Of a stretch of DNA of 64,000 nt, positions 1-64,000 are shown in pieces. This DNA comes from Plasmodiophora brassicae (Eukaryota > Endomyxa > Phytomyxea > Plasmodiophorida > Plasmodiophoridae). The number at the start of each line of letters is the position of its first letter. Position 1 is the stretch's first letter. The stretch lies in assembly GCA_039704465.1 (NCBI GenBank), contig JASFAU010000008.1:558001-622000 (forward strand), in the 5' to 3' direction. The notes below the pieces were generated by a model. The model saw nothing but the letters and a program-made list of their open reading frames with translations, did not search any database and had not been told where the DNA came from. A program made the translations under genes and the position numbers.

Positions 1-1214
1 GTGCCGCAGGGGCCTAGGCAGTTGCGATGCGACAGGAAGAACGAATTTCTCAAAGTCGTCGCGATTCATGGCGAAAATGTCCACATATACAATAAGAGCG
101 TTCAGTGCAGAGGAGAGCGCTTGTCGCGCATCACCAATATGGGCATAATCGCAGCGGCGGCTCGGATCGGGGTTGGCATCAACCGCCAGAAGCATGGGTA
201 TCATCGTATGGTTGTGGACGTCGAGAAGAAGGTCTGATTCACGCTTGGCCATTTGGTCGACGGCAACATCGGCGTCTCCGAATACTGCCGATGCGTTCTT
301 GTCGATATCCCCAACGATCTCTCGCAAACCGATCGCACTGCCACCCGAGGCAACGGGGCCAAGCGAGATTCCGGCGGTCTCCATTTCCTGCATCAGTTGA
401 ACCTCGATCTCGGCAAACGGGTCGATATCGTCATCGTCGAGACGAGAAATTTCCGGTAGCGCAGGCCACGACCGCATGTCATCCAAATGCCGAAGACCCT
501 GCACGCAGGCAAACGCCCAAACGAGATGCCAGCGCGTCAGGTCATCCAACTCGGCGAAAGTCAAGATCGAGATCATGTGCTCCAAAGTCACCGAGCACAG
601 CCACGAGTCTCGATTGACATTGAACGACATCGGCGGAACAGGGTCTCGATAAGGGTTCACAAGGAGTGCAATTGGTCGGCCCAGCAGCGTCGATTTCGAC
701 AGGTGATGACAGTGGAGAAAGAACCTCAAAGCCGTATCGCTTGCCAGAACTTGTTCCGAGTAGAATCGCAGGCATCGGTCAGACAGATCGGATAGCAAAA
801 GTTGTTCGGCAAGGTTCGAGGTTGGCAGGAGGTAGTCTCGAGGTATCTCCACAATTCCGCAGTAAAGATACTGGAGCACGGTGACCACCGTCGTCACTTC
901 CTGGTCGGCGTGATAAACAACAGCGACGGCCGCAGCAGGACGCACAGCATCGGCATTCGCCACGAAATTCGACAGCGGTTCCATGACTGCATTCACCGGC
1001 GATAATCTCTCACGGTAGAACTGGCAGCGCGCTCGAAGGATGAGCGCGTGGGCATAGACGGGCGTTCGCTCCGGGCCGACCAGCAGGACGACATCTGCCG
1101 AGTCGCGGTCGTTCACCAGCGATGACAGGCACGCAGCGACGGATAGCGGGTCATTGACTGTGCAGTTTGACACTGCCACCGGGCCACTGGGTACTTCGCC
1201 ACGATCGGCCGGCA
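1..1214 (-). CDS. BTB/POZ domain protein, 3' end cut by window edge
   Basis: Reading the minus strand from about 1214 down to base 1 gives one uninterrupted frame of about 400 codons. Near the N-terminus it carries a BTB fold: DRDSADVVLLVG, then VYAHALILRARCQFYRERL, then TVVTVLQYLYCGIVEIP, followed by a BACK-like helical stretch (LLLSDLSDRCLRFYSEQVL). Such proteins usually act as Cullin-3 adaptors or scaffolds; which one cannot be told. The ATG at 1214 is the first in this frame after a stop. An alternative first exon in another frame (ATG at 1456, ending near 1183) could splice in just before the BTB domain through a 37-nt gap with GT/AG ends, which is shorter than the other introns here. 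The C-terminal domain lies outside the window. Confidence 0.75.
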
Positions 1215-1964
1215 TGCGTCTGCAGCTCCCGAGCGACGCCGGACACCAGAACAGCGAACTCCGGACAGGACAACGCGGCGCAATCCGCACAGTGAAACCC
1301 CAAAGTCAGGTAGGTAGTCATGCAGCCTTGCTGGTGCGCAGTCGTGCAGGCGCTACGCGTCCTCTTATGTATGACGAGCTTCGTCTTCTCACGGGACTGA
1401 TCTGTCGGAACCATCAAGGCATGCGTTTGAGAGATGCATCGTTCGCCCGCCGACAATGTCTGAGTTCATCTCATCCCCGATGTTTATCATCTGGGGTGCT
1501 TTCCCGCACCCACCGCCATCGACGTTTGTAGTTGACTTCCGGCATCACCGGTTTACCTGTTTGCGATAAGCAGTGCGATTTTCGACGACCCATAAAACGG
1601 CTGTGTTGGCTATTCTGGCACAGGGCTGCCAGTGCAACCGTCTCGTGATGCCGGTGTTGCCGAAACGCCGAATGTCGTCGAAGGCAAGTAATCGGCGGGC
1701 GGACTGGGACGAAAACAACCATGTATCGTCGTCCGGGCTGGCAATTCAACTGTATTCGCGCACCTTGGTGCTGCAGACACCAGCCCGCAAAGGGGGCCAA
1801 CGTCGCGGCGTCCTTGAGGCTGTTTCAAGAACTTGCGCCTCTTTTCCCGACGGCTAGTTTGTACCCAAGGGCTCAGGTATTGTACGACTAATAGGGCGCA
1901 GGATCGTCGTACGGTGTGGGTGACAGTACAAATTATACGAGTAGAAAGGCGGCAAAGGCCTACA
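1215..1964. other. Intergenic region between divergent BTB and CFAP299 genes
   Basis: No frame in this stretch resembles a known family. It separates the minus-strand BTB gene from the plus-strand CFAP299 gene, so it probably holds both promoters and possibly a short 5' exon of the BTB gene (minus strand, up to 1456). No clear TATA box or repeat was seen. Confidence 0.4.
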
Positions 1965-2914
1965 ATGGTGGTGAAGGCCTTCTCGTCGCGACAGGATCTG
2001 CAGGACGATGGGGCAAGCAGCAGCGTGGCTACCGATTTCAGTTGCTACGAGGACTACCTGGATGATCAGATCAAAGAGAAGGATGTTTTCTACCTGCAGG
2101 TTCGGCACGGCGCCGTCTCGATTAGATGGATGTTTAAAAAGCGCATGCAGGATATCAAACTGGCACGTGCTCTAGTCGAGCTAGGATACCGCGGCCGTGG
2201 TGACACGCTGAAGCGCACTGAGTTCCAGGCCCGGAAGCAGCAACTGGAACAGTCGAAGTTACCCGTACAGAAGTCTGGGAACATGTCGCTATGCTGTCTC
2301 GGAAAGGATGTATCGTCATTCCCGCTCCTGAAGGCGCTGGCCGAGCGCGAAGAGAATATCCGCAATGGAAAGCTCACTGTTAGTGATTTCAGGGATTTCA
2401 CGATCCAACCATAGGACTTAACCCATGTCGTCAGACAATTATCTTTATCCGAGATTACAACAGCCGTGGTCAGGAAATCAGCGGTTTCATTGACTACGCC
2501 GAACGTCTGAAGCACGAGGACTTCGCGCCATACTTTGAGCGCAAGAAGCGACTTCTGCCTCGAATGTCTGACCTCTCGTTCTACAACTGGGATACCCAGA
2601 CGTCGGTGTCCACTCCCAATTCGAACTTCCAGGTACACATCATCGTTGCGAGCAGGCTTACGGTCGTGTCTGACGTTACGCCAGGTGATAGCGGACAATC
2701 CAGGCGGCCTTCTTTTCAAGAACAATCGCGATCGTAAAGTCATAAGCGTGGATCCTAAAGTAAGTCCGATATCTGTATGCCCTTTGTAAAACAATCCAGT
2801 TGCGAACAGCCTGAATAGGGTTACACTGGCGACAATTCATCTCGTGTGGAAATTTCTACAAGCGAATACGTCCAAGTCGTCTTGTACGACCACCTGACGC
2901 GCCGGAAGAGTTAA
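1965..2914 (+). CDS. CFAP299: CFAP299 (C4orf22-type) cilia- and flagella-associated protein
   Basis: Five exons, 1965-2099, 2151-2378, 2435-2632, 2685-2759 and 2819-2914, join to 243 codons, close to the roughly 233 of animal CFAP299. All introns are 51-59 nt with GT/AG ends. Family landmarks appear in order: [99 protein letters not shown], and the C-terminal [14 protein letters not shown]. The family is found in organisms with motile cilia and is tied to flagellum or axoneme assembly, although its exact role is not settled. The ATG at 1965 is the last one before the conserved region; the frame stays open upstream without resemblance. Confidence 0.93.
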
Positions 2915-3051
2915 GCCTTAGCTCGGAACGGCATGTGCTCGTCGGTCAGTAATAAAAATGTCAACGGGTTCCACGTGAGATATTAGGTGACGTTCCAGTT
3001 CGATACGTTGAGAGCATCCGCTGCGGATTGCCCTCAAATGTGTCCCGCGCA

Positions 3052-3459
3052 ATGGCATACCGTGACCTTCAGCAGTACATCGACGGAAAGGCCACCAAGT
3101 GGAGCGGCGTCTCCTGGGGGGCATAACGTGCATTCACCAGCTCTCTACAGCTTCAGCTCGCGCATGTCGAACAGCGAAATGCAGCGGCGTTTGCTGGTAA
3201 TTATCGCCTGCAATGGCACATTATTCTCTGGAATTTATATATGTTGCTACTTGTTGTCAGTTCGCCGCTTTCAAAAGTCGAGGTCATCGAAACGAATACG
3301 AAACCTGTCCGAACTCCGATCCGCTGCGTGGACAACGAGGATCTGCGACGGTGGCATGTCCGATCCAGGAACAGAAGGGATGCCGACGATGTTGCCAGGA
3401 ACCTTTGCTATCGGTATCAGAGGCAATGCGTGCCGTGCCCTTCGGCAAGCGGACGTTAG
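3052..3459 (+). CDS. Possible small spliced gene, unrecognised
   Basis: Between CFAP299 and the KCTD-like gene there is protein-like sequence in more than one frame. An ATG at 3052 opens MAYRDLQQYIDGKATKWSG, and a GT at about 3106 with an AG at about 3151 would continue as LQLAHVEQRNAAAFAGNYRLQ. Beyond about 3240 another frame continues to about 3459. I could not match it to a family, and the exon structure is unresolved. It could be a small real gene or chance open sequence. Confidence 0.28.
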
Positions 3460-3488
3460 CCGAGAGCAGTGGGTTTGCGCAACCATAC

Positions 3489-4032
3489 TTACTTGGAAGC
3501 GCGCGAGTCGATGAGTCTTCCGAGCTCCTCTATCAACGGTGCAATATTAAAGTACCGCGCCTCCTCCAAGAGCGCTCGGTACAAGAACAGGTATTCTGGC
3601 CCTTCCGGTACTGTGAAGCAACAAGATCTGACGTGGGTTCGAGTTGCTTGACGTGGTCTGGCTGTCGTACCGTTGAGCTGTCGGGTTCTCATGTAGTTCA
3701 GGATGAATCGAAAAAGCTTTGCATCGCGATCGATGAATAATGCCTCCTCAAGGTCGACCTTGAATCTGCCAGACAGCTGATGCGCGAAGTATGTGTCTGT
3801 GAAAGGATGATGAACACACCAAAGCAGCGACATGCGTGAGAGCAAGCGAACCAGAAATATCAGTCAGAGTCGACACCCTCGTCTCGAATCGCTCGCCGCC
3901 AACGTTCAGACGAACGATGGCGTCCCGATCGAGGTTCCCGGTCCCCGGGTCGAGTGTCGCCCTGAAATCATCCAGCGGCAGCGTTGCCGGCCGCGTGTAC
4001 GTCGCCATCGTCATTCCCGGCGACGTGTCCAC
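3489..4032 (-). CDS. KCTD-like (T1-type BTB) protein
   Basis: Three minus-strand exons, 4032-3852, 3796-3671 and 3610-3489, give 142 codons with introns of 55 and 60 nt. The protein is almost only a T1/BTB fold: VRLNVGGERFETRVSTLTD, then TYFAHQLSGRF, ALFIDRDAKLFRFILNYMRTRQL, and EYLFLYRALLEEARYFNIAPLIEEL. This is the tetramerisation fold of KCTD proteins and voltage-gated potassium channels. No membrane segment follows, so it is a KCTD-type adaptor rather than a channel. KCTD proteins often link Cullin-3 to substrates or bind G-protein beta-gamma subunits; neither role can be assigned here. A second ATG six codons downstream is possible. Confidence 0.85.
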
Positions 4033-4287
4033 GACCGAACCCTCCCCTCAACCGTCGCAGTGAACTGCACAGAGCGCACTGCCCCAGCCCGACACGAATG
4101 GGGCGCGCGCGTCACACAACTGCACTCAGCTACACTATCCCGTTTCCAGATCGCTCTAGACTACCCAAGTCGAACTGCAGCCGCTCGTGACGCCGCGCGT
4201 ACGATCGAGCGGCTCGCTGCATTGATATCCGCGGGTGCCATCACAGGCCGCCGAGCATCTTGGCAATGGTGTTAGTGTAGAGTCAAC

Positions 4288-6117
4288 CTAGAGGTTGCGG
4301 AAGTCGCCGTTGGTGAAGGACGTGATCAGGGCCAGTGCCGCTGCAGGTTGGTCCATAGGAACCTGTAACGAACAGGGATCAGAATCAGTTCGACAGTTGC
4401 AGGCGGCCAGCGACCATGTGTCCGGCATCTTTCACGACGAGAAAGGTAAACGGGCCTTCGCCCTTGATGATGCCGGAATCGACGCCGTTGGCGACCCAGG
4501 GTGAGAACTGTTTCTGCTTGTATGCATCGGATCGACTAACGGGCATTGTGAATCAGATGCCGCTCCATAGGTCAATCATTCGCCTGCGTTTCTAACCTCC
4601 ACCGCAGTTGCTCAGCCAAGTGCATGCCGCCAACGTAGTTGCAAATCAGGTCCTGGTCGCCGTAGAAGATCAAGGTTGGAAGTCCTACGCCTAGGTCAGT
4701 CCTGTCGAAATGTCATTTGCGCATGACATCGCGATGACCGCGTTCAAGCAGGCTGGAGAGTAGAGAGCCCCCCGATGACACCCAAGCATCTGTAGGAGGC
4801 AGAGTTGTCGTCCGGCATTCTTTCCATGCCTGTGCTTGCGAGCTAACACCAAGCGACGCCATGACGCTAGGTTGATTCAGCAGTTTCTCAAGGAGAGAGA
4901 AGTCATAGCAGAGCGGTTGAGGGTTGCACTAATTCGGCCTTTCAGCATTTCTTCAACTCGGATTAACATCGCCCGTACCTGTTTCCTGATATCGTACAGG
5001 TTCACATTGCCGACCATCGACATCAGCTGTGTGCGCGATCATTGATTGGTTCACATTCCAGATTGAGGTCGAATCCGTTACATGCGGTAGGATGGACTGG
5101 CAGGCTTGGAATGCCTCTGGTGACTGAGCTCGCATTAAGCTATAGCACTGCTGCGTAGCGTCTTGCATCTCGCTGATCTGCCTCGGGTCTGTCAGTAGGT
5201 TCGTCATCGTCGCGTAGGTGACGTAGTCGCTGTACTGGACGGATGCATCCACAAGACCGTCACCTATGGCGATACCGGCCAGCGCTATCTTGGGCCCTTG
5301 GTTTGCACTGTTACCCTGTTCCAAACGGTCACAGTCCGTTCTGTTGGTCGTCCCGGACTCGAGGTTGCCTGTAGGATTCGGTCTGCAATGAAGGGCTGCC
5401 GAAATGCGTTAGACACTGATATACAGCTTGAAGCGTTGACACTTACGATGAAGATTCCAGCATAGCTTTCTCCTGTAATGAAAAATGGCAGCGACGAATA
5501 CTGGGGGAATTGGACCAACAGTCCTTGCAGGAATTCGTACATATTATCAGCCTGTTTGCAATAATCAGACGTGATTCGCGTCAATCGCAACAAGTTCTAC
5601 AAGTTGTTGTTCGGTGCGAACGTTATCGTTGGCGCTTGTCGCGTACGAGTATCCGGTCCCAACCTGGTGACGTTTCGCTTAGTCGTATCACGGCAAGATG
5701 GAAACGTCGTACCGGTTGGTCAACGAAAACGATGGTCGCCTGGTTGTTCCACGAGTAGGGATTCTCGATAGCGTTGCCATTGCTGTCCAATCGATACGGA
5801 CCGCTCTCGTAGAAGATGGCCATCTCCGAGGAGCAGCTTGGTCCACCGGTCAGCCAGAGGATCAATGGATCCGATGATGGTGAGCGCCGTGATTCGAACA
5901 ACCAGAAGAATATGTGACCGCCTATGTCGAAGTCTCAGACACCTCATCGTCGCTAGCAGTCTAACGAGGCTAGCGAACCGCTGTCTGTGGCCCTGTCTAC
6001 AGTGATGTAGCCTGAATGCTGCGCAACGCGTTCTGGTCCCCATCCTGAATTCGCAGGAGGCGCCCGAGAGGACACTAGAGCGGCGACCAGCAACCCGACC
6101 AGGACTTTCACCGCCAT
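4288..6117 (-). CDS. Serine carboxypeptidase (peptidase family S10)
   Basis: This multi-exon minus-strand gene begins with a signal peptide (MAVKVLVGLLVAALVSS; ATG at 6117, or in frame at 6138). Landmarks of S10 peptidases follow: HSGYITVD, HIFFWLFESR, DPLILWLTGGPSCSS, WNNQATIVFVDQPVGTGYSYA, the nucleophile motif FFITGESYAG near 5470, IAIGDGLVDA, VNLYDIRKQ, LPTLIFYGDQDLICNY with the catalytic Asp near 4670, and DAGHMVPMDQP with the catalytic His near 4400. All three catalytic residues are present, so the enzyme should be active, removing C-terminal residues in a lysosome or vacuole or outside the cell. The usual GGPGCSS reads GGPSCSS here. Introns are about 50-70 nt. Confidence 0.92.
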
Positions 6118-6357
6118 CCTGTCTAAACTAACAGACAAGTAGAATGGAACACGACGACATCTAATGGAACTCCAGGCGTTTGGGGAGGCGCTTCTCCCTT
6201 AAAGGTCCCGATCCTGTGCCTTACAGCTACATATGTGTCACATAGCCGCACAACGTTTCTTCGGTGGCAGCGGCAGGCATTCTGAGACGAGCAGCTGGCT
6301 GTGAATATCGCTGGGATATTCATGTACGTGGGGATAAATCGTAAACGGGTTGTTGAT

Positions 6358-7554
6358 TCAAATTTTGGCGACGACGATGGCTGTGGCGTAGAACCTCCCG
6401 TCAGCGCCTTCTGCGGTAGAGCAACCGACACCGAACATGTCCGGTCGCATCAGCAACGTTTTGTGCTCGATCGACCCCATCCATCGGTCCACAGCGCGTT
6501 TCGCAGGTCCGTTTGGTGCGTTCAGCACATCGTCGGCAACGACACATTCCCCGACGCCAACTGCATCACTTGGGACACCATCAAATCTGCCCGACCGCAT
6601 CAGCTACTATACCGGAGGTGACAGAACTCACAACATCACCTACCGATACGACCAGAAACCGTCATGGCTTGCAACCTGAGAGGCGGCCATGTACGCTGAG
6701 TGCTTCGCGGCAAGCTGGACAAGCGTGGCGTTGCTGGTCAGTGCTGGCGCGCCGTTGGCGGCACGTTCCTGAAACCTGATTTCAGTCGAAGGTCGTTACC
6801 GGACGCTGCATGCCCAAACCTGGTTGAGCGCTTCAAGGCACAAGCCGTCGTTCTGCGGCTTGGCGTTGTCAAACGACGAAAAGGTTGGCGCCAGGGTAGG
6901 TGCCTGTGGTGCGTTCGGGTCGACTTTCTGGATACCGCCATGCCCGGACGGGCTGTTCATGTTGGACATCGTCGCCGGCATGCTCGGTTCATCCACTTGC
7001 AGGGTGACGAAAGGAGCCTCATCGATCTCCTCTTCGTCTTCGTCCTCATCTTCGTCATCCAGTGCCATAAATTCTGGACCATCATCTTCTTCGTCGTCGG
7101 CATAGTCCTCGTCTTCCTCATCGTCGAAGTTCTCGCCATCGTCGTCATACTCTTCACCTTCATCTTCGTCGAGCATCAGGTCGTCATCACTGCCGAACAA
7201 GGGCACCTGAAGCACAGTGAATTCAACGGGGCCATGCGCGTCACTGGATGCGACGTCGCTTGATTGGAAGACTGGAGCAGTGTCGTTCGGAGCGAAGTCA
7301 TCACCTCCGGGAGCGACAGCAAATGTCTCACTGCTTGGCGGAGCGGGCGTTTCGCCGACAACCGGGCCTGCCTCCGGCTCGCTTAACGGGACGGTAACCG
7401 GGGATGGACTCTCGCCAGAGGGATCGACCTGTTCGAAGAAAGTGTCCATGTCCTTGGTTGGGTCGGTCACCGTCGAGGGCACATCCTGCTGGGCAGCAGT
7501 CATCGTCAGACCAAGAGCGACGAGCGCCAGGAGGGATAGCCGTCGCATCGTCAA
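6358..7554 (-). CDS. Secreted acidic CAP (SCP/PR-1-like) domain protein
   Basis: Exons 7554-6820, 6768-6644 and 6586-6358 join to 362 codons. The N-terminus is a signal peptide (MTMRRLSLLALVALGLTMTAAQ). A long linker follows, rich in Pro, Ser and Thr and then very acidic, with runs of Asp and Glu around residues 120-180. The C-terminal 130 residues form a CAP domain: LNQERAANGAPALTSNATLVQ, KHSAYMAASQVASHDG, VGVGECVV, AVDRWMGSIEHKTLLMRPDM and FGVGCSTAEGADGRFYATAIV. The spacing resembles the bacterial and protist CAP type more than cysteine-rich plant PR-1. CAP proteins are secreted and some bind sterols. The role of the acidic linker is unknown; calcium or wall binding is a guess. Confidence 0.85.
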
Positions 7555-7609
7555 CCAGGTTGAGGATTACAGCGCGTCTGCGATGGATTAGAGTTAAGTA
7601 TATGACCTC

Positions 7610-8008
7610 GAATGAATTTGCGACATGGGCAACATGACTCTCCGTTGCGTCATCACTGGACTCAATCGAGTGCGTACTCGCTACCGCATGAGTCATCCGC
7701 TCACCTTCAGAGTCAAAATCTTGACGTAGACCCGAGTCATCAAAGAACAGCGGCCATGATGGAATGAAACGGTCCTGGAGGTCATTTTTGTGGACTTCCC
7801 AGGAAGAGTGAAGACCGGCCTCGACGTCGAACTGCAGGCGGTGCCTGCGCAGCCAGGACCGCGACGACATGAGGGAGAGCAGGCAATGCTCGTATGTCTT
7901 GCGCAGGTGCGACTGGAGCGCGATGCCCCACCTGGTGGGCTTCCACGCAGCTGCAGCGCGAACGATCAAGCGATAGAAATGGATGAAGGGCACCGGCCCG
8001 GAAAACAT
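7610..8008 (-). CDS. Unrecognised ORF, weakly LYR-like start
   Basis: A minus-strand frame opens with ATG at 8008 (MFSGPVPFIHFYRLIVRAAAAW) and stays open past 7610 into the CAP gene's first exon, where it must be a shadow. The start, with FYRLIVRAAAAW followed by basic helical sequence, faintly recalls LYR-motif mitochondrial proteins, but the match is too weak to name. A splice site or stop in another frame near 7600 would be needed to end the protein before the CAP gene. It may not be real. Confidence 0.3.
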
Positions 8009-8061
8009 GCTGCTTCTTCTTCACCTTCATACCAAGGCAGTCGCGTTCCAGACCGCAATGA

Positions 8062-11000
8062 TTGTTAGTCAGATCACACAGTTCTTGTAAACAGAGCACG
8101 TCAGAATGTGTCCTACCGGAGCACACTACGGACAATGCCACCTCGCGTACTGGTCAGAGGCACCGCCCTGGTTACCATACGGGTACCGTACCTCTTTCCC
8201 CTTCGCCACTCTCTTTCCTGCTTGGACTTCAGCCATCTCGGATTTTGTCGGCGCAGCGTGGTGTGATTTTTGGCTGGCTTCAGACAGAACGTATCCTGCG
8301 TGCAGTGATGAGTGCCCGACTGGTCCCGCGCGTCAATCACATGGAGGGTAGTGATGGTGACGATGGCGAATGCGTGATTGCAATACTGGACACCGGTATC
8401 GGACTGTTGGACACGGAATGCCGAAGATCTGAAATGAGCAGGGGTGGACCCGAGCGCACAGGGCCTTCAAGTCACATCTCGGAACCGTCCTAAAATCATT
8501 GGTCTGTTCATGAATAGTTGTACATTTATGGGTCGTTTACTGTGGATACAGATCTGGTTGACTGCACGGGTGCTGGCGATATTCGTATGGCAGAGGTGGA
8601 GCCTCGCGAACCCGAACCCGGCTTCGGGTTTGTTGTCACGGGAGGCACTGGGCGCGATCTCAAAATCCCTAAAGAATGGGGGCACCTTGGAGCGAAAAGT
8701 ACCGCGCTCCTTACCCCATGATTGGATCCGTGTGGCTAACAATTATTCAGAATTCCGAGTGGGTTTCGTGCATGCCTATTCATTGTTCCCTAAGTCCTTG
8801 GTCGGCGAGCATAGAAGCAAACGGTTCGAATCTTTCGAAAAAGTCAACCGGGATGCCGAGATGCGGCTTTCGAAGGAAGGACAAGAGATTACGGTTTGTA
8901 GTTGTTTATCTTCTGTTACGAGCGGACTGTAAATTATATACTAGAATCGTAAAGATCGGAACGACGATGACTTCCTGTCTGCTGATTACGAGCTCCGTCT
9001 CAAGGAGTATGTTACTCGCCTATCGAAGTCACACCAGTACTAAGAATATTTCTGTAGACTCCAATCCATGACGGAGAAGTACTCTAACCTTGACGTTGGA
9101 CCTGTCTTCGACGCCATCATGTTTGTTGATGCCGAAGGTAGATCTGCATAGACATATCGGAGCATCGAACATGATGGCATCGTCGACTAGGGTTCTGGAG
9201 AATTGCTCTTGATAAGTCGTGCTGTGGAGATCTTACTTCGTCAGTCCTGATGAAAGAATACCGATTCGACCGAGAGTTTGGGACGTTCGGTTCAGAGCTT
9301 CTGACGTACTCGTTCAATGTGTAGGTGGTGACATTCTTCGTCATTACGTCTAGCTAAGTGGTTGTCGTCCGCGTAGGTATGACGATGGCGATACTCTGTC
9401 TGTTGTCACGACTTCAGGTGCGCATGGCACCCACGTTGCTGGCATCTGTGCAGCCCATTTCCCGGACAATCCACACCTTGATGGGATAAACCCGGCTGCC
9501 TCAATAATATCCTTTAAGATTGGTGACACACGACTAGGTATGCCTTTTCGATGATTGATGTGATGCGTTTGCCGTAACATAGTTGTTGTTTCAGGATCGA
9601 TGGAGACTAGTGCGGCATTGATGCGAGCGTTCACCGCCTGCATTAATCAGAGCAATCCTAAAGTTGACATTGTTAACATGTCGTATGGAGAGCCGACAAG
9701 CATGCCCAACAAAGGTCGAATTATCGACTTACTTCGGGAGATGGTCAATCAGCACAAGGTTGAGACTCTCTGCTTTCTGGCTCCTTTTATTCGTTCCTAA
9801 CCACGATATTTGTGCAGATAATATTCGTCGGATCTGCCGGCAACGCAGGCCCTGCGCTCTCAACAGTCGGTGCTCCAGGTGGAACCACTGATAGCGCCAT
9901 ATCAGTAGGTGCATACGTATCGCCTGAAATGGCAGAACAGGTCCGCGGCTCCCCTGCGCTCTGTCATCTTTGATTTGAGCTTGAATACTGCATGCTAGCT
10001 CTACTCTTCTCGAGAAAGCATGCCTCAGGCTCAACAGACAACTTGGTCATCCCGTGGACCTTGTTTCGACGGAGGGCGAGGAGTTTCCATATCCGCTCCT
10101 GGTGCTGCGATCGCACCTGTACCAGCATGGACGCTAAACTGCAAGCAGCTGATGAACGGTACGTGGCTAAGCAGTTCTTACGATTCTTTTCCAACGATTG
10201 AGCACAGGCACCTCCATGTCAAGTCCCAACGCAGCTGGCGGGATTTCTTTACTTGTATCCAGACTGAGAAAAGAAGGCATCCCCATCACTCCTGTCCGAA
10301 TTCGAAGAGCTCTGGAGAATACTGCAACCCCTGTTGCTGATGTTGACCCACTTACTCTTGGTCACGGTCTCATCAACATACAAGGTGCTTTCAACACACT
10401 TCTTACGGTCGCAACGTTGGAATGTCCCTGCGTCAACTCTCTGGTTCTGATCTTCTTTGATTTTGTAGCGGCGTGATGATCCATTTGCCGATATTTCCTT
10501 CGAAGTCCGGGTGGATAAGAAATTCCGAGGTATCCTTCTTCGTGAACCTTATCAGTTCGAGGTCGCTCTTACCGGCCATGCATTTTGACTGTCGGGCACT
10601 GTTGAATGTATGGATCTTCTAGGCGCCCGCCTGTCACTCTGTGAGAATCACGCCTAAAATTTCTGACGACGACGACAACGTTGCGAAATCGAAGCTCGAA
10701 CTCCACCTTGCTTTGCATTGCGACTCGCCTTGGGTGACCTTCCCGTCAACTATTGTCGTCTGCAACGACGTATGCCGTCGTTTCAATCATCCGGGTCTGC
10801 CGTTCTGAACAGTCTCCTAGGGACGTACTTTTTCGGTGTCTGTGGATGCATCTGCTCTTGAGCATGGGCGGAATCACTACACGGAGATCTATGCCACAGA
10901 TAGATGCGATGATTACGTGTTGTTCCGCATCCCGGTATCGGTCATAAAGCCAGTTGTCTCGGACGCTGCAATCGTTGAACAGAATAATCTGGAGTTTCAT

Positions 11001-13634
11001 CCGGGCAAGATTGTCCGGCAATTCCTAGCCGTTCCCAGAACAGCTTCTGCGGCGAAGATAACAGTCATTTCGCAAGGTAACAATTGCTACGTACATATCT
11101 TTAGCATTTCAGTGTAACTCTGTTGAACAGGAAACGTTGATCCTCGACAGTTCGTTCTGCACACCTTGTACCATCTGCCGCAGACGTCTCACCGTGAAAC
11201 GTCGCTGAGAAGTTACATTATGGTCCACGGGACTCGTTCTCACGTTTCCCATATAACGGTGGTCGGTGGTACAACAATAGAGGTTCGATAGCAGATACAA
11301 CGTATATCCGGCCGCTCATTATTGGTGTTTAGATCACGTTGGCACAGTTCTGGTCTGCCCTGGGAACAACCAAGGCGTCCATAAAAATCGAATGGATCGG
11401 ACTCAGCGTCCGGCCAACGATGCTCTTTCTCTCAGGCAACTGGCTCGTGTCATTTAAGTTTGCGTACACGTTACTGATGCTGTCAAACAGGGGCTGACCG
11501 CATCTGTCGATTCGACGTTGGGTCCAGCATACGTTCTGAGTCACTGAAACCAACCGCTTCGCTAAAATCTTGGGTTGCGACACTAGCTCCAGTATCGCCT
11601 GGTAAGTAAAATAGATAGATGTCGCCTCTGTCGAATGTTAATCTACCACCAGCATCTCTGCGAGCGCTGTCGCAAAGAGACACCTTCCCCAACCAAAGGC
11701 ACAGTTATGAGCTTATTTTAACCTACAAGTTCACACAGGTATGTATGTCTCTTTGATAAGATCGTATAATGTATCATCCAGACTGGCATTGTAGGCGGTT
11801 TCCTGCTCTGTGACTGTTGAGGTCCCTCTTCTTTGCCATCATCTGTACGAAGCCGAGTTTGATTCGCAAATGTGCCACGTGTTCGATGCTGGCAAGATGC
11901 GCGTTGCTGTCTTTGACGCGTTTCCGAAGGCGGTCACCCTTGACAAAGTCGGTATCACTGCCAATCCTGTTGCTTCTGCTCTCAACAGACTGTTGTGGAA
12001 TAGGGTGACTATACTATTAGGGTCCAAATTCGTCACGATGAACGTAAAAGGCTTCAGTTGATGTCCACGATGCCGATTCACATCGTGCGATCGTTGTCGA
12101 AAGCAATCGACCTCGAACTTCACCGAAACTTTTCAAATGCCATGTACGTAATCCATTACCAAGCCAACAGTACCTCACGTTGTCTAACGAATTGTGCAAC
12201 AGCACTGCAAAAAAAGGAAACGGGAAAGGCAAGTCACCATTCGCGAACGAAATTCTTCACGTGAATGAGGTCACTGAGTTTTGTTTTCTGTTTATAGAAA
12301 CGTCCTATCTGATTGCTGTGTATACAGACGGTCACGTGCTTCGCGACGTTGATGCAGGATGCAGTGTCAATTCCAAAAGGGTTCAACTCATCATGCCTGT
12401 TTCGTGGCAATTTGTTGCTGTGTGAAGACGCCGCACTTAGCAAAGCCATCGATATCCCTGTAGTTGTTTCGTCCTGGCTGGACGTGCCTGTGCCAAAGTC
12501 ACTGCTGATTGACGGTACGATATGGAGTTTAAGGCCTATCTCATCCAATTGGCAGCTGACTCTGTACTGTTCGATCATCGGTCAGGCGAGAAGAAATCGT
12601 CGCCACCCTCTGACGGTGATATGATGTACCGTCATTGTGGTATTCCCTCATTATTTGTGACAGACGAAGAGGAAAAGACTCCTAGTACCGCACTGAGAGA
12701 CTGTATTCTAAATTGGCTTGAAAAGCAGAGCGCGGCGGATATGCACAAGTTGGTACATCGTATGCTTCAGTTCCCGAAGCTGTTTTGATTCAGATGTGGT
12801 GCAGGTACGGCGGCCGAGCACTTGATTTGGTTGTGCATGAGTTTCCGAAGCATCTTCGTACGTTGACTCTCCAGCTCAAAGCCGCGTTCGCTAAGTATAC
12901 GGACTGTGAAGTCGAGTCAGATCGTGAACAAGCTGCTCAAACGGTCGGTTAGGTAACTATCGTGTTCTGCGTCAATCCCAATTGTCGTCGCAGGTGTTAT
13001 CTGCCAGCTCTTCAGTCTTGGACCTCATTGATACTACTATTCTTGCCTGCGACTGTGGAAGGAACCCCCCATCGGGCCAGAAGGGCTCCAAGCTCACGCA
13101 TAGCATTCAGGAGAGAAAGAAGGCCCTGTGCTTGGCGCTGTCGTGCAAGGCGACTGTACTCGTCGATTCGAAAGGTTCTTGGGTTTCTTGCGCAAGCTAT
13201 CGGACTGCTAACGTCCGATTTCGGCACCACTCAGATCCTGACAATGCAGCGATAGAAAGCGTCGTAGGCGAATTAAAGAAATGGGTTGAATGGACAGGCG
13301 AACCCGAATATCTTGCACTGGCCGCTAAGTACGTCACTTGCGGCATCACGTTCCTCATTTTCTCATTCGATTTCCATTGTAGGTACTATACCCGCAAAGG
13401 GCTCTTGGGCCATGCACTCCAGATATTGAATTCCAATGATCCTGCCACCGCACGTGATAAGGTTTAGAGAACCGTTGTTGCTGGTACTGCGCTATAGTGG
13501 ATCTCAGTGTTTGTCTTTAGAAATTGCATACGCTGCGGCAAGAAGCCCTACATGGACTGCACTGGCAGCATTGGGCTACGATTCAGGACCACCGGCACCT
13601 TTTGTCCTCAAGGAGCGATTGGGCATTGTTTTGA
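8062..13634 (+). CDS. TPP2: Tripeptidyl-peptidase II (subtilisin family S8)
   Basis: This long plus-strand gene has many short introns. The catalytic Asp lies in IAILDTGI (about 8380), the His in [13 protein letters not shown] (about 9420), the oxyanion Asn in [14 protein letters not shown] (about 9840), and the Ser in [12 protein letters not shown] (about 10205). An intron splits the Ser motif just upstream, between LMN and GTSMSS. TPP2-specific sequence continues in order: [66 protein letters not shown] helical repeats, and the C-terminal end with [13 protein letters not shown] and stop at 13632. This giant cytosolic peptidase trims tripeptides downstream of the proteasome. The start is unresolved: family resemblance reaches back to about 8265 (FGWLQTER), in a frame open from the ATG at 8062, but an upstream exon is possible. 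Confidence 0.92.
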
Positions 13635-13919
13635 TGGTCGCCTTAACGGCCAATGTCGACAATACACCTCTTCATGGGCACTTCATACGGCTGCTGGCTC
13701 TCGACAATACCCGTTTCACGTGCTCTCGCTAGCTGATCGTCTGTTCGTGCCCAGGTCAGCCGAGGACGTGTTTTCCGCGTGGCGGGTAGAGAAGTGTCGA
13801 GCACAGAAGACGAAACTCGGTTCGCATGTGGCGCAATTGGATAAACCACTACAACGGTCATCGTAGCATTCCAGACAGGGATTCTGACTCGCGACTGCGC
13901 AGTCGGCTCGAGTATATTC

Positions 13920-14663
13920 CTAGACCGGTTGGGCCTGCTCGGGACGTTGCCGACAAATTTCCACACCACAATGGCTGAGGACACCAGGAACTGCAACGTG
14001 AGGCTTGTTAACAATAACTCGGGTACTGCGAACACCTGGATGCCGACCGAGGACTTCTTCGGCAACTACAGCAGCGATGAGCGCAAGCAGCAGAGAACCA
14101 GGCATGGTCGTACGCACTCTTGTTGGCAACGGTTTCAATGAGGTGCATCGGCTGACCTTCCACAATGTCGCGCACCTGATTGACGCTGAATACATCCACA
14201 ATGATTGCTACTGTTACAACCAGCAGACCTCATTGTATACATCAGCGTAGTTGACAGCACAAGATATCGAATCCGATCGTGCTGCGGGACGAGTGTCGAC
14301 GACCATTTCCAGATCGATAACGAATTTCTGTCAGCCAGGGTCAGCCAAACAAACCGGTCGGGTCCAGTCGGAGCGGACCTGGCCCAGGTCGCGCTCACTC
14401 GCGAACACGCCGTGCCGAGCATGGAACACCATGCCGCGCAGACTGATGATGTCATCACATGCCGCGTCCGCTCCCGGACGCAGAGCCGCCCGCCCAGTTC
14501 GCACTGCCTCCGTAGATCGCCATCGAATGAGTCGGCGCAACTGCATGGCGATTTGCGCGACCCGCCGCGAGTCGCAAATGAAAAATGTGCGCGCGTGCCA
14601 GGACTGTGCCTGGCGCCCCGTGCCATCTTCCGACAATCTCCATCGCGCCGCCACGCTCACCAC
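13920..14663 (-). CDS. folB: Dihydroneopterin aldolase (folate synthesis)
   Basis: Four exons, 14663-14379, 14327-14229, 14175-14118 and 14065-13920, give 195 codons. The FolB core is clear: DDIISLRGMVFHARHGVFASERDLGQ with the conserved Glu, KFVIDLEMVVDTRPA, CAVNYADVYNEV, GQPMHLIETVANKIAEEVL, and VIVNKPHVAVPGVLSHCGVEI with the conserved Lys. The enzyme cleaves dihydroneopterin to 6-hydroxymethyl-dihydropterin. About 70 residues rich in Arg and Ala precede the core and could be a mitochondrial targeting sequence. An ATG within this leader (about 14547) is another possible start. It stands alone rather than fused to HPPK/DHPS within this window. It ends tail to tail with TPP2, with about 285 bp between the stops. 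Confidence 0.87.
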
Positions 14664-14722
14664 CGGTGAATGCTGTTTATTGTGCGGCGTTTCAGCTCGG
14701 ATAACTGGACGGGTCGCCAGGA

Positions 14723-15574
14723 TTAGGAGAAGGATGAGGTGGATGGTGACGTCGGGTCGGCCGGGGATACGCCACCGGAGTCGGACACGTCGTCAGAGGG
14801 CAAGGTCTCCTGGTCATCGTCGGTACCGTCCCCTCCGGCGCTGTCCGTCGAAGGCATCGACGAATCTGGGAATTGCGGTCTGGGGATGGACGACGGCGAT
14901 GGCATATTGTCATCATCGCTGCCGCTGAGGTTGCTTTGGTCCTGATCCATCGGCCTCAGGACGGTCCGTCGTACCTTGGGCGGGCCATTATTCTTCGTCG
15001 TCGTAATGACCTGGACTGGCGGGCCCGTCCCATTCGACGATATCTGCGTCGTCTGCTCATCCTGCTGCGTTCCGGGCCCCGACGGGAACGGAATCTCAGG
15101 ACCTATGCCGCCCAGCACGCTCGACAGGTTCCAGGGCGCGAAATTCCCCCCTGAGTTGTTATCAACGGGGAACTCTATCGGCGGCAAGGACGAGGGGCCG
15201 ATGGTGGCCTTGCCAGAGAAGTTCTGCTGGGGCATCGTGAAGTTGAACTGCATCGGCTTCAATGTCGAAGCCGGGCTCGGTGCTTCAGTTGCGCTAACCT
15301 GTGACAAGTTGGCAGACTGTTCAGATAGGTCGTCCCCTAATGGCGCCTGGTTAATGACGTCTCTTACTGTAGGCGGTGCCCCGGCAGGTGGGTTTGTTGG
15401 CTTTTCATGTGCTGACGTTGCATTCGCTGCTGGCCGGCCGTCATCGGTTTCTGCTGCTGTCACCGACGTATTGCTGGGGCCAATTTGCTGCAAGACCCTG
15501 AACTTGTACGAACGACGAGCACTCAGCGCCGACGGCGCAAGCACCAGCACTACCAGAACGAGTCGAACGAACAT
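14723..15574 (-). CDS. Secreted Ser/Pro/Asn-rich low-complexity protein
   Basis: This intron-free frame encodes about 283 residues from ATG 15574; an in-frame ATG at 15616 adds 14. It starts with a signal peptide (MFVRLVLVVLVLAPSALSA). The mature part has no recognisable domain and almost no Cys. It is rich in Ser, Pro, Thr, Asn and Gly, with about nine N-glycosylation sequons (for example NTS, NAT, NFT, NFS, NGT), and the tail is acidic and Ser-rich. Such proteins often belong to cell surfaces, walls or spores. The product is a secreted protein of unknown function; the coding reading is supported by the signal peptide and clean frame. Confidence 0.6.
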   Translation of the reverse strand: MFVRLVLVVLVLAPSALSARRSYKFRVLQQIGPSNTSVTAAETDDGRPAANATSAHEKPTNPPAGAPPTVRDVINQAPLGDDLSEQSANLSQVSATEAPSPASTLKPMQFNFTMPQQNFSGKATIGPSSLPPIEFPVDNNSGGNFAPWNLSSVLGGIGPEIPFPSGPGTQQDEQTTQISSNGTGPPVQVITTTKNNGPPKVRRTVLRPMDQDQSNLSGSDDDNMPSPSSIPRPQFPDSSMPSTDSAGGDGTDDDQETLPSDDVSDSGGVSPADPTSPSTSSFS

Positions 15575-16846
15575 GGCCCGATCGATAACAAGTGATCCGT
15601 CTCCGGTCCGGACCACCGACCGTCAATCGTCCATTACCTGGTGATCCGCGGGTGCTGGACCACAAACCATATTCTCCGATATCCGGCCACGCCTGCCACA
15701 CAAACGTCCTGTTAATGGGAACCAGTTTTCGCATTCGATTCAAACGCGATGTTGGCTACCGCCGTTGCCGGGTACTCATGAGAGAGTCCTGAAACGTTCG
15801 GGAGCGGCTTTGTCATCGATTTGGGGAATTGCACCAAAGACCCACAGGCTGGGTGGCACCTCTCGAGACCGGTCGTTTTATAGACCGGGGCAACTAAACA
15901 TTGGTCAGAGGAGCGGCGCGCACCCCGGTCTACAGTATTGGATGCCGAACAGCACTGATGTCCCCTCCCCACAACGGAGACGTGCCGCCTCGGCACTCAG
16001 GAGGGATGTCTCCCAGAAGTAAACATCGTCGGCGCGTCCGTACCCGAATTATGACAAACGCTGCTCCGTACCGCCAGCATGGTCGGTCAACCGATGTCAG
16101 CGCACCGCTATCACTTAACACTCTGTTGTCCAGCAGCATGCACGCGAAGTCTTCCCGTAACTCGGCTGCCCTGAAAACCGTTGCACCAGGAATCGACGAC
16201 TCTTCCGCCGACGAGCTTGCTTACGCAGGACCGCACCATGGGATAATGTCTACTTGTCCACACCTGCGTGGTCGAGCCCAGTTTCAGCAGAGTCGGCTGT
16301 CCTAGGTCCACCGAATCGGTTTAAATCCATGCTCATTGTGTCAAACCAAATGCAGAGAACCAAACATTGCCGATGACAGAGAACAGTAACAGTGTGCCGA
16401 CCTGGAACAGGACAGCGGCATGGTTGAACCGCGGATTCACACGTTATGAAGTCCTGAGCGGTGACGCCGGTTTGTAAGACTCACGGACGATCAGGGGACG
16501 GATCTCACCGTTGCCGGCAACATCGTCCCGGTTTGGACGGCCGTTTACTTGCCGGAACCGGTCGGCATCGGTTGTGCAAACATGGGCACCGGTGAGCTCG
16601 TCGGATTGGGATCAGGCTTCACATGAAACTAGTTGGCAGTACTGTTGTACTGTGCTCCGATCAACGAGGGGGCTACTAACGTGCGGCCCCTTTGTGCGTA
16701 TCGGGACCTCTTCGGTGGGCCTGTGACAGCCATCGGTGTTTACTGCTGTCAATGGCCGCGCCGTTCTAGCACCGTCAGGGTTCGTCACAGGTCGCGGTGG
16801 GCCACCTCAGCTGTCGTCGGACTGGGTTCGCTCGTGGTCCTGCGCG
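15575..16846. other. Long intergenic region upstream of receptor gene A
   Basis: About 1.27 kb with only short frames on both strands that resemble nothing. It lies between the start of the minus-strand Ser/Pro-rich gene and the start of plus-strand receptor gene A, so it should hold two divergent promoters. No RNA gene or mobile element was recognised. Confidence 0.45.
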
Positions 16847-19800
16847 ATGAGGTTGTCCGCAGGCGCATTGGCGCTTTGGCATCTGCTTAGCCAGGCGGCG
16901 ATCGCGCAGATCATCGTCACGGGCGATGGCGGTACCTTGCCGGCATCCGTCTACACGGATGCGGCGACGCTGTACACCTTCGTTCGTCGGGACGTGGCCG
17001 TCCTGTACAACGCGGTCGGATCCGGCACCGCCAAGGCGGCCTACGCCGCCGGCACGGGCGTCTTCGGGTGTAGCGATTCGCCCATCAGCGATTCGATGTA
17101 CGCCAGCTACCCGGACCTGCAGATGGTACATGCGACCCCCATTGTGACGCCGACCCTCTTCCGAACGACTGACTGCTTCCTGACGTTCAGTTCCCGACGA
17201 TCGCCACTGCTGTGGTGCCGATTTACAACGTCCCCGAATTGACGAAGCCCCTTGTCCTGACGCGCTCTGCGCTGGCCAAGATCTTCATGGGCGTTATCAC
17301 GTGGTGGAACGATTCGATGATTGCGCAGACGAACCCGGGCCAGACCCTTCCCAGACAGCCAATCACGGTTGTCGTCCGGCAAGACTCCAGTGGCACGACC
17401 AACGTGTTCTCCAGCGCACTGTCTTCCTTCGATGCCTCGTTCAAGGCTCACTTCGGGGGCGCCGACCTTGTCAACTGGAACGTCACCAATCTTGTCAAAG
17501 GCGTGGGCAACCCCGGCGTCGTCGCCAACGTCCTCATGACGCCCTACACAATTGGATGTAGGCGGGAGGTGCCCCCTCGCACACGGTCGTACTCTGATAC
17601 CAAGATGTCTCATAGACAGCGTCCTGTACGACGCACAGAGCGTGGGCGTGTCCATCGCCCACATCGTCAACCTAGCTGGCATGACGGTGGCGCCGGGTAC
17701 TGATGGCGTCATGCGGGCAGTGGAAGCCACAGACGGGAGCTTTGACGCGCGCATGAATATCAATCTGGTGGACTCGAGCTCACCGGGCGCCTGGCCCATC
17801 TCCACGTTCACCTACCTGATCTTCCATACCCAGGTCGGCACCGATTGCCCGTTGAAGGACGAGGCACTGAAGTTCTGGCTGTGGTTCTACACGAGCCCAG
17901 CGGTGGCGGCTACTGCCGAAAAGTACGGGTTCGTCTCCCTGTCGACAGGTTCCCAGAGCGCGGTTCTCAACAAGCTGTATTCCTCTGTGAAATGCAACAA
18001 TGTCCAGCTGGAACGGCCTCCTGTGCCCCCCACCATCGCTGGTGCCGGTGTCCAGGTTGCACAGCCCATTTTCAACATCTTCGGGCATGCGTTCGCCGAA
18101 ACTGGCCCGAGTGCGATCAGGGACACCTACACCCTGGTATACTCGAAACAAATGGATTACATTGGCGCCATCCAGCAGGTCCTTAACGGGTCCATTGCGT
18201 TCGCCGTCGTTCCGGGTGCCACCGTCCGCAAGCTATCGGCATCGGACGTCAGCCAGATCGTATCTGTGCCATACTTTTCCATGGCGACCGTCTTGGCCTA
18301 TGTGCTTCCGTCCCAGACCAGGACCCTGGCGCTGTCGGTTGACGTTATCCGGAAGATCCTGATGGGCACCATCTGCATGTGGAACGATCCGGCTCTGGTG
18401 GCGCTGAACCCATCCATGACGCTGCCGAACCAGGCGATATCGGTGGTGATGCCGCTGGACCCGAACCACCCGTCAACCGTGAACCTTTACGGTATCCTGT
18501 ACCCGAATCAGCCGCTGCAAGCGTTCACGCCTTGTAATACGATACTGGAGCCCACGTCGGCAACCGTGGAGTCGGCTCTGCTCGTCAAACCGTACTCGCT
18601 CGGCTACTTCGAGCTGGCGCAGACCACATCGGACACCTACGCCAACATCCTGTTCGATGGGTACACGACGCCGGTGACACCTTCGAGCGCCTCGCTGACC
18701 AATTGCGCGACGTATGGTTCCACATCGGCCACGTGTTATCAACTACGGTTTCCAATGCACATTGTCGCCCGGCAGCAGTACGCGTCAGTGGCAACCAGCT
18801 CTGGGTGCCCGGATGGTCTGCGCGTCGCCCAGACGTTGGGGTGGCTCTTCAACCCATCCATATCAGAAGCACCCATTACGCAGATGAATCTGGGATCGTA
18901 CCCGTTCTCGAATTCGACAGCCGGTTCGCCGGCCGCCCAAATCACATGCGATGGAGTATCCCTTCTGTCGCCGCCGGTTGTCACAGTTACCAATGTCTTC
19001 AAGCGCCTGCAGGTCCCGTCAGGCATCTCGGCAGCGGTTATTTCGCTAATGGTGATTGGCGTCGTATTGGCCTTCAGCGTTATGGCGTTCCAGTACTATT
19101 ATCGCTCCCTGCCGTACATTCAGATGACATCGCCTCTCTTCAACAACATCATTGCTCTTGGGGCAGCCATGGGATTCGTGGCACCCGCGATCACCGCCTA
19201 CCCGGCCATGAGCGACCCCGCGTTTGCACTTCAGTGCAATTTCCAGATGGTGCTCTTTTGTCTCGCGTTCACGTTGACGTATGGCGGATTGTTCGTGAAG
19301 ACGTGGAGGGTATACAAGGTCAGCCAGGGTCATTGGCAGCCTGCACTTTGTACAGCTGGCTTATGGCGTCTCTGTCCTGTGTAGATATTCATCCTGCTTC
19401 GTCTGAAGACGGTGATCGTGACGAACGTGATGCTGTTGCGTCACCTGGCCATGTTTCTCCTGATTGACGTGGTCCTCCTGGGGACCTGGATGATCAAGGA
19501 GCCCATGATCATGGGCTTGCAGAACGAGCAAACGTATGTCGACCCAGCGGCTCCGACAACGCGCACGATCACCCCTCAGGAGTCGTTCTGCTACTCACCG
19601 AACCGGTCCTCATTCCTCATTGCAATGGTCGCGTACAAGGGTGCGATCCTCATTATGGGATCCTGGATCTCCTTTCAAACATCATCTGTCGAGATCCAGG
19701 CTCTCAACGACTCCAAACTGATCGGCCTCTGCATCTACAGCTCATCTTTGATCGCCATCGTAAGCCAGCGGAATATGAAATATTAACGCTCGATCTGATT

Positions 19801-20115
19801 CACTGAGGCGGGTAGCTGACGGGTCCGCTGATATCCTTCATCAGCGCTCAGCCGGCCGTCACCCTGCTGGCCACCTCGCTGGCCGTTTTCTTCACGCTGG
19901 CATCAACGCTGGGCATCCTTTTCGTCCCCAAGTTCATCGTCGTGAAATCGGGGCAATCGGAGACCCACACGGTCTCCAAGAACAAAACGCCCACGCTGAT
20001 GAACACCAAGCCCACCGTCGAGAACGCGTCCGGGCGCCCGTCGAGCAACACGAGGGCGGTCGTCTCCAGCAAGGCACCTGCGGTCAACGTCTCCAGCAGC
20101 GGCGCTATAATGTGA
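16847..20115 (+). CDS. Receptor A: tandem PstS-like binding modules fused to class C seven-helix domain
   Basis: Exons 16847-17125, 17191-17557, 17616-19318, 19385-19759 and 19816-20115 give 1007 codons. After a signal peptide, residues about 20-330 match PstS-type phosphate-binding proteins: YNAVGSGTAKAAYAAGTGVFGCSDSPIS, VVPIYNVPEL, ALAKIFMGVITWWND and VVVRQDSSGTTNVF. Residues about 340-640 are a second, diverged module (GSIAFAVVPGATV, VIRKILMGTICMWNDPALVALNP). From about 684 there are seven hydrophobic helices of the GABA-B-like class C type: SPLFNNIIALGAAMGF, CNFQMVLFCLAFTLTYGGLFVKTWRVYKIF, LNDSKLIGLCIYSSSLIAI and ISAQPAVTLLATSLAVFFTLASTLGI. A Ser/Thr-rich tail of about 60 residues follows. 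It is probably a plasma-membrane receptor for an anion or small metabolite acting through G proteins; the ligand is unproven. Confidence 0.88.
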
Positions 20116-20294
20116 GCAACGTGACACGACATCTGCATCGATTGCTTGGGCATCCAGGCGCGGGGGACGAATACGAATACAGGCCTCGTGTTGACCACGT
20201 TGATCATTGGCAATCGCCTGTCTGTCTCTATTCGTGATTTGTTTGCCAGGCCCAGGCAGCAGGTACCGGTCTGGACGGACAGCGGCACATCGCC

Positions 20295-23200
20295 TCACAT
20301 GATGGCGCCTGTGCCACCAGAGACGTTGCGCAGCGCTGACGTGTTCAGGTTGGGCGCCCGGGACTGGCCGGTCGCCGGGCGGCCGACCGGGTGTGCCACC
20401 GTGTCCCTGGTCGTCGTCTTCTCCGTCGGCGTCGCATCCTTGTTCTTGGTGATTGTCTGAGTTTGCGACTTGCCAGACTTCACGACGATCAACTTGGGGA
20501 TGAACAGGATGGCCAGCGTTGACGATAGCAGGATGAACACCGCCAGCGTCGTCGCTAGAAGCGTAATGGACGGCTGGGCGTTGATGAAGGATATCAACGG
20601 GATCGTCAGCTGCATGCAGTGCATCAGACCACGTTTGCGCATAGGCGGTCGATCCCTACGATGGCGATCAACGACGAGCTGTAAATGCATAAACCGATCT
20701 GCTTGGAGTCGTTCAGCGCCTCGATCTCCACAGAGGAGGTCTGTAACGAGATCCACGACCCCATGATGAGGATCGCGCCCTTGTACGCGATCACTGCGAT
20801 GACGAACGAGGACCGATTCGGCGAGTAGCAGTACGCTTGTTGTGGGGTAATCGTTCGCGTTGTGGGCGCCGCCGGATCCACGTACGTCGGGTGAGTCTCA
20901 AGCGCCATGGTCATCGGCTCCTTGATCATCCAGGTCCCCAGGAGGACCACATCGACAAACAGCAGCATCGCCAGCTGCCGCAGCAGCATCATGTTCGTCA
21001 CGATCACTGACTTTAACCGCAGCAGCACGAATATCTACGTTGGGCGACACGTCCCGTGTGAACATAATGGCAGGTGGCATCAAGTCAACACAATCTGACC
21101 TTGTAGACCCTCCAGGTTTTCACAAACAGGCCGCCGTACGTCAGCGTGAAGGCGACGCACAGCAGGATCATCTGGAAATTGCACTGGAAGGCAAACGCGG
21201 GATCACTCATGGCCGGATACGCGGTGACGGCGGGCGCCACGACACCCAAGGCGGCCCCAAGCGCAATAATGCTGTTGAAGAGGGGGGACGACATCTGAAT
21301 GTAGGGCAGCGCCCGGTAGTGGTACTGGAAGGCCACAACGCCGATGGATGCGACCAGGCCAATGACCATGATCGCAATGACCGTGGCCGAGATGCCCGGC
21401 GATATCGTTAGACGTTGCACGACATTGGTGATGGTGACGACAGGTGGCGCCAGTATCGACACTCCATCGCACGTGATCTGGGCGGCCGGCGACTCGCTTG
21501 TACTGTTCGTGAACTGGTACGACCCCAGGTTCATCTGTGTAATGGGCGCTTCGGAGATGGACGGGTTGAAGAGCCATCCCAGGGTCCGGGCGACGCGCTG
21601 ACCATCGGGGCACCCAGCGCCGGACGCCCCTGACGTGTACTGCTGCCGGGCGACGACATGCATCGGGAATCGTAGCTGGTAACAAGTGGCCGACGTGGGA
21701 CCATACAACGAACAGTTGGTCAGCGACGAGCTCGACGGGGCGACCGGTGTCGAGTGCCCTTCGAACAGGACGCTGGCGTAGGTGTCCGCTGTGGTCTGTT
21801 CCATCTCGAAGTATCCGAGCGAGTACGGTTTGACGAGCAGCGCCGCTTGGGCCGACGCCGATGTGGACGCCAAACTGAAATGGCAGGGCGTGAACGCCTG
21901 CAGAGGCTGATTCGGGTACAGGATACCGTAAAGGTTCACGGTCGACGGGTGGCTCGGGTCCAGCGGCATCACCACCGATATCGCCTGGTTGGGCAGCGTC
22001 ATGGACGGGTTCAGCGCCACCAGAGCCGGATCGTTCCACACGCAGATGGTGCCTTTGAGGATGTTACGAATGGAGTCGACCGACAATGTCAGCGTTTTCG
22101 TCTGGGACGGCAGCGCGTAGGCGAAGATGGTCGCCATGGAGAAGTACGGCACAGATACGATCTGGCCGGCGTCCGATGCCGATAGCTTGCGGACGGTGGC
22201 ACCCGGAACGACGGCGAACGCAATGGACCCGTTAAGGACCTGCTGGATGGCGCCCATGTAATCCGGTTGCTTCACGTATTCGAGACTGTAGGTGCCCCGG
22301 ATGTCGGCAGGGCCTGTCTCGGCGAACGCATGCCCGAAGATGTTGAAGATGGACTGTGCAACCTGGACTCCGGCACCAACGATGGTGGGGGGCACAGGAG
22401 GCCATTCCAGCTGGACGTTGTTGCATTTCACAGATGTATACAGCTTGTTGAGAACGGTACTGAGAGAGCCCGTCGACAGGGTGACGAACCCGTACTTTTC
22501 GGCAGTAGCCGCCACCGCTGGGCTCGTGTAGAACCACAGCCAGAACTTCAGTGCTTCGTCCTTCAACGGGCAGTCGGTGCCGATCTGGGTATGGAAGATT
22601 AGGTAGGTGAACGTGGTGATGGGCCAGGCGCCCGGTGCGCTCGCGTCCAGGACGTTAACGTTCATGCGCGCATCGAACACGCCGTCTGTGGCTTCCACTG
22701 CCCTCATGACGCCATCGTTACCGGGCGCCACCGTCATCCCGGCAAGGTTCACCATGTGGGCGATCGATACGCCCACGTATTGAGCGTCGTATAAGACGCT
22801 GTCTATGAAACATCTTGTCAGGCGACAGCAATGACAGCAAATGCAGACACAGCCCTGCCTACATCCAATTGTGTGGGGCGTCATGAGGACGTTGGCGACG
22901 ACGCCCGGGTTGCCCACGCCTTTGATGGTGTTGGTGACGTTCCAGCTGACAAGGTCGGCGCCCCCGAAGTGAGCCTTGAACGAGGCATCGAAGGAAGACA
23001 GTGCGGTGGAGAACACGTTGGTCGTGCCACTGGAATCTTGCCGGACGACAACCGTGATTGGCTGTCTGGGAAGGGTCTGGCCCGGGTTCGTCTGCGCAAT
23101 CATCGAATCGTTCCACCACGTGATAACGCCCATGAAGATCTTGGCCAGCGCAGAGCGCGTCAGGACAAGGGGCTTCGTCAATTCGGGGACGTTGTAAATC

Positions 23201-23576
23201 GGCACCACCGCAGTGGCAATCGTCGGGAACTGAACGTCAGGAAGGAGTCAGTCGTTCGGAAGAGGGTCATCGTCACAATGTGGGTCGCGTGTACCATCTG
23301 GAGGTCCGGGTAGCTGGAGTACATCGAATCGCTGATGGGCGAATCGCTACACCCGAAGACGCCCGTGCCGGCGGCGTAGGCCGCCTTGGCGGTGCCGGAT
23401 CCGACCGCGTTGTACAGGACGGCCACGTCCCGACGAACGAAGGTGTACAGCGTCGCCGCATCCGTGTAGACCGATGCCGGCAAGGTACCGCCGTCGCCCG
23501 TGACGATGATCTGCGCGATCGCCGCCTGGCGTAGGAGGTCGCATACGACCACCAATATCGTGGCCGACAACCTCAT
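20295..23576 (-). CDS. Receptor B: paralogue of receptor A, opposite strand
   Basis: This has the same layout as receptor A, read from ATG 23576 (MRLSATILVVVCDLL) to the stop at 20295. The exons correspond one to one: signal peptide and GSGTAKAAYAAG on the first; VPIYNVPELTKPLVLTRSAL on the second; the long third exon (to about 21105) with the rest of the first module, the second module and helices 1-3; a fourth (to about 20643) with helices 4-6; and a fifth with LTIPLISFINAQPS and the tail. The first exon is nearly identical to that of receptor A, while parts of the second module are nearly identical to receptor C. It converges with receptor A, only about 180 bp separating the two stops. Expected to be a functional membrane receptor. 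Confidence 0.87.
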
Positions 23577-23893
23577 CGTGGCGAACCGCGATCCTTCACT
23601 AGCCTTGTGACTGGCGGCCCGGTCGGGCCACTGTCGCTGCCTGACCTGGAAGTATATACTGTAGTGCTACCCTGTACCGAGGCGCTGGGCCGAGCTGACC
23701 AATGGGTCACCTGTCGACCTCCGGGTGGTCGTTCGAGGCTCCTATGGTTCGAGTTGGTTGGCGATGGAGTGCAACCAATGCCGGGCATAACCCATTGCAG
23801 GTTGCATAGACCAACAGCTGCGTTGCCGATAGTCGACGCCCAATCCGACATCGGCGACCGAATCCCCGCTGCGTCCAACCAAATGCACACGAT
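23577..23893 (-). promoter_or_regulatory. Probable promoter region of receptor B
   Basis: This 317-bp gap lies between the stop of receptor C and the start of receptor B, on the same strand. It contains an AT-rich TATA-like stretch (TATATACT read on plus at about 23653-23660) some 75-80 bp upstream of the receptor B ATG. No other element was recognised. The TATA assignment rests on position only. Confidence 0.3.
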
Positions 23894-26800
23894 TCATTGC
23901 AGCGGTGGCGCATGGGGCACCTGGCCGATGTCGGCGACGCGGTACTTTCTGTGCCACCAGAACTGTGGTGAATCGTGGCTGGGCCTGATCGGACTGGCCG
24001 GCGGTCGGGACGGAGTCGCAGGGCCGGTGGGCGTCTCCCGGGTGGCTCCCATGCCCGTCGACGTCAGCTTGTCTCTGTTCTTGGAGATCGTGTGCGTTTC
24101 CGACTCGCCGGAGCGTACGACGATGAGTTTGGGGATGAACAGGATGCCCAGCGTCGACGCCAGCGTGAAGAAAGCGGCCAGCGTAGTGGCGAGCAGGGTG
24201 ACAGCCGGCGGAGCATTGCTGAAGGTTATCATCGGCATTGTAAGCTGTAACAGGCGCGAATCAGAGCATGCTGGCATACGTGCTGGCGTGGCCTGACGAT
24301 GGCAATCAACAGGGCGCTATAGATGCACATGCCGATCTGTTTGGAGTCGTTCAGGGCCTGGATCTCGACGGACGAGGTCTGGAACGACACCCAGGACCCC
24401 ATGATGAGGATGGCGCCCTTGTAGACGACCAGCACGAAGATGAATGACGACCGGTGCCGCGAGTTGCAGAATGCTTCCTGTGGGGTAATCATACGCGACG
24501 CCGGTGCCGCCGGATCCGCGTACGATTGCCCATCCTGCAGAGCCATGGACATGGGGTCCATGATCATCCACGCCCCCAGCACCACCACATCAACCAGCAG
24601 AAGCAGGGCGAGATGACGCAACAGCATGACGTTCGTCACAATCACCGTCTTCAGGCGAAGCAGGACGAATATCTGCAAAGGACATGAATACCGCTTCAGT
24701 CGGCATCGAAAGCGTCGAACCTTATAGACCCTCCAGGTCTTGACAAACAGGCCACCATACGCCAACGTGAACGCAATGCAGAACAGTACCATTTGGAAGT
24801 TGCACTGAAGCCCAAACGCGGGATCATCCATGGCGGGGTACGCTGTGATGGCGGGCGCCACGAACCCCAAGGCGGCCCCAAGTGCAATGATGCTGTTGAA
24901 GAGCGGAGATGACATCTGAATGTACGGCAGGGATCGATAATGGTACTGGAACGTTAGAACGCCGACGGCCAGGGCTAGCCCAACGGCCATGATTGCGATA
25001 ACGGCGGCAGATATGCCGGCAGGGACCGGAAGGCGCTGGAAGACATTGGAGACTGCGACGACCGGTGGCGCCAGGATGGACACCCCGTCGCATGTGATCT
25101 GGGCGGCCGGCGAATCGGCTGTCGTGTTGGCGAGCCGGTACGCCCCCAGGTTCATCTGCGTAATGGGCGCGTCGGAGATGGACGGGTTGAAGAGCCATCC
25201 CAGGGTCCGGGCGACGCGCTGTCCATCGGGGCACCCAGCGCCGGACGCCCCTGACGTGTACTGCTGCCGGGCGACGACATGCATCGGGAATCGTAGCTGG
25301 TAACAAGTAGGCGATGCGGATCCATGCAACGTACAGTTGGTCAGCGACGAGCTCGATGGTGACAGTGGCGTCGAGCGCCCATCGAACAGGATACGGGCAA
25401 CGTTGTCCGATGCGGTCTGCGACAGCTCGTAGTACCCCAGCGAGTATGGTTTGACGAGCAGCGCCGCTTGGACAGACGGCGACGTGGGCTCCAGAAGCGA
25501 ATGGCAGGGCGTGAACGCTTGCAGAGGCTGATTCGGGTACAGGATACCGTAAAGGTTCACGGTCGACGGGTGGTTCGGGTCCAGCGGCATCACCACCGAT
25601 ATCGCCTGGTTGGGCAGAGTCATGGACGGGTTCAGCGCCACCAGAGCCGGATCGTTCCACATGCAGATAGCGCCGTTCAGGATCTTCCGGATAACGTCGA
25701 ACGACAGCGTCAGCGTCTCAGTCTGGGGTGGGAGTACGTAGGCGAAGACCGTTGCCATTGAAAAGAATGGGACCGATAGGACCTGGCTGGCATCCGATGC
25801 CGGTAATGCATTGACGGTGGCACCTGGCACAACAGCAAATGCAATGGACCCGTTCAGGACTTGCTGGATGGCGCCCGTGTACTCCACTGTCTTCACGTAC
25901 TCGAGCGTATACGTGCTCCTGACATCGGCCGGGCCACTCTCGACGAAAGCATGCCCGAAGATGTTGAAGATGGACTGGGCCACCTTCACGCCGGCTCCGA
26001 CAATCGTGGGTGGCGCAGGTGGCGCCTCCAGCTGGACGCTGTTGCATTTCACGGAAGAATACAACTTGTTGAGAACGGTATTGAGAGAGCCCGTCGACAG
26101 GGTGACGAACCCGTACTTGCCGGCGGTAGCCGCCACCGCTGGGCTCGTGTAGAACCACAGCCAGAACTTCAGTGCATCATCCTTCAACGGGCAGTCGCTG
26201 CCGAGCTGGGTATGAAAGATCAGGTAGGTGAACGTGGAGATGGGCCAGGCGCCCGGTGCGTTCGAGTCCAATAGGTTGATGTTCATGCTCGCGTCAAAGT
26301 CGCCGTCGTTGGCTGCGACTGCCCGCGAAACGCCATCGATTCCGGGGGCCACCGTCCGGCCAGCTAAGTTCACGATGCGGGCGATCGACACGCCGACGTT
26401 CTCAGCGTCGTATAGGACGCTATCTGTGTAGCATATGGTCAGATGCGATCGATAACCAAGCACCGGCCCTGAACGGCCTACATCCGATGGAGTAGGGCGT
26501 CAACAGGACGTTGGCGACCACGCCCGGGTTGCCGACTCCTTGGATCACGTTGGTGACGTTCCAGTTGACCAGGTCGGCCCCACCGAAGTGGACCTTGAAC
26601 GAGGGATCAAACGACGATAATGCAGAGGAGAACACGTTGGTCGTGCCACTGGCGTCTTGCCGGACAACAACCGCGATTGGTTGGTTGGGCAACACCTGGC
26701 CCGGGTTCGCCTGCGCGATCATTGAATCGTTCCACCGGGTGATAACGCCCATGAAGATCTTCGCTAGCGCGGGACGCGTCAGGACGAGCGGGGCCGTCAG

Positions 26801-27191
26801 CTCCGGCACGTTATAAATCGGCACCACAGCAGTGGCAATCGTCGGGAACTGAGCACACGACGGCATTCAATCGGCACACTATCAAGCGATCGTGCGAACG
26901 AGCGCATACCATTTGAAGGTCTGGCGTGCTGGCGTACATGGAGGCTGCTATGGGCGAGTCGCTGCACGCGAACGTGCCCGTACCGGCAGCGTACGCCGCC
27001 TTCGCCGCACCGGACCCGACCGCATTGTACCGGACGACCACCTCGGGGCGGACGAACGTGTACAACGTCGCCGCGTCCTTGTAGACGGCCTCTGGCAATG
27101 TGCCGCCGGGGCCGCCCACGATGATATGGGCAACGCCAACCTCAAGGAGCGCCTGCCAAGCCGTCAATATGACGATGAATAACATCACCAT
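23894..27191 (-). CDS. Receptor C: more diverged paralogue of receptors A and B
   Basis: Read from ATG 27191 (signal-anchor-like MVMLFIVILTAWQALLEVG) to a stop at 23894. The first module has YNAVGSGAAKAAYAAGTGTFACSDSPIA and VVVRQDASGTTNVFSSALSSF. The second has VIRKILNGAICMWNDPALVALNP. The helices are conserved (TLAYGGLFVKTWRVYKV, LNDSKQIGMCIYSALLIAIV). The intron between the third and fourth coding exons, about 24675-24725, happens to contain no stop, so one frame runs through it. The first exon and tail differ most from A and B. It is arranged head to tail with receptor B on the same strand; about 317 bp separate its stop from the start of B. Confidence 0.86.
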
Positions 27192-27452
27192 GTGCCAGAC
27201 GGCCGACTACACTGTGCTAGGAGACACACACACACACCCGTATCATTAACGTGGCTGGTCTGTGACGACCTCTGCTTCCGTCTGTCCCGGAACGGATACA
27301 CACGTGATGGGGGGACTGGCATGCGGGAACATTGCCGCTGAACGACGCCAGCAGCGCGACAAAGTGGCTAGGCCCTGCCCCGAAGATGATGGGGAAACAG
27401 CGATCTGCTGTCACCCTCGTGTGTTATGATCGTGATTAGGGGGGATACAGTG
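27192..27452. repeat. Intergenic stretch with short AC microsatellite
   Basis: Between the start of receptor C and the stop of the LRR gene, the plus strand has a short run of alternating A and C at about 27223-27237. Nothing else was recognised in the gap. Confidence 0.4.
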
Positions 27453-29495
27453 TTATCGCAGGGCGAGATCGATCGTGTCGGGGTGGTTGGGGTTCGTGGA
27501 GACGGCGACAGCAACGTGTTTGATGAGGTCGGACGATATACCGTCCCTATCGACTTCGTGCGCAGTGATGCACGGTCGTATCGTGCCGCGTTGGCCACAG
27601 GCGACCACGATTCTGGCGTCCACCTGGTACAGGTCCAGGGTGTGCAGGTCGGCCAAGGCGTCCATGACATGCAGAACGTCCTGACCCGTCAGCCCCGACA
27701 ACGCACGACGGTTTCCAAGCACCATCTGCTGGATTCGGGGAGCCCGACTCGCAATGCCACGAACGCCTCGAACGTCGACCGACGTGCACAACCCGATGTC
27801 GAGGCTTGTCAGCGTGGCACCGCACGCCTCCAGGATCTCGTGCAGCGCGTCGCTGGAGATGGCGCACAGCGACATGCGCAGCGTTGTCAGCACCGTCGAA
27901 CGCGACAGGAGCGCCGCGATCCCCGTCCCGCGGACGCCAACGCAGGCCGACACGGTCAGCGACACGAGGTTCGGCAGACGCAGCGACGCGAGATGCGCAT
28001 CCCTTAGCGTCGCATTGTTCGCCAGGTTCACATGGGAGAGCAACGGGGCCGACGACCCAAACCCGTCTAGGCGTGACACGTCGCGCTGGCGGCACAGGAC
28101 GACCTTGGACAGGACGGGCCACGTCCCGGCACGAAGCGGGAGCGATCCCAGCGACGCCGACCGCAGGGACGGCGACAGCGTAGCGACGACCGCGATTGCG
28201 TCTCGTGTGTGCATTCGCTCGCAGCCGGAGGCGAATAGGTGTCGAATTCGAGGGCAGTGCCTTGCAATGGAATGCAGTGATGCGGAGGTCAGGGCAGTGT
28301 TGTAGGAGACGTCCAGGTACGTTACCCCAGGTAGGCGTGCCACGAGCTCGCCCACAGCGTCGTCTGTTACACCACTGCATGACGCCATTGTCAGCTTCGA
28401 CAGCAACGAAGACAGCGCTGAGGATCGTGTCGCGGATGCCTTTCGCATTGATATTGGTTCGCGTTCTACAGCGTCGCCTGCCTCTGATTCGGCATCGCGT
28501 GCAGGACCACATGGCGACAAGTCGGGGATATCAGCGCTGGTAGGTGATGCACGCGGCAGCGTGAACGTCGAGGTGGCCATGTGCGGCTCTGTAATGGGAT
28601 CGTCGTATTCGGGATCGAACGTGCAACCGTCCATATCGAAGGACTCGATGGCGGGAAGCGTGAAGATGAGAGCCGGGAGGCCTCTCAAGGCCGGGTTCCC
28701 TGCGCAGGACAGTGAACGTAATCGCTGCAGTGGTACAGACGTCAATGATTGTGCAGGTAGATTGCAGTGGGAAACATCCAGGGACGTTAATTGGCGATGC
28801 AGCGCGTTGCTTCCTTCGGCGAGGATAGCGGCAGCAATTCGCGGGCACCCCGGGACGCCTAGTGATGTCAGCGAAGGCAACGCCGCGATTAACGTTGGCA
28901 ACGAGGAGCTGTTCGAGTGCGAGGACCGCGACATGTTCAAGGTGTGGAGGCGTCTGGTTGAAATCAGGTTGGCAATCTGCGATGCGGTTACAGAGCCGCA
29001 AGCAGCGATCACGTTCGCGTGCGTACAGACGAACGATAGCGAGCGGACCTGGTCCGCATGCCGGACGACAGCATCGACGGCGGAGGGCTTTGCTCGACAT
29101 TCGATCGTGATCGAAGTTCGTCGACGGAGCATGCGGCGGAGACGTCGTTGCCGGGATAGCGCGGCACCGATCGTTATGTGCGGGTACGCATACGACGCTC
29201 GATGGAACGCAGAACAGGACGGAGCGACGCCCAGGAACAGGCTTCGGCTATCCAGGCAAGGCAGCACCTGGCCAACAAACACTGCATGGGGTACTGGAAT
29301 CGGCCAGTCCAGAAAAGGCGACGGACGCGATGCCGATAGAGACGCTTCCTCGCTGCTGGTGCTGCTATTGCGGCTGCTGACGCATGGCGCAACGCTGGAA
29401 GGCGCGGACGACTCGGCGCTCAACGACGGCGAACGATGTCGTTTCGGGGACGGCAAACGGCGCTCGTGGCCTGGCGAGACCACGAACGCCGACAT
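27453..29495 (-). CDS. Leucine-rich-repeat protein, F-box/LRR type
   Basis: One uninterrupted minus-strand frame gives about 680 residues from ATG 29495; the frame extends upstream to an ATG at 29618. After a Ser-rich N-terminus there is an F-box-like helix region (AVFVGQVLPCLDSRSLFLGVAPSCSAFHRAS), then cysteine-type LRRs of about 25 residues with the pattern LxxLxxxxCxxxxxxxL. Examples are LTSLDVSHCNLPAQSL, KLTMASCSGVTDDAVGEL, VTYLDVSYNTALTSASL, LVSLTVSACVGVRG and LTSLDIGLCTSVDVRGV. This repeat type is typical of F-box/LRR substrate receptors (FBXL, GRR1, AMN1) of SCF ubiquitin ligases. The F-box match is weak, so an AMN1-like protein without an F-box is an alternative. Confidence 0.72.
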   Translation of the reverse strand: MSAFVVSPGHERRLPSPKRHRSPSLSAESSAPSSVAPCVSSRNSSTSSEEASLSASRPSPFLDWPIPVPHAVFVGQVLPCLDSRSLFLGVAPSCSAFHRASYAYPHITIGAALSRQRRLRRMLRRRTSITIECRAKPSAVDAVVRHADQVRSLSFVCTHANVIAACGSVTASQIANLISTRRLHTLNMSRSSHSNSSSLPTLIAALPSLTSLGVPGCPRIAAAILAEGSNALHRQLTSLDVSHCNLPAQSLTSVPLQRLRSLSCAGNPALRGLPALIFTLPAIESFDMDGCTFDPEYDDPITEPHMATSTFTLPRASPTSADIPDLSPCGPARDAESEAGDAVEREPISMRKASATRSSALSSLLSKLTMASCSGVTDDAVGELVARLPGVTYLDVSYNTALTSASLHSIARHCPRIRHLFASGCERMHTRDAIAVVATLSPSLRSASLGSLPLRAGTWPVLSKVVLCRQRDVSRLDGFGSSAPLLSHVNLANNATLRDAHLASLRLPNLVSLTVSACVGVRGTGIAALLSRSTVLTTLRMSLCAISSDALHEILEACGATLTSLDIGLCTSVDVRGVRGIASRAPRIQQMVLGNRRALSGLTGQDVLHVMDALADLHTLDLYQVDARIVVACGQRGTIRPCITAHEVDRDGISSDLIKHVAVAVSTNPNHPDTIDLALR

Positions 29496-29686
29496 GGCTA
29501 TGTACAGTAAACGATCGACTGTACCGCCGGCACGTCCAAGATCGCGCACGAAAGCCGGTCGCAGCCTCATCAGGTGCAGTCTACGGTTGGGGCGGCGCCG
29601 CTGCGCAGAGAACGCCACACCTGCGATGTCTGCAGATGTATATACCAGTCGCGCTTAGCGTACATGAAATCGCAGGGGCTGGCCGT

Positions 29687-30238
29687 TTAGCGGCGATGGG
29701 GGCTGACGATACCCGATTTCAGGCTTGGCCCGCTCTTCATAGCGTTCGTCGCGTCTTGCGTCGCCGAATTGCGGACGCCGACGCCCTGCTGGCTCTGTTG
29801 CTTGGCATGCCCTGCACGGCCGTCGTCGACCCATTTCGTGAACGTCGCCTTGAAACGCTTCTTGTAGGTGTCCACGTCACGCTGACGGTTGAAATCGAGC
29901 GCCCGGCGATGTTGCGCGCTGAGCCGGGCGGCCTTGGCACTCTGTTCGTGGCCCCGGGCTTCGCTTCTCTTCTTCAGGCGCTTCTCGGAATCGCCCGTCC
30001 GTCTCTTGTGCACGACGTCCATATTCGCAGCGTTATCATGGCCGAGACGGTCGTTCAACAGATTGTCTCCAGCGTGTCGCGCACCCAACCCGAATCTGTT
30101 GCCAAACCATCCACCAGCGCTCGTCTTCCTCTGCGAGGCGGTCGCCGGCGCTAGCACCTCGCCTTCGTCCCCCGATAGGCTCGCGCCCGCTGCTACGATA
30201 CCCAGTAATAACAACACGACGAACGCTACACGTGCCAT
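29687..30238 (-). CDS. Small secreted basic protein, unknown
   Basis: From ATG 30238 the frame encodes about 183 residues beginning with a strong signal peptide (MARVAFVVLLLLGIVAAGASL). An in-frame ATG at 30337 would hide that signal, so the downstream start is preferred. The mature protein is strongly basic, rich in Lys, Arg, Ala and Gln, with KKRSEARGHEQSAKAARLSAQH and DTYKKRFKATFTKWVDDG. It has no Cys and no recognised domain. It lies between the LRR and PPR genes, all on the minus strand. Function is unknown; a host- or wall-directed secreted protein is possible but unsupported beyond the signal. Confidence 0.55.
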   Translation of the reverse strand: MARVAFVVLLLLGIVAAGASLSGDEGEVLAPATASQRKTSAGGWFGNRFGLGARHAGDNLLNDRLGHDNAANMDVVHKRRTGDSEKRLKKRSEARGHEQSAKAARLSAQHRRALDFNRQRDVDTYKKRFKATFTKWVDDGRAGHAKQQSQQGVGVRNSATQDATNAMKSGPSLKSGIVSPHRR

Positions 30239-30391
30239 ACCTCGTTTCGGGTATTCGGCCGGAACGGAGGGCATCTCCGCCACAAGCTGCCTCCCTTTGC
30301 CAACCTCGGAGACGACCTGGTCTACGCCCCCGATCACAAGGATACCATGTCCGTTCCAACGTTCGGTGAATCCGGTACCCTGTACTAAACG

Positions 30392-32287
30392 TCATCGCAG
30401 AGACCGAAACACGAGGTCAGCGTTTTCGAGGTCGCCGACAAGAACGTAGGCGTAGACGAACGCGGACGCCACCGCGGGATCGTCGGACACGTTCTTCTCG
30501 TCGGAGCAGCGCTGCAGGTTGACCACGGCAGACGGTTGCAGCGACCTCCCGGCCGCTCTCACGAGACCGGCCATCAAGGTGCCACCGACCTGTACGCCCT
30601 GGTCGACCATTGCATGAAACATGGCCAACGCATGCGAAAAGCGATCCGCTTTGGCGTACACACAGAGCATGTTCGCGAGCACCTCCACTATTAGCCGCTG
30701 GCCCGACTTCTTCACCATCATGAATGTGTCCATTGCTTTCGCAAGCTGCCCGTGCCGGCTGTACGCGACGATCAGCGCGTTGCACGTGACGACATCGGGA
30801 AGAGCCGTCATTGCCCGCTCGTGAAACACCTGTTCTGCGAGGCGCAACTCGCCGAACAGGTCGTACACAGACACGAACGCGCACACGACGGTATCGTCAT
30901 CGAGCAGGCGCGCCTCATGCGCGTACCGGTGAAGGCGGTAGATCGATATTCTGTCAGAGCAGCGACCACATGCGGCAACGAGGCATGCGAACGCAGGCGC
31001 ATCAACCGCGACGCCCTCGTCCACCATAGTCTGGTACAAAGCCATGGCATCGTCGGTGCGATCCGCCTTGGCATAGACGGACAGCGCATTCGTGTACACG
31101 TGTTCGTCGAGCGCCAGGCCGGACGATTTCAGGCGTTCAAACGTGTGGATTGCGCGCTCCAGCATGCCATGGTGGGCGTAGGCGGCGATCATCGCGTTGA
31201 ACGCTTGCAGGTTCGGGGTCGCCTGTTCCGACCGCTCCCGGAACACGTGTTCGGCGGCGCCCAGATCGCCACAATGGTCGTACGCGTAGACGAACGCGCA
31301 GACGATAAAGTCGTCGCCCAGTACACCGCGCTCGAATGCATAGCGATATAGGGCACGGACGTCTGCGGGCGTGCCCGTTCGGCCACACGCCGCAACGACC
31401 TGCGAGAACACAGGCGTGTCAACGTCAACGTACCGTTCGACCATCTGATGGAACAGCGCCAGCGCGTCGAGGAGACGGTCGTTCTTGGCGAGCGCAGACA
31501 GAGCCAGGGTGTAGACGTGCGCCGATGGCGACATGCCGATGGCGTGCATCCAGTGGATGGCGTTGACGGCGGGCGAAAACCGGTTCTGGGCCAGGATCGC
31601 CTTGACGAGGTTGGCGTACACGCGTTCGTTGCGATGCGGGTGGATCCGACCCGACCGGATCAGGTCCAGCAAACGTTCGGCGGTGTCGGCGGCCGCCGGG
31701 CTCTTCGCTTCAGCGCAGCACGCCGCGAAGATGGAGAGCAGCGGCTCGCTGATAGGCACATCACGGTCGACCGCATCGGCCACGAGGAACAGGGCCGACG
31801 ACGGTTGGTTTGCCACCCGGCACGTATGGGCCACCGCGAACAGAACGTCGTGGGTCTTCGGGCCCCATTTCGCGAACGATTCCAGAGCATCGCCAATCAT
31901 GGGCGGATCGGCATGCTGGCACGCCGCGAGGAGCGTCAGGAACAGCGTCTGGTCGACGCGATGGCGACGAGCGACCGCCGCCTGGAGCACCGTCGGCGCC
32001 TTCGACGGGAGATGATGCCTGCAGAACGACATCACCGACTGGAAGAACGGCAGGCTCGTCATGTCGTATCGCGTGCCGAGCACGCGCTGGTACACCGCCC
32101 ATGCGCGATCCGGGTCGGTCTCCTGCCGCAGCGCCCGGATCGCCAACCCTGCAGACGGGCGGCGCATGAAATCCAGGAACCGTTTCGCCTGCGACGGCCC
32201 CGGTTCGCCGTCGGCGCGAACGCTCAGCAGGCGGGCCCATTGCGGTCGCCGACGACGAAGAAGCACGCGGGCGCCATCACCCGGCAT
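30392..32287 (-). CDS. Pentatricopeptide-repeat (PPR) protein, organellar
   Basis: An intron-free frame of 631 residues. The N-terminus is rich in Arg and Ala without acidic residues (MPGDGARVLLRRRRPQWARLL), as expected for mitochondrial import. From about residue 60 onward it is built of roughly 35-residue helical-hairpin repeats of PPR type, for example NAMIAAYAHHGMLERAIHTF, TNALSVYAKADRTDDAMALY, NALIVAYSRHGQLAKAMDTF and ANMLCVYAKADRFSHALAMF. PPR proteins bind organellar transcripts in a sequence-specific way and act in processing, stability or translation. No C-terminal catalytic domain (E, DYW, SMR or NYN nuclease) was seen, so it is a P-type RNA-binding factor. Which transcript it binds cannot be told. 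Confidence 0.86.
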   Translation of the reverse strand: MPGDGARVLLRRRRPQWARLLSVRADGEPGPSQAKRFLDFMRRPSAGLAIRALRQETDPDRAWAVYQRVLGTRYDMTSLPFFQSVMSFCRHHLPSKAPTVLQAAVARRHRVDQTLFLTLLAACQHADPPMIGDALESFAKWGPKTHDVLFAVAHTCRVANQPSSALFLVADAVDRDVPISEPLLSIFAACCAEAKSPAAADTAERLLDLIRSGRIHPHRNERVYANLVKAILAQNRFSPAVNAIHWMHAIGMSPSAHVYTLALSALAKNDRLLDALALFHQMVERYVDVDTPVFSQVVAACGRTGTPADVRALYRYAFERGVLGDDFIVCAFVYAYDHCGDLGAAEHVFRERSEQATPNLQAFNAMIAAYAHHGMLERAIHTFERLKSSGLALDEHVYTNALSVYAKADRTDDAMALYQTMVDEGVAVDAPAFACLVAACGRCSDRISIYRLHRYAHEARLLDDDTVVCAFVSVYDLFGELRLAEQVFHERAMTALPDVVTCNALIVAYSRHGQLAKAMDTFMMVKKSGQRLIVEVLANMLCVYAKADRFSHALAMFHAMVDQGVQVGGTLMAGLVRAAGRSLQPSAVVNLQRCSDEKNVSDDPAVASAFVYAYVLVGDLENADLVFRSLR

Positions 32288-32494
32288 GCGCGAAAATGGC
32301 TTCCCCGGCCGGGTGCTTCGCCATCGTCACACGGGGACCACCAGCAGCGGGGGGCCACAGTCGGACAGATAGAGGCGTTCGTGTGTCGAGTGGTGTGCAC
32401 ACTCCAGGGGTCAGCTGGGCGGCGGTATCCTTCGTTGGCTGGGTTGCTTCCCGAGGCGGTCCGGATTTTCTCCGTACGAAGGACAGGGCGGGTC

Positions 32495-33442
32495 ATGAGG
32501 CGCGGCGTCGGCGTCGGCGGCCTGAAGAAGCAGAAGGAGGCGGCCGCCAAGTTCAGGCAGGCCGGCAAGGAGATCGAGCAGACGCAGATGGCGCATGTAC
32601 GATGCCCATCTGCGCGCGTGTGCGTGTGAGTGTGTGGCCGCGGTCGGCCCTGATGGTGCAGGTATAGGTCCGCGCGAGCCTGGCGGTGTTCAAGGAGAAG
32701 CTGGAGTCGTTCGCGATCAAGCATCGGAACGAGATCCGGTCGAACCCGCAGTTTCGGGCCCAGTTCGCCAAGATGTGTAGCAAGATTGGCGTCGACCCGC
32801 TGGCCTCCAACAAGGGGTTTTGGTCGGAACTGCTGGGCGTCGGTGACTTCTACTACGAGCTCAGCGTTCAGATCATTGAAATCTGCCTCGCGACGCGTCC
32901 CCAGAATGGTATATATGCTTCTGTCGTGCTGGGCCTGTCACGTCATCACTGATGTCGTTCGCTCAGGCGGGCTGCTGTCGCTGATGGAGTTGCTGACGAG
33001 GTTGGAGCGACGACGTGGAGCGTCAGCGCAGGCCATCTCAGTGGACGATGTCCGACGAGCGATCGAGAAGGTCCAGACACTGGGGAAGGGGTTCGGCATT
33101 GTCCATGTGGACAACAGACCAATGATCTTGTCCGTGCCGACCGAATTCAATCGGGATCACACGGACGTACTCGCCGTCGCGCAGGTGGGCTCCTTGTAGG
33201 TCTGCCCTCCGTTTCTCCTTGGCCTAAGGTTGTCTCGATAGCAATCCGATGGGCACACGTCGCTGCAGGTGCTGGGCACGGCACTGCAATGGCCAGAAGC
33301 ACGTTGCGAGAAAGTCCTGCAACTGCTGCTCGATCTCGGTATCGCCTGGGTCGATTGCTACGACCCGCAGAAGCACGAGTACTGGTTCCCAAGTCTAATC
33401 AACAACGCCGACAATGCTGTTCAACAAACGCTTGCGATTTAG
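32495..33442 (+). CDS. SNF8: ESCRT-II subunit VPS22/SNF8
   Basis: Four exons, 32495-32596, 32668-32908, 32967-33184 and 33242-33442, join to 253 codons, close to the 258 of the human protein. Conserved family sequence covers the whole length: [111 protein letters not shown], and a final winged helix with [25 protein letters not shown]8 pairs with VPS25 and VPS36 in ESCRT-II, which sorts ubiquitinated membrane proteins into multivesicular bodies. The two winged-helix domains are intact. The gene starts about 200 bp from the divergent PPR gene, so they may share a promoter region. Confidence 0.95.
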
Positions 33443-33497
33443 CCGTGGCTGAAACCTCAGAGTGCATATAGCCTGGTTTGCAGAACCATATGCCGTT

Positions 33498-36400
33498 TTA
33501 TGCAGCACTGAACTGATCTCCGGTGGGCCCGGGTGCCAGTTTCCTGGACGACGAGCCGGGCAGCACGATGAACAGGGTGGCGGGGAAGAACCCGATGGCG
33601 TACAGAAACCCGATCTTGGCGGTCAGCGCGACGACGACGCCGAACTCGACAAAGATCTGGACGTCGCAGAAGGCGAGGATCAGGGTGCTGCCGAAGGTGG
33701 CCAACGTGGACCAGAGCACGCCGCACCCGGCCATCGTCATGCCCCGAATCAGGCGCGCGTGTGCGTCCGCCCCTTTGCTGTCCTGGTAGGCGCTAGCAAT
33801 GTGCAGCTGGAAGTCGAGCGCCACGCCGATCAGCATGGACAGCGACACGAGCTCGACGACGCCGACTTTCCAGCCAAGCAGGACGATGCAGGCGCCGATG
33901 CAGACGAACACCATCACTTGCGTCACCATGCTGATCAAGACGATCCGTACGCTTCTCGTCAACGCGATCAGGGATAACGTGCATGCGGCGACCGTGAACA
34001 CCACCGAGTACAGCGTTCCTGTGACCAGCGCCGTTTCCATGCCCATCAGGTTCCACCGCGACGACGTCTGGTACGCCTTCGCCACCGCACCGCTCCCGGC
34101 AGCGTTCACCCTGTCGGTGAACGCGTTCCACTGCCCGTAGTAGCCCATCAGGGCCGAGCCCGACAGCGACGTGTCGATCAGGGTGACGACCGGGATCCTC
34201 AGGAACAGAACACGTCCGGTACTGACATCGATGCCGACGTCGTCCTGGTAGTTGCTGCCGGCGCCGCTCTCCAGGAACGCCACCAGCTGCGACGTCAACG
34301 TCGACGACGACGACCGGATCGGGAACGACCCGTTGCCATGCTGGGCGACCTGATAGTCGCGCCAGTCCTCGCCGATGCACGTGAACGACGGGCGCACCAT
34401 GGCGGGCCACTGCCTCAGCATCTGGCACGTCGTCACGATGTGCGATTGCATGGCGGGCGACGACAGGTTGAAGTTCGGGTCCCAGATCGGCGCGGCCAGC
34501 GTCTTCTCCGAGTCCCGTGTCTTGGACGCCGCCCAGTTCGGCGTGGGTTCGACGCCCCAGACGACGTAGACGGTGACCGCCTTCTGCGTCGGCACGGCAT
34601 CAGCAGCAGCGACGACAGGCGCCATTGTCGCGCCCGGCGGCGCCGTCTGCGATATCGATGACGTGGCAGGTGCGGACCCCCCGATTTCGCACATGTACCC
34701 GGTGCGACCTGGTGGGCAGATACAGGACGCGCTTGCGACGGTGCCGGTGTGCGGGTCGCTCACCGGGACGCACTTGCCGCGCCCGGAGCACGGCGCCTGG
34801 TGCGGGCTGTACCCCGGGCACGTCACATTGCAGTGCGCACCGAACGCACCGTCGCCGCACGCGCACGTTGCATTAACGCTCGTCGGTGCGTACGCGCACG
34901 ACAAGGTGCGTAGGTACGAGCAGCCTTCCGCGATGCCGTTGTCGACGCAGTACTTCCAGGCCAGCTGGCACAGGTTCGCCACCGGGCACCCGTTCTGCAC
35001 GTACGACATGCACGACGAGATCGACGTCGTCGACGACGTGCACTGGTTGTACAAGGAGCTACACGTCGGCGATAGCGACGCGACGGTGGTCGATGCCCAC
35101 GGGTTGGAGAACCGGCAGGATCCCGCGCCGCATGGCCCGCAGGTGGCCTCACAGTTCAGGCCCGCATACCCCGGGTTGCACTTGCAGAACTGGGATGACA
35201 CGCCGGTGGTGCACACCCCGTTCGTTCCACACGACAGCGAACAGGCCGGTTTCGCGGACGTCGCGCGCTTCGTTGCGACGACACCTGCGGCGGGAGCGGG
35301 AGCCTGTGTGGGCTTCGAGGTCTGGGCCGCCCCTGCAGATGCATTTGTGGGCCCAGAAGGGGCGACCGCGGCGCTTGGCGCGGATGTGGTCGGGGACGTG
35401 GCTTGCGACAGCATGAACTGGCACGAATCGCATGACGGCAGGTCCTGTTCGTATGCGAGCTGAAGGCGCTGGAAGTTGCTGCCGTTCGGCATGACTTGCG
35501 GCATCGAGGACGGCGTCGTTAAGCCAGTGCACAGGTACGCGAACCAGGCGGTGCCACCCAGGAACACGGCCGCGATCAGGAACCGGTGCCGGCCCGTGAA
35601 TCGAGCGAACGCTCGCATCCACCGATGCCGGCGCTTGACGACGACCCCGTCACCGTCGTCGACAACATGTATGTCGTTATCCTGACGTGACGGGTACCGC
35701 TTGCCATGCCAGACGATACAGGCGGGGACAAATGTGCTAGCGACGACGAACGCGATGAGGACGGAGAAGCCCAGGAACCCTCCGAACTGCCTGATGATGT
35801 CGATCGACGAGAAGGAATTGGAGAAGTGTCCGATGGCGGTCGTTGCTGACGTGGCGAACATGCAGTTACGAGCATGGGTGAACGTCCAGGCGAGGCGTTC
35901 AGTGCTGGTGTTGTATGGCGCCTGGTGCCACAGGTCGTGGAACTTGAAGATGTGATCGCACATGACGCCCAGGACGATCCAGAGCGACGTCAACGCCAGC
36001 AACGAGAACGTGGTCCCGTAGATGACGAGGTACACGGCGATCGTCGTGATGAAGACGATGGCGATGGCGGCGATGCCGACAAAAGCCAGCCAGAGCGACG
36101 CCATGATGACCCACATGCACGCGAACGCGAACAGGAAACTAGCCATGACCAGAAGGACATCGTGCCAGACGGCTTGGTAGACCTGGGTCAGTAGGATGTC
36201 GCCACCGGTGAACAGCACCTGGATCCTGGGGGTCGACAACCCGCTCAGGAACGGGATCAGTTCGTTCATCGCGGCCCTGATCGCATCGGCTTGCTGTGAC
36301 ACTCGGTCGTTAATATCGGTGTACCCGGGCAGAGGCATGCCTGCGTTGAAGTTCGACAGGAGCGTTCGGGACCTCGGGGTCTTTGGCGTGATGAACCGGT

Positions 36401-37181
36401 CGAACAGTTGGTACAGGTTCAGGGACAGGGCGATCTGCGTCGATATCGGAACAGGTTGCTCGATGCTCCCACGACCGTCGTACTCGACGCCGCCGCGCGC
36501 GAACGACGGGTACACGATCCTGGTGAACGATTGCGGTTGCTGGCACTCCTGGCCGTCCAGCATGCAGATCGACTTCCAGATCGGGTTCGCCAGCAGCGTC
36601 TGCTCAACCTGGCGGATCGTGGCGATGTCGTCGGAATTCAGCAGGTCACCGGAAGTCGACACGAAGACGAGGACGAGCGGCAGCGACGTGTACGTACGAG
36701 TTGAATCGGAGAGCGGCGAAAACGCATGCGACGATAGGTACTGTGTCCGCTGGTAGGAGTACGTCAACGGCGAGGCGGACATGAGCGCGTTGAACCCGTC
36801 GCTGTATTCGGGCATGCTGTAGTCGATGATGTTCAGATCGAGGTAGAGCGGGCTCACAAGGAAGTGGGTGTACGCGATGTACACCAAGGACAGCAATGGG
36901 ACGAATAACGACAAGGCGACAGAGGCGCATGGTCGTCGCGATACGAAGCGGGAGATGGGCCCCGGTTGAATTGGATTGCTCGAAGATGCAGCGCCGTTTA
37001 GTTTGGAAGGCGCTGGCAGGGGGTCACAGCGGTCAGAAGGCGCAGGCGATGGCCGCCTGGCAATGTCCTGTTGCTCGGGCGGAAGGTGCCGCTCGCTCCA
37101 TGGGCGAACCCGGATGGCTTTCGTCGGCAGGGCCGCCGACGAGGACATCTCGGATGCCGAGATGGAAACGTGACCTGTCAC
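33498..37181 (-). CDS. Dispatched/Patched-like SSD protein with EGF-like modules
   Basis: One intron-free frame of 1227 residues. A first membrane helix lies near residue 95, then an extracellular loop. A sterol-sensing-domain-like five-helix block follows at about 325-500 (LLVMASFLFAFACMWVIM, TSLWIVLGVMCDHIFKFHD, FGGFLGFSVLIAFVVASTFV). The second extracellular region contains Cys-rich EGF-like modules, about 645-690 (CGTNGVC, CKCNPGYAGLNCEATC) and about 775-830 (CSGRGKCVPV, CICPPGRTGYMCEIG). A second helix block lies at about 1045-1210, with SMLIGVALDFQLHIASAY. The charged residues in the fourth helices (VMCDH and GVALD) match the GxxxD proton or cation site of RND transporters. The protein is expected to move lipids or release lipid-modified proteins at the cell surface; the substrate is unknown. 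Confidence 0.85.
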   Translation of the reverse strand: MTGHVSISASEMSSSAALPTKAIRVRPWSERHLPPEQQDIARRPSPAPSDRCDPLPAPSKLNGAASSSNPIQPGPISRFVSRRPCASVALSLFVPLLSLVYIAYTHFLVSPLYLDLNIIDYSMPEYSDGFNALMSASPLTYSYQRTQYLSSHAFSPLSDSTRTYTSLPLVLVFVSTSGDLLNSDDIATIRQVEQTLLANPIWKSICMLDGQECQQPQSFTRIVYPSFARGGVEYDGRGSIEQPVPISTQIALSLNLYQLFDRFITPKTPRSRTLLSNFNAGMPLPGYTDINDRVSQQADAIRAAMNELIPFLSGLSTPRIQVLFTGGDILLTQVYQAVWHDVLLVMASFLFAFACMWVIMASLWLAFVGIAAIAIVFITTIAVYLVIYGTTFSLLALTSLWIVLGVMCDHIFKFHDLWHQAPYNTSTERLAWTFTHARNCMFATSATTAIGHFSNSFSSIDIIRQFGGFLGFSVLIAFVVASTFVPACIVWHGKRYPSRQDNDIHVVDDGDGVVVKRRHRWMRAFARFTGRHRFLIAAVFLGGTAWFAYLCTGLTTPSSMPQVMPNGSNFQRLQLAYEQDLPSCDSCQFMLSQATSPTTSAPSAAVAPSGPTNASAGAAQTSKPTQAPAPAAGVVATKRATSAKPACSLSCGTNGVCTTGVSSQFCKCNPGYAGLNCEATCGPCGAGSCRFSNPWASTTVASLSPTCSSLYNQCTSSTTSISSCMSYVQNGCPVANLCQLAWKYCVDNGIAEGCSYLRTLSCAYAPTSVNATCACGDGAFGAHCNVTCPGYSPHQAPCSGRGKCVPVSDPHTGTVASASCICPPGRTGYMCEIGGSAPATSSISQTAPPGATMAPVVAAADAVPTQKAVTVYVVWGVEPTPNWAASKTRDSEKTLAAPIWDPNFNLSSPAMQSHIVTTCQMLRQWPAMVRPSFTCIGEDWRDYQVAQHGNGSFPIRSSSSTLTSQLVAFLESGAGSNYQDDVGIDVSTGRVLFLRIPVVTLIDTSLSGSALMGYYGQWNAFTDRVNAAGSGAVAKAYQTSSRWNLMGMETALVTGTLYSVVFTVAACTLSLIALTRSVRIVLISMVTQVMVFVCIGACIVLLGWKVGVVELVSLSMLIGVALDFQLHIASAYQDSKGADAHARLIRGMTMAGCGVLWSTLATFGSTLILAFCDVQIFVEFGVVVALTAKIGFLYAIGFFPATLFIVLPGSSSRKLAPGPTGDQFSAA

Positions 37182-37480
37182 TGAAGGAACGGACGATGGA
37201 CGCTACACGAATGAAGTGATGCAGTCACAGGTCTCGCCCAAGGTTTGCTGCATGGTTGTCGTGTGCTGCCCGTGTTTATCAATGGCAACCTCTATCGTAT
37301 ATATAGACTGCGCGTCCAGGGACACATACACACCTACCCACAGGTGGTTGCGGGCCCGGCAGTGTCCTCAAGTATTAGCGGCGTGGCACCCATCCGACTC
37401 CGAGTCAGACACGTCTCTCCGCTAGGCGCTAGCACACGTCACTTCCCTATTGTGTACCCAGTTTAAGTTGCCATTGTAAA
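37182..37480. other. Gap upstream of the Dispatched-like gene
   Basis: About 300 bp between the start of the Dispatched-like gene and the stop of the cyclin gene, both on minus. It contains an AT-rich run TATCGTATATATAG on plus at about 37291-37304. No gene was seen. It should hold the promoter of the Dispatched-like gene. Confidence 0.35.
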
Positions 37481-38221
37481 TCAATGTTCACCATGAAGCA
37501 TCAAGGAGTCCGGGCGACGATACTGGTTGACGCTGGACTCCGACTGGCAGGTGCACTGGGGTTCCTGTTCGATATGGGCGGCTAGAAGCTTGCGGTAATC
37601 CTCGTAGGTTTCGGCGCTGACCAGCAGTGTGAACTTGATGAGCTTCGCGTACATTCGTTCCAGGTCGTTCATTTCGGGAGCCGAGATCCCGCCCAAACGT
37701 GCCAGATCGGAATTCTTGACAGAATAATCGTTATAGACTTTCGATGCCATCAGAAGACTGTACGACGCATGGTCAAGGACAACTCAAGCAAGCGTCACTA
37801 TCCAGCCAAGCCATACCAGGTCAGAAAAGCGCGATGGGCATTCGTGGTCGGCACAATGGCTTTACTAATCTGGCCGATCCTATCAAAGTAAATCATCGAA
37901 GCGATGACCTCGGACAATGTGAACTCCGATCCTGCCCAAAGTCTGACGAAACATTGAGCCCATATTGTGCAGACCAACGCGTGACACCCCATGCCTTCTG
38001 ATATAATCCGTCAGCGGCATCGTAGATTTACCAAGGTTGGAATTGCCCAGCAGGTCATCGTTCGCCGCGCACAACTGCGAGACGATGCATGCAACGGCGG
38101 CCACCACCCTCGCATCGCGTTCATCCTCGTCTATGGCGCAACCCGTCGCCTGGCCCACCACCGCCAGCGCCACAACCACGCCTAGCATGCCCATAGCCGC
38201 ATACCGCCATGCGCCCGACAT
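37481..38221 (-). CDS. PHO80/CCNY-type cyclin
   Basis: The cyclin box is spread over three minus-strand exons. The first (about 38221-38010) contains VAAVACIVSQLCAANDDLL and LTDYIRR. The second (about 37935-37816) contains FTLSEVIASMIYFDRIGQ and TNAHRAFLTC. The third (to 37481) contains LLMASKVYNDYSVKNSDLARLGG and ISAPEMNDLERMYAKLIKFTLLVSAETYEDY. This ordering is that of PHO80-like cyclins, which partner CDK5/PHO85-type kinases in nutrient, phosphate and cell-cycle control. The start is uncertain: in-frame ATGs lie at 38221 and, upstream, at 38362, and the sequence after 38221 is hydrophobic, which is odd for a cyclin and suggests that the true first exon may differ. Confidence 0.78.
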
Positions 38222-38527
38222 GGCTGTGTCCCCGGGGGTAGCCGATACGGCACAGTCACGTCCCGACCCCAAAACGCGCATCTCACCCTGGACCAAGGCG
38301 GCTCTCAGTGTCGGAAGACTGCAGTCTGCATTCCGTAACCGGCACCGCGCGCGCGCTTCCAACTTGCAAAGTGACCGTACAAGGTCATCATCGGATCCGC
38401 GTCGTCGAATATCTGCAGGGGCGCAAATGCAGGCGCGCTTGAGCAGATTCTGTGGGGCGCGGCATGGGAACCAGGCGATCCGGCCGACGCCGACAGATAT
38501 CGTGCGGAGTACATCTGCTCGGCTGCT

Positions 38528-41500
38528 ATGTGGCCGCTGTTGCTACTGCTGCTGGGCGCCTGCGTCGACGGGAATCCGTTCCTGCACACGCCGAATGCTG
38601 GGTGTCCGGATATGGCACTGGACACGCTGTGCCCGCCTGTCTGTGTTGCCGATTTGAGTACCTGTCCGTCCAGTGTGGCGGCAGTCTGCGCTGCCGGCGA
38701 GATATTCTGCCCGGATGGTCGATGCCGCGCTCTGCTGGACAACGACCCCCACAAGGCTAGCTGCAGCTGCTTCGATCTCCCTGTGATTCTTTACTGATAT
38801 TGTCCACAGTCCTGCTTAGGCGTCATCGACCCTTGTATCTGCGCCTCGCCAGCCATGAAATCCTGCAAGCGGGTCCAAATCCCAATTGGGCAATCGCTGG
38901 CATCATCGCTTAGTGCTGTGCACTCGCTCTGCTCGGTGACGCTGAATGCGTCCCTGTTACAATGCGATGACGCGAACGCTGCAACGTCTGACGTTCCCTA
39001 TTACGAGAAGCAGGTGGACGATCTTCGTGGCTGGCTGGAAGCGATGTCAATCGCGATCGTCGTTTACACGGCCACCTTCGCTCTCTTCATGGGGTATAAC
39101 AAGGCGCAAGTCAAACAGCAGTTGCCTTCGTATGGCGTCACCCAGCACCCGTCGACGACGTTGGACCAGGAAATTATAGCTGGCCATCATCAACCGCGAC
39201 AAGTCGGGTACCGCGACACGACAATCGGCAACGTAATGTTTGCGGCCATGATCACGCTAACGTTAGCAGTGACTCTGGAAATCCTCGCAATCTGCCTTCA
39301 GTATTACGTCCTGATTGAACTGTCAGTGCCTCCCGAGTATCCTCCGCTGGCATCATGTGACGGTGAATGGCTAGGGAGCGACAGCAAGTTGAAGTTTCAT
39401 TTGATAAGCTCAATATCCTGTTTATCGTTACCTGGCACATCCTGTTTATATGGCTGTTTGTCCTCAACGTGTTCTATCCAGTCATTAGGAACTTGTTCAG
39501 GACGGAGGCACCCATGCACGAAGCCGCCATCGTCCGTCTCTCTTTGCCGAACGAGAACACCGTCATCACAGATGGCAATGCCATTGTGCGATTTGGTCAA
39601 GACGTACGGAAGCGTCTTCATAAGGTGCTGTCGTTTGGGGGACAAACCGTAAACTGCGCCGTCCAAACAACTCAGACCGGACAGCGTCAGTATTCTCAAG
39701 TGAACCCGCCTCGTCATGCTTTCTAACTGAGTGAATTAGGGTACATTGAGTTCCATTGCGAGCGTTATATCTACAGCCCCGAAAGTGGAAGGCATGCGAT
39801 TGATGTTGTTAACAATGGCACACGTGTGTACTTAATGTGGTCGTGTGCAGATGGGAAACGCATCCGATGCCAAGCTATGGCACGCCAGGAGTCCGACTCC
39901 CACGTGCTTCGAGGTGGATCTTGGCGGCGGGTCAACTCCACCTTGCTTGTTCCTGGCGATATTGTTTCTCTTCTAGACGTGCGAGTTATTCCATTCGATG
40001 GTGTTGTGATTGACGGGACCTGCGTCGTTGACGAGTCCGCCCTGACTGGTGAATCCGTTCCGAAACCTAAGTTCCCACTCGACCGCCAGGAGACGAGCGT
40101 GGTCTACGACAGGAGCGGACGCGGTGCCAAGCACACAGTCTTTGCAGGTTCGTTCAGTCAGTATCGTAAACCTAACGCCCCTGATACCGTGTTTGCAGGA
40201 ACAATCCTTCTGCAACAGACAGCGAATAACAACGCTCATGGAGCTGTCGCAGTCGTAGTTGATACTGGCGCACGTACGTCCAAAGGAAAGCTGCTGCGGT
40301 CCATCCTGTTTCCTAAAATGGTCGCGCTTACCTTCGACTGCGAACTTCAAGTCGTGTTCGGCATACTCATGATATGGACCATCATCGCCTTCCTGGCATC
40401 TATGGCCCTTCTTGGGGCAACCGTATCATCCTGGTTCTATGGCGTCTTCACCCTTGGAAACATTGTACGGGCGAAGGGCCATTCTGTCGCTGATGGGCTA
40501 ACTCCGGTTGTAGATTCTACCCACTTTACCCGCATTCCTTGTTGTTGGGCAGAGCGTTGCGGCTCGTCGTTTGAGACGGCGTGGGATCCACTGTCGTGAC
40601 TTGAACCGCATCGTCGCTGCTGGCAAAGTTCGTGTATTCGCTTTTGATAAGACGGGTCGGAAGGCTTCGCCAGTTGAAATCGCGCCATTCACGCCCCATT
40701 TTACTATAGGCACGATTACGTGTTCCGGGCTTCGGTTCGAAGGTGTTCGAACAGCAGAGAGTCGCCACTTTCACAGCGTCTGTCGCAGCGAAGACTTCGT
40801 TCCCGTTGATAGCCAGGTTGTGACACAAACCATGGCTTGCGCCCATACGATATCGTTCTTGGAGAATGGACAACCTGTACGATGGGGGTTTCTTCTGGTC
40901 AACCTTTACAGTTGCTCATGTTCTAATGCCAGGTTGGGGCATGTGTGGATATGGAAATGTTCGCCGCCACGAAATGGAACATGGAACAGAGCGCGGAGAC
41001 TGGCCGAATGACAATCTACCATGGGGATGTTGCTTTCGAAGTCATTCGCACATTAGAATTTGAGTCGACGCTCATGCGGATGTGCCGGGTTGTTCGAATG
41101 CGATCGACTGGCGACGTGCACGTCTTCCTGAAGGGCTCGTTTGAGAAGATCAAGTCACTGTCGAGGTTGGACACTGTCCCGAGGGACTTTGATGCCGTCG
41201 CTGTTGGCCATGCCAGAACCGGCTCGTATACGCTGGCATTGGCCCATAGGTGCCTTGGCAAACTCACCGACCGCCAAGTTACTGATATGACACGAGAGCG
41301 TAAGCGAATCGATGTCGTGTATGCGGCCCCATTAGGCAGGCTGTTCTGACACGTGTTTGCAGAGCTGGAGGAATCCGCCGATCTGGTTGGACTGATTCTG
41401 TTTCAGAATTCAGTTAAGCCTGATTCTGCGCAGGCCATTAGCCTGCTCAGGGACGCTGATATCCGCCCTGTGATGCTGACAGGCGATAACGCGTTCACCG

Positions 41501-42911
41501 CTTGTCACACGGCGCTGCAGGTCGGTATGATCGTCAGCAATTCTCGCATCATATACGGCGATGTTGCCGACGACTCGAACGCCGTTAAATGGACGGACAT
41601 CATCACGAATCGCCCAGTGGACCATAGTGACGTACTGCGTTGCATTCAGAACCACGACGATCTGTTCAGCCCATGCGAACTGGCGCTGTCCGGCCGAGCG
41701 TTCCGCACCCTGTTGGACAACAATACCATCAGGCAGTACCTGTTCCACACAAGGGTGTTCGCCAGATGCAAGCCGGAGGACAAGACCGATATGGTCCGCT
41801 TGTTCCAGGAGAAGGTCGTCGTGGCGATGTGTGGCGACGGTGGCAACGACTGCGGCGCCCTGCAGACGGCCCATGCTGGCATTGCACTGTCCGAAGGCGA
41901 CGCGTCCATTGCGTCGCCGTTCTCAGCGACAACGGATTCAATCATGAGCTGCGTCGACCTTGTGTCCTTCGGGCGTTCAGCGCTATCGATCAACCTGTCT
42001 CTCTACAAGTTCGCCGTTCTGTACGGCGAGACGATGCTGTTTGCCGAGTTCTTCGCATACTACTTCACCGTCATTCTTCCCATTCTGGTATCGTCGGCGC
42101 GGTTCCCCTTCACATACAACATGTTTGACCTGCTGTCTCAGGTTTGGGCGTACCTAGACGGCCCTGTACTGATCGGGATGGCTTGGGCGATCAGCCAGGC
42201 TCTACCCGCGGCGGATATGGCCCCTCGCCGTCCGACCGCTCGAGTTCTTGGGCTCGAAACGGTGTCGGCTGTCGTCGGTACCATTGGAATCAACATCGTC
42301 TTCATGATTGGTGGGCTCGCATGGCTGTATAATCAGGACTTCATGCATTGCAGGCAGTTCAACGCCGAAGGCATCGGTGAGGATTGACCTGATGCGCGTT
42401 CGTGCCGCCGACGTTCTGATACGCTGTCGACCCCTCAGATACATTCGAATGGTGGAAACTCCAGGACAACTATGAAGCGTCGTTCATCAGTATCGTGTCG
42501 ATGTTCCAGTGCCTATGGGTTGCGTTCATCATGACCCTTGGAGGGGAGTACCGACAGCGATGGTACAGGAACCGTACCGTCCTGGTCGTGGGAGCGGCGC
42601 TCTTCGCGTTCCTGGCTGCTGTGGTTCTCCTCGACCCGAATGTGGTCGGGTGTGCCATGCGTTTGAACTGCGGAAACGCGGCCGAGTTGACTTCTTCCGG
42701 GTACGACTTGCCAGCTTACATTTGGGGGACGTTCTACTCACCGGTCGGAACGAATGTCTTCCCTCTTGCGTTCCGGGCTTCGCTCATGTTGTTCGTTGTA
42801 TTCAATGGTGCCGTCCTTGCTTTCTTCCACTCGTCCATTATCTACGGCCCCATTCGACGCCGTCTGCGTATCTTGTACCCAAACCGCAACCGTTTCAAAG
42901 TCTTCACGTGA
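38528..42911 (+). CDS. P5B-type cation/polyamine-transporting ATPase (ATP13A2-like) with Cys-rich N-terminus
   Basis: This multi-exon gene carries all catalytic P5-ATPase motifs: the actuator loop DESALTGESVPKPKFP, the M4 region ILPTLPAFLVVG, the phosphorylation site FAFDKTG joined across an intron to TITCSG, MLTGDNAFTACHTALQVG, and VVAMCGDGGNDCGALQTAHAGIALSE, the last typical of the P5B branch (ATP13A2-5, late endosomal polyamine exporters). Helices M5-M10 follow, ending at 42911. Two oddities appear. The protein seems to start with a signal peptide (MWPLLLLLLGACVDG) and about 100 residues rich in Cys before its first helices. And between YIEFHCERYIYSPESGRHAI (about 39755) and SHVLRGGSWRRV (about 39900) only about 25 codons are present, where other P5B pumps have about 130 residues including helices M1-M2. 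Confidence 0.88.
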
Positions 42912-43575
42912 TGCAGGCCTTGACCTCTGCCGGACAGTTTCATGATAAAGCGAACCAGCTCACGCTGAGCTGGCACACTGATATCGTGTGCTGTCGGTGG
43001 TACCGAGGTAGTACATAGAAGAACTACAAATAGCCCAGCACTGGATCGTCAATTCAGCAAATGCTCCGAAGACCCCCGTACAAGAATTGCCGACTGCCCT
43101 CGACCCGCATGTGTATTACTCGCTTAGGTAGTTGCCTTGACATTATGCCATTGGATGACTGGACGAACAAAGGAACAGTGCGCTCTAGAGGCTCATTCTG
43201 TCCACTGGAATGCTCTGCAAGGTCCCTGACCGCGGTGCATGACCTCCTTTCGGTTTTGCACCTGTCCCAAACAGGCAACGAGTGCAGGGCACGAGGCCGT
43301 ACCGCTGCTGATGTGCGATCGAAGATTAAGAGCCAGTCCGGTTGCAAGAAGGTGGCCGGTCTCCCCTGCGTGCAAAAGTATTGAATATTCCACTTCGACA
43401 ACGGCACGATCAGCGATCGCTGTCTGCGGTCACAGACATCCCGCACAGCACCTTGCAAGATATGGTGACAGAAGGCTTACTGCGCCCCAAGCGCCTACGT
43501 TGCACGTTATCGGTAACATAACGTGTCGCATCGCAATGCTCTTCTTCATCACGAGTATGTAGAGCGATAATTATA
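42912..43575. other. Intergenic region, possible unplaced exon
   Basis: About 660 bp between the stops of the converging P5B and RED genes. A minus-strand frame of 134 codons (43458-43054) and an overlapping minus frame (43393-43193, with ILLHAGETGHLLATGLALNL) are open, but neither resembles a family I know. It may be untranslated sequence or an unrecognised small gene. Confidence 0.3.
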
Positions 43576-45125
43576 TTACTGAAGCGTTCTTTGTCGTTTG
43601 GGAGTGGACTGTTCTTTCTTCTTCTCTATGATTGCCGTGATCTGCTGCCATTGGGAATTGAGCTTCTGCTTCTCTCTCATCCGGACTCGGCTCGCTTTCT
43701 TAGGGCCGGCCGGCGCTTCTCCAGCAGCATCGGGTTTAGCCGTCACCCGGTAATCTTCGTCACTGTCGTAACCGTCTCGTGCGGCGACAGTGTACTCGTC
43801 ATAATCCTCCTCAGCATACAGCCCGGATAGACGCTGAGATTTACGCGCCTCCTCTGGAACAGGTCCCGCTGGTACCGCATCTGCAGGAACCGCTTCACGA
43901 ACAGGCCCTGTTGCCCCCGCAGGTGTTGGTGGCTCCTGCTTCCCAACTTCTTCTTCCTTAAAGGCGAAGTACCCTTTGGCGGTCATCTTCGCTGAAGACG
44001 CTGCACTCGCAGATGTCGGAGCGCACACATAATCCACACCGGCATCGTCGAAAATACTAGCGATACGTTAGAAACGATGCTCATTCATGACCAGATAACG
44101 CATGTGCTTACTCCTCTTCCTCGACATCCGCGATACTCGTGGGCTGAACGCTGACGATTTTCGGTGGAGCAGATAGCTCAACCTTGCGCGCTGGCCTTTG
44201 CCCCGATCGTACGAATTCCATCGCGGTCTTCAGCTTGGAACGGAGGTCATCGGAAAGTTCTAACCGAACACGTCAGCGGCCTCCATGAGTAATGTCAAAA
44301 TGAATCCACCCGTACCAACACGAACGAGTTCAGGCGCTGTAGGACAATCCTCCTTGGCGCGTCGCAGTATCGTCGGCAGCGCCGAATGACTTAGCGCGTC
44401 TGTATCAAACTCGTACATCATCCGACCTATCGTGAAACGAACTGTCAGATACGACCGCACATTGATTCCCGGTGACCTACCAGGCAGGAACGCCTGAGAC
44501 GATTCCATTGCCGCGCTTTCCGGTGATGTCTCACGAACGATTCTGTCGTAGAGTCTCCTAGCCAGTGCTGAGCGAAACCGTACACCAGGCGCAGGTGGCG
44601 TTTGGGATGGAGCCTTAGCTGCGGCTGGTTGTGAAGATGGAACCGCTGCATCCACAGCAGCCGACATGGCATCCTCCAGGCGCTCTTCCTCCTCTTTAAG
44701 AATGGCTTCCCGTGATCTCTCCAGCAGAAGATAGTCGAGTCCCTTGACCATGTGTGCACGCTCAGCATCCCCGCCCATATATTTGTTGACGTGCTCAGGA
44801 AGCATGTCAATTTCCTCTGCAGTGAGGCCATCCTCCCCAACTTCAACATCGTCGTCCTTTTGATTCCGTCTTTCTGCACTGCAGCGTAAGCCAAAGAACT
44901 AGACCTTAGCAACAATCAGAACCTGCCTTCGGCACGATCGCGATACCCAGCGGGAAGCGTGAACGCCGGTTTGTCCTTCCTCGGCTTCTGCGGCTTCCGC
45001 TTCGGGACCGCAGGGCGCTGAAATTCCTTCCGATTCCCGTTATCGTTGTCCTCTACGTCCTGACGGCGAGGCGTCGCGACAATGCGCTTGAAGTCCTCAT
45101 TGGACAGACCACCGCCCGACGTCAT
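43576..45125 (-). CDS. IK: RED/IK spliceosomal protein
   Basis: Several minus-strand exons: 45125 to about 44920 (MTSGGGLSNEDFKRIVATPRR, KPAFTLPAGYRDRAEGR), about 44880-44265 (VNKYMGGDAERAHMVKGLDYLLLER, VRFRSALARRLYDRIV, AFLPGRSPG, TIGRMMYEFDTDALSHSALPT, RRAKEDCPTAP), a short middle exon (about 44260-44110), and the last exon (about 44050-43576) with GYFAFKEEEVGKQEPP, YDEYTVAARDGYDSDEDY and the terminal NSQWQQITAIIEKKKEQ. These blocks match RED_N and RED_C domains of the IK/RED protein, a component of the activated spliceosome precursor that partners SMU1. This fits a genome dense with short introns. The starts of RED and of the isopentenyltransferase gene lie about 200 bp apart, back to back. 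Confidence 0.9.
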
Positions 45126-45332
45126 CGTTTACGCAGTCCGAGGCTGCAGACCCTGGGCCACCCAGCACCAGTAGGTAGATACACGGCTGACCCGCTGCGT
45201 ACAGTGATGAGTGATGGCTGCTGTAGTTCCCGGGTCGCGAGGCTGCACGTAAATAACAGCAGAGCTGCATGTCCGTAACAAGGTCACGGGTCACTCCAAA
45301 CTGCAGTTGAGCGGCGCAGTTTTCGCTGTGGC
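45126..45332. promoter_or_regulatory. Bidirectional promoter region, RED (-) and isopentenyltransferase (+)
   Basis: The 207 bp between two divergent start codons must contain both promoters. No TATA box or other named element stands out. Confidence 0.5.
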
Positions 45333-46784
45333 ATGGCGCGTGTGATTGCCGTGCTGGGCTGTACCGGCGTCGGCAAGACGCGGCTGTCGATCGAGCTAGC
45401 GCTGGCGCTGGGCAACTGCGAGATCGTCAACGCAGACTCCATGCAAGTGTATCGCGGGTTCAACGTCGGATCTGCAAAGGTTCGCGAGGAAGAGATGCAG
45501 GGCGTACCGCATCACGTACTCTCCATCGCCGACGTCGAGCATCCCATTAATGTCCTGGATTTCGTTCGTGCTGCTCGACAGGCTGTATGTACAATGTCGG
45601 TGCATCTGCCGCCTTTGTGTTCGCTCAGCGTAATCCATTAGATTGATGATGTTCATGCCCGGGGGAACACGCCCATTCTTGTAGGCGGTACTGTGTACTA
45701 CGTTGCAGCGTTGCTGTTCAACACGTTCCTGGCTTCGAACGCTGATGGCGATCACGATGGCGCAAGCAGCACCCCCTGTCAGACGGGCATCGCCGGTGAC
45801 TCGTACGCGACCCTGCAAGCCCTTGATCCGGACATGGCTGAACGATTGCATCCTAACGACATTCGAAGAATTCGTCGAAGGTCTGCCATTCGATCGTGGA
45901 GCTCGGATAGAAACTGACTAACCATATTGTGCCCAGCTTGGAAGTTGTGGCGCAGAAACAGCAGAAACACAGCGAACTGTTAGCCCAGAGCGGTGGGCGA
46001 CACGGTATTGGGCCTCCTCGTTACCGGACGTTGGCGATCTGGCTTGATGCCGCGCCAGATGTTATCGAAGACCGAATCCAGAAGCGGACGGAGAGTATGT
46101 TTCAAGATGGAATATTCGACGAGAACGTGCAACTGTACGAACAGCTTAAGCTGGCGTACGGCAATGATCTGGACAAGGTTTACGGCACCGGTATCGGCCA
46201 AGCAATTGGGTTCCGCGAATTTCGGCACTGTTTCGAGGCCTCCGGTGAGTTGCTCGCTGGGGCTCTGCGACAGAGTGTCGTCGACCTAAACAGGAATACG
46301 TTCCGGTTTGCGAAACGGCAGCAGAGGAATATCGCTAGCTGGTTCGGTGGACGTGACAACCTTCCCGTGTTTCGAATCGATACATCTGGTACGGTTGGCT
46401 CACACAGAGTCGTTGACTGTGCATTCATTGGCCGGGTCTGTACCAGATGCCACTTCATGGAGCAACGCTGTTCTTCAACCTGCAGTGGACATTTGCAAGT
46501 GTAATCCTTTGCGTGTTAACCCCTGCTATGCGTTTTCTGACTACAAGGTGACAGCGTTTGTGGACCCTGGCGTCCCCGATCCAAATCCCGATGCGTACTT
46601 GCATTTGCATGAAGTGCTTGCGGGCCCAAAGGCGCCCGAACGTCGCAGTGATCAAGGGTGGCGCAAGTTCGCATGCGAAGATTGTGGGCGCATCCTCAAT
46701 GGTGCGCTCGAATGGCGAGTACACCTTCAGTCCCGGTCGCATCGTCGACACGCCAAGAGGAAACACGTCCGACAATGTACATAG
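45333..46784 (+). CDS. tRNA dimethylallyltransferase (MOD5/TRIT1) with C2H2 finger
   Basis: Landmarks of the DMAPP:tRNA transferase family: P-loop AVLGCTGVGKTRLSIELA, NADSMQVYRGFNVGSAKV, GVPHHVLSIAD, TPILVGGTVYYVAALL, YRTLAIWLDAAPDVIEDRI, QAIGFREF and NTFRFAKRQQRNIASWF. A C-terminal C2H2 zinc finger (FACEDCGRILNGALEWRVHLQSRSHRR) is typical of eukaryotic members, where it helps to bind tRNA. Introns fall near 45587, 45900, 46390 and 46505; the third joins FRIDTS to DATSWSNAVLQPAVDI. The enzyme puts the isopentenyl group on A37 of UNN-decoding tRNAs. Turnover of such tRNA also yields cis-zeatin-type cytokinins, which matters if this is a plant-associated organism. Confidence 0.92.
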
Positions 46785-46957
46785 GAGCATCAGCAACTCC
46801 CGTATGTATCGCTAGACGATTGCCGAAAGGGCCACAAACGCAATTTCCGTAATGTTCCGAATCCGACCGCCGCCGATCCAGCCTTTCGTTCGCGTTGTCC
46901 TGGCTGGGAACGGCTTCCGTCTCCGGTTCCGAAACCCGGCGGCATGCTGTCAGATCG

Positions 46958-49710
46958 ATGTCTGCGACGTTGTCTCTGGTGCTGCCGGTTATTCTGGTCG
47001 CCTTCTCTGCCGTTGGACCACGAGGTCAGCTCTCGCTGCCGCTTGGGCTAACCAATGCACTGACCGTTTCTATTCGATGCAGTCGCCAATGGGGCTCACG
47101 GTTCCCTTCCAGCCGCAACGCTGGTTGCTGTCGCCCCTTCCAAGCCTTCGCCCGTGATTTTCGTGCAGCAGCCAGGAAAGCCTGCTCCTTCGCCGCAACC
47201 CCTGCCGCCAAGCGGACCGGTTGTCGTTATGGTTCCACCACCGAACACGAGGGATGCGAAACCGAGCCCTGTCATTTTCGCTTCTGTCCCGGCGTCGGCT
47301 GTCGTCCAAGCTCAGGCCGTTCCGACCCCTCCGCCAACTGTGGTGTCTAGCGTCCCAACGGGTCCTCAGCCTGGTCGTACTGCGCTGGTCGGCGTTGGCG
47401 TTCCTATCGCCCTCGGCGAACCGACGATCTTGTACAATCCCGGTGATGGGGGTGCTGCTGGCCTACAAGCCACTGCGCCCGGGATGGGGGCAGGTGGACC
47501 CAGTTACGGCGGCCCTCAAGGTGGTGGTGCCGGGTATGCTGGCCCCAGTGGCGCTGGCAGTCCAAGTTACAGCGGTTCCCAAGGTGCCCCTGGTTATGGC
47601 GGTGCCCAAGGTGCTTCTGGTTATGGCGGTCAGGGTGGAGCTGGCTCAGTGGGTGGTGCTGCGTATGGCGGTACCGGGCTAGAGGGCGGGCCCGGTCTTC
47701 AACAAAGCAATCCCGCTGCTGCTGGTTCACCAAGTGGTGCTGGCGGTTATGGTGCTTCTGGATATCCTGCAAGCTCTGGTGGCTATGTCGCTCCTTCAGG
47801 CGGTTACGGTGGTCCTGCAGGAAGTGCTGGCGGCTATGGTGCAAGCACAGGAGGTACTGGCGGTTATGGTGGCTCCGCAGGAGGTGCTGGTGGCTATGGC
47901 GGTCCAGCTTATGGCGGCAGCTCTGGCGTTCCTAGCAATGCCGCTCCTGGGTACAGTGGTGCCGCATATGCTCCTGATCAAGGGTCTGTCCCGTATACGG
48001 CTCTGATGGGTGGTCGTGGCGCTCCAGTTACGAGTCAACAGACGACAGGCCCGGTCCATTACCCAGTTGCGGCTGGCAGTACATCTGGTCCTGGTGCGCC
48101 TGGCGTAACGATCTCCTACACTAGCGGGTACCCGTCCGCCCGGGCACAAGCCGTCACTGGAACGGGCGCTGCTGCCAGCGCTGGTGCTGGATTTGTCGGT
48201 GGTACTGGTGGACCGGGCCCTGCCCAAGTCCCCGTTTCTGGTCCTGCCACAGGCACTGTCCCCGCACCCGTTACCTCCCCCAGGCCAGTTTACTACCAAA
48301 CCGATCCGAGTGCTGGACCTGACGCGACAACGGGAGCAGCCCAGTACACGACCGGTGCAGCATTGCCATCGTATGGAGGCGCGGTCACCAATCCAACCGG
48401 TTTGTAGTGGACATTTTCTAATGAATGATGGAGTTGCCTTACGCTATATTGCAGGTGGTACTGGTACAGCGCAAACGGGGCCGGTCGTCGCGGCAGGTGC
48501 TCCTGGTGCGAATCCATCCTCTGTCACAGTCACCGCAACGGCCGTCGGATCACCAACCGGCGCCACGCCAGTCTCAAGCGCTCCAGCGTATCCAGGTTCA
48601 GTTCCGCCTGCGTCCACTGCCCCAACGTACCTTCTAGGACCGGCCAGTGCGCAAGGCGTTAGTCCTTCGCAAACGCCACTGTCGGTTGCACTCCCGCCGA
48701 CAAGCGCACAGCAGGTTCCCGTTTCTCCCGCTGCGGTTCCTCCAGCGACAGCTCTCCCACCTACCGTGGCAATGCCTCCTGCGGCGGCTGTTCCTCCTGA
48801 AGCTCCTCCCGCCTACCCTGCCATTCCTGGACCATTGCAACCTGCGCCGGTTCCGTACCAGTCGTTCCAAGTCGCGCCTCCGCTGTCGGCGCCTCTCGGT
48901 GCAACCGCGCCTTTTATGCAGCCGGTCTTCCCGCCGTTGCCCGTCTCGCGATTCGCGTTACACTACCAGAGGTTCAGCGACTTCGGCCCGTATGCCCCAC
49001 TCCTAGACAACTTGGGCGTCCCGATCGGGAACCCGGTCGCGTCGTTCCTGGCACCACCCATCCCACCACCGCTACCGCCCGTCGCTGCTCCCGTTTCTCC
49101 TTACTTTTCAGCCGCAGTGGCCCCCTTTGCACCTGTTCCACCGCCTATGGTGCCTGTGGCACCTGTTGCGGCGCCCGTGCCAGCTTTTGCGGCGCCTGTG
49201 GCAGCTGTTGCACCGCCGCCTGTGGAACCTGTTGCAGCGCCGCCTGTGGCACCTGCCGCAGCGGCTCCCATGGCTGCCGCTCCAGTGGCGAACGCCGCGG
49301 TTCCCGCAGCTCCTGTAGCGCCTACGGGGGCTGCCGTCGCAGCTCCGACTGCGACTGCCACAGCGTCATCCGCTGCAGGTCCTGTTGCGGGTCCGGACAG
49401 TGCCCAGGTTCCAGGTTCCACGGGATACGCGGCGCTGCCGGCCCCGGCGGCTCCTGCCCAAGTAACCAGCACGGCTGCTGCTCCCGCTGGTAACGCTGGG
49501 TACCCGGTTGCACAAGCGCAGGCGCAAGTAGCTGCGCCCTCCAGTGCCTTCCCGTCAGCCGCGCAGGGACCGCCGGCGCAGTACCCAGCGGCAACGACAA
49601 ATGCCTATCAGGCAGGCGCGCCCTACCCGGCGGCGTACAACAACGTGGCCGCAGCACCGGCCGTCACGTCGTATCAGCCAGCAGTGGCGTCGGTCCCGGA
49701 TTACTTCTAA
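46958..49710 (+). CDS. Secreted Gly/Ser/Tyr- and Pro/Ala-rich repetitive protein
   Basis: A first exon encodes a signal peptide (MSATLSLVLPVILVAFSAVG) and joins through a roughly 60-nt intron to a long exon. A second intron near 48404-48450 joins that to the last exon, ending at 49710. Residues about 130-320 are silk- or elastin-like, with many irregular copies of GGYG, GGAGGYG and SGGYG units. The C-terminal half is rich in Pro, Ala and Val, with repeats of the type VAAPVPAFAAPVA. Between them is a non-repetitive stretch around 48930-49040 (SRFALHYQRFSDFGPYAPLL). No enzyme domain is present. It is probably a structural component of a wall, cyst, slime or adhesive. Confidence 0.75.
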
Positions 49711-49711
49711 A

Positions 49712-51652
49712 CTATGGGATAAAGATTACGTACCGTCGACTGGATTGCCAGTTTAGTAGCTCAGCGATCATTTGCTTCGTCACGGAAGGTCGGCATTCCC
49801 GGAGAGCAGCGACGAAGTCGTCCACGCCAATCGCCGGCGCGTCGAGATCGTTCTCGAGCGCATGCAGGCCCGCTTTCTGCACCAAGGCGCACAGGTCCGC
49901 ACCCGTGAACCCGTCGGTACGTTCCGCCACCCAGTCGGACGTGACATCGCGCGCCAACGTGAACCGCTGACGTAGGCGATCGACGACGGCCTTGCGACCA
50001 TCGCGATCGGGTGGTGGGACGAACACGACCTGATCGAATCGACCGGGGCGCATCAGCGACGGGTCGATCAGATCAGGACGGTTCGTGGCCGCCAGGATCA
50101 CGACCCCAGGCGGGCTCATGTCGATCTCGTTCAGCAACTGGACGACCAGCGTGTTCGACGACGACGATTCTCGCGTGCCAAACATGGCCTGGAACTCGTC
50201 GAAGAACAGGACGCAAGGCGCCGCTTGCGCTGCTTGACGAAAGGTTGCTGACAGGTACGTTTCGGATGCACCGACTTCGCTCTTGATGAGGTCAGGGATG
50301 GTAACCTGCAGTGAACACGTGAGAAGTCGCAGTCGATTAGAAGAGCTCAATCCAGGTACCGAAACGAAGTTGGCCGAGGATTCGGTGGCGACCGCCTTGG
50401 CGAGTAGGGTCTTACCCGTACCAGACGGGCCGAACAGAATGCATCCTTTGATGGGGACTATGCCGAGCCGCTCGAACTGTCTGGCGTTCTCCAACGGGTA
50501 CTGGACGAGTTCACGCAAGCGCTCGATCGTGTCGGCCAGCCCCCCGATATCCTGCCAGCGCACATCGGGGACGCTGGCCACCACGTCAGCGAGCGACATG
50601 GGCGGTACGGACGACACCGCCGCTGGAAGCCCCATCGTTGCAGAGCGGTCGCAGATCGCGACCAGGTCCGCTATGGTGTGACCTCGTGTGGCTTCTGACA
50701 CCCGGTCGAGCGCATTGCCGGACGCGACGCGTTGCAGAATGCTGCGGTTACGATCGCCAGGTAACGGTAGCGACAGCTCCATGGAAAACAGGCGGCGCAG
50801 GCGACCAGCGGCTGCGTTTGACACGATACCGACAATGAACACGCCGACGGGAACCGATACCAGCAGATGCCGGATGGCGATGAGAAGGGCATCGTGGCGG
50901 TCGGCTAGACCCAGGTTCGTGAACGATACGACGACGGGACGAACAGCAATTGCCATCCGGACGGCGTGCTGTAAAGCGTCCGCTGGCGAGCGCAATCGGT
51001 CCGATAGGACGTCGACCATGTCGATGACAGCGTGGAAGCGGTCCTGGACGCTCAATGCCACCGCCCGGACGTGACTGAGCTTGCCGTTGCCCGCCGGGGA
51101 CGTCACCAGGAGGTTTCGTGGCGAGTCCGCCCACCAAGGCGCATCGGCGCCTTGCCTGGAGGTCGACAGCACCCGTTCCAGATCTGTAACGTCCAGAACC
51201 GTTGGATACAGCCCGACGGTGCCATGTCGCAGGTCAGTGCACGCCGACGAACCCGACCGGCACTGTACTGGACGCCCACCGGGGAACACGTTGGACAGCG
51301 AAGAACAATCCTCGCGGGCGGTAACGCACCCATCACCGATGGCTGGGACGTGGTCGTCGACGTCGTCGGACGTCTCCAGGAAGGTGTGCGCCTGCGGGCA
51401 GATCACGACACGCGTGCTGGGATGGATGGATCCCCAATGGCCGGCGGGTTCGGCGCTGTCAACGTGGACGGCGACGGCGCAGTGCAGGCGGCAGCGCTGG
51501 CGCGCGTCCGGTGCGTCGAACCACAGCTGCGCGTGCCGGTGCAGCTTCGCACCCGCACCCAGCAGGCGATGCTTAACGTACGACGCGGACGGCAGGACGT
51601 CCGGGCGGTCGCCCGCTAGCACGATCATGCGCCAGGGGCACACCGGCGCCAT
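49712..51652 (-). CDS. AAA ATPase with degenerate first and intact second module (AFG2/CDC48-like)
   Basis: One frame of 646 codons contains a stop-free intron of about 54 nt near 50308-50361; removing it joins NFVS to VTIPDLIKSEVGASE. The C-terminal module is complete: WQDIGGLADTIERLRELVQYPL, Walker A CILFGPSGTGKTLLAKAVA, Walker B VLFFDEFQAMFGTR, sensor ILAATNRPDLIDPSLM and arginine-finger region RPGRFDQVVF. The module before it has a broken Walker A (SPAGNGKLS) and no clear Walker B, so it should not hydrolyse ATP. The family is close to AFG2/SPATA5 or CDC48, but a PEX1/PEX6-type identity, where one module is also degenerate, cannot be excluded. It ends tail to tail with the repetitive-protein gene, 1 bp between the stops. 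Confidence 0.78.
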   Translation of the reverse strand: MAPVCPWRMIVLAGDRPDVLPSASYVKHRLLGAGAKLHRHAQLWFDAPDARQRCRLHCAVAVHVDSAEPAGHWGSIHPSTRVVICPQAHTFLETSDDVDDHVPAIGDGCVTAREDCSSLSNVFPGGRPVQCRSGSSACTDLRHGTVGLYPTVLDVTDLERVLSTSRQGADAPWWADSPRNLLVTSPAGNGKLSHVRAVALSVQDRFHAVIDMVDVLSDRLRSPADALQHAVRMAIAVRPVVVSFTNLGLADRHDALLIAIRHLLVSVPVGVFIVGIVSNAAAGRLRRLFSMELSLPLPGDRNRSILQRVASGNALDRVSEATRGHTIADLVAICDRSATMGLPAAVSSVPPMSLADVVASVPDVRWQDIGGLADTIERLRELVQYPLENARQFERLGIVPIKGCILFGPSGTGKTLLAKAVATESSANFVSVPGLSSSNRLRLLTCSLQVTIPDLIKSEVGASETYLSATFRQAAQAAPCVLFFDEFQAMFGTRESSSSNTLVVQLLNEIDMSPPGVVILAATNRPDLIDPSLMRPGRFDQVVFVPPPDRDGRKAVVDRLRQRFTLARDVTSDWVAERTDGFTGADLCALVQKAGLHALENDLDAPAIGVDDFVAALRECRPSVTKQMIAELLNWQSSRRYVIFIP

Positions 51653-51709
51653 TAACGACGAGTCGCAGTCCGCCCGCCCGGTCAGGAATAGCCAACAATC
51701 GGTCGTTGT

Positions 51710-52633
51710 TTAGGGCTCTGCTGCTATCGCGACGACGACGACGGCGGGCGACGGCGTGGACATTTCCCGGACGGCCAGGAAGAGGTAGACGGCGCAAACG
51801 ATGCCGATGACGAGTGGGATGACGAGAAGGAGCGCGAAGTAGGCGGAGACGGCGAGGAGGATGGACGACAGGCCGATGGTGAGCGAGAAATTGTACAGGC
51901 CGTGCACGGCCATCTGCCGCCAGATGCCGGCCCAGCGCACCTTGAACGGGCTGCGATCATCGGCGACCTGCCGGGCGATGGCCTTGGCGGATGCGATGCC
52001 GAGCGAGACGTGGATCGGGAACAGGGCGACGCGAATCCCGATGGTGACGGCGGCGGACGCGAGGTCGCCGGACGCGTACGCCGTCAGCGTGTACAGCAGG
52101 TCCTCGACGGTCAGGAACCCCAGGGCCCCGAACATGCCGAACAGCATGATCTGCGATCGGGTCGGTGCCGCGTCCGGCTCGCGGCGCCTCCACGACCGGA
52201 TCGCGAAGCTCGTCAGCCACCATTTGTACAGTTCCTCGAAGACGCCGGGCGCGACCGCCATGATCAGGAACTGACCGATCAGGTACGACGCGATCGCGCC
52301 CGACTTCTGCAGGTCCGGCTGCAGTCCGGGAACGAGGACGGTGCTCACGATCAGCTCGGGGATGGCGGGAACAAACACGAAGATGAACCCCCTCCAGTAC
52401 AGCATCTGCAGGATCGGGGAGCTGACGCGGCGGATATCGGGCGACGGGCACCGACTTGCCCAGGCGAACAGCAGCGCTGTCGGGACGAATGCGATCAGGC
52501 AGAGAGCGGCAACGGGGACGACCTGGCGGGAGGCGACGGCGATCGCTAGCAGGGCGACGACCAGCAGGGCCCATAGCGTCGCGATGCAGAATTGCTCGCC
52601 GGGCGACGTCTGCGCGCGCCGCTCGGACAGCAT
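51710..52633 (-). CDS. PrsW-like intramembrane metalloprotease family protein
   Basis: This intron-free frame of 307 residues has about eight to nine hydrophobic helices and almost no loop domains. Motifs of the PrsW/CPBP group are present: a Glu pair in FEELYKWWLTSF, an acidic residue before aromatic sequence in GFLTVEDLLYTLTAYA, a His in LFPIHVSLGIA, and another in MAVHGLYNF. In bacteria PrsW cleaves anti-sigma factors within the membrane. Eukaryotic members are poorly described. The two Glu and two His positions suggest that it is catalytically competent. Its start is about 80 bp upstream of the AAA gene, same strand. Confidence 0.72.
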   Translation of the reverse strand: MLSERRAQTSPGEQFCIATLWALLVVALLAIAVASRQVVPVAALCLIAFVPTALLFAWASRCPSPDIRRVSSPILQMLYWRGFIFVFVPAIPELIVSTVLVPGLQPDLQKSGAIASYLIGQFLIMAVAPGVFEELYKWWLTSFAIRSWRRREPDAAPTRSQIMLFGMFGALGFLTVEDLLYTLTAYASGDLASAAVTIGIRVALFPIHVSLGIASAKAIARQVADDRSPFKVRWAGIWRQMAVHGLYNFSLTIGLSSILLAVSAYFALLLVIPLVIGIVCAVYLFLAVREMSTPSPAVVVVAIAAEP

Positions 52634-52763
52634 CGTTTCACGTGTGCATCGTCACAGCGGGGTGCAACTATTCATCGGCCGTTGCCCTACGGTGTCTTCG
52701 CGACGAACGTTCGCTGCTGCCTGCTGTGCATCACGCAACCGAGTCGGTTTAGCACAGATCGTT

Positions 52764-53057
52764 TCATAGGGCGTCGCCTTCGCACACGGGCTCCCCGCCG
52801 GGGCACTGTCGAGATGCTTTGCGACGCGACGACGGGCCAGGGTCGCTGACGCTGAAGATATCGGCGTCGCGGGCACTGGCCGCGTCTTGCGGTACGGTGA
52901 CGACGTTCTGCAGGCCCAGCTTCGATCCGATCGTCACCTGGTCGTGCACGTTGATGCCGACGCCGACCGTCGTGTGGCCTTGCTTGGGCTCGCGCGCCGC
53001 CACGACGAGGACGACCAGCATCAGCAGACCCGCTGCATACACTAGCCGCGTCCTCAT
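52764..53057 (-). CDS. Small secreted protein, unknown
   Basis: A 97-codon frame opens with a signal peptide or anchor (MRTRLVYAAGLLMLVVLVVAA) followed by a short Val/Asp/Gly-rich mature part (HTTVGVGINVHDQVTIGSKL) and a Ser/Arg-rich end. It sits between the PrsW-like and GH131-like genes on the same strand. The coding call rests on the signal peptide alone. The C-terminal third may be intron or untranslated sequence. Confidence 0.42.
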   Translation of the reverse strand: MRTRLVYAAGLLMLVVLVVAAREPKQGHTTVGVGINVHDQVTIGSKLGLQNVVTVPQDAASARDADIFSVSDPGPSSRRKASRQCPGGEPVCEGDAL

Positions 53058-53143
53058 TGCTGTGTGTGCGGCCCTTCTTCGGAACCGGCCGCCGACCCAG
53101 TTGTGGTCCAGAGCGACGCGCAGCGTTGGCTCGTTGTATTGAT

Positions 53144-53906
53144 TTAGAACGGGGGCAGCGGGACGATGCCGGCCGTGGAATCTTCAGCAAACACGCCTCC
53201 GTACACGAGCGACTCGTGGATGTCGCGCTCCTGGAACTCGTCGAACACGACGCTGTTCATCGGGCCGACCGGCAACTTCACGATCCCGACGTGAAACTCG
53301 GTACAGGGATGTCCAACCGCGTTTGCCGTGGTCGGGACGACCAGTTCCAGCGGCAAGTTGCCCTGGGAGCAGTAGGCCATCGGCGTGGCGCGTTCCCAGT
53401 CGATGGTGACGGCAAAGTTGTGGAACACGCCTGGCGTGAGCGGCGTCTCGAGCAGCACCTTAGCCTTGTCGAACCCGTTCGTCGTGCTGCTCATCAGTCG
53501 GAGCCGATTGGCGGTATCGACGTCGACGGAGGCAGCGCTGGACGCGTTCCTGTACGCGGCCCCGTATTTGATCTCGAACACGTGCGTGCCGCCTTGCGCC
53601 TCGACGAACACCAGCTGGTACTCGTGGGACAGGTTCAGCTGCCGCCCGTGGCTCTGCATCATCGAGAAGTGGAACGTTGTCACGCCCGACGCCAGGCGAT
53701 CTGGCGATTCCGGCAGCGGAAACCCGTCTGGATCGTTGCCGGATTCGGCGCGAACGCGGGCTTGTCGGTCAGCGTTAGCTCAATCGCCTGGTGACGGTAC
53801 CCGTCGAACAGCGACGACGGCATGTATTCGGTGGTGATAGTGTCGGCCGTCTGGTCCTGCCCATGAAAAGGAGCGGCAGCAGGACGAACGAAACCGTGCT
53901 GAGCAT
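53144..53906 (-). pseudogene. GH131-like secreted beta-glucanase, frame interrupted twice
   Basis: The 3' part (53683-53144) is an intact frame matching glycoside hydrolase family 131: SHEYQLVFVEAQGGTHVFEIKYG, TPGVFHNFAVTIDWERATPMAY, FHVGIVKLPVG, and the terminal QERDIHESLVYGGVFAED. Upstream, likely coding sequence switches frame twice: a signal peptide (MLSTVSFVLLPLLFMG, ATG at 53906) is in one frame, EYMPSSLFDGYRHQAIELTLTDKP in a second, and DPDGFPLPESPDRLASG in the third that continues to the end. The switches, near 53860 and 53740, each look like a missing single base rather than an intron, since no GT/AG pair at normal spacing fits. It could be a decayed gene or two base errors in the assembly. 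GH131 enzymes act on fungal and plant beta-glucans. Confidence 0.62.
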
Positions 53907-54213
53907 ATTACGCCGAAATGGGAATGGGTCGAGACGACCGTTCGCGCCAACCGGTGGACCGATTGGCAGTGTGCCGTCTCAGTCGTAACAGGAACATGTG
54001 CTCGGCCACTGTCAAATATCAGTAACGGTAACTACGAGACAGGCCAGCCATTGTCCAGGGTCGAACAACTCGTAACGCTCCCTGTCTGTATTGACGCGCC
54101 CGCTGTTCGGCGGGGATCGCGTTCCCTGTTATTGCCCTGGTTTCCACGTACAAACCGTCTGTCCAGTCCTGAGGACGTTCTGAATGAGTGAGGCCAAATA
54201 GCGAACGCCGACA
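53907..54213. other. Gap between GH131-like gene and copia fragment
   Basis: About 300 bp with no recognisable coding or RNA feature. It should hold the promoter of the GH131-like gene and perhaps the decayed edge of the copia element, although no LTR end was seen. Confidence 0.3.
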
Positions 54214-54940
54214 CTAACTGGCCTTGGTTTTGGTGTCCCCGCGGCGGTATTGGGATCTTGCTTTGGCATCTTGGTTGTCATCGATGGCAACGGTAGGGCC
54301 AGTGCGCGCGATCCCTAACTCATCAAGGAATTGCCGAATCCCAATTAGATCGCGTGTCACTGAGCACAGGGACTTGATCTCGGCATGAGCGGATGAGGGG
54401 CTGACTTTGTCAGCGCCCTGGTTCTGCCGTCGGGAGTGCCAGTAAATGGCGCCGCCCGCCAGGAAGACGACGTTGCCAGTGCGCGACAATCTGGTATCCT
54501 GTCGGTGGCCCAGTCAGCGTCCCGGATAGGCGGTGAGCGTAACAACGTCCTGCTTGATGAATCTGATGCCGTCTGAATGGTACCCTTCAGGCAACGAAGA
54601 ACGCGTTGAGCAGCGAGCCAGTGGCCGGGAATGCTGGGTGGAGGAGAACTGGACGAGCATGTTGACTGTGTAGGAAATGTCGGATATGCAACGATGCGCG
54701 AGCCAGGTCAACAATCCGATGAGCTTCAGGTACGGTACGTTGCCATGTATGCTCTGTCGGCGTCGGGATGGGGGCACTGGAGTGGGTTAGGAGCAGGCCT
54801 GGTTGATGAGACTTTGGTGCTGGTTTTGCTTGGGTCATGTTGAATACCACCAGGGGTTCTTCCATGTACACTCTTGGTCGATGATTGCGCCGACACATCC
54901 TTCTCACCTGATGCGCATTATCTCGAAGCGATTCGGACAA
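54214..54940 (-). mobile_element. Decayed Ty1/copia retrotransposon fragment (RT end to RNase H)
   Basis: Broken minus-strand frames carry the end of a copia-type polymerase region. One is a stretch like YLKLIGLLTWLAHRCISDISY, the usual region before RNase H. Downstream are AGGAIYWHSRRQNQGADKVS and AHAEIKSLCSVTRDLIGIRQFLDELG, the copia RNase H core with its Glu. The pieces are in different frames, and no complete reverse transcriptase, integrase or LTR pair was seen, so this is a dead fragment. It lies upstream of the first U-box gene. Confidence 0.75.
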
Positions 54941-55318
54941 CGGCTCGACGATTCAGGTGGTTGGCGCCAACTCCTGACCGCAGCGTGCAATTAGTGAACC
55001 GCACGACCTCATGGTCCCTTTCGGTCTACAAAGTTCCAAAGAACTTGCTACTCGGTTATGAAACGATTGCGGAAAGGCATAACACTTCCGAGAATCCGGT
55101 CAGACGACGAACGACTTTCGTGAAACATGTGAAATCCGGAATCCCCGATCTGTACCACGATCCGGAGCATCATGAGGGCATCCTTGGCGCGCCTGTCCCA
55201 CTCGACGTGGCTTCCGGGCAACAGTCACGCACCGATTCGCCTGGGCGAACCAAAGTGCGTCTGTCTCTGACAGTGTCTGACTCTGGCCGTGACCTACCGA
55301 CTACCGGTAGCCTCGGTT
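54941..55318 (+). other. Sequence upstream of U-box copy 1
   Basis: Contains an open plus-strand frame (to 55323) without family resemblance. Its last 80 bp before the TATA box resemble the sequence before the TATA box of copy 2 (GGGCGAACCAAAGTGCGTC against GGGCGAACAAAAAGTGCGTC), so the duplicated unit begins upstream of the TATA box. Confidence 0.4.
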
Positions 55319-55326
55319 TATAAATA
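55319..55326 (+). promoter_or_regulatory. TATA box of U-box gene copy 1
   Basis: TATAAATA lies 151 bp upstream of the signal-peptide ATG at 55470. The same octamer, with matching flanks (a downstream AAGGTCGGAGCGGA), occurs before copy 2. Conservation of element and flank between the copies supports the call. Confidence 0.6.
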
Positions 55327-55469
55327 AACCTTCCCACTTCGCGAAGGTCGGAGCGGAGCGGACTTCCGGGCGAAATCACTGGCTGCTGGGCGCTGTGCGG
55401 CTGTGGCTGCCGTCCGCATTTGACACGTCGCCTGTCGTTGGAGCCACCTTTGAAGTCTGGGGAGCAGCG

Positions 55470-57308
55470 ATGCCTGCCCTCGCTGTATTCCTGTACGCAT
55501 GCACGACGAGTTACGTGCTGGCCCTTGACCTTCAAGTCTATCCGACGAAGGAGGAGATGCCGCCAACGATGACGCCGGAAGAGGCCGACCGTGCCAACGC
55601 TGATCTAACCTCTTGGGGGTTTACATGGTTCGGGTGTCCACTGACGGGGCGGGTGACGAACAAGATGGTGACACTGGCTGATGGGTATACGTATGATCAA
55701 GATCGCGTCGTCGAATCTTGTCGGGATACGGACACTCTGAAGTCACCCAATTATCGGCACCTGACGATCCCTAGAAACCTCGGGTTTGCATTCGTGAACC
55801 TGGATTTGATGAACATCGCCAAGAATGCCGAATCGATCTTGCAGAGCGTCGTACACGATGAGGTCCCCTCGATGGTTCGTCCATGGATCGGATCCCCATT
55901 GCGGCAGCCCATATGGATCTGCGCGGATGGACGGTCGCGTCTCACGTCTTCGTTCCAGCGTCCGTTCACGCTTGAACAATTGGGGATGTTGCTGGTTCAA
56001 GACAATGGGGAATTCTGCTTCCGGAACGTCCATCTTGAACGAGTCGTCGACGAGATCTGTAGACTTGTGGATTGTGGGACGGATGACGTCGTACTGCCTC
56101 GACACGAAACCTCGGCGCGAGTGGATACCATCCATGTTGATCCTGGGGCACATCGGTCGCTTTCTTCTTCAAGTCAGCTCTCGCCAAGCACGGCAGCGTC
56201 CAGCAGCGGGACATCAACCACGGTTCATTCCCCGACAAGTACTGCGAGCTCGAGTAGCGGAACATATCCGCTCGCGAACCATCATGAGTCCAATGCTCTG
56301 GTGTCTTCTGTCGGAACTGATGACGCCGCCTCCACTGCTGGGGCCGATATCGCCGATGCCGTCCCGTGGCCCAGCGCGTCGGAAGTGCAGCCTGCCCCAA
56401 CGTTACCTCGTGCAATTTCGTCTGCCTGGGCCGCGACGATAGCGCATACTCGTGATCTGGACAACAAATCGTTTTGGAGTCGGCGCCACCTCTACTCAAC
56501 GGCAAAGGACAACTTTCATGCTGCCCTGTTCTGGGCGAATCATTACCGCACCACCTTTAAACCGGCCGACATAGAGCTGCCGCCCAAACCTACGATGTCG
56601 GGCGACATGAGAGGCTGGCAGGGCAGCTGTCACCGTTTCTTCCAAGCAGCTGAAGACGTCGTCGTCAACGCCATTTCAGAGACGCGAGGCAACCCTCATG
56701 CTACCGGCCTGCGCCTTGGACCCGTGAACCGTCGTGCTGGTGCTCTAAGGGTACGGGTGACAAAGCTGGGTCTTGCTCAGTCTAAGTGGCCCCGAAGGAA
56801 AATTGTCAAAACTACGTGGACGGACGACTTCGCGATCGCCGACGTTCCATGGCCCAGTATGTCGGCAAAGTCGTCTGCCCCATCATTGCCCCGCGTAATG
56901 TCGTCTGCTGGGGCCGCAACGGCCGCGCATACGCGCTCCCTAGACGACCCCAATCTATGGGATCGGCAAGGTCTCTCACAGACCGACAGGAGCACCATCT
57001 ACGATGCGCTGTTCTGGGTCCATCAGTACCGTACTGTCTGGAAACCGTCCGGAATGTCGTTGCCGCCGAAGCCTGCCAACAGCGACGGTTTCAGGAAGTG
57101 GCAGGCCAGCTGTTATCGCTTCTTCAAAGCCGCGGAAGACCTGGTCGTCAAGGCCATTTCGGAAAAAGAAGGCGTCGGTGTCGCAGGCATCCACCGTGTG
57201 GCATATCATTTGCGACGTCATGTTGCGAAGCTTGGGCTGCCCATTAACCATGTGCGCTCGCGCCCTACGCGCAAGGGTGTGTTCGTGCGCGCAGGAAAGG
57301 GGTCGTGA
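55470..57308 (+). CDS. Secreted U-box protein with two C-terminal repeat modules, copy 1
   Basis: The frame is open from 55395, but the ATG at 55470 starts a signal peptide (MPALAVFLYACTTSYVLA) that is also conserved in copy 2. This gives about 612 residues. A U-box follows at about residues 48-110: WFGCPLTGRVTNKMVTLADGY, TYDQDRVV, and SPNYRHLTIPRNLGF, the fold of RING-like E3 ubiquitin ligases. After about 100 further residues and a Ser/Thr-rich linker come two copies of a roughly 110-residue module of unknown type, with VPWPS, SAWAATIAHTRDLD, ALFWANHYRT, LPPKP and WQGSCHRFFQAAEDVVVNAIS. A secreted U-box protein could act as a ubiquitin ligase inside a host cell; this is inference. No intron is needed. 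Confidence 0.78.
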   Translation: MPALAVFLYACTTSYVLALDLQVYPTKEEMPPTMTPEEADRANADLTSWGFTWFGCPLTGRVTNKMVTLADGYTYDQDRVVESCRDTDTLKSPNYRHLTIPRNLGFAFVNLDLMNIAKNAESILQSVVHDEVPSMVRPWIGSPLRQPIWICADGRSRLTSSFQRPFTLEQLGMLLVQDNGEFCFRNVHLERVVDEICRLVDCGTDDVVLPRHETSARVDTIHVDPGAHRSLSSSSQLSPSTAASSSGTSTTVHSPTSTASSSSGTYPLANHHESNALVSSVGTDDAASTAGADIADAVPWPSASEVQPAPTLPRAISSAWAATIAHTRDLDNKSFWSRRHLYSTAKDNFHAALFWANHYRTTFKPADIELPPKPTMSGDMRGWQGSCHRFFQAAEDVVVNAISETRGNPHATGLRLGPVNRRAGALRVRVTKLGLAQSKWPRRKIVKTTWTDDFAIADVPWPSMSAKSSAPSLPRVMSSAGAATAAHTRSLDDPNLWDRQGLSQTDRSTIYDALFWVHQYRTVWKPSGMSLPPKPANSDGFRKWQASCYRFFKAAEDLVVKAISEKEGVGVAGIHRVAYHLRRHVAKLGLPINHVRSRPTRKGVFVRAGKGS

Positions 57309-58550
57309 ACCCTGAGCGCAAACCTGTCAATTGCAGGCGCAAGTGGCACTAATCTGCAGGATGTTGCACTCTGAATTCCTGGTTCTATGATAAACGCACT
57401 GAACCTCTTGTTGACAAGGTCATGTGGACTTATTCGCAACGTACTGTTATTAGTTTATTTGTGTTTCGCGCTTTTCAGGCAGGCGCCTCGGTCTCGGGTC
57501 CGAGGACCGTAGGATCGCTTCCAGAACGGCAGCTTCTCCCGGCCTGGCAGTGCCGGCCTGTCACCTTTGTGCTGGGATCTCGCAGATTGGAACGTACTGT
57601 TATGATCGGTATCGCCGGTGTCGAGGCGCCACACCGGTTCGCGGTATTCCACCACAGGCTCGTTCAGGAACGGGGCGTCGTCTGACGTGCGTAGGTTAAG
57701 GTCATAATATGGGATTGACAACAGGGACTACCCTAAATGTGTACCGGAACCATGACAACATTGGACAACCGCCGACGAGGCGACAAGATGGTCGGGGTTT
57801 TCAACTTCGAAGGCATCGACGTCCGCCGTCGGTAATATGACACCCAGGCCAACCTGGGAACGGTGAGTGACGACGACGCGGCATGCACGGATGTGTTATC
57901 CCACACGGACGGCTGTCCCGTACCGGACGTTCATGTTCCGCACGAACCGACGCGGAGGGCAACAGTAAAACGTGGCAAAGTGTGCCAAGAAAGAATAGGG
58001 TGTTGAAGACGGCTAGGAAGCGATAATCGGTTCCATGAACACGTTGCCTGGGTTGGGTTGGCCGAGGAAACCCCTCTGAGCAAGACGACCTCCAGCAAGA
58101 CGTTCGTGACTGCTTCTGAATTCGCAGGTTCCTACGACGGGGGAACGGATATGCATCATCGACCGATGTCCTTTTCATGATTAGGCGGTCGGCAGTTTAT
58201 AAGCCATCAGTTGTCGGTTTCCGATGTGGAGGATCAGGTATGACAAGAGGTACGGTTAGGAGACGTACGACGAGTTTCTGAAGGAGACCCGTCCAAGGAC
58301 GGCCTGGGTAGCGCTTGAAACTAATGAGCGCGTTCCATCGACTTTCCTCGGATGTGATCCAGCACACGTCCCGACTGTAAACGATCTGAGGCGGCGACGA
58401 GGGCCATTGTTGCTGATACACGTGCAGGCTGATAGAAGAGATCAAGGCGGTACGCCATTGGGAACAGCTCTGTAATCGGCTACGACGCAATCTAGTCGAC
58501 GCGCGCTGAATCGGTTCGATGTCGATCCGCTCGTCAATGTCGCGCCCTCC
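57309..58550. other. 3' flank of U-box copy 1 and unassigned sequence
   Basis: The first 400 bp resemble the 3' flank of copy 2 (compare GATGTTGC, CTGAATTCCTGGT and TTTCGCGCTTTTCA at about 57360-57480 with about 61568-61702). Beyond about 57750 no known family was recognised, though plus-strand sequence around 58262-58440 is protein-like (EFLKETRPRTAWVALETNERV after frame correction). It is probably decayed mobile-element or gene sequence. Confidence 0.4.
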
Positions 58551-58649
58551 ATACCCGTCGTCGACCATGAATCGATGCTGCACCTGATGCTATTCCGGTC
58601 CACGCCACCGGCACCGCCAACGATGCCAACAACGAAATCATCGCAGTAC

Positions 58650-59120
58650 TCGCACGGCAACACGAGCTCGAGGAGCAGCTCGCGTGTCTTGGTTCCCAGC
58701 CGGTACGCGAGCCCAAGGTGAAACTGCCGGAGCCGTTCACTGGGAGGCCGGCAGCCCTTCAGGACTCCTGAACAGTATCAAGGTCATTCTGGAGCAGCAA
58801 TCGGTGACTTGCGCGTCACCGAGGTGGAAGATGCTGCTCCTCGGGGGCCTGCTGTCCGGACCCGCGCAGGCCTCGTGGAACCCCGTTTATACGAGGCCCA
58901 GAGACGAGGGCCCACTGTTGAACGACATCCAGGGGTTCGCCGCGGCATTCCGGGTGCGGTTCACTGGCCCGGTGCGAGCCACTGACAAAGCCGCCGACAA
59001 GTTGGGGCGCTCGGTCAGCGAATACGAGACGGACGCGTGCCAGCTGCTGATCGCTGACGCCGGCTACAATGATGCCGCTGGCCGGCACGCATTCTTCCGC
59101 AGCCTAAATCAGGAACGAAG
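58650..59120 (+). mobile_element. Ty3/gypsy-type gag remnant
   Basis: In the plus strand, frame-broken sequence reads as a retrotransposon capsid. KVKLPEPFTGRPAALQ sits in one frame at about 58718-58765. LNSIKVILEQQS, LLSGPAQASWNP, LLNDIQGFAAAFRVRFTGP and SVSEYETDACQLLIADAGYND follow in a second frame to about 59110. This is the order of gag capsid helices in Ty3-type elements. No zinc knuckle, protease, reverse transcriptase or LTR was seen, so it is a remnant. It runs directly into a shard of the U-box gene. Confidence 0.72.
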
Positions 59121-59149
59121 GCCAGTCCACATTGGATTTCGTCTGCAGT

Positions 59150-59460
59150 ACGCATCGACCCCGGCCGTGCGCGTCGTCCACGCCATCCCGTGGCCCAGTG
59201 CATCGGAAGTGAAGCCTGCCCCATCGTTGCCTTCTGAAACGGCGTCCGCCTACATAGGCTGCGGCGCCACGCAATCTTGCAACGGAGCGGTCCTCGAGGC
59301 TCGCTGTCAAAGCCCAATGAAGAAACGTCGTCCCTTGTCTGATACGGATTACGCCAGTTTCGAGCGCGATCCGCTTCACCCCTGGTCTCCAGTCAGCGGG
59401 CGACTGCTCCTGGGCGAACAAAAAGTGCGTCAGTGTATGCCCAGGCCAGCCAGGCGTCAG
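59150..59460 (+). pseudogene. Shard of a U-box-family gene fused to the gag remnant
   Basis: In the same open frame as the end of gag (stop at about 59473), the sequence turns into VVHAIPWPSASEVKPAPSLPSE, the start of the repeat module of the U-box proteins (compare IPWPSMSEVKPVPTLP in copy 2). It loses resemblance after about 30 residues. The last 80 bp resemble the upstream flank of copy 1. It is therefore a truncated third copy, joined to a mobile-element remnant. Confidence 0.62.
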
Positions 59461-59466
59461 CGTCTC

Positions 59467-59474
59467 TATAAATA
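59467..59474 (+). promoter_or_regulatory. TATA box of U-box gene copy 2
   Basis: TATAAATA lies 124 bp before the ATG at 59591 and is followed by the same GGAAGGTCGGAGCGGACTTCC context as in copy 1. Confidence 0.58.
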
Positions 59475-59590
59475 AATAATCCCATTTCGGGAAGGTCGGA
59501 GCGGACTTCCGGGGCTGGGCGCTGTGGCTGCCGTCCGCACTTGACACGTCGCCTGCCGTTGGAGCCACCTTCGAAGTCTGGGCAGCAGCG

Positions 59591-61554
59591 ATGCCTGCCC
59601 TCGCTGTATTCCTGTTCGCATGCACGACGAGTTACTCGCTGGCCGTTGACCTTCAAGTCTACCCGACGAAGGAGGAGGTGCCGCCAATGATGACGCCGGA
59701 AGAGGCCGACCGTGCCAACGCTGACCTAACCTCTTGGGGATTTACATGGTTCGGGTGTCCACTGACGGGGCGGGTGACGAACAAGATGGTGACCCTGGCT
59801 GATGGGTATACGTATGATCAAGATCGCGTCGTCGCATCTTGTCGGGATACGGACACTCTGAAGTCACCCAATTATCGGCACCTGACGATCCCTAGAAACC
59901 TCGGGTTTGCATTCGTGAACCTGGATTTGATGAACATCGCCAAGAATGCCGAATCGATCTTGCAGAGCGTCGTACACGATGAGGTCCCCTCGATGGTTCG
60001 TCCATGGATCGGATCCCCATTGCGGCAGCCCATATGGATCTGCGCGGATGGACGGTCGCGTCTCACGTCTTCGTTCCAGCGTCCGTTCACGCTTGAACAA
60101 CTGGGGATGTTGCTGGTTCAGGACAATGGGGAATTCTGCTTCCGGAACGTCCATCTTGAACAAGTCGTCGACGAGATCTGTAGACTTGTGGATTGTGGGA
60201 CGGATGAGGTACTGCCTAGACATGAAACCTCGGCGCGAATGGATACCATCCATGCTGCTCCGGGAGCACTTCGGTCGCTTTCGTCTTCAAGTCAGCTCTC
60301 GCCAAGCATGGCAGCGTCCAGCAGCGGTTCTTCTGTCGCTAGGCAGCACCGGCACTCTATTGACACATCCATCATCGGGACATCAACCGAGGTTCATCGC
60401 CGACGTCAAGTTCATCGAGATCGAGCAGCAGAAGGTCGAGCAGCAAACGGCCGAGCGGCGGAAGGTCTCCGTTCGCGGATCGTCACGACCCGAGTGATGT
60501 ATTGTCTCCTGTCGAGACTAATGACACCGCCTACACTGCTTGGGCCGATATCGCCAACGCTATCCCATGGCCCTGTTCGTCGGAAGTGCAGCTTGCTCCA
60601 TCGTTGCCTTCTGAAATGTCGTCCGCCTGGGCCGCGACGATAGCGCATACTCGTGATCTAGATATGGAATCGTTTTGGTATCGGGGCCATCTCTACTCAT
60701 CGCCAATGGACAACTTCCATGCTGCCCTGTTCTGGGCGTATCATTACCGCACCACCTTCAGACCGGCCGACATGGAGCTGCCGCCCAAACCCAGAAACAC
60801 TGGCGACATGGGAGGCTGGCAGGCCAGCTGCCATCGGTTTTTCAAAGCAGCGGAAGACAACGTCGTCAACTCCATTTCCGAGGTGCGGGGCAACTCTGAG
60901 GCCGGCCGCCGGCGGCTTCGTCCCGTGTGCCGTCATGCTTCGCGTTTACGGAGACTGATGAGGAATCTGGGGCTTGTTGGGTCTCACATCCCCAAGCCAT
61001 TCGCCGGCGAGTATGAGAGGACTACGTTTTCGGCCGACATTGCCGACACCATTCCATGGCCCAGTATGTCGGAAGTAAAGCCTGTCCCCACGTTGCCTCT
61101 CACGATGTCGTCCGCCTGGGCCGCAACGATCGCGTATACGCGCTCCCTTGATGACCGCACCCGATGGGATTGGAAAGTTCTTACAAGGACCAGAGAGAAT
61201 AACATCTACGATGCGCTGTTCTGGGCCCATCAGTACAGTACTGCCTGGAAGCCACCCGGAATGTCGCCGCCGCCGAAGCCTGCCACCAGCGACGGTTTCG
61301 GGGAGTGGCAGGCCAGCTGTTATCGCTTCTTTAAAACCGCAGAAGACATCCTTGTCAAGACCATTGTAACAGTACAAGGCGGCGCTGACGATGTCGACGA
61401 CGGCTCTGCAGGCATCCGCCGTTTGTCAAACTCTTTGCGATGTCACGTTATGAACGTCGGGTTGGCTATTGACCCTGACGTCCACAAGCCGTACAAGCGC
61501 ACGCCAGAGGTCGTGAACCCTCAGCACAAACGTTCCAAGCGCGGGCGCAGGTGA
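59591..61554 (+). pseudogene. Secreted U-box protein, copy 2, with frameshift in the Ser-rich linker
   Basis: From ATG 59591 the first 200 residues are almost identical to copy 1: signal peptide MPALAVFLFACTTSYSLAVD, then the same U-box and the region after it. In the Ser-rich linker near 60396 one base is missing relative to copy 1, and the frame then runs on without meaning to 60643. The two repeat modules continue intact in another frame (about 60400-61554), with IPWPCSSEVQLAPSLP, ALFWAYHYRT, ALFWAHQYST and WQASCYRFFKTAED. Either the gene now yields a U-box protein without modules, or the shift is an assembly error, or a small intron restores the frame. The module region has collected many substitutions but no stop, suggesting a recent break or none. 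Confidence 0.7.
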
Positions 61555-62231
61555 AACGAATCTGGACGATGTTGCTTTCTGAATTCCTGGTCCTATGATA
61601 CACGTACAAACCTCCTTTTTGACAGGGTTGTGTGGATCGATTCGAAGGGAGTGCCGTCATCGCCTGTTAGACAGTTTAGTTTCTTTGCTTTTCGCGCTTT
61701 TCACGCAGGCGCCCCTCGGTGATTCGGTTTCGGGTCCGAGGACTGAAGGTTCAGCCAGCAGAACGCCCACACCTCCCCGCCTGGCAGCGACGGCCCATCA
61801 CCGTTGTACTGGGCTCATCACGCCTGGACGATACCAGAGTGGGTACGAGGTTCGCTCAGTCTTGTCGACATCGTCTTGTCGATCCACTTTGTCATACCGT
61901 CTATGCCTGGATTTCACATCCCGACTCGTGTTACGGGCCGTCCGTCCACCTCCCCAGACGCTCAAGCGAGACCCGTCGTCTTTGCTCTGGCACTTTGGGC
62001 TTCCTGATCAGCAACATGATCGAATGGGGCCATGCCGATTGCGCGGCGTCCGCCGGGCTGTACGCCGCGACGTCCCCTGAGCTCTCGCAAGGCGCGTGTG
62101 GCTGCATCACGCCCTGCGGCTGGCGGGTCTGGCGTGGGCCCGCGGCGTGTCTTCGGCCCCGTGATGGAAGTGGACGCGCGACGCCACTCAGCGTTTTTTT
62201 CGACCGGGATTCATAACCGTCATTTTATCCG
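61555..62231. other. 3' flank of U-box copy 2 and promoter of dehydrogenase gene
   Basis: The first 250 bp are related to the 3' flank of copy 1, marking the end of the duplicated unit near 61.85 kb. The rest, up to the ATG at 62232, has no recognised feature. Confidence 0.45.
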
Positions 62232-64000
62232 ATGATGATGAGACGTTTCGGGTTGAGCGTCGTCGCTGGGAGACGCTGGGCAGGATCGGCGGCGTCGGCG
62301 CCGGCAGTGCCCTTGATTGTTGCCGGGAAGCGGGTGGAATCGCATGCGACGTCGTTCCACGATGTCAGGGATCCGGCGACGCAGAAGCTGGTGTGCCGGG
62401 TGCCGGATGCGTCGAAGGACGAGCTCGAGAGCGCTGTCGAGGCAGCGTCGGCCGCATTTGAATCGTTCAGTGTTTGTCGAAAGGGTCGTGAGGTGCTGTG
62501 CTGATGATGGTGGCAGGTGGAGGATGACACCGATTACGACGCGACAGCGAGTCATGTTTAAGTACCAAGAGCTATTGAGAAAGAAGATCGATGTCATTGC
62601 AGAAAGCATAGGTTGGAATCCGTGCTGGACCCGATGGTAGAACCTGTGCCCTGAGACGGTGCGGATGCCTTGCAGTCCAAGAGAACGGCAAGATCATGGC
62701 TGATGCGGTTGGCGATGTCACGCGCGGCCTCGAGGTTGTTGAACATGCATGCGGGACAGCGACGCTGATGATGGGTGAAACGGTCGAGAACGTTAGCCGT
62801 GATATCGATACGTACAGCTACAGGCAGCCGCTCGGTATGTAGGGTCTTGAAGTCAAACCCGTGTAGTCTGAACGTGTCTGCAGGCGTCGTTGCTGGGATC
62901 TGCCCGTTCAACTTTCCGGCAATGATTCCTCTGTGGATGTTCCCCGTCGCCGTTACTGTACGGAAACCGGCCGTCGCCACCCCGGGGCATGCCCAAACTT
63001 TAACGGTGGATAGTGCGGCAACACGTGTATCATCAAGCCATCCGAACGGACGCCCGGAGCGACCATGATCCTGGCCGGCCTTGTAGTGCCTGATGCGAAA
63101 TCGTCAACGGCGCCGATTAATGAGACGTCGTAATGTCCAGGTCAAAGAGGCGGGGCTTCCAGACGGAGTCCTGAACATTGTGCATGGAGGAAAGTCCACC
63201 GTCGATTTTCTCTGTGATAGCCCGAGTATCCGGTAGAAGCGCATCTGTGGCCAATCTGTGCGCTGAACGCTGAGCCGGTTCTTCAGAGCCGTCTCATTTG
63301 TTGGATCGGATGTCGCTGGACAACACATTCATGCGCGAGCAACGGCCACGGGAAAGAGAGTACAGGTTCGGGGCCACATTTCGTCTGTAAACTGGACCAG
63401 AGAGTGAACTCGAGAGCAAATGTTAGGCTAACTTGGGCGCGAAAAACCATGCAACTGTTCTACCGGATGCTGACAAGGAGGCGACCCTAAATGCGCTGTG
63501 TGCTGCTGCATTTGGGGCTAGCGGGCAACGATGCATGGCTCTGTCTGTTGCCATTCTCGTTGGCGAGGCGAGTGAATGGATTGACGATCTCAAAACCAAA
63601 GCGCAATCTCTTGTAGTCAACGCAGGTCGAAGCTCTGTTAGTGTGAGCACCTGGCACGTTACCTGACCCGGTTGTTCGCCAAATCGTTTAGGTCACGAAC
63701 CGGACGCGCAACTTGGCCCCATGATTTCCCCGAAGGCTCTTGAGAGAGCGAAGGCAATAATTACGCGCAGTATCGAGCAAGGAGCGAACGCAATACTCGA
63801 CGGCAGAGAGTTTACGAGCGAAAAGTATCCCGAGGTAAACCGTTTCGTTTGCACAGGTACCCCCAAACGTGACTGCCTTCGGTTACAGGGAAACTTCCTT
63901 GGCCCGACCATCCTAACCGGCGTGTCTCCCGACATGGAGTGCTACAAGCAGGTTCGTCTTGGCGCCACTTTGAGTGATATATAACTTACGCGCTGTACAT
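62232..64000 (+). CDS. ALDH6A1: Methylmalonate-semialdehyde dehydrogenase, mitochondrial, 3' end beyond window
   Basis: The frame starts with a mitochondrial-type leader ([21 protein letters not shown]), then [29 protein letters not shown]. Exons separated by short introns carry [128 protein letters not shown], the catalytic Cys in [20 protein letters not shown] (about 63530), [17 protein letters not shown] and [21 protein letters not shown]. The last intron opens at about 63950, so the C-terminal third is missing. The enzyme converts methylmalonate or malonate semialdehyde to propionyl- or acetyl-CoA in valine and pyrimidine breakdown. The family-specific CoA-dependent ALDH features match throughout. 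Confidence 0.93.

Follow-up and report, generated by a model that had tools for sequence, protein, structure and literature searches.

Three adjacent genes in a 64,000-nucleotide window of the genome of Plasmodiophora brassicae (the clubroot parasite, a rhizarian and an important crop parasite) each encode a putative receptor with two PstS-like modules followed by a seven-helix class C domain. Gene A (16847..20115) lies on the forward strand, and genes B (20295..23576; model 23576-20295) and C (23894..27191; model 27191-23894) lie on the reverse strand. Their spliced models encode 1007, 1013, and 1025 amino acids, respectively. Five exons were delineated per gene (A, 16847-17125, 17191-17557, 17616-19318, 19385-19759, and 19816-20115; B, 23576-23295, 23229-22863, 22802-21100, 21034-20660, and 20609-20295; C, 27191-26910, 26848-26482, 26423-24721, 24672-24298, and 24244-23894). 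The introns are 48 to 66 bases long with GT-AG ends, which are not independent evidence because splice sites were chosen by hand from frame and homology. These models uphold the architecture and the extent (16847..27191) given in a preliminary description of the window, with Pfam 7tm_3 and PBP_like_2 matches above their cutoffs.

All residues of the gene A model (1007/1007) agree with P0001, a P. brassicae protein at NCBI. A fourth copy, gene D, is located on contig C17 and differs from protein P0002 at 1 of 977 residues; genes A, B, and C are thus not the whole set in this genome. Near-identical proteins for B or C were absent from the 12 matches of the whole-protein search. Full-length identities to C are 76% (A), 75% (B), and 51% (D), and introns occur at matching positions in all four copies. 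Exon 3 (17616-19318 in A) is a single open frame running from the middle of module 1 through module 2 into TM3, which meets the worry that binding modules and helices belong to separate genes; single coding regions for the fusion genes are also stated on the basis of a transcriptome by Rolfe et al. (2016, PMC4815078). The modules and the seven-helix part gave dN/dS values of 0.12 to 0.42 in 6/6 gene pairs, so these are constrained genes. A signal peptide, previously ascribed to each gene, is likely overall: by simple hydropathy alone, B, C, and D have a hydrophobic N terminus that passes the threshold, and that of A falls below it.

Neighboring reverse-strand genes encode a leucine-rich repeat protein (27456-29654), a PPR protein (30395-32326), a 1234-codon open frame with MMPL and sterol-sensing matches (33501-37202), and an AAA ATPase with a Vps4-like C-terminal end (49715-51709). 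Long forward-strand open frames at 47064-48404, 48109-49707, 55311-57305, 59480-60640, and 60364-61551 had no Pfam match at an E value of ≤0.001. An Rfam search of the whole window returned 0 matches.

Module 1 is a PstS domain with an intact phosphate site (A, 16907..18013, amino acids 21 to 348; B, 22402..23519, amino acids 20 to 350; C, 26023..27134, amino acids 20 to 350), interrupted by two introns in each gene. PBP_like_2 matched two stretches per protein, with 110.5 (A), 111.2 (B), and 106.5 (C) bits against a cutoff of 27. All matches of module 1 among solved structures at an E value of ≤0.001 (19/19) were phosphate-binding or phosphate-transport proteins. On its own, the module also scored above the cutoff of TIGR00975, the PstS equivalog model, in both copies examined out of the four (C, 210.8 bits; A, 212.9 bits; cutoff, 205). 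The same model run exon by exon gave 17 matches in the P. brassicae genome (best, 149.2 bits), none above the cutoff, and 4 of 14 control genomes pass. The stricter PstS model NF008171 (PRK10918) was not reached (145.5 and 146.7 bits; cutoff, 339). The GSG and SGT loops are kept in 4/4 copies, in agreement with the earlier assignment of the first module to the PstS type.

The eight phosphate-contact positions of module 1 are likewise kept in 4/4 copies, with Phe replaced by Leu at the second position, as in DING proteins. In C numbering they are T31, L32, S60, D78, R157, S161, G162, and T163, which we take to correspond to the E. coli PstS contacts T10, F11, S38, D56, R135, S139, G140, and T141. 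Among 120 bacterial-like relatives, S38, D56, R135, S139, G140, and T141 were each kept in 117 to 118. A review of DING proteins describes the same eight kinds of contact, with Leu at the second, and the Asp as key to phosphate specificity (PMC7922408).

Module 2 (A, 18026..18994, amino acids 353 to 675; B, 21424..22392, amino acids 354 to 676; C, 25045..26013, amino acids 354 to 676) is a degenerate PstS-like domain. Profile comparison shows its homology to module 1 (hhalign probability, 97.9), and its matches to solved structures were weak and to PstS only (17/17 at an E value of ≤1; best, 4e-11). Taken alone, module 2 of C scored 57.4 bits with TIGR00975, below the cutoff of 205. The Arg position is Pro in 4/4 copies, the Asp position is Pro or unaligned, and Ser-Gly-Thr is kept in 0/4 copies, with a single Ser aligned there in B. 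These contact losses rule out two equal phosphate sites per receptor; of the "two PstS-type modules" described earlier, the first stands, and the second is PstS-like with its site lost. To judge from these residues, module 2 is most likely a ligand-free module. Its dN/dS values of 0.23 to 0.42 show that constraint persists. The module 2 profile scored at best 60.8 bits with bacterial PstS versus 24.8 bits with the second modules of other eukaryotes (P0005).

The C-terminal domain (A, 19007..19959, amino acids 680 to 956; B, 20466..21411, amino acids 681 to 957; C, 24101..25035, amino acids 680 to 957; two introns within each) contains seven transmembrane helices with the class C fold. Pfam 7tm_3 matched once per protein, with 130.4 (A), 122.5 (B), and 137.1 (C) bits (cutoff, 33.5), and gave 155.5 bits in P0002, which equals D except for one residue. 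The GABA-B receptor was nearest in both profile and fold, confirming the GABA-B-like helices proposed beforehand; the profile searches likewise place the helices within class C and module 1 within the PstS group. A class C hallmark is a pair of cysteines, one where TM3 begins and the other in the second outer loop, and C757 and C853 (C numbering) are invariant in 4/4 copies. No ANF (type I flytrap) match was found in A, B, or C by Pfam; each combines type II, PstS-like solute-binding heads with 7tm_3 within one protein. The fold search covered mainly residues 21 to 348 and 679 to 955; for module 2, the fold is taken from the model and the profile comparison. The predicted structure had a pTM of 0.51, with an unreliable domain arrangement and low confidence at residues 352 to 364, 377 to 394, and 668 to 682.

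We consider it probable that A, B, and C are class C (GABA-B-like) G protein-coupled receptors with tandem PstS-derived Venus flytraps, the first of which senses phosphate. Judging from the contact residues, the ion around which module 1 closes is most likely a single inorganic phosphate (HPO4/H2PO4). Module 2 would most likely serve beside the membrane as a ligand-free spacer or as a dimer partner, should the receptors dimerize. Closure of module 1 would then be passed via module 2 to the seven-helix domain and on to G proteins. If the proteins are exposed at the cell surface, the output would report phosphate around the parasite, which may be their physiological role. The earlier suggestion of an extracellular phosphate sensor is therefore sound as a testable idea, with phosphate as the presumptive ligand.

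A receptor for a different ligand, such as arsenate-like oxyanions or small organophosphates from the host or soil microbes, appears unlikely, although it is the best placed of the alternatives. The identity of a ligand is unreadable from sequence, the second contact is Leu rather than Phe, and further class C receptors of this genome carry sugar-binder-like SBP_bac_1 heads. Against these points, all PstS contacts (8/8) remain, among them the Asp to which phosphate donates a proton. Esters are disfavored, since the PstS pocket encloses a single free ion.

The published reading is that these proteins are transporters, in which the PstS head catches phosphate and the seven-helix part imports it (Rolfe et al. 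2016, PMC4815078). Bacterial PstS does serve an ABC importer, but the seven-helix part is a class C G protein-coupled receptor by profile and fold. We know of no transport role in that family. The ABC-importer permease family PF00528 had 0 matches in the P. brassicae genome, whereas 14/14 control genomes matched. The claim in the same paper that no other eukaryote has such fusions is contradicted by the proteins in Krishnan et al. (2012) and Seppala et al. (2016), as far as those sources describe them, and by P0003, P0004, P0006, P0007, and P0075. G-alpha gave 82 exon-level matches at an E value of ≤0.001, many above the cutoff, the weakest being perhaps other GTPases; counted as exon-level matches rather than genes, this set is large for a 25 Mb genome. 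According to a clubroot review, symptoms were reduced by an inhibitor of the GPCR pathway (PMC9180986). The class C body, the absence of PF00528, and the G-alpha matches count against transport; we regard the transporter reading as improbable.

Slightly less probable still is a structural or tonic co-ligand role for phosphate, with the signal supplied by another source, such as partner receptors or a mechanical or adhesive input. Phosphate may come close to saturation within the host cell, and a tandem in which one module has a dead site is reminiscent of a partner subunit that binds no ligand. Such genes are unannotated or split in two in the e3 genome (Rolfe et al., PMC4815078), but an artefact (bacterial contamination, or modules and helices in separate genes) has a negligible chance and is ruled out by the spliced models with their one open frame across both parts, copy D with its matching introns, the NCBI protein matches of A and D, and the published transcriptome statement, so that the description of modules and helices as parts of one gene holds.

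The 25.3-Mb genome (21 contigs) was searched with profiles for other head types. There were 70 exon-level matches to 7tm_3, and the head types ANF, SBP_bac_1, and Bmp gave 19, 10, and 3 exon-level matches, respectively. For 9 of 10 SBP_bac_1 matches, a 7tm_3 match lies downstream on the same strand within about 1 kb (the tenth is about 5 kb off); the same holds for 3/3 Bmp matches within about 2 kb. PBP_like_2 gave 8 exon-level matches at five loci, one of which (on C19) has no adjoining 7tm_3 match. This genome has at least four class C head types, PstS among them; the preliminary description, which knew only type I and BMP-like heads in class C, was too narrow in this respect. Class C receptors with SBP_bac_1, Bmp, or ANF matches close by were seen at L024-L032, L034-L036, and L040, and the SBP_bac_1 receptors probably include the sugar-type fusions published by Rolfe et al. 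At the C19 locus (about 670600-673700; L018:2130-5226), the PBP_like_2 protein scored 36.7 bits on one exon, and a downstream open frame weakly matches Ephrin_rec_like (18 bits, below the cutoff); the locus perhaps joins a PstS-like head to another kind of membrane body.

Local history was also apparent. Compared in 100-base steps, A and B are 92 to 100% identical over 16914-17512, including intron 1, and 69 to 82% identical in the seven-helix region at 19008-19307; their dS rises from 0.18 (module 1) to 0.93 (seven-helix part). The exons of the phosphate site were likely gene converted between A and B. A fragment at C17:187887-188210 (+; L037), a few kilobases from D, is 53% identical to residues 238 to 345 of A and has in-frame stops; it probably represents a decayed copy of module 1 of D.

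The whole-protein search retrieved 12 proteins. Outside P. brassicae, PBP_like_2 and 7tm_3 occur together in P0003 (MMETSP), P0004 (EukProt), P0006 and P0007 (environmental contigs), and P0075 (an environmental fragment with a single module directly ahead of the 7tm_3 match), and P0005, P0008, and P0010 have the head and no 7tm_3 match. P0003, P0004, and P0008 have the full set of contact residues. P0006 and P0080 have Ser at T10, P0010 keeps part only, and P0005 and P0075 keep the aligned contacts, the remainder being unaligned. The contacts are absent in P0007 and P0009, so phosphate binding is not to be assumed for every PstS-like head. P0009 is a protein of medusavirus (an Acanthamoeba virus) with two PBP_like_2 and two kinase stretches and a cyclase match. 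A weak second-module match was found in P0003 to P0007 and P0009.

In a 52-row tree of module 1 (9 rows called eukaryotic, with P0005 and P0006, from metagenome contigs, presumed so; 43 of about 120 bacterial-like rows), the nine eukaryotic heads formed one clade (support, 100/100) nested in bacterial-like PstS. This tree omits P0008, P0010, and P0075 (short, long-branched, or partial) as well as P0007, P0009, P0011, and P0012. In an earlier 71-row tree, 11/12 rows called eukaryotic grouped (98), with P0010 outside. Trees of the seven-helix domain gave a different picture: the P. brassicae PstS receptors grouped with its six sampled ANF-type receptors (99/97 with 42 rows; 99/92 with 38 rows). 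In the 42-row tree, P0006 and P0075 had no firm place, and P0007 joined Bmp-type receptors, with a long-branch warning. Grouping the seven-helix domains of P. brassicae, P0003, and P0004 was rejected by the AU test (P = 0.009), as were single joins to P. brassicae of P0003 (P = 0.0148), P0006 (P = 0.0032), P0075 (P = 0.0066), and P0007 (P = 0.0097); these P values are optimistic, because the groups were defined once the first tree was known and the data contain long branches.

Read most simply, these trees point to a single eukaryotic PstS head that became attached to two or more class C bodies and, in the plasmodiophorid line, displaced an ANF head; this is a lead rather than proof because of long branches, post hoc groups, and thin sampling. 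A fuller scenario is possible, at somewhat less than even chances: a single eukaryotic capture of bacterial PstS would have yielded a mobile phosphate-sensing head, placed on at least two class C seven-helix lineages and perhaps on the medusavirus kinase. In the clubroot lineage it would have been substituted for the ANF flytrap on a GABA-B-like receptor; the outcome would be phosphate-gated G protein-coupled receptors with live and dead tandem flytraps. If the head did move between bodies, class C receptors evolved by swaps of whole sensor heads, and prediction of protist ligands by head rather than by the seven-helix domain would be the right rule.

Extracellular phosphate sensing by microbial eukaryotes is poorly known, and a GABA-B-like receptor with an intact PstS site offers a directly testable extracellular phosphate receptor. 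The receptor reading would also correct the published "transporter" label. Rolfe et al. (2016, PMC4815078) reported that P. brassicae has four phosphate-type and four sugar-type proteins in which 7tm3 is fused to a prokaryotic binding domain, and presented them as a new transporter class found in this species alone; their text does not contain "GPCR" or "G-protein." Three phosphate-type genes (the set being PbPT3Sc00024_A_2.266_1a, PbPT3Sc00024_A_2.266_1b, PbPT3Sc00024_G_2.43_1, and PbPT3Sc00100_Sm_1.225_1) are on one scaffold and the fourth is on another. Since A, B, and C likewise lie together, with D elsewhere, in the same organism and with the same domains, the four are very probably A, B, C, and D, a match by arrangement rather than sequence comparison. 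The architecture and, very probably, these genes are therefore already known. The novelty earlier suggested for the architecture is ruled out by the literature on PBP_like_2 (PF12849) with 7tm_3, namely Rolfe et al. and the Spizellomyces punctatus protein SPPG_06488 (Krishnan et al. 2012, PMC3251606).

In the parts of the literature searched, we found no report of a module 1 that qualifies as PstS and keeps every contact, a dead module 2, or the receptor argument, nor of a eukaryote-wide head clade or head-body discordance. In the parts of Rolfe et al. covered here, their genes are labeled transporters, and the intact site, dead module 2, class C placement, and outside relatives go undescribed. 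SPPG_06488, a chytrid protein compared here by one list mention only, resembles A to C in having PBP_like_2 on a glutamate-family (class C) seven-helix domain. Gut-fungal class C receptors with type II heads, which can likewise lack ANF (Seppala et al. 2016, PMC5168858), share that arrangement, but their heads are sugar-binder-like, not PstS. Bacterial PstS and DING proteins are like module 1 in fold and phosphate site but are free periplasmic or secreted proteins without a seven-helix domain. The GABA-B receptor has the seven-helix domain nearest to that of A to C, but its own head is a type I flytrap that binds GABA.
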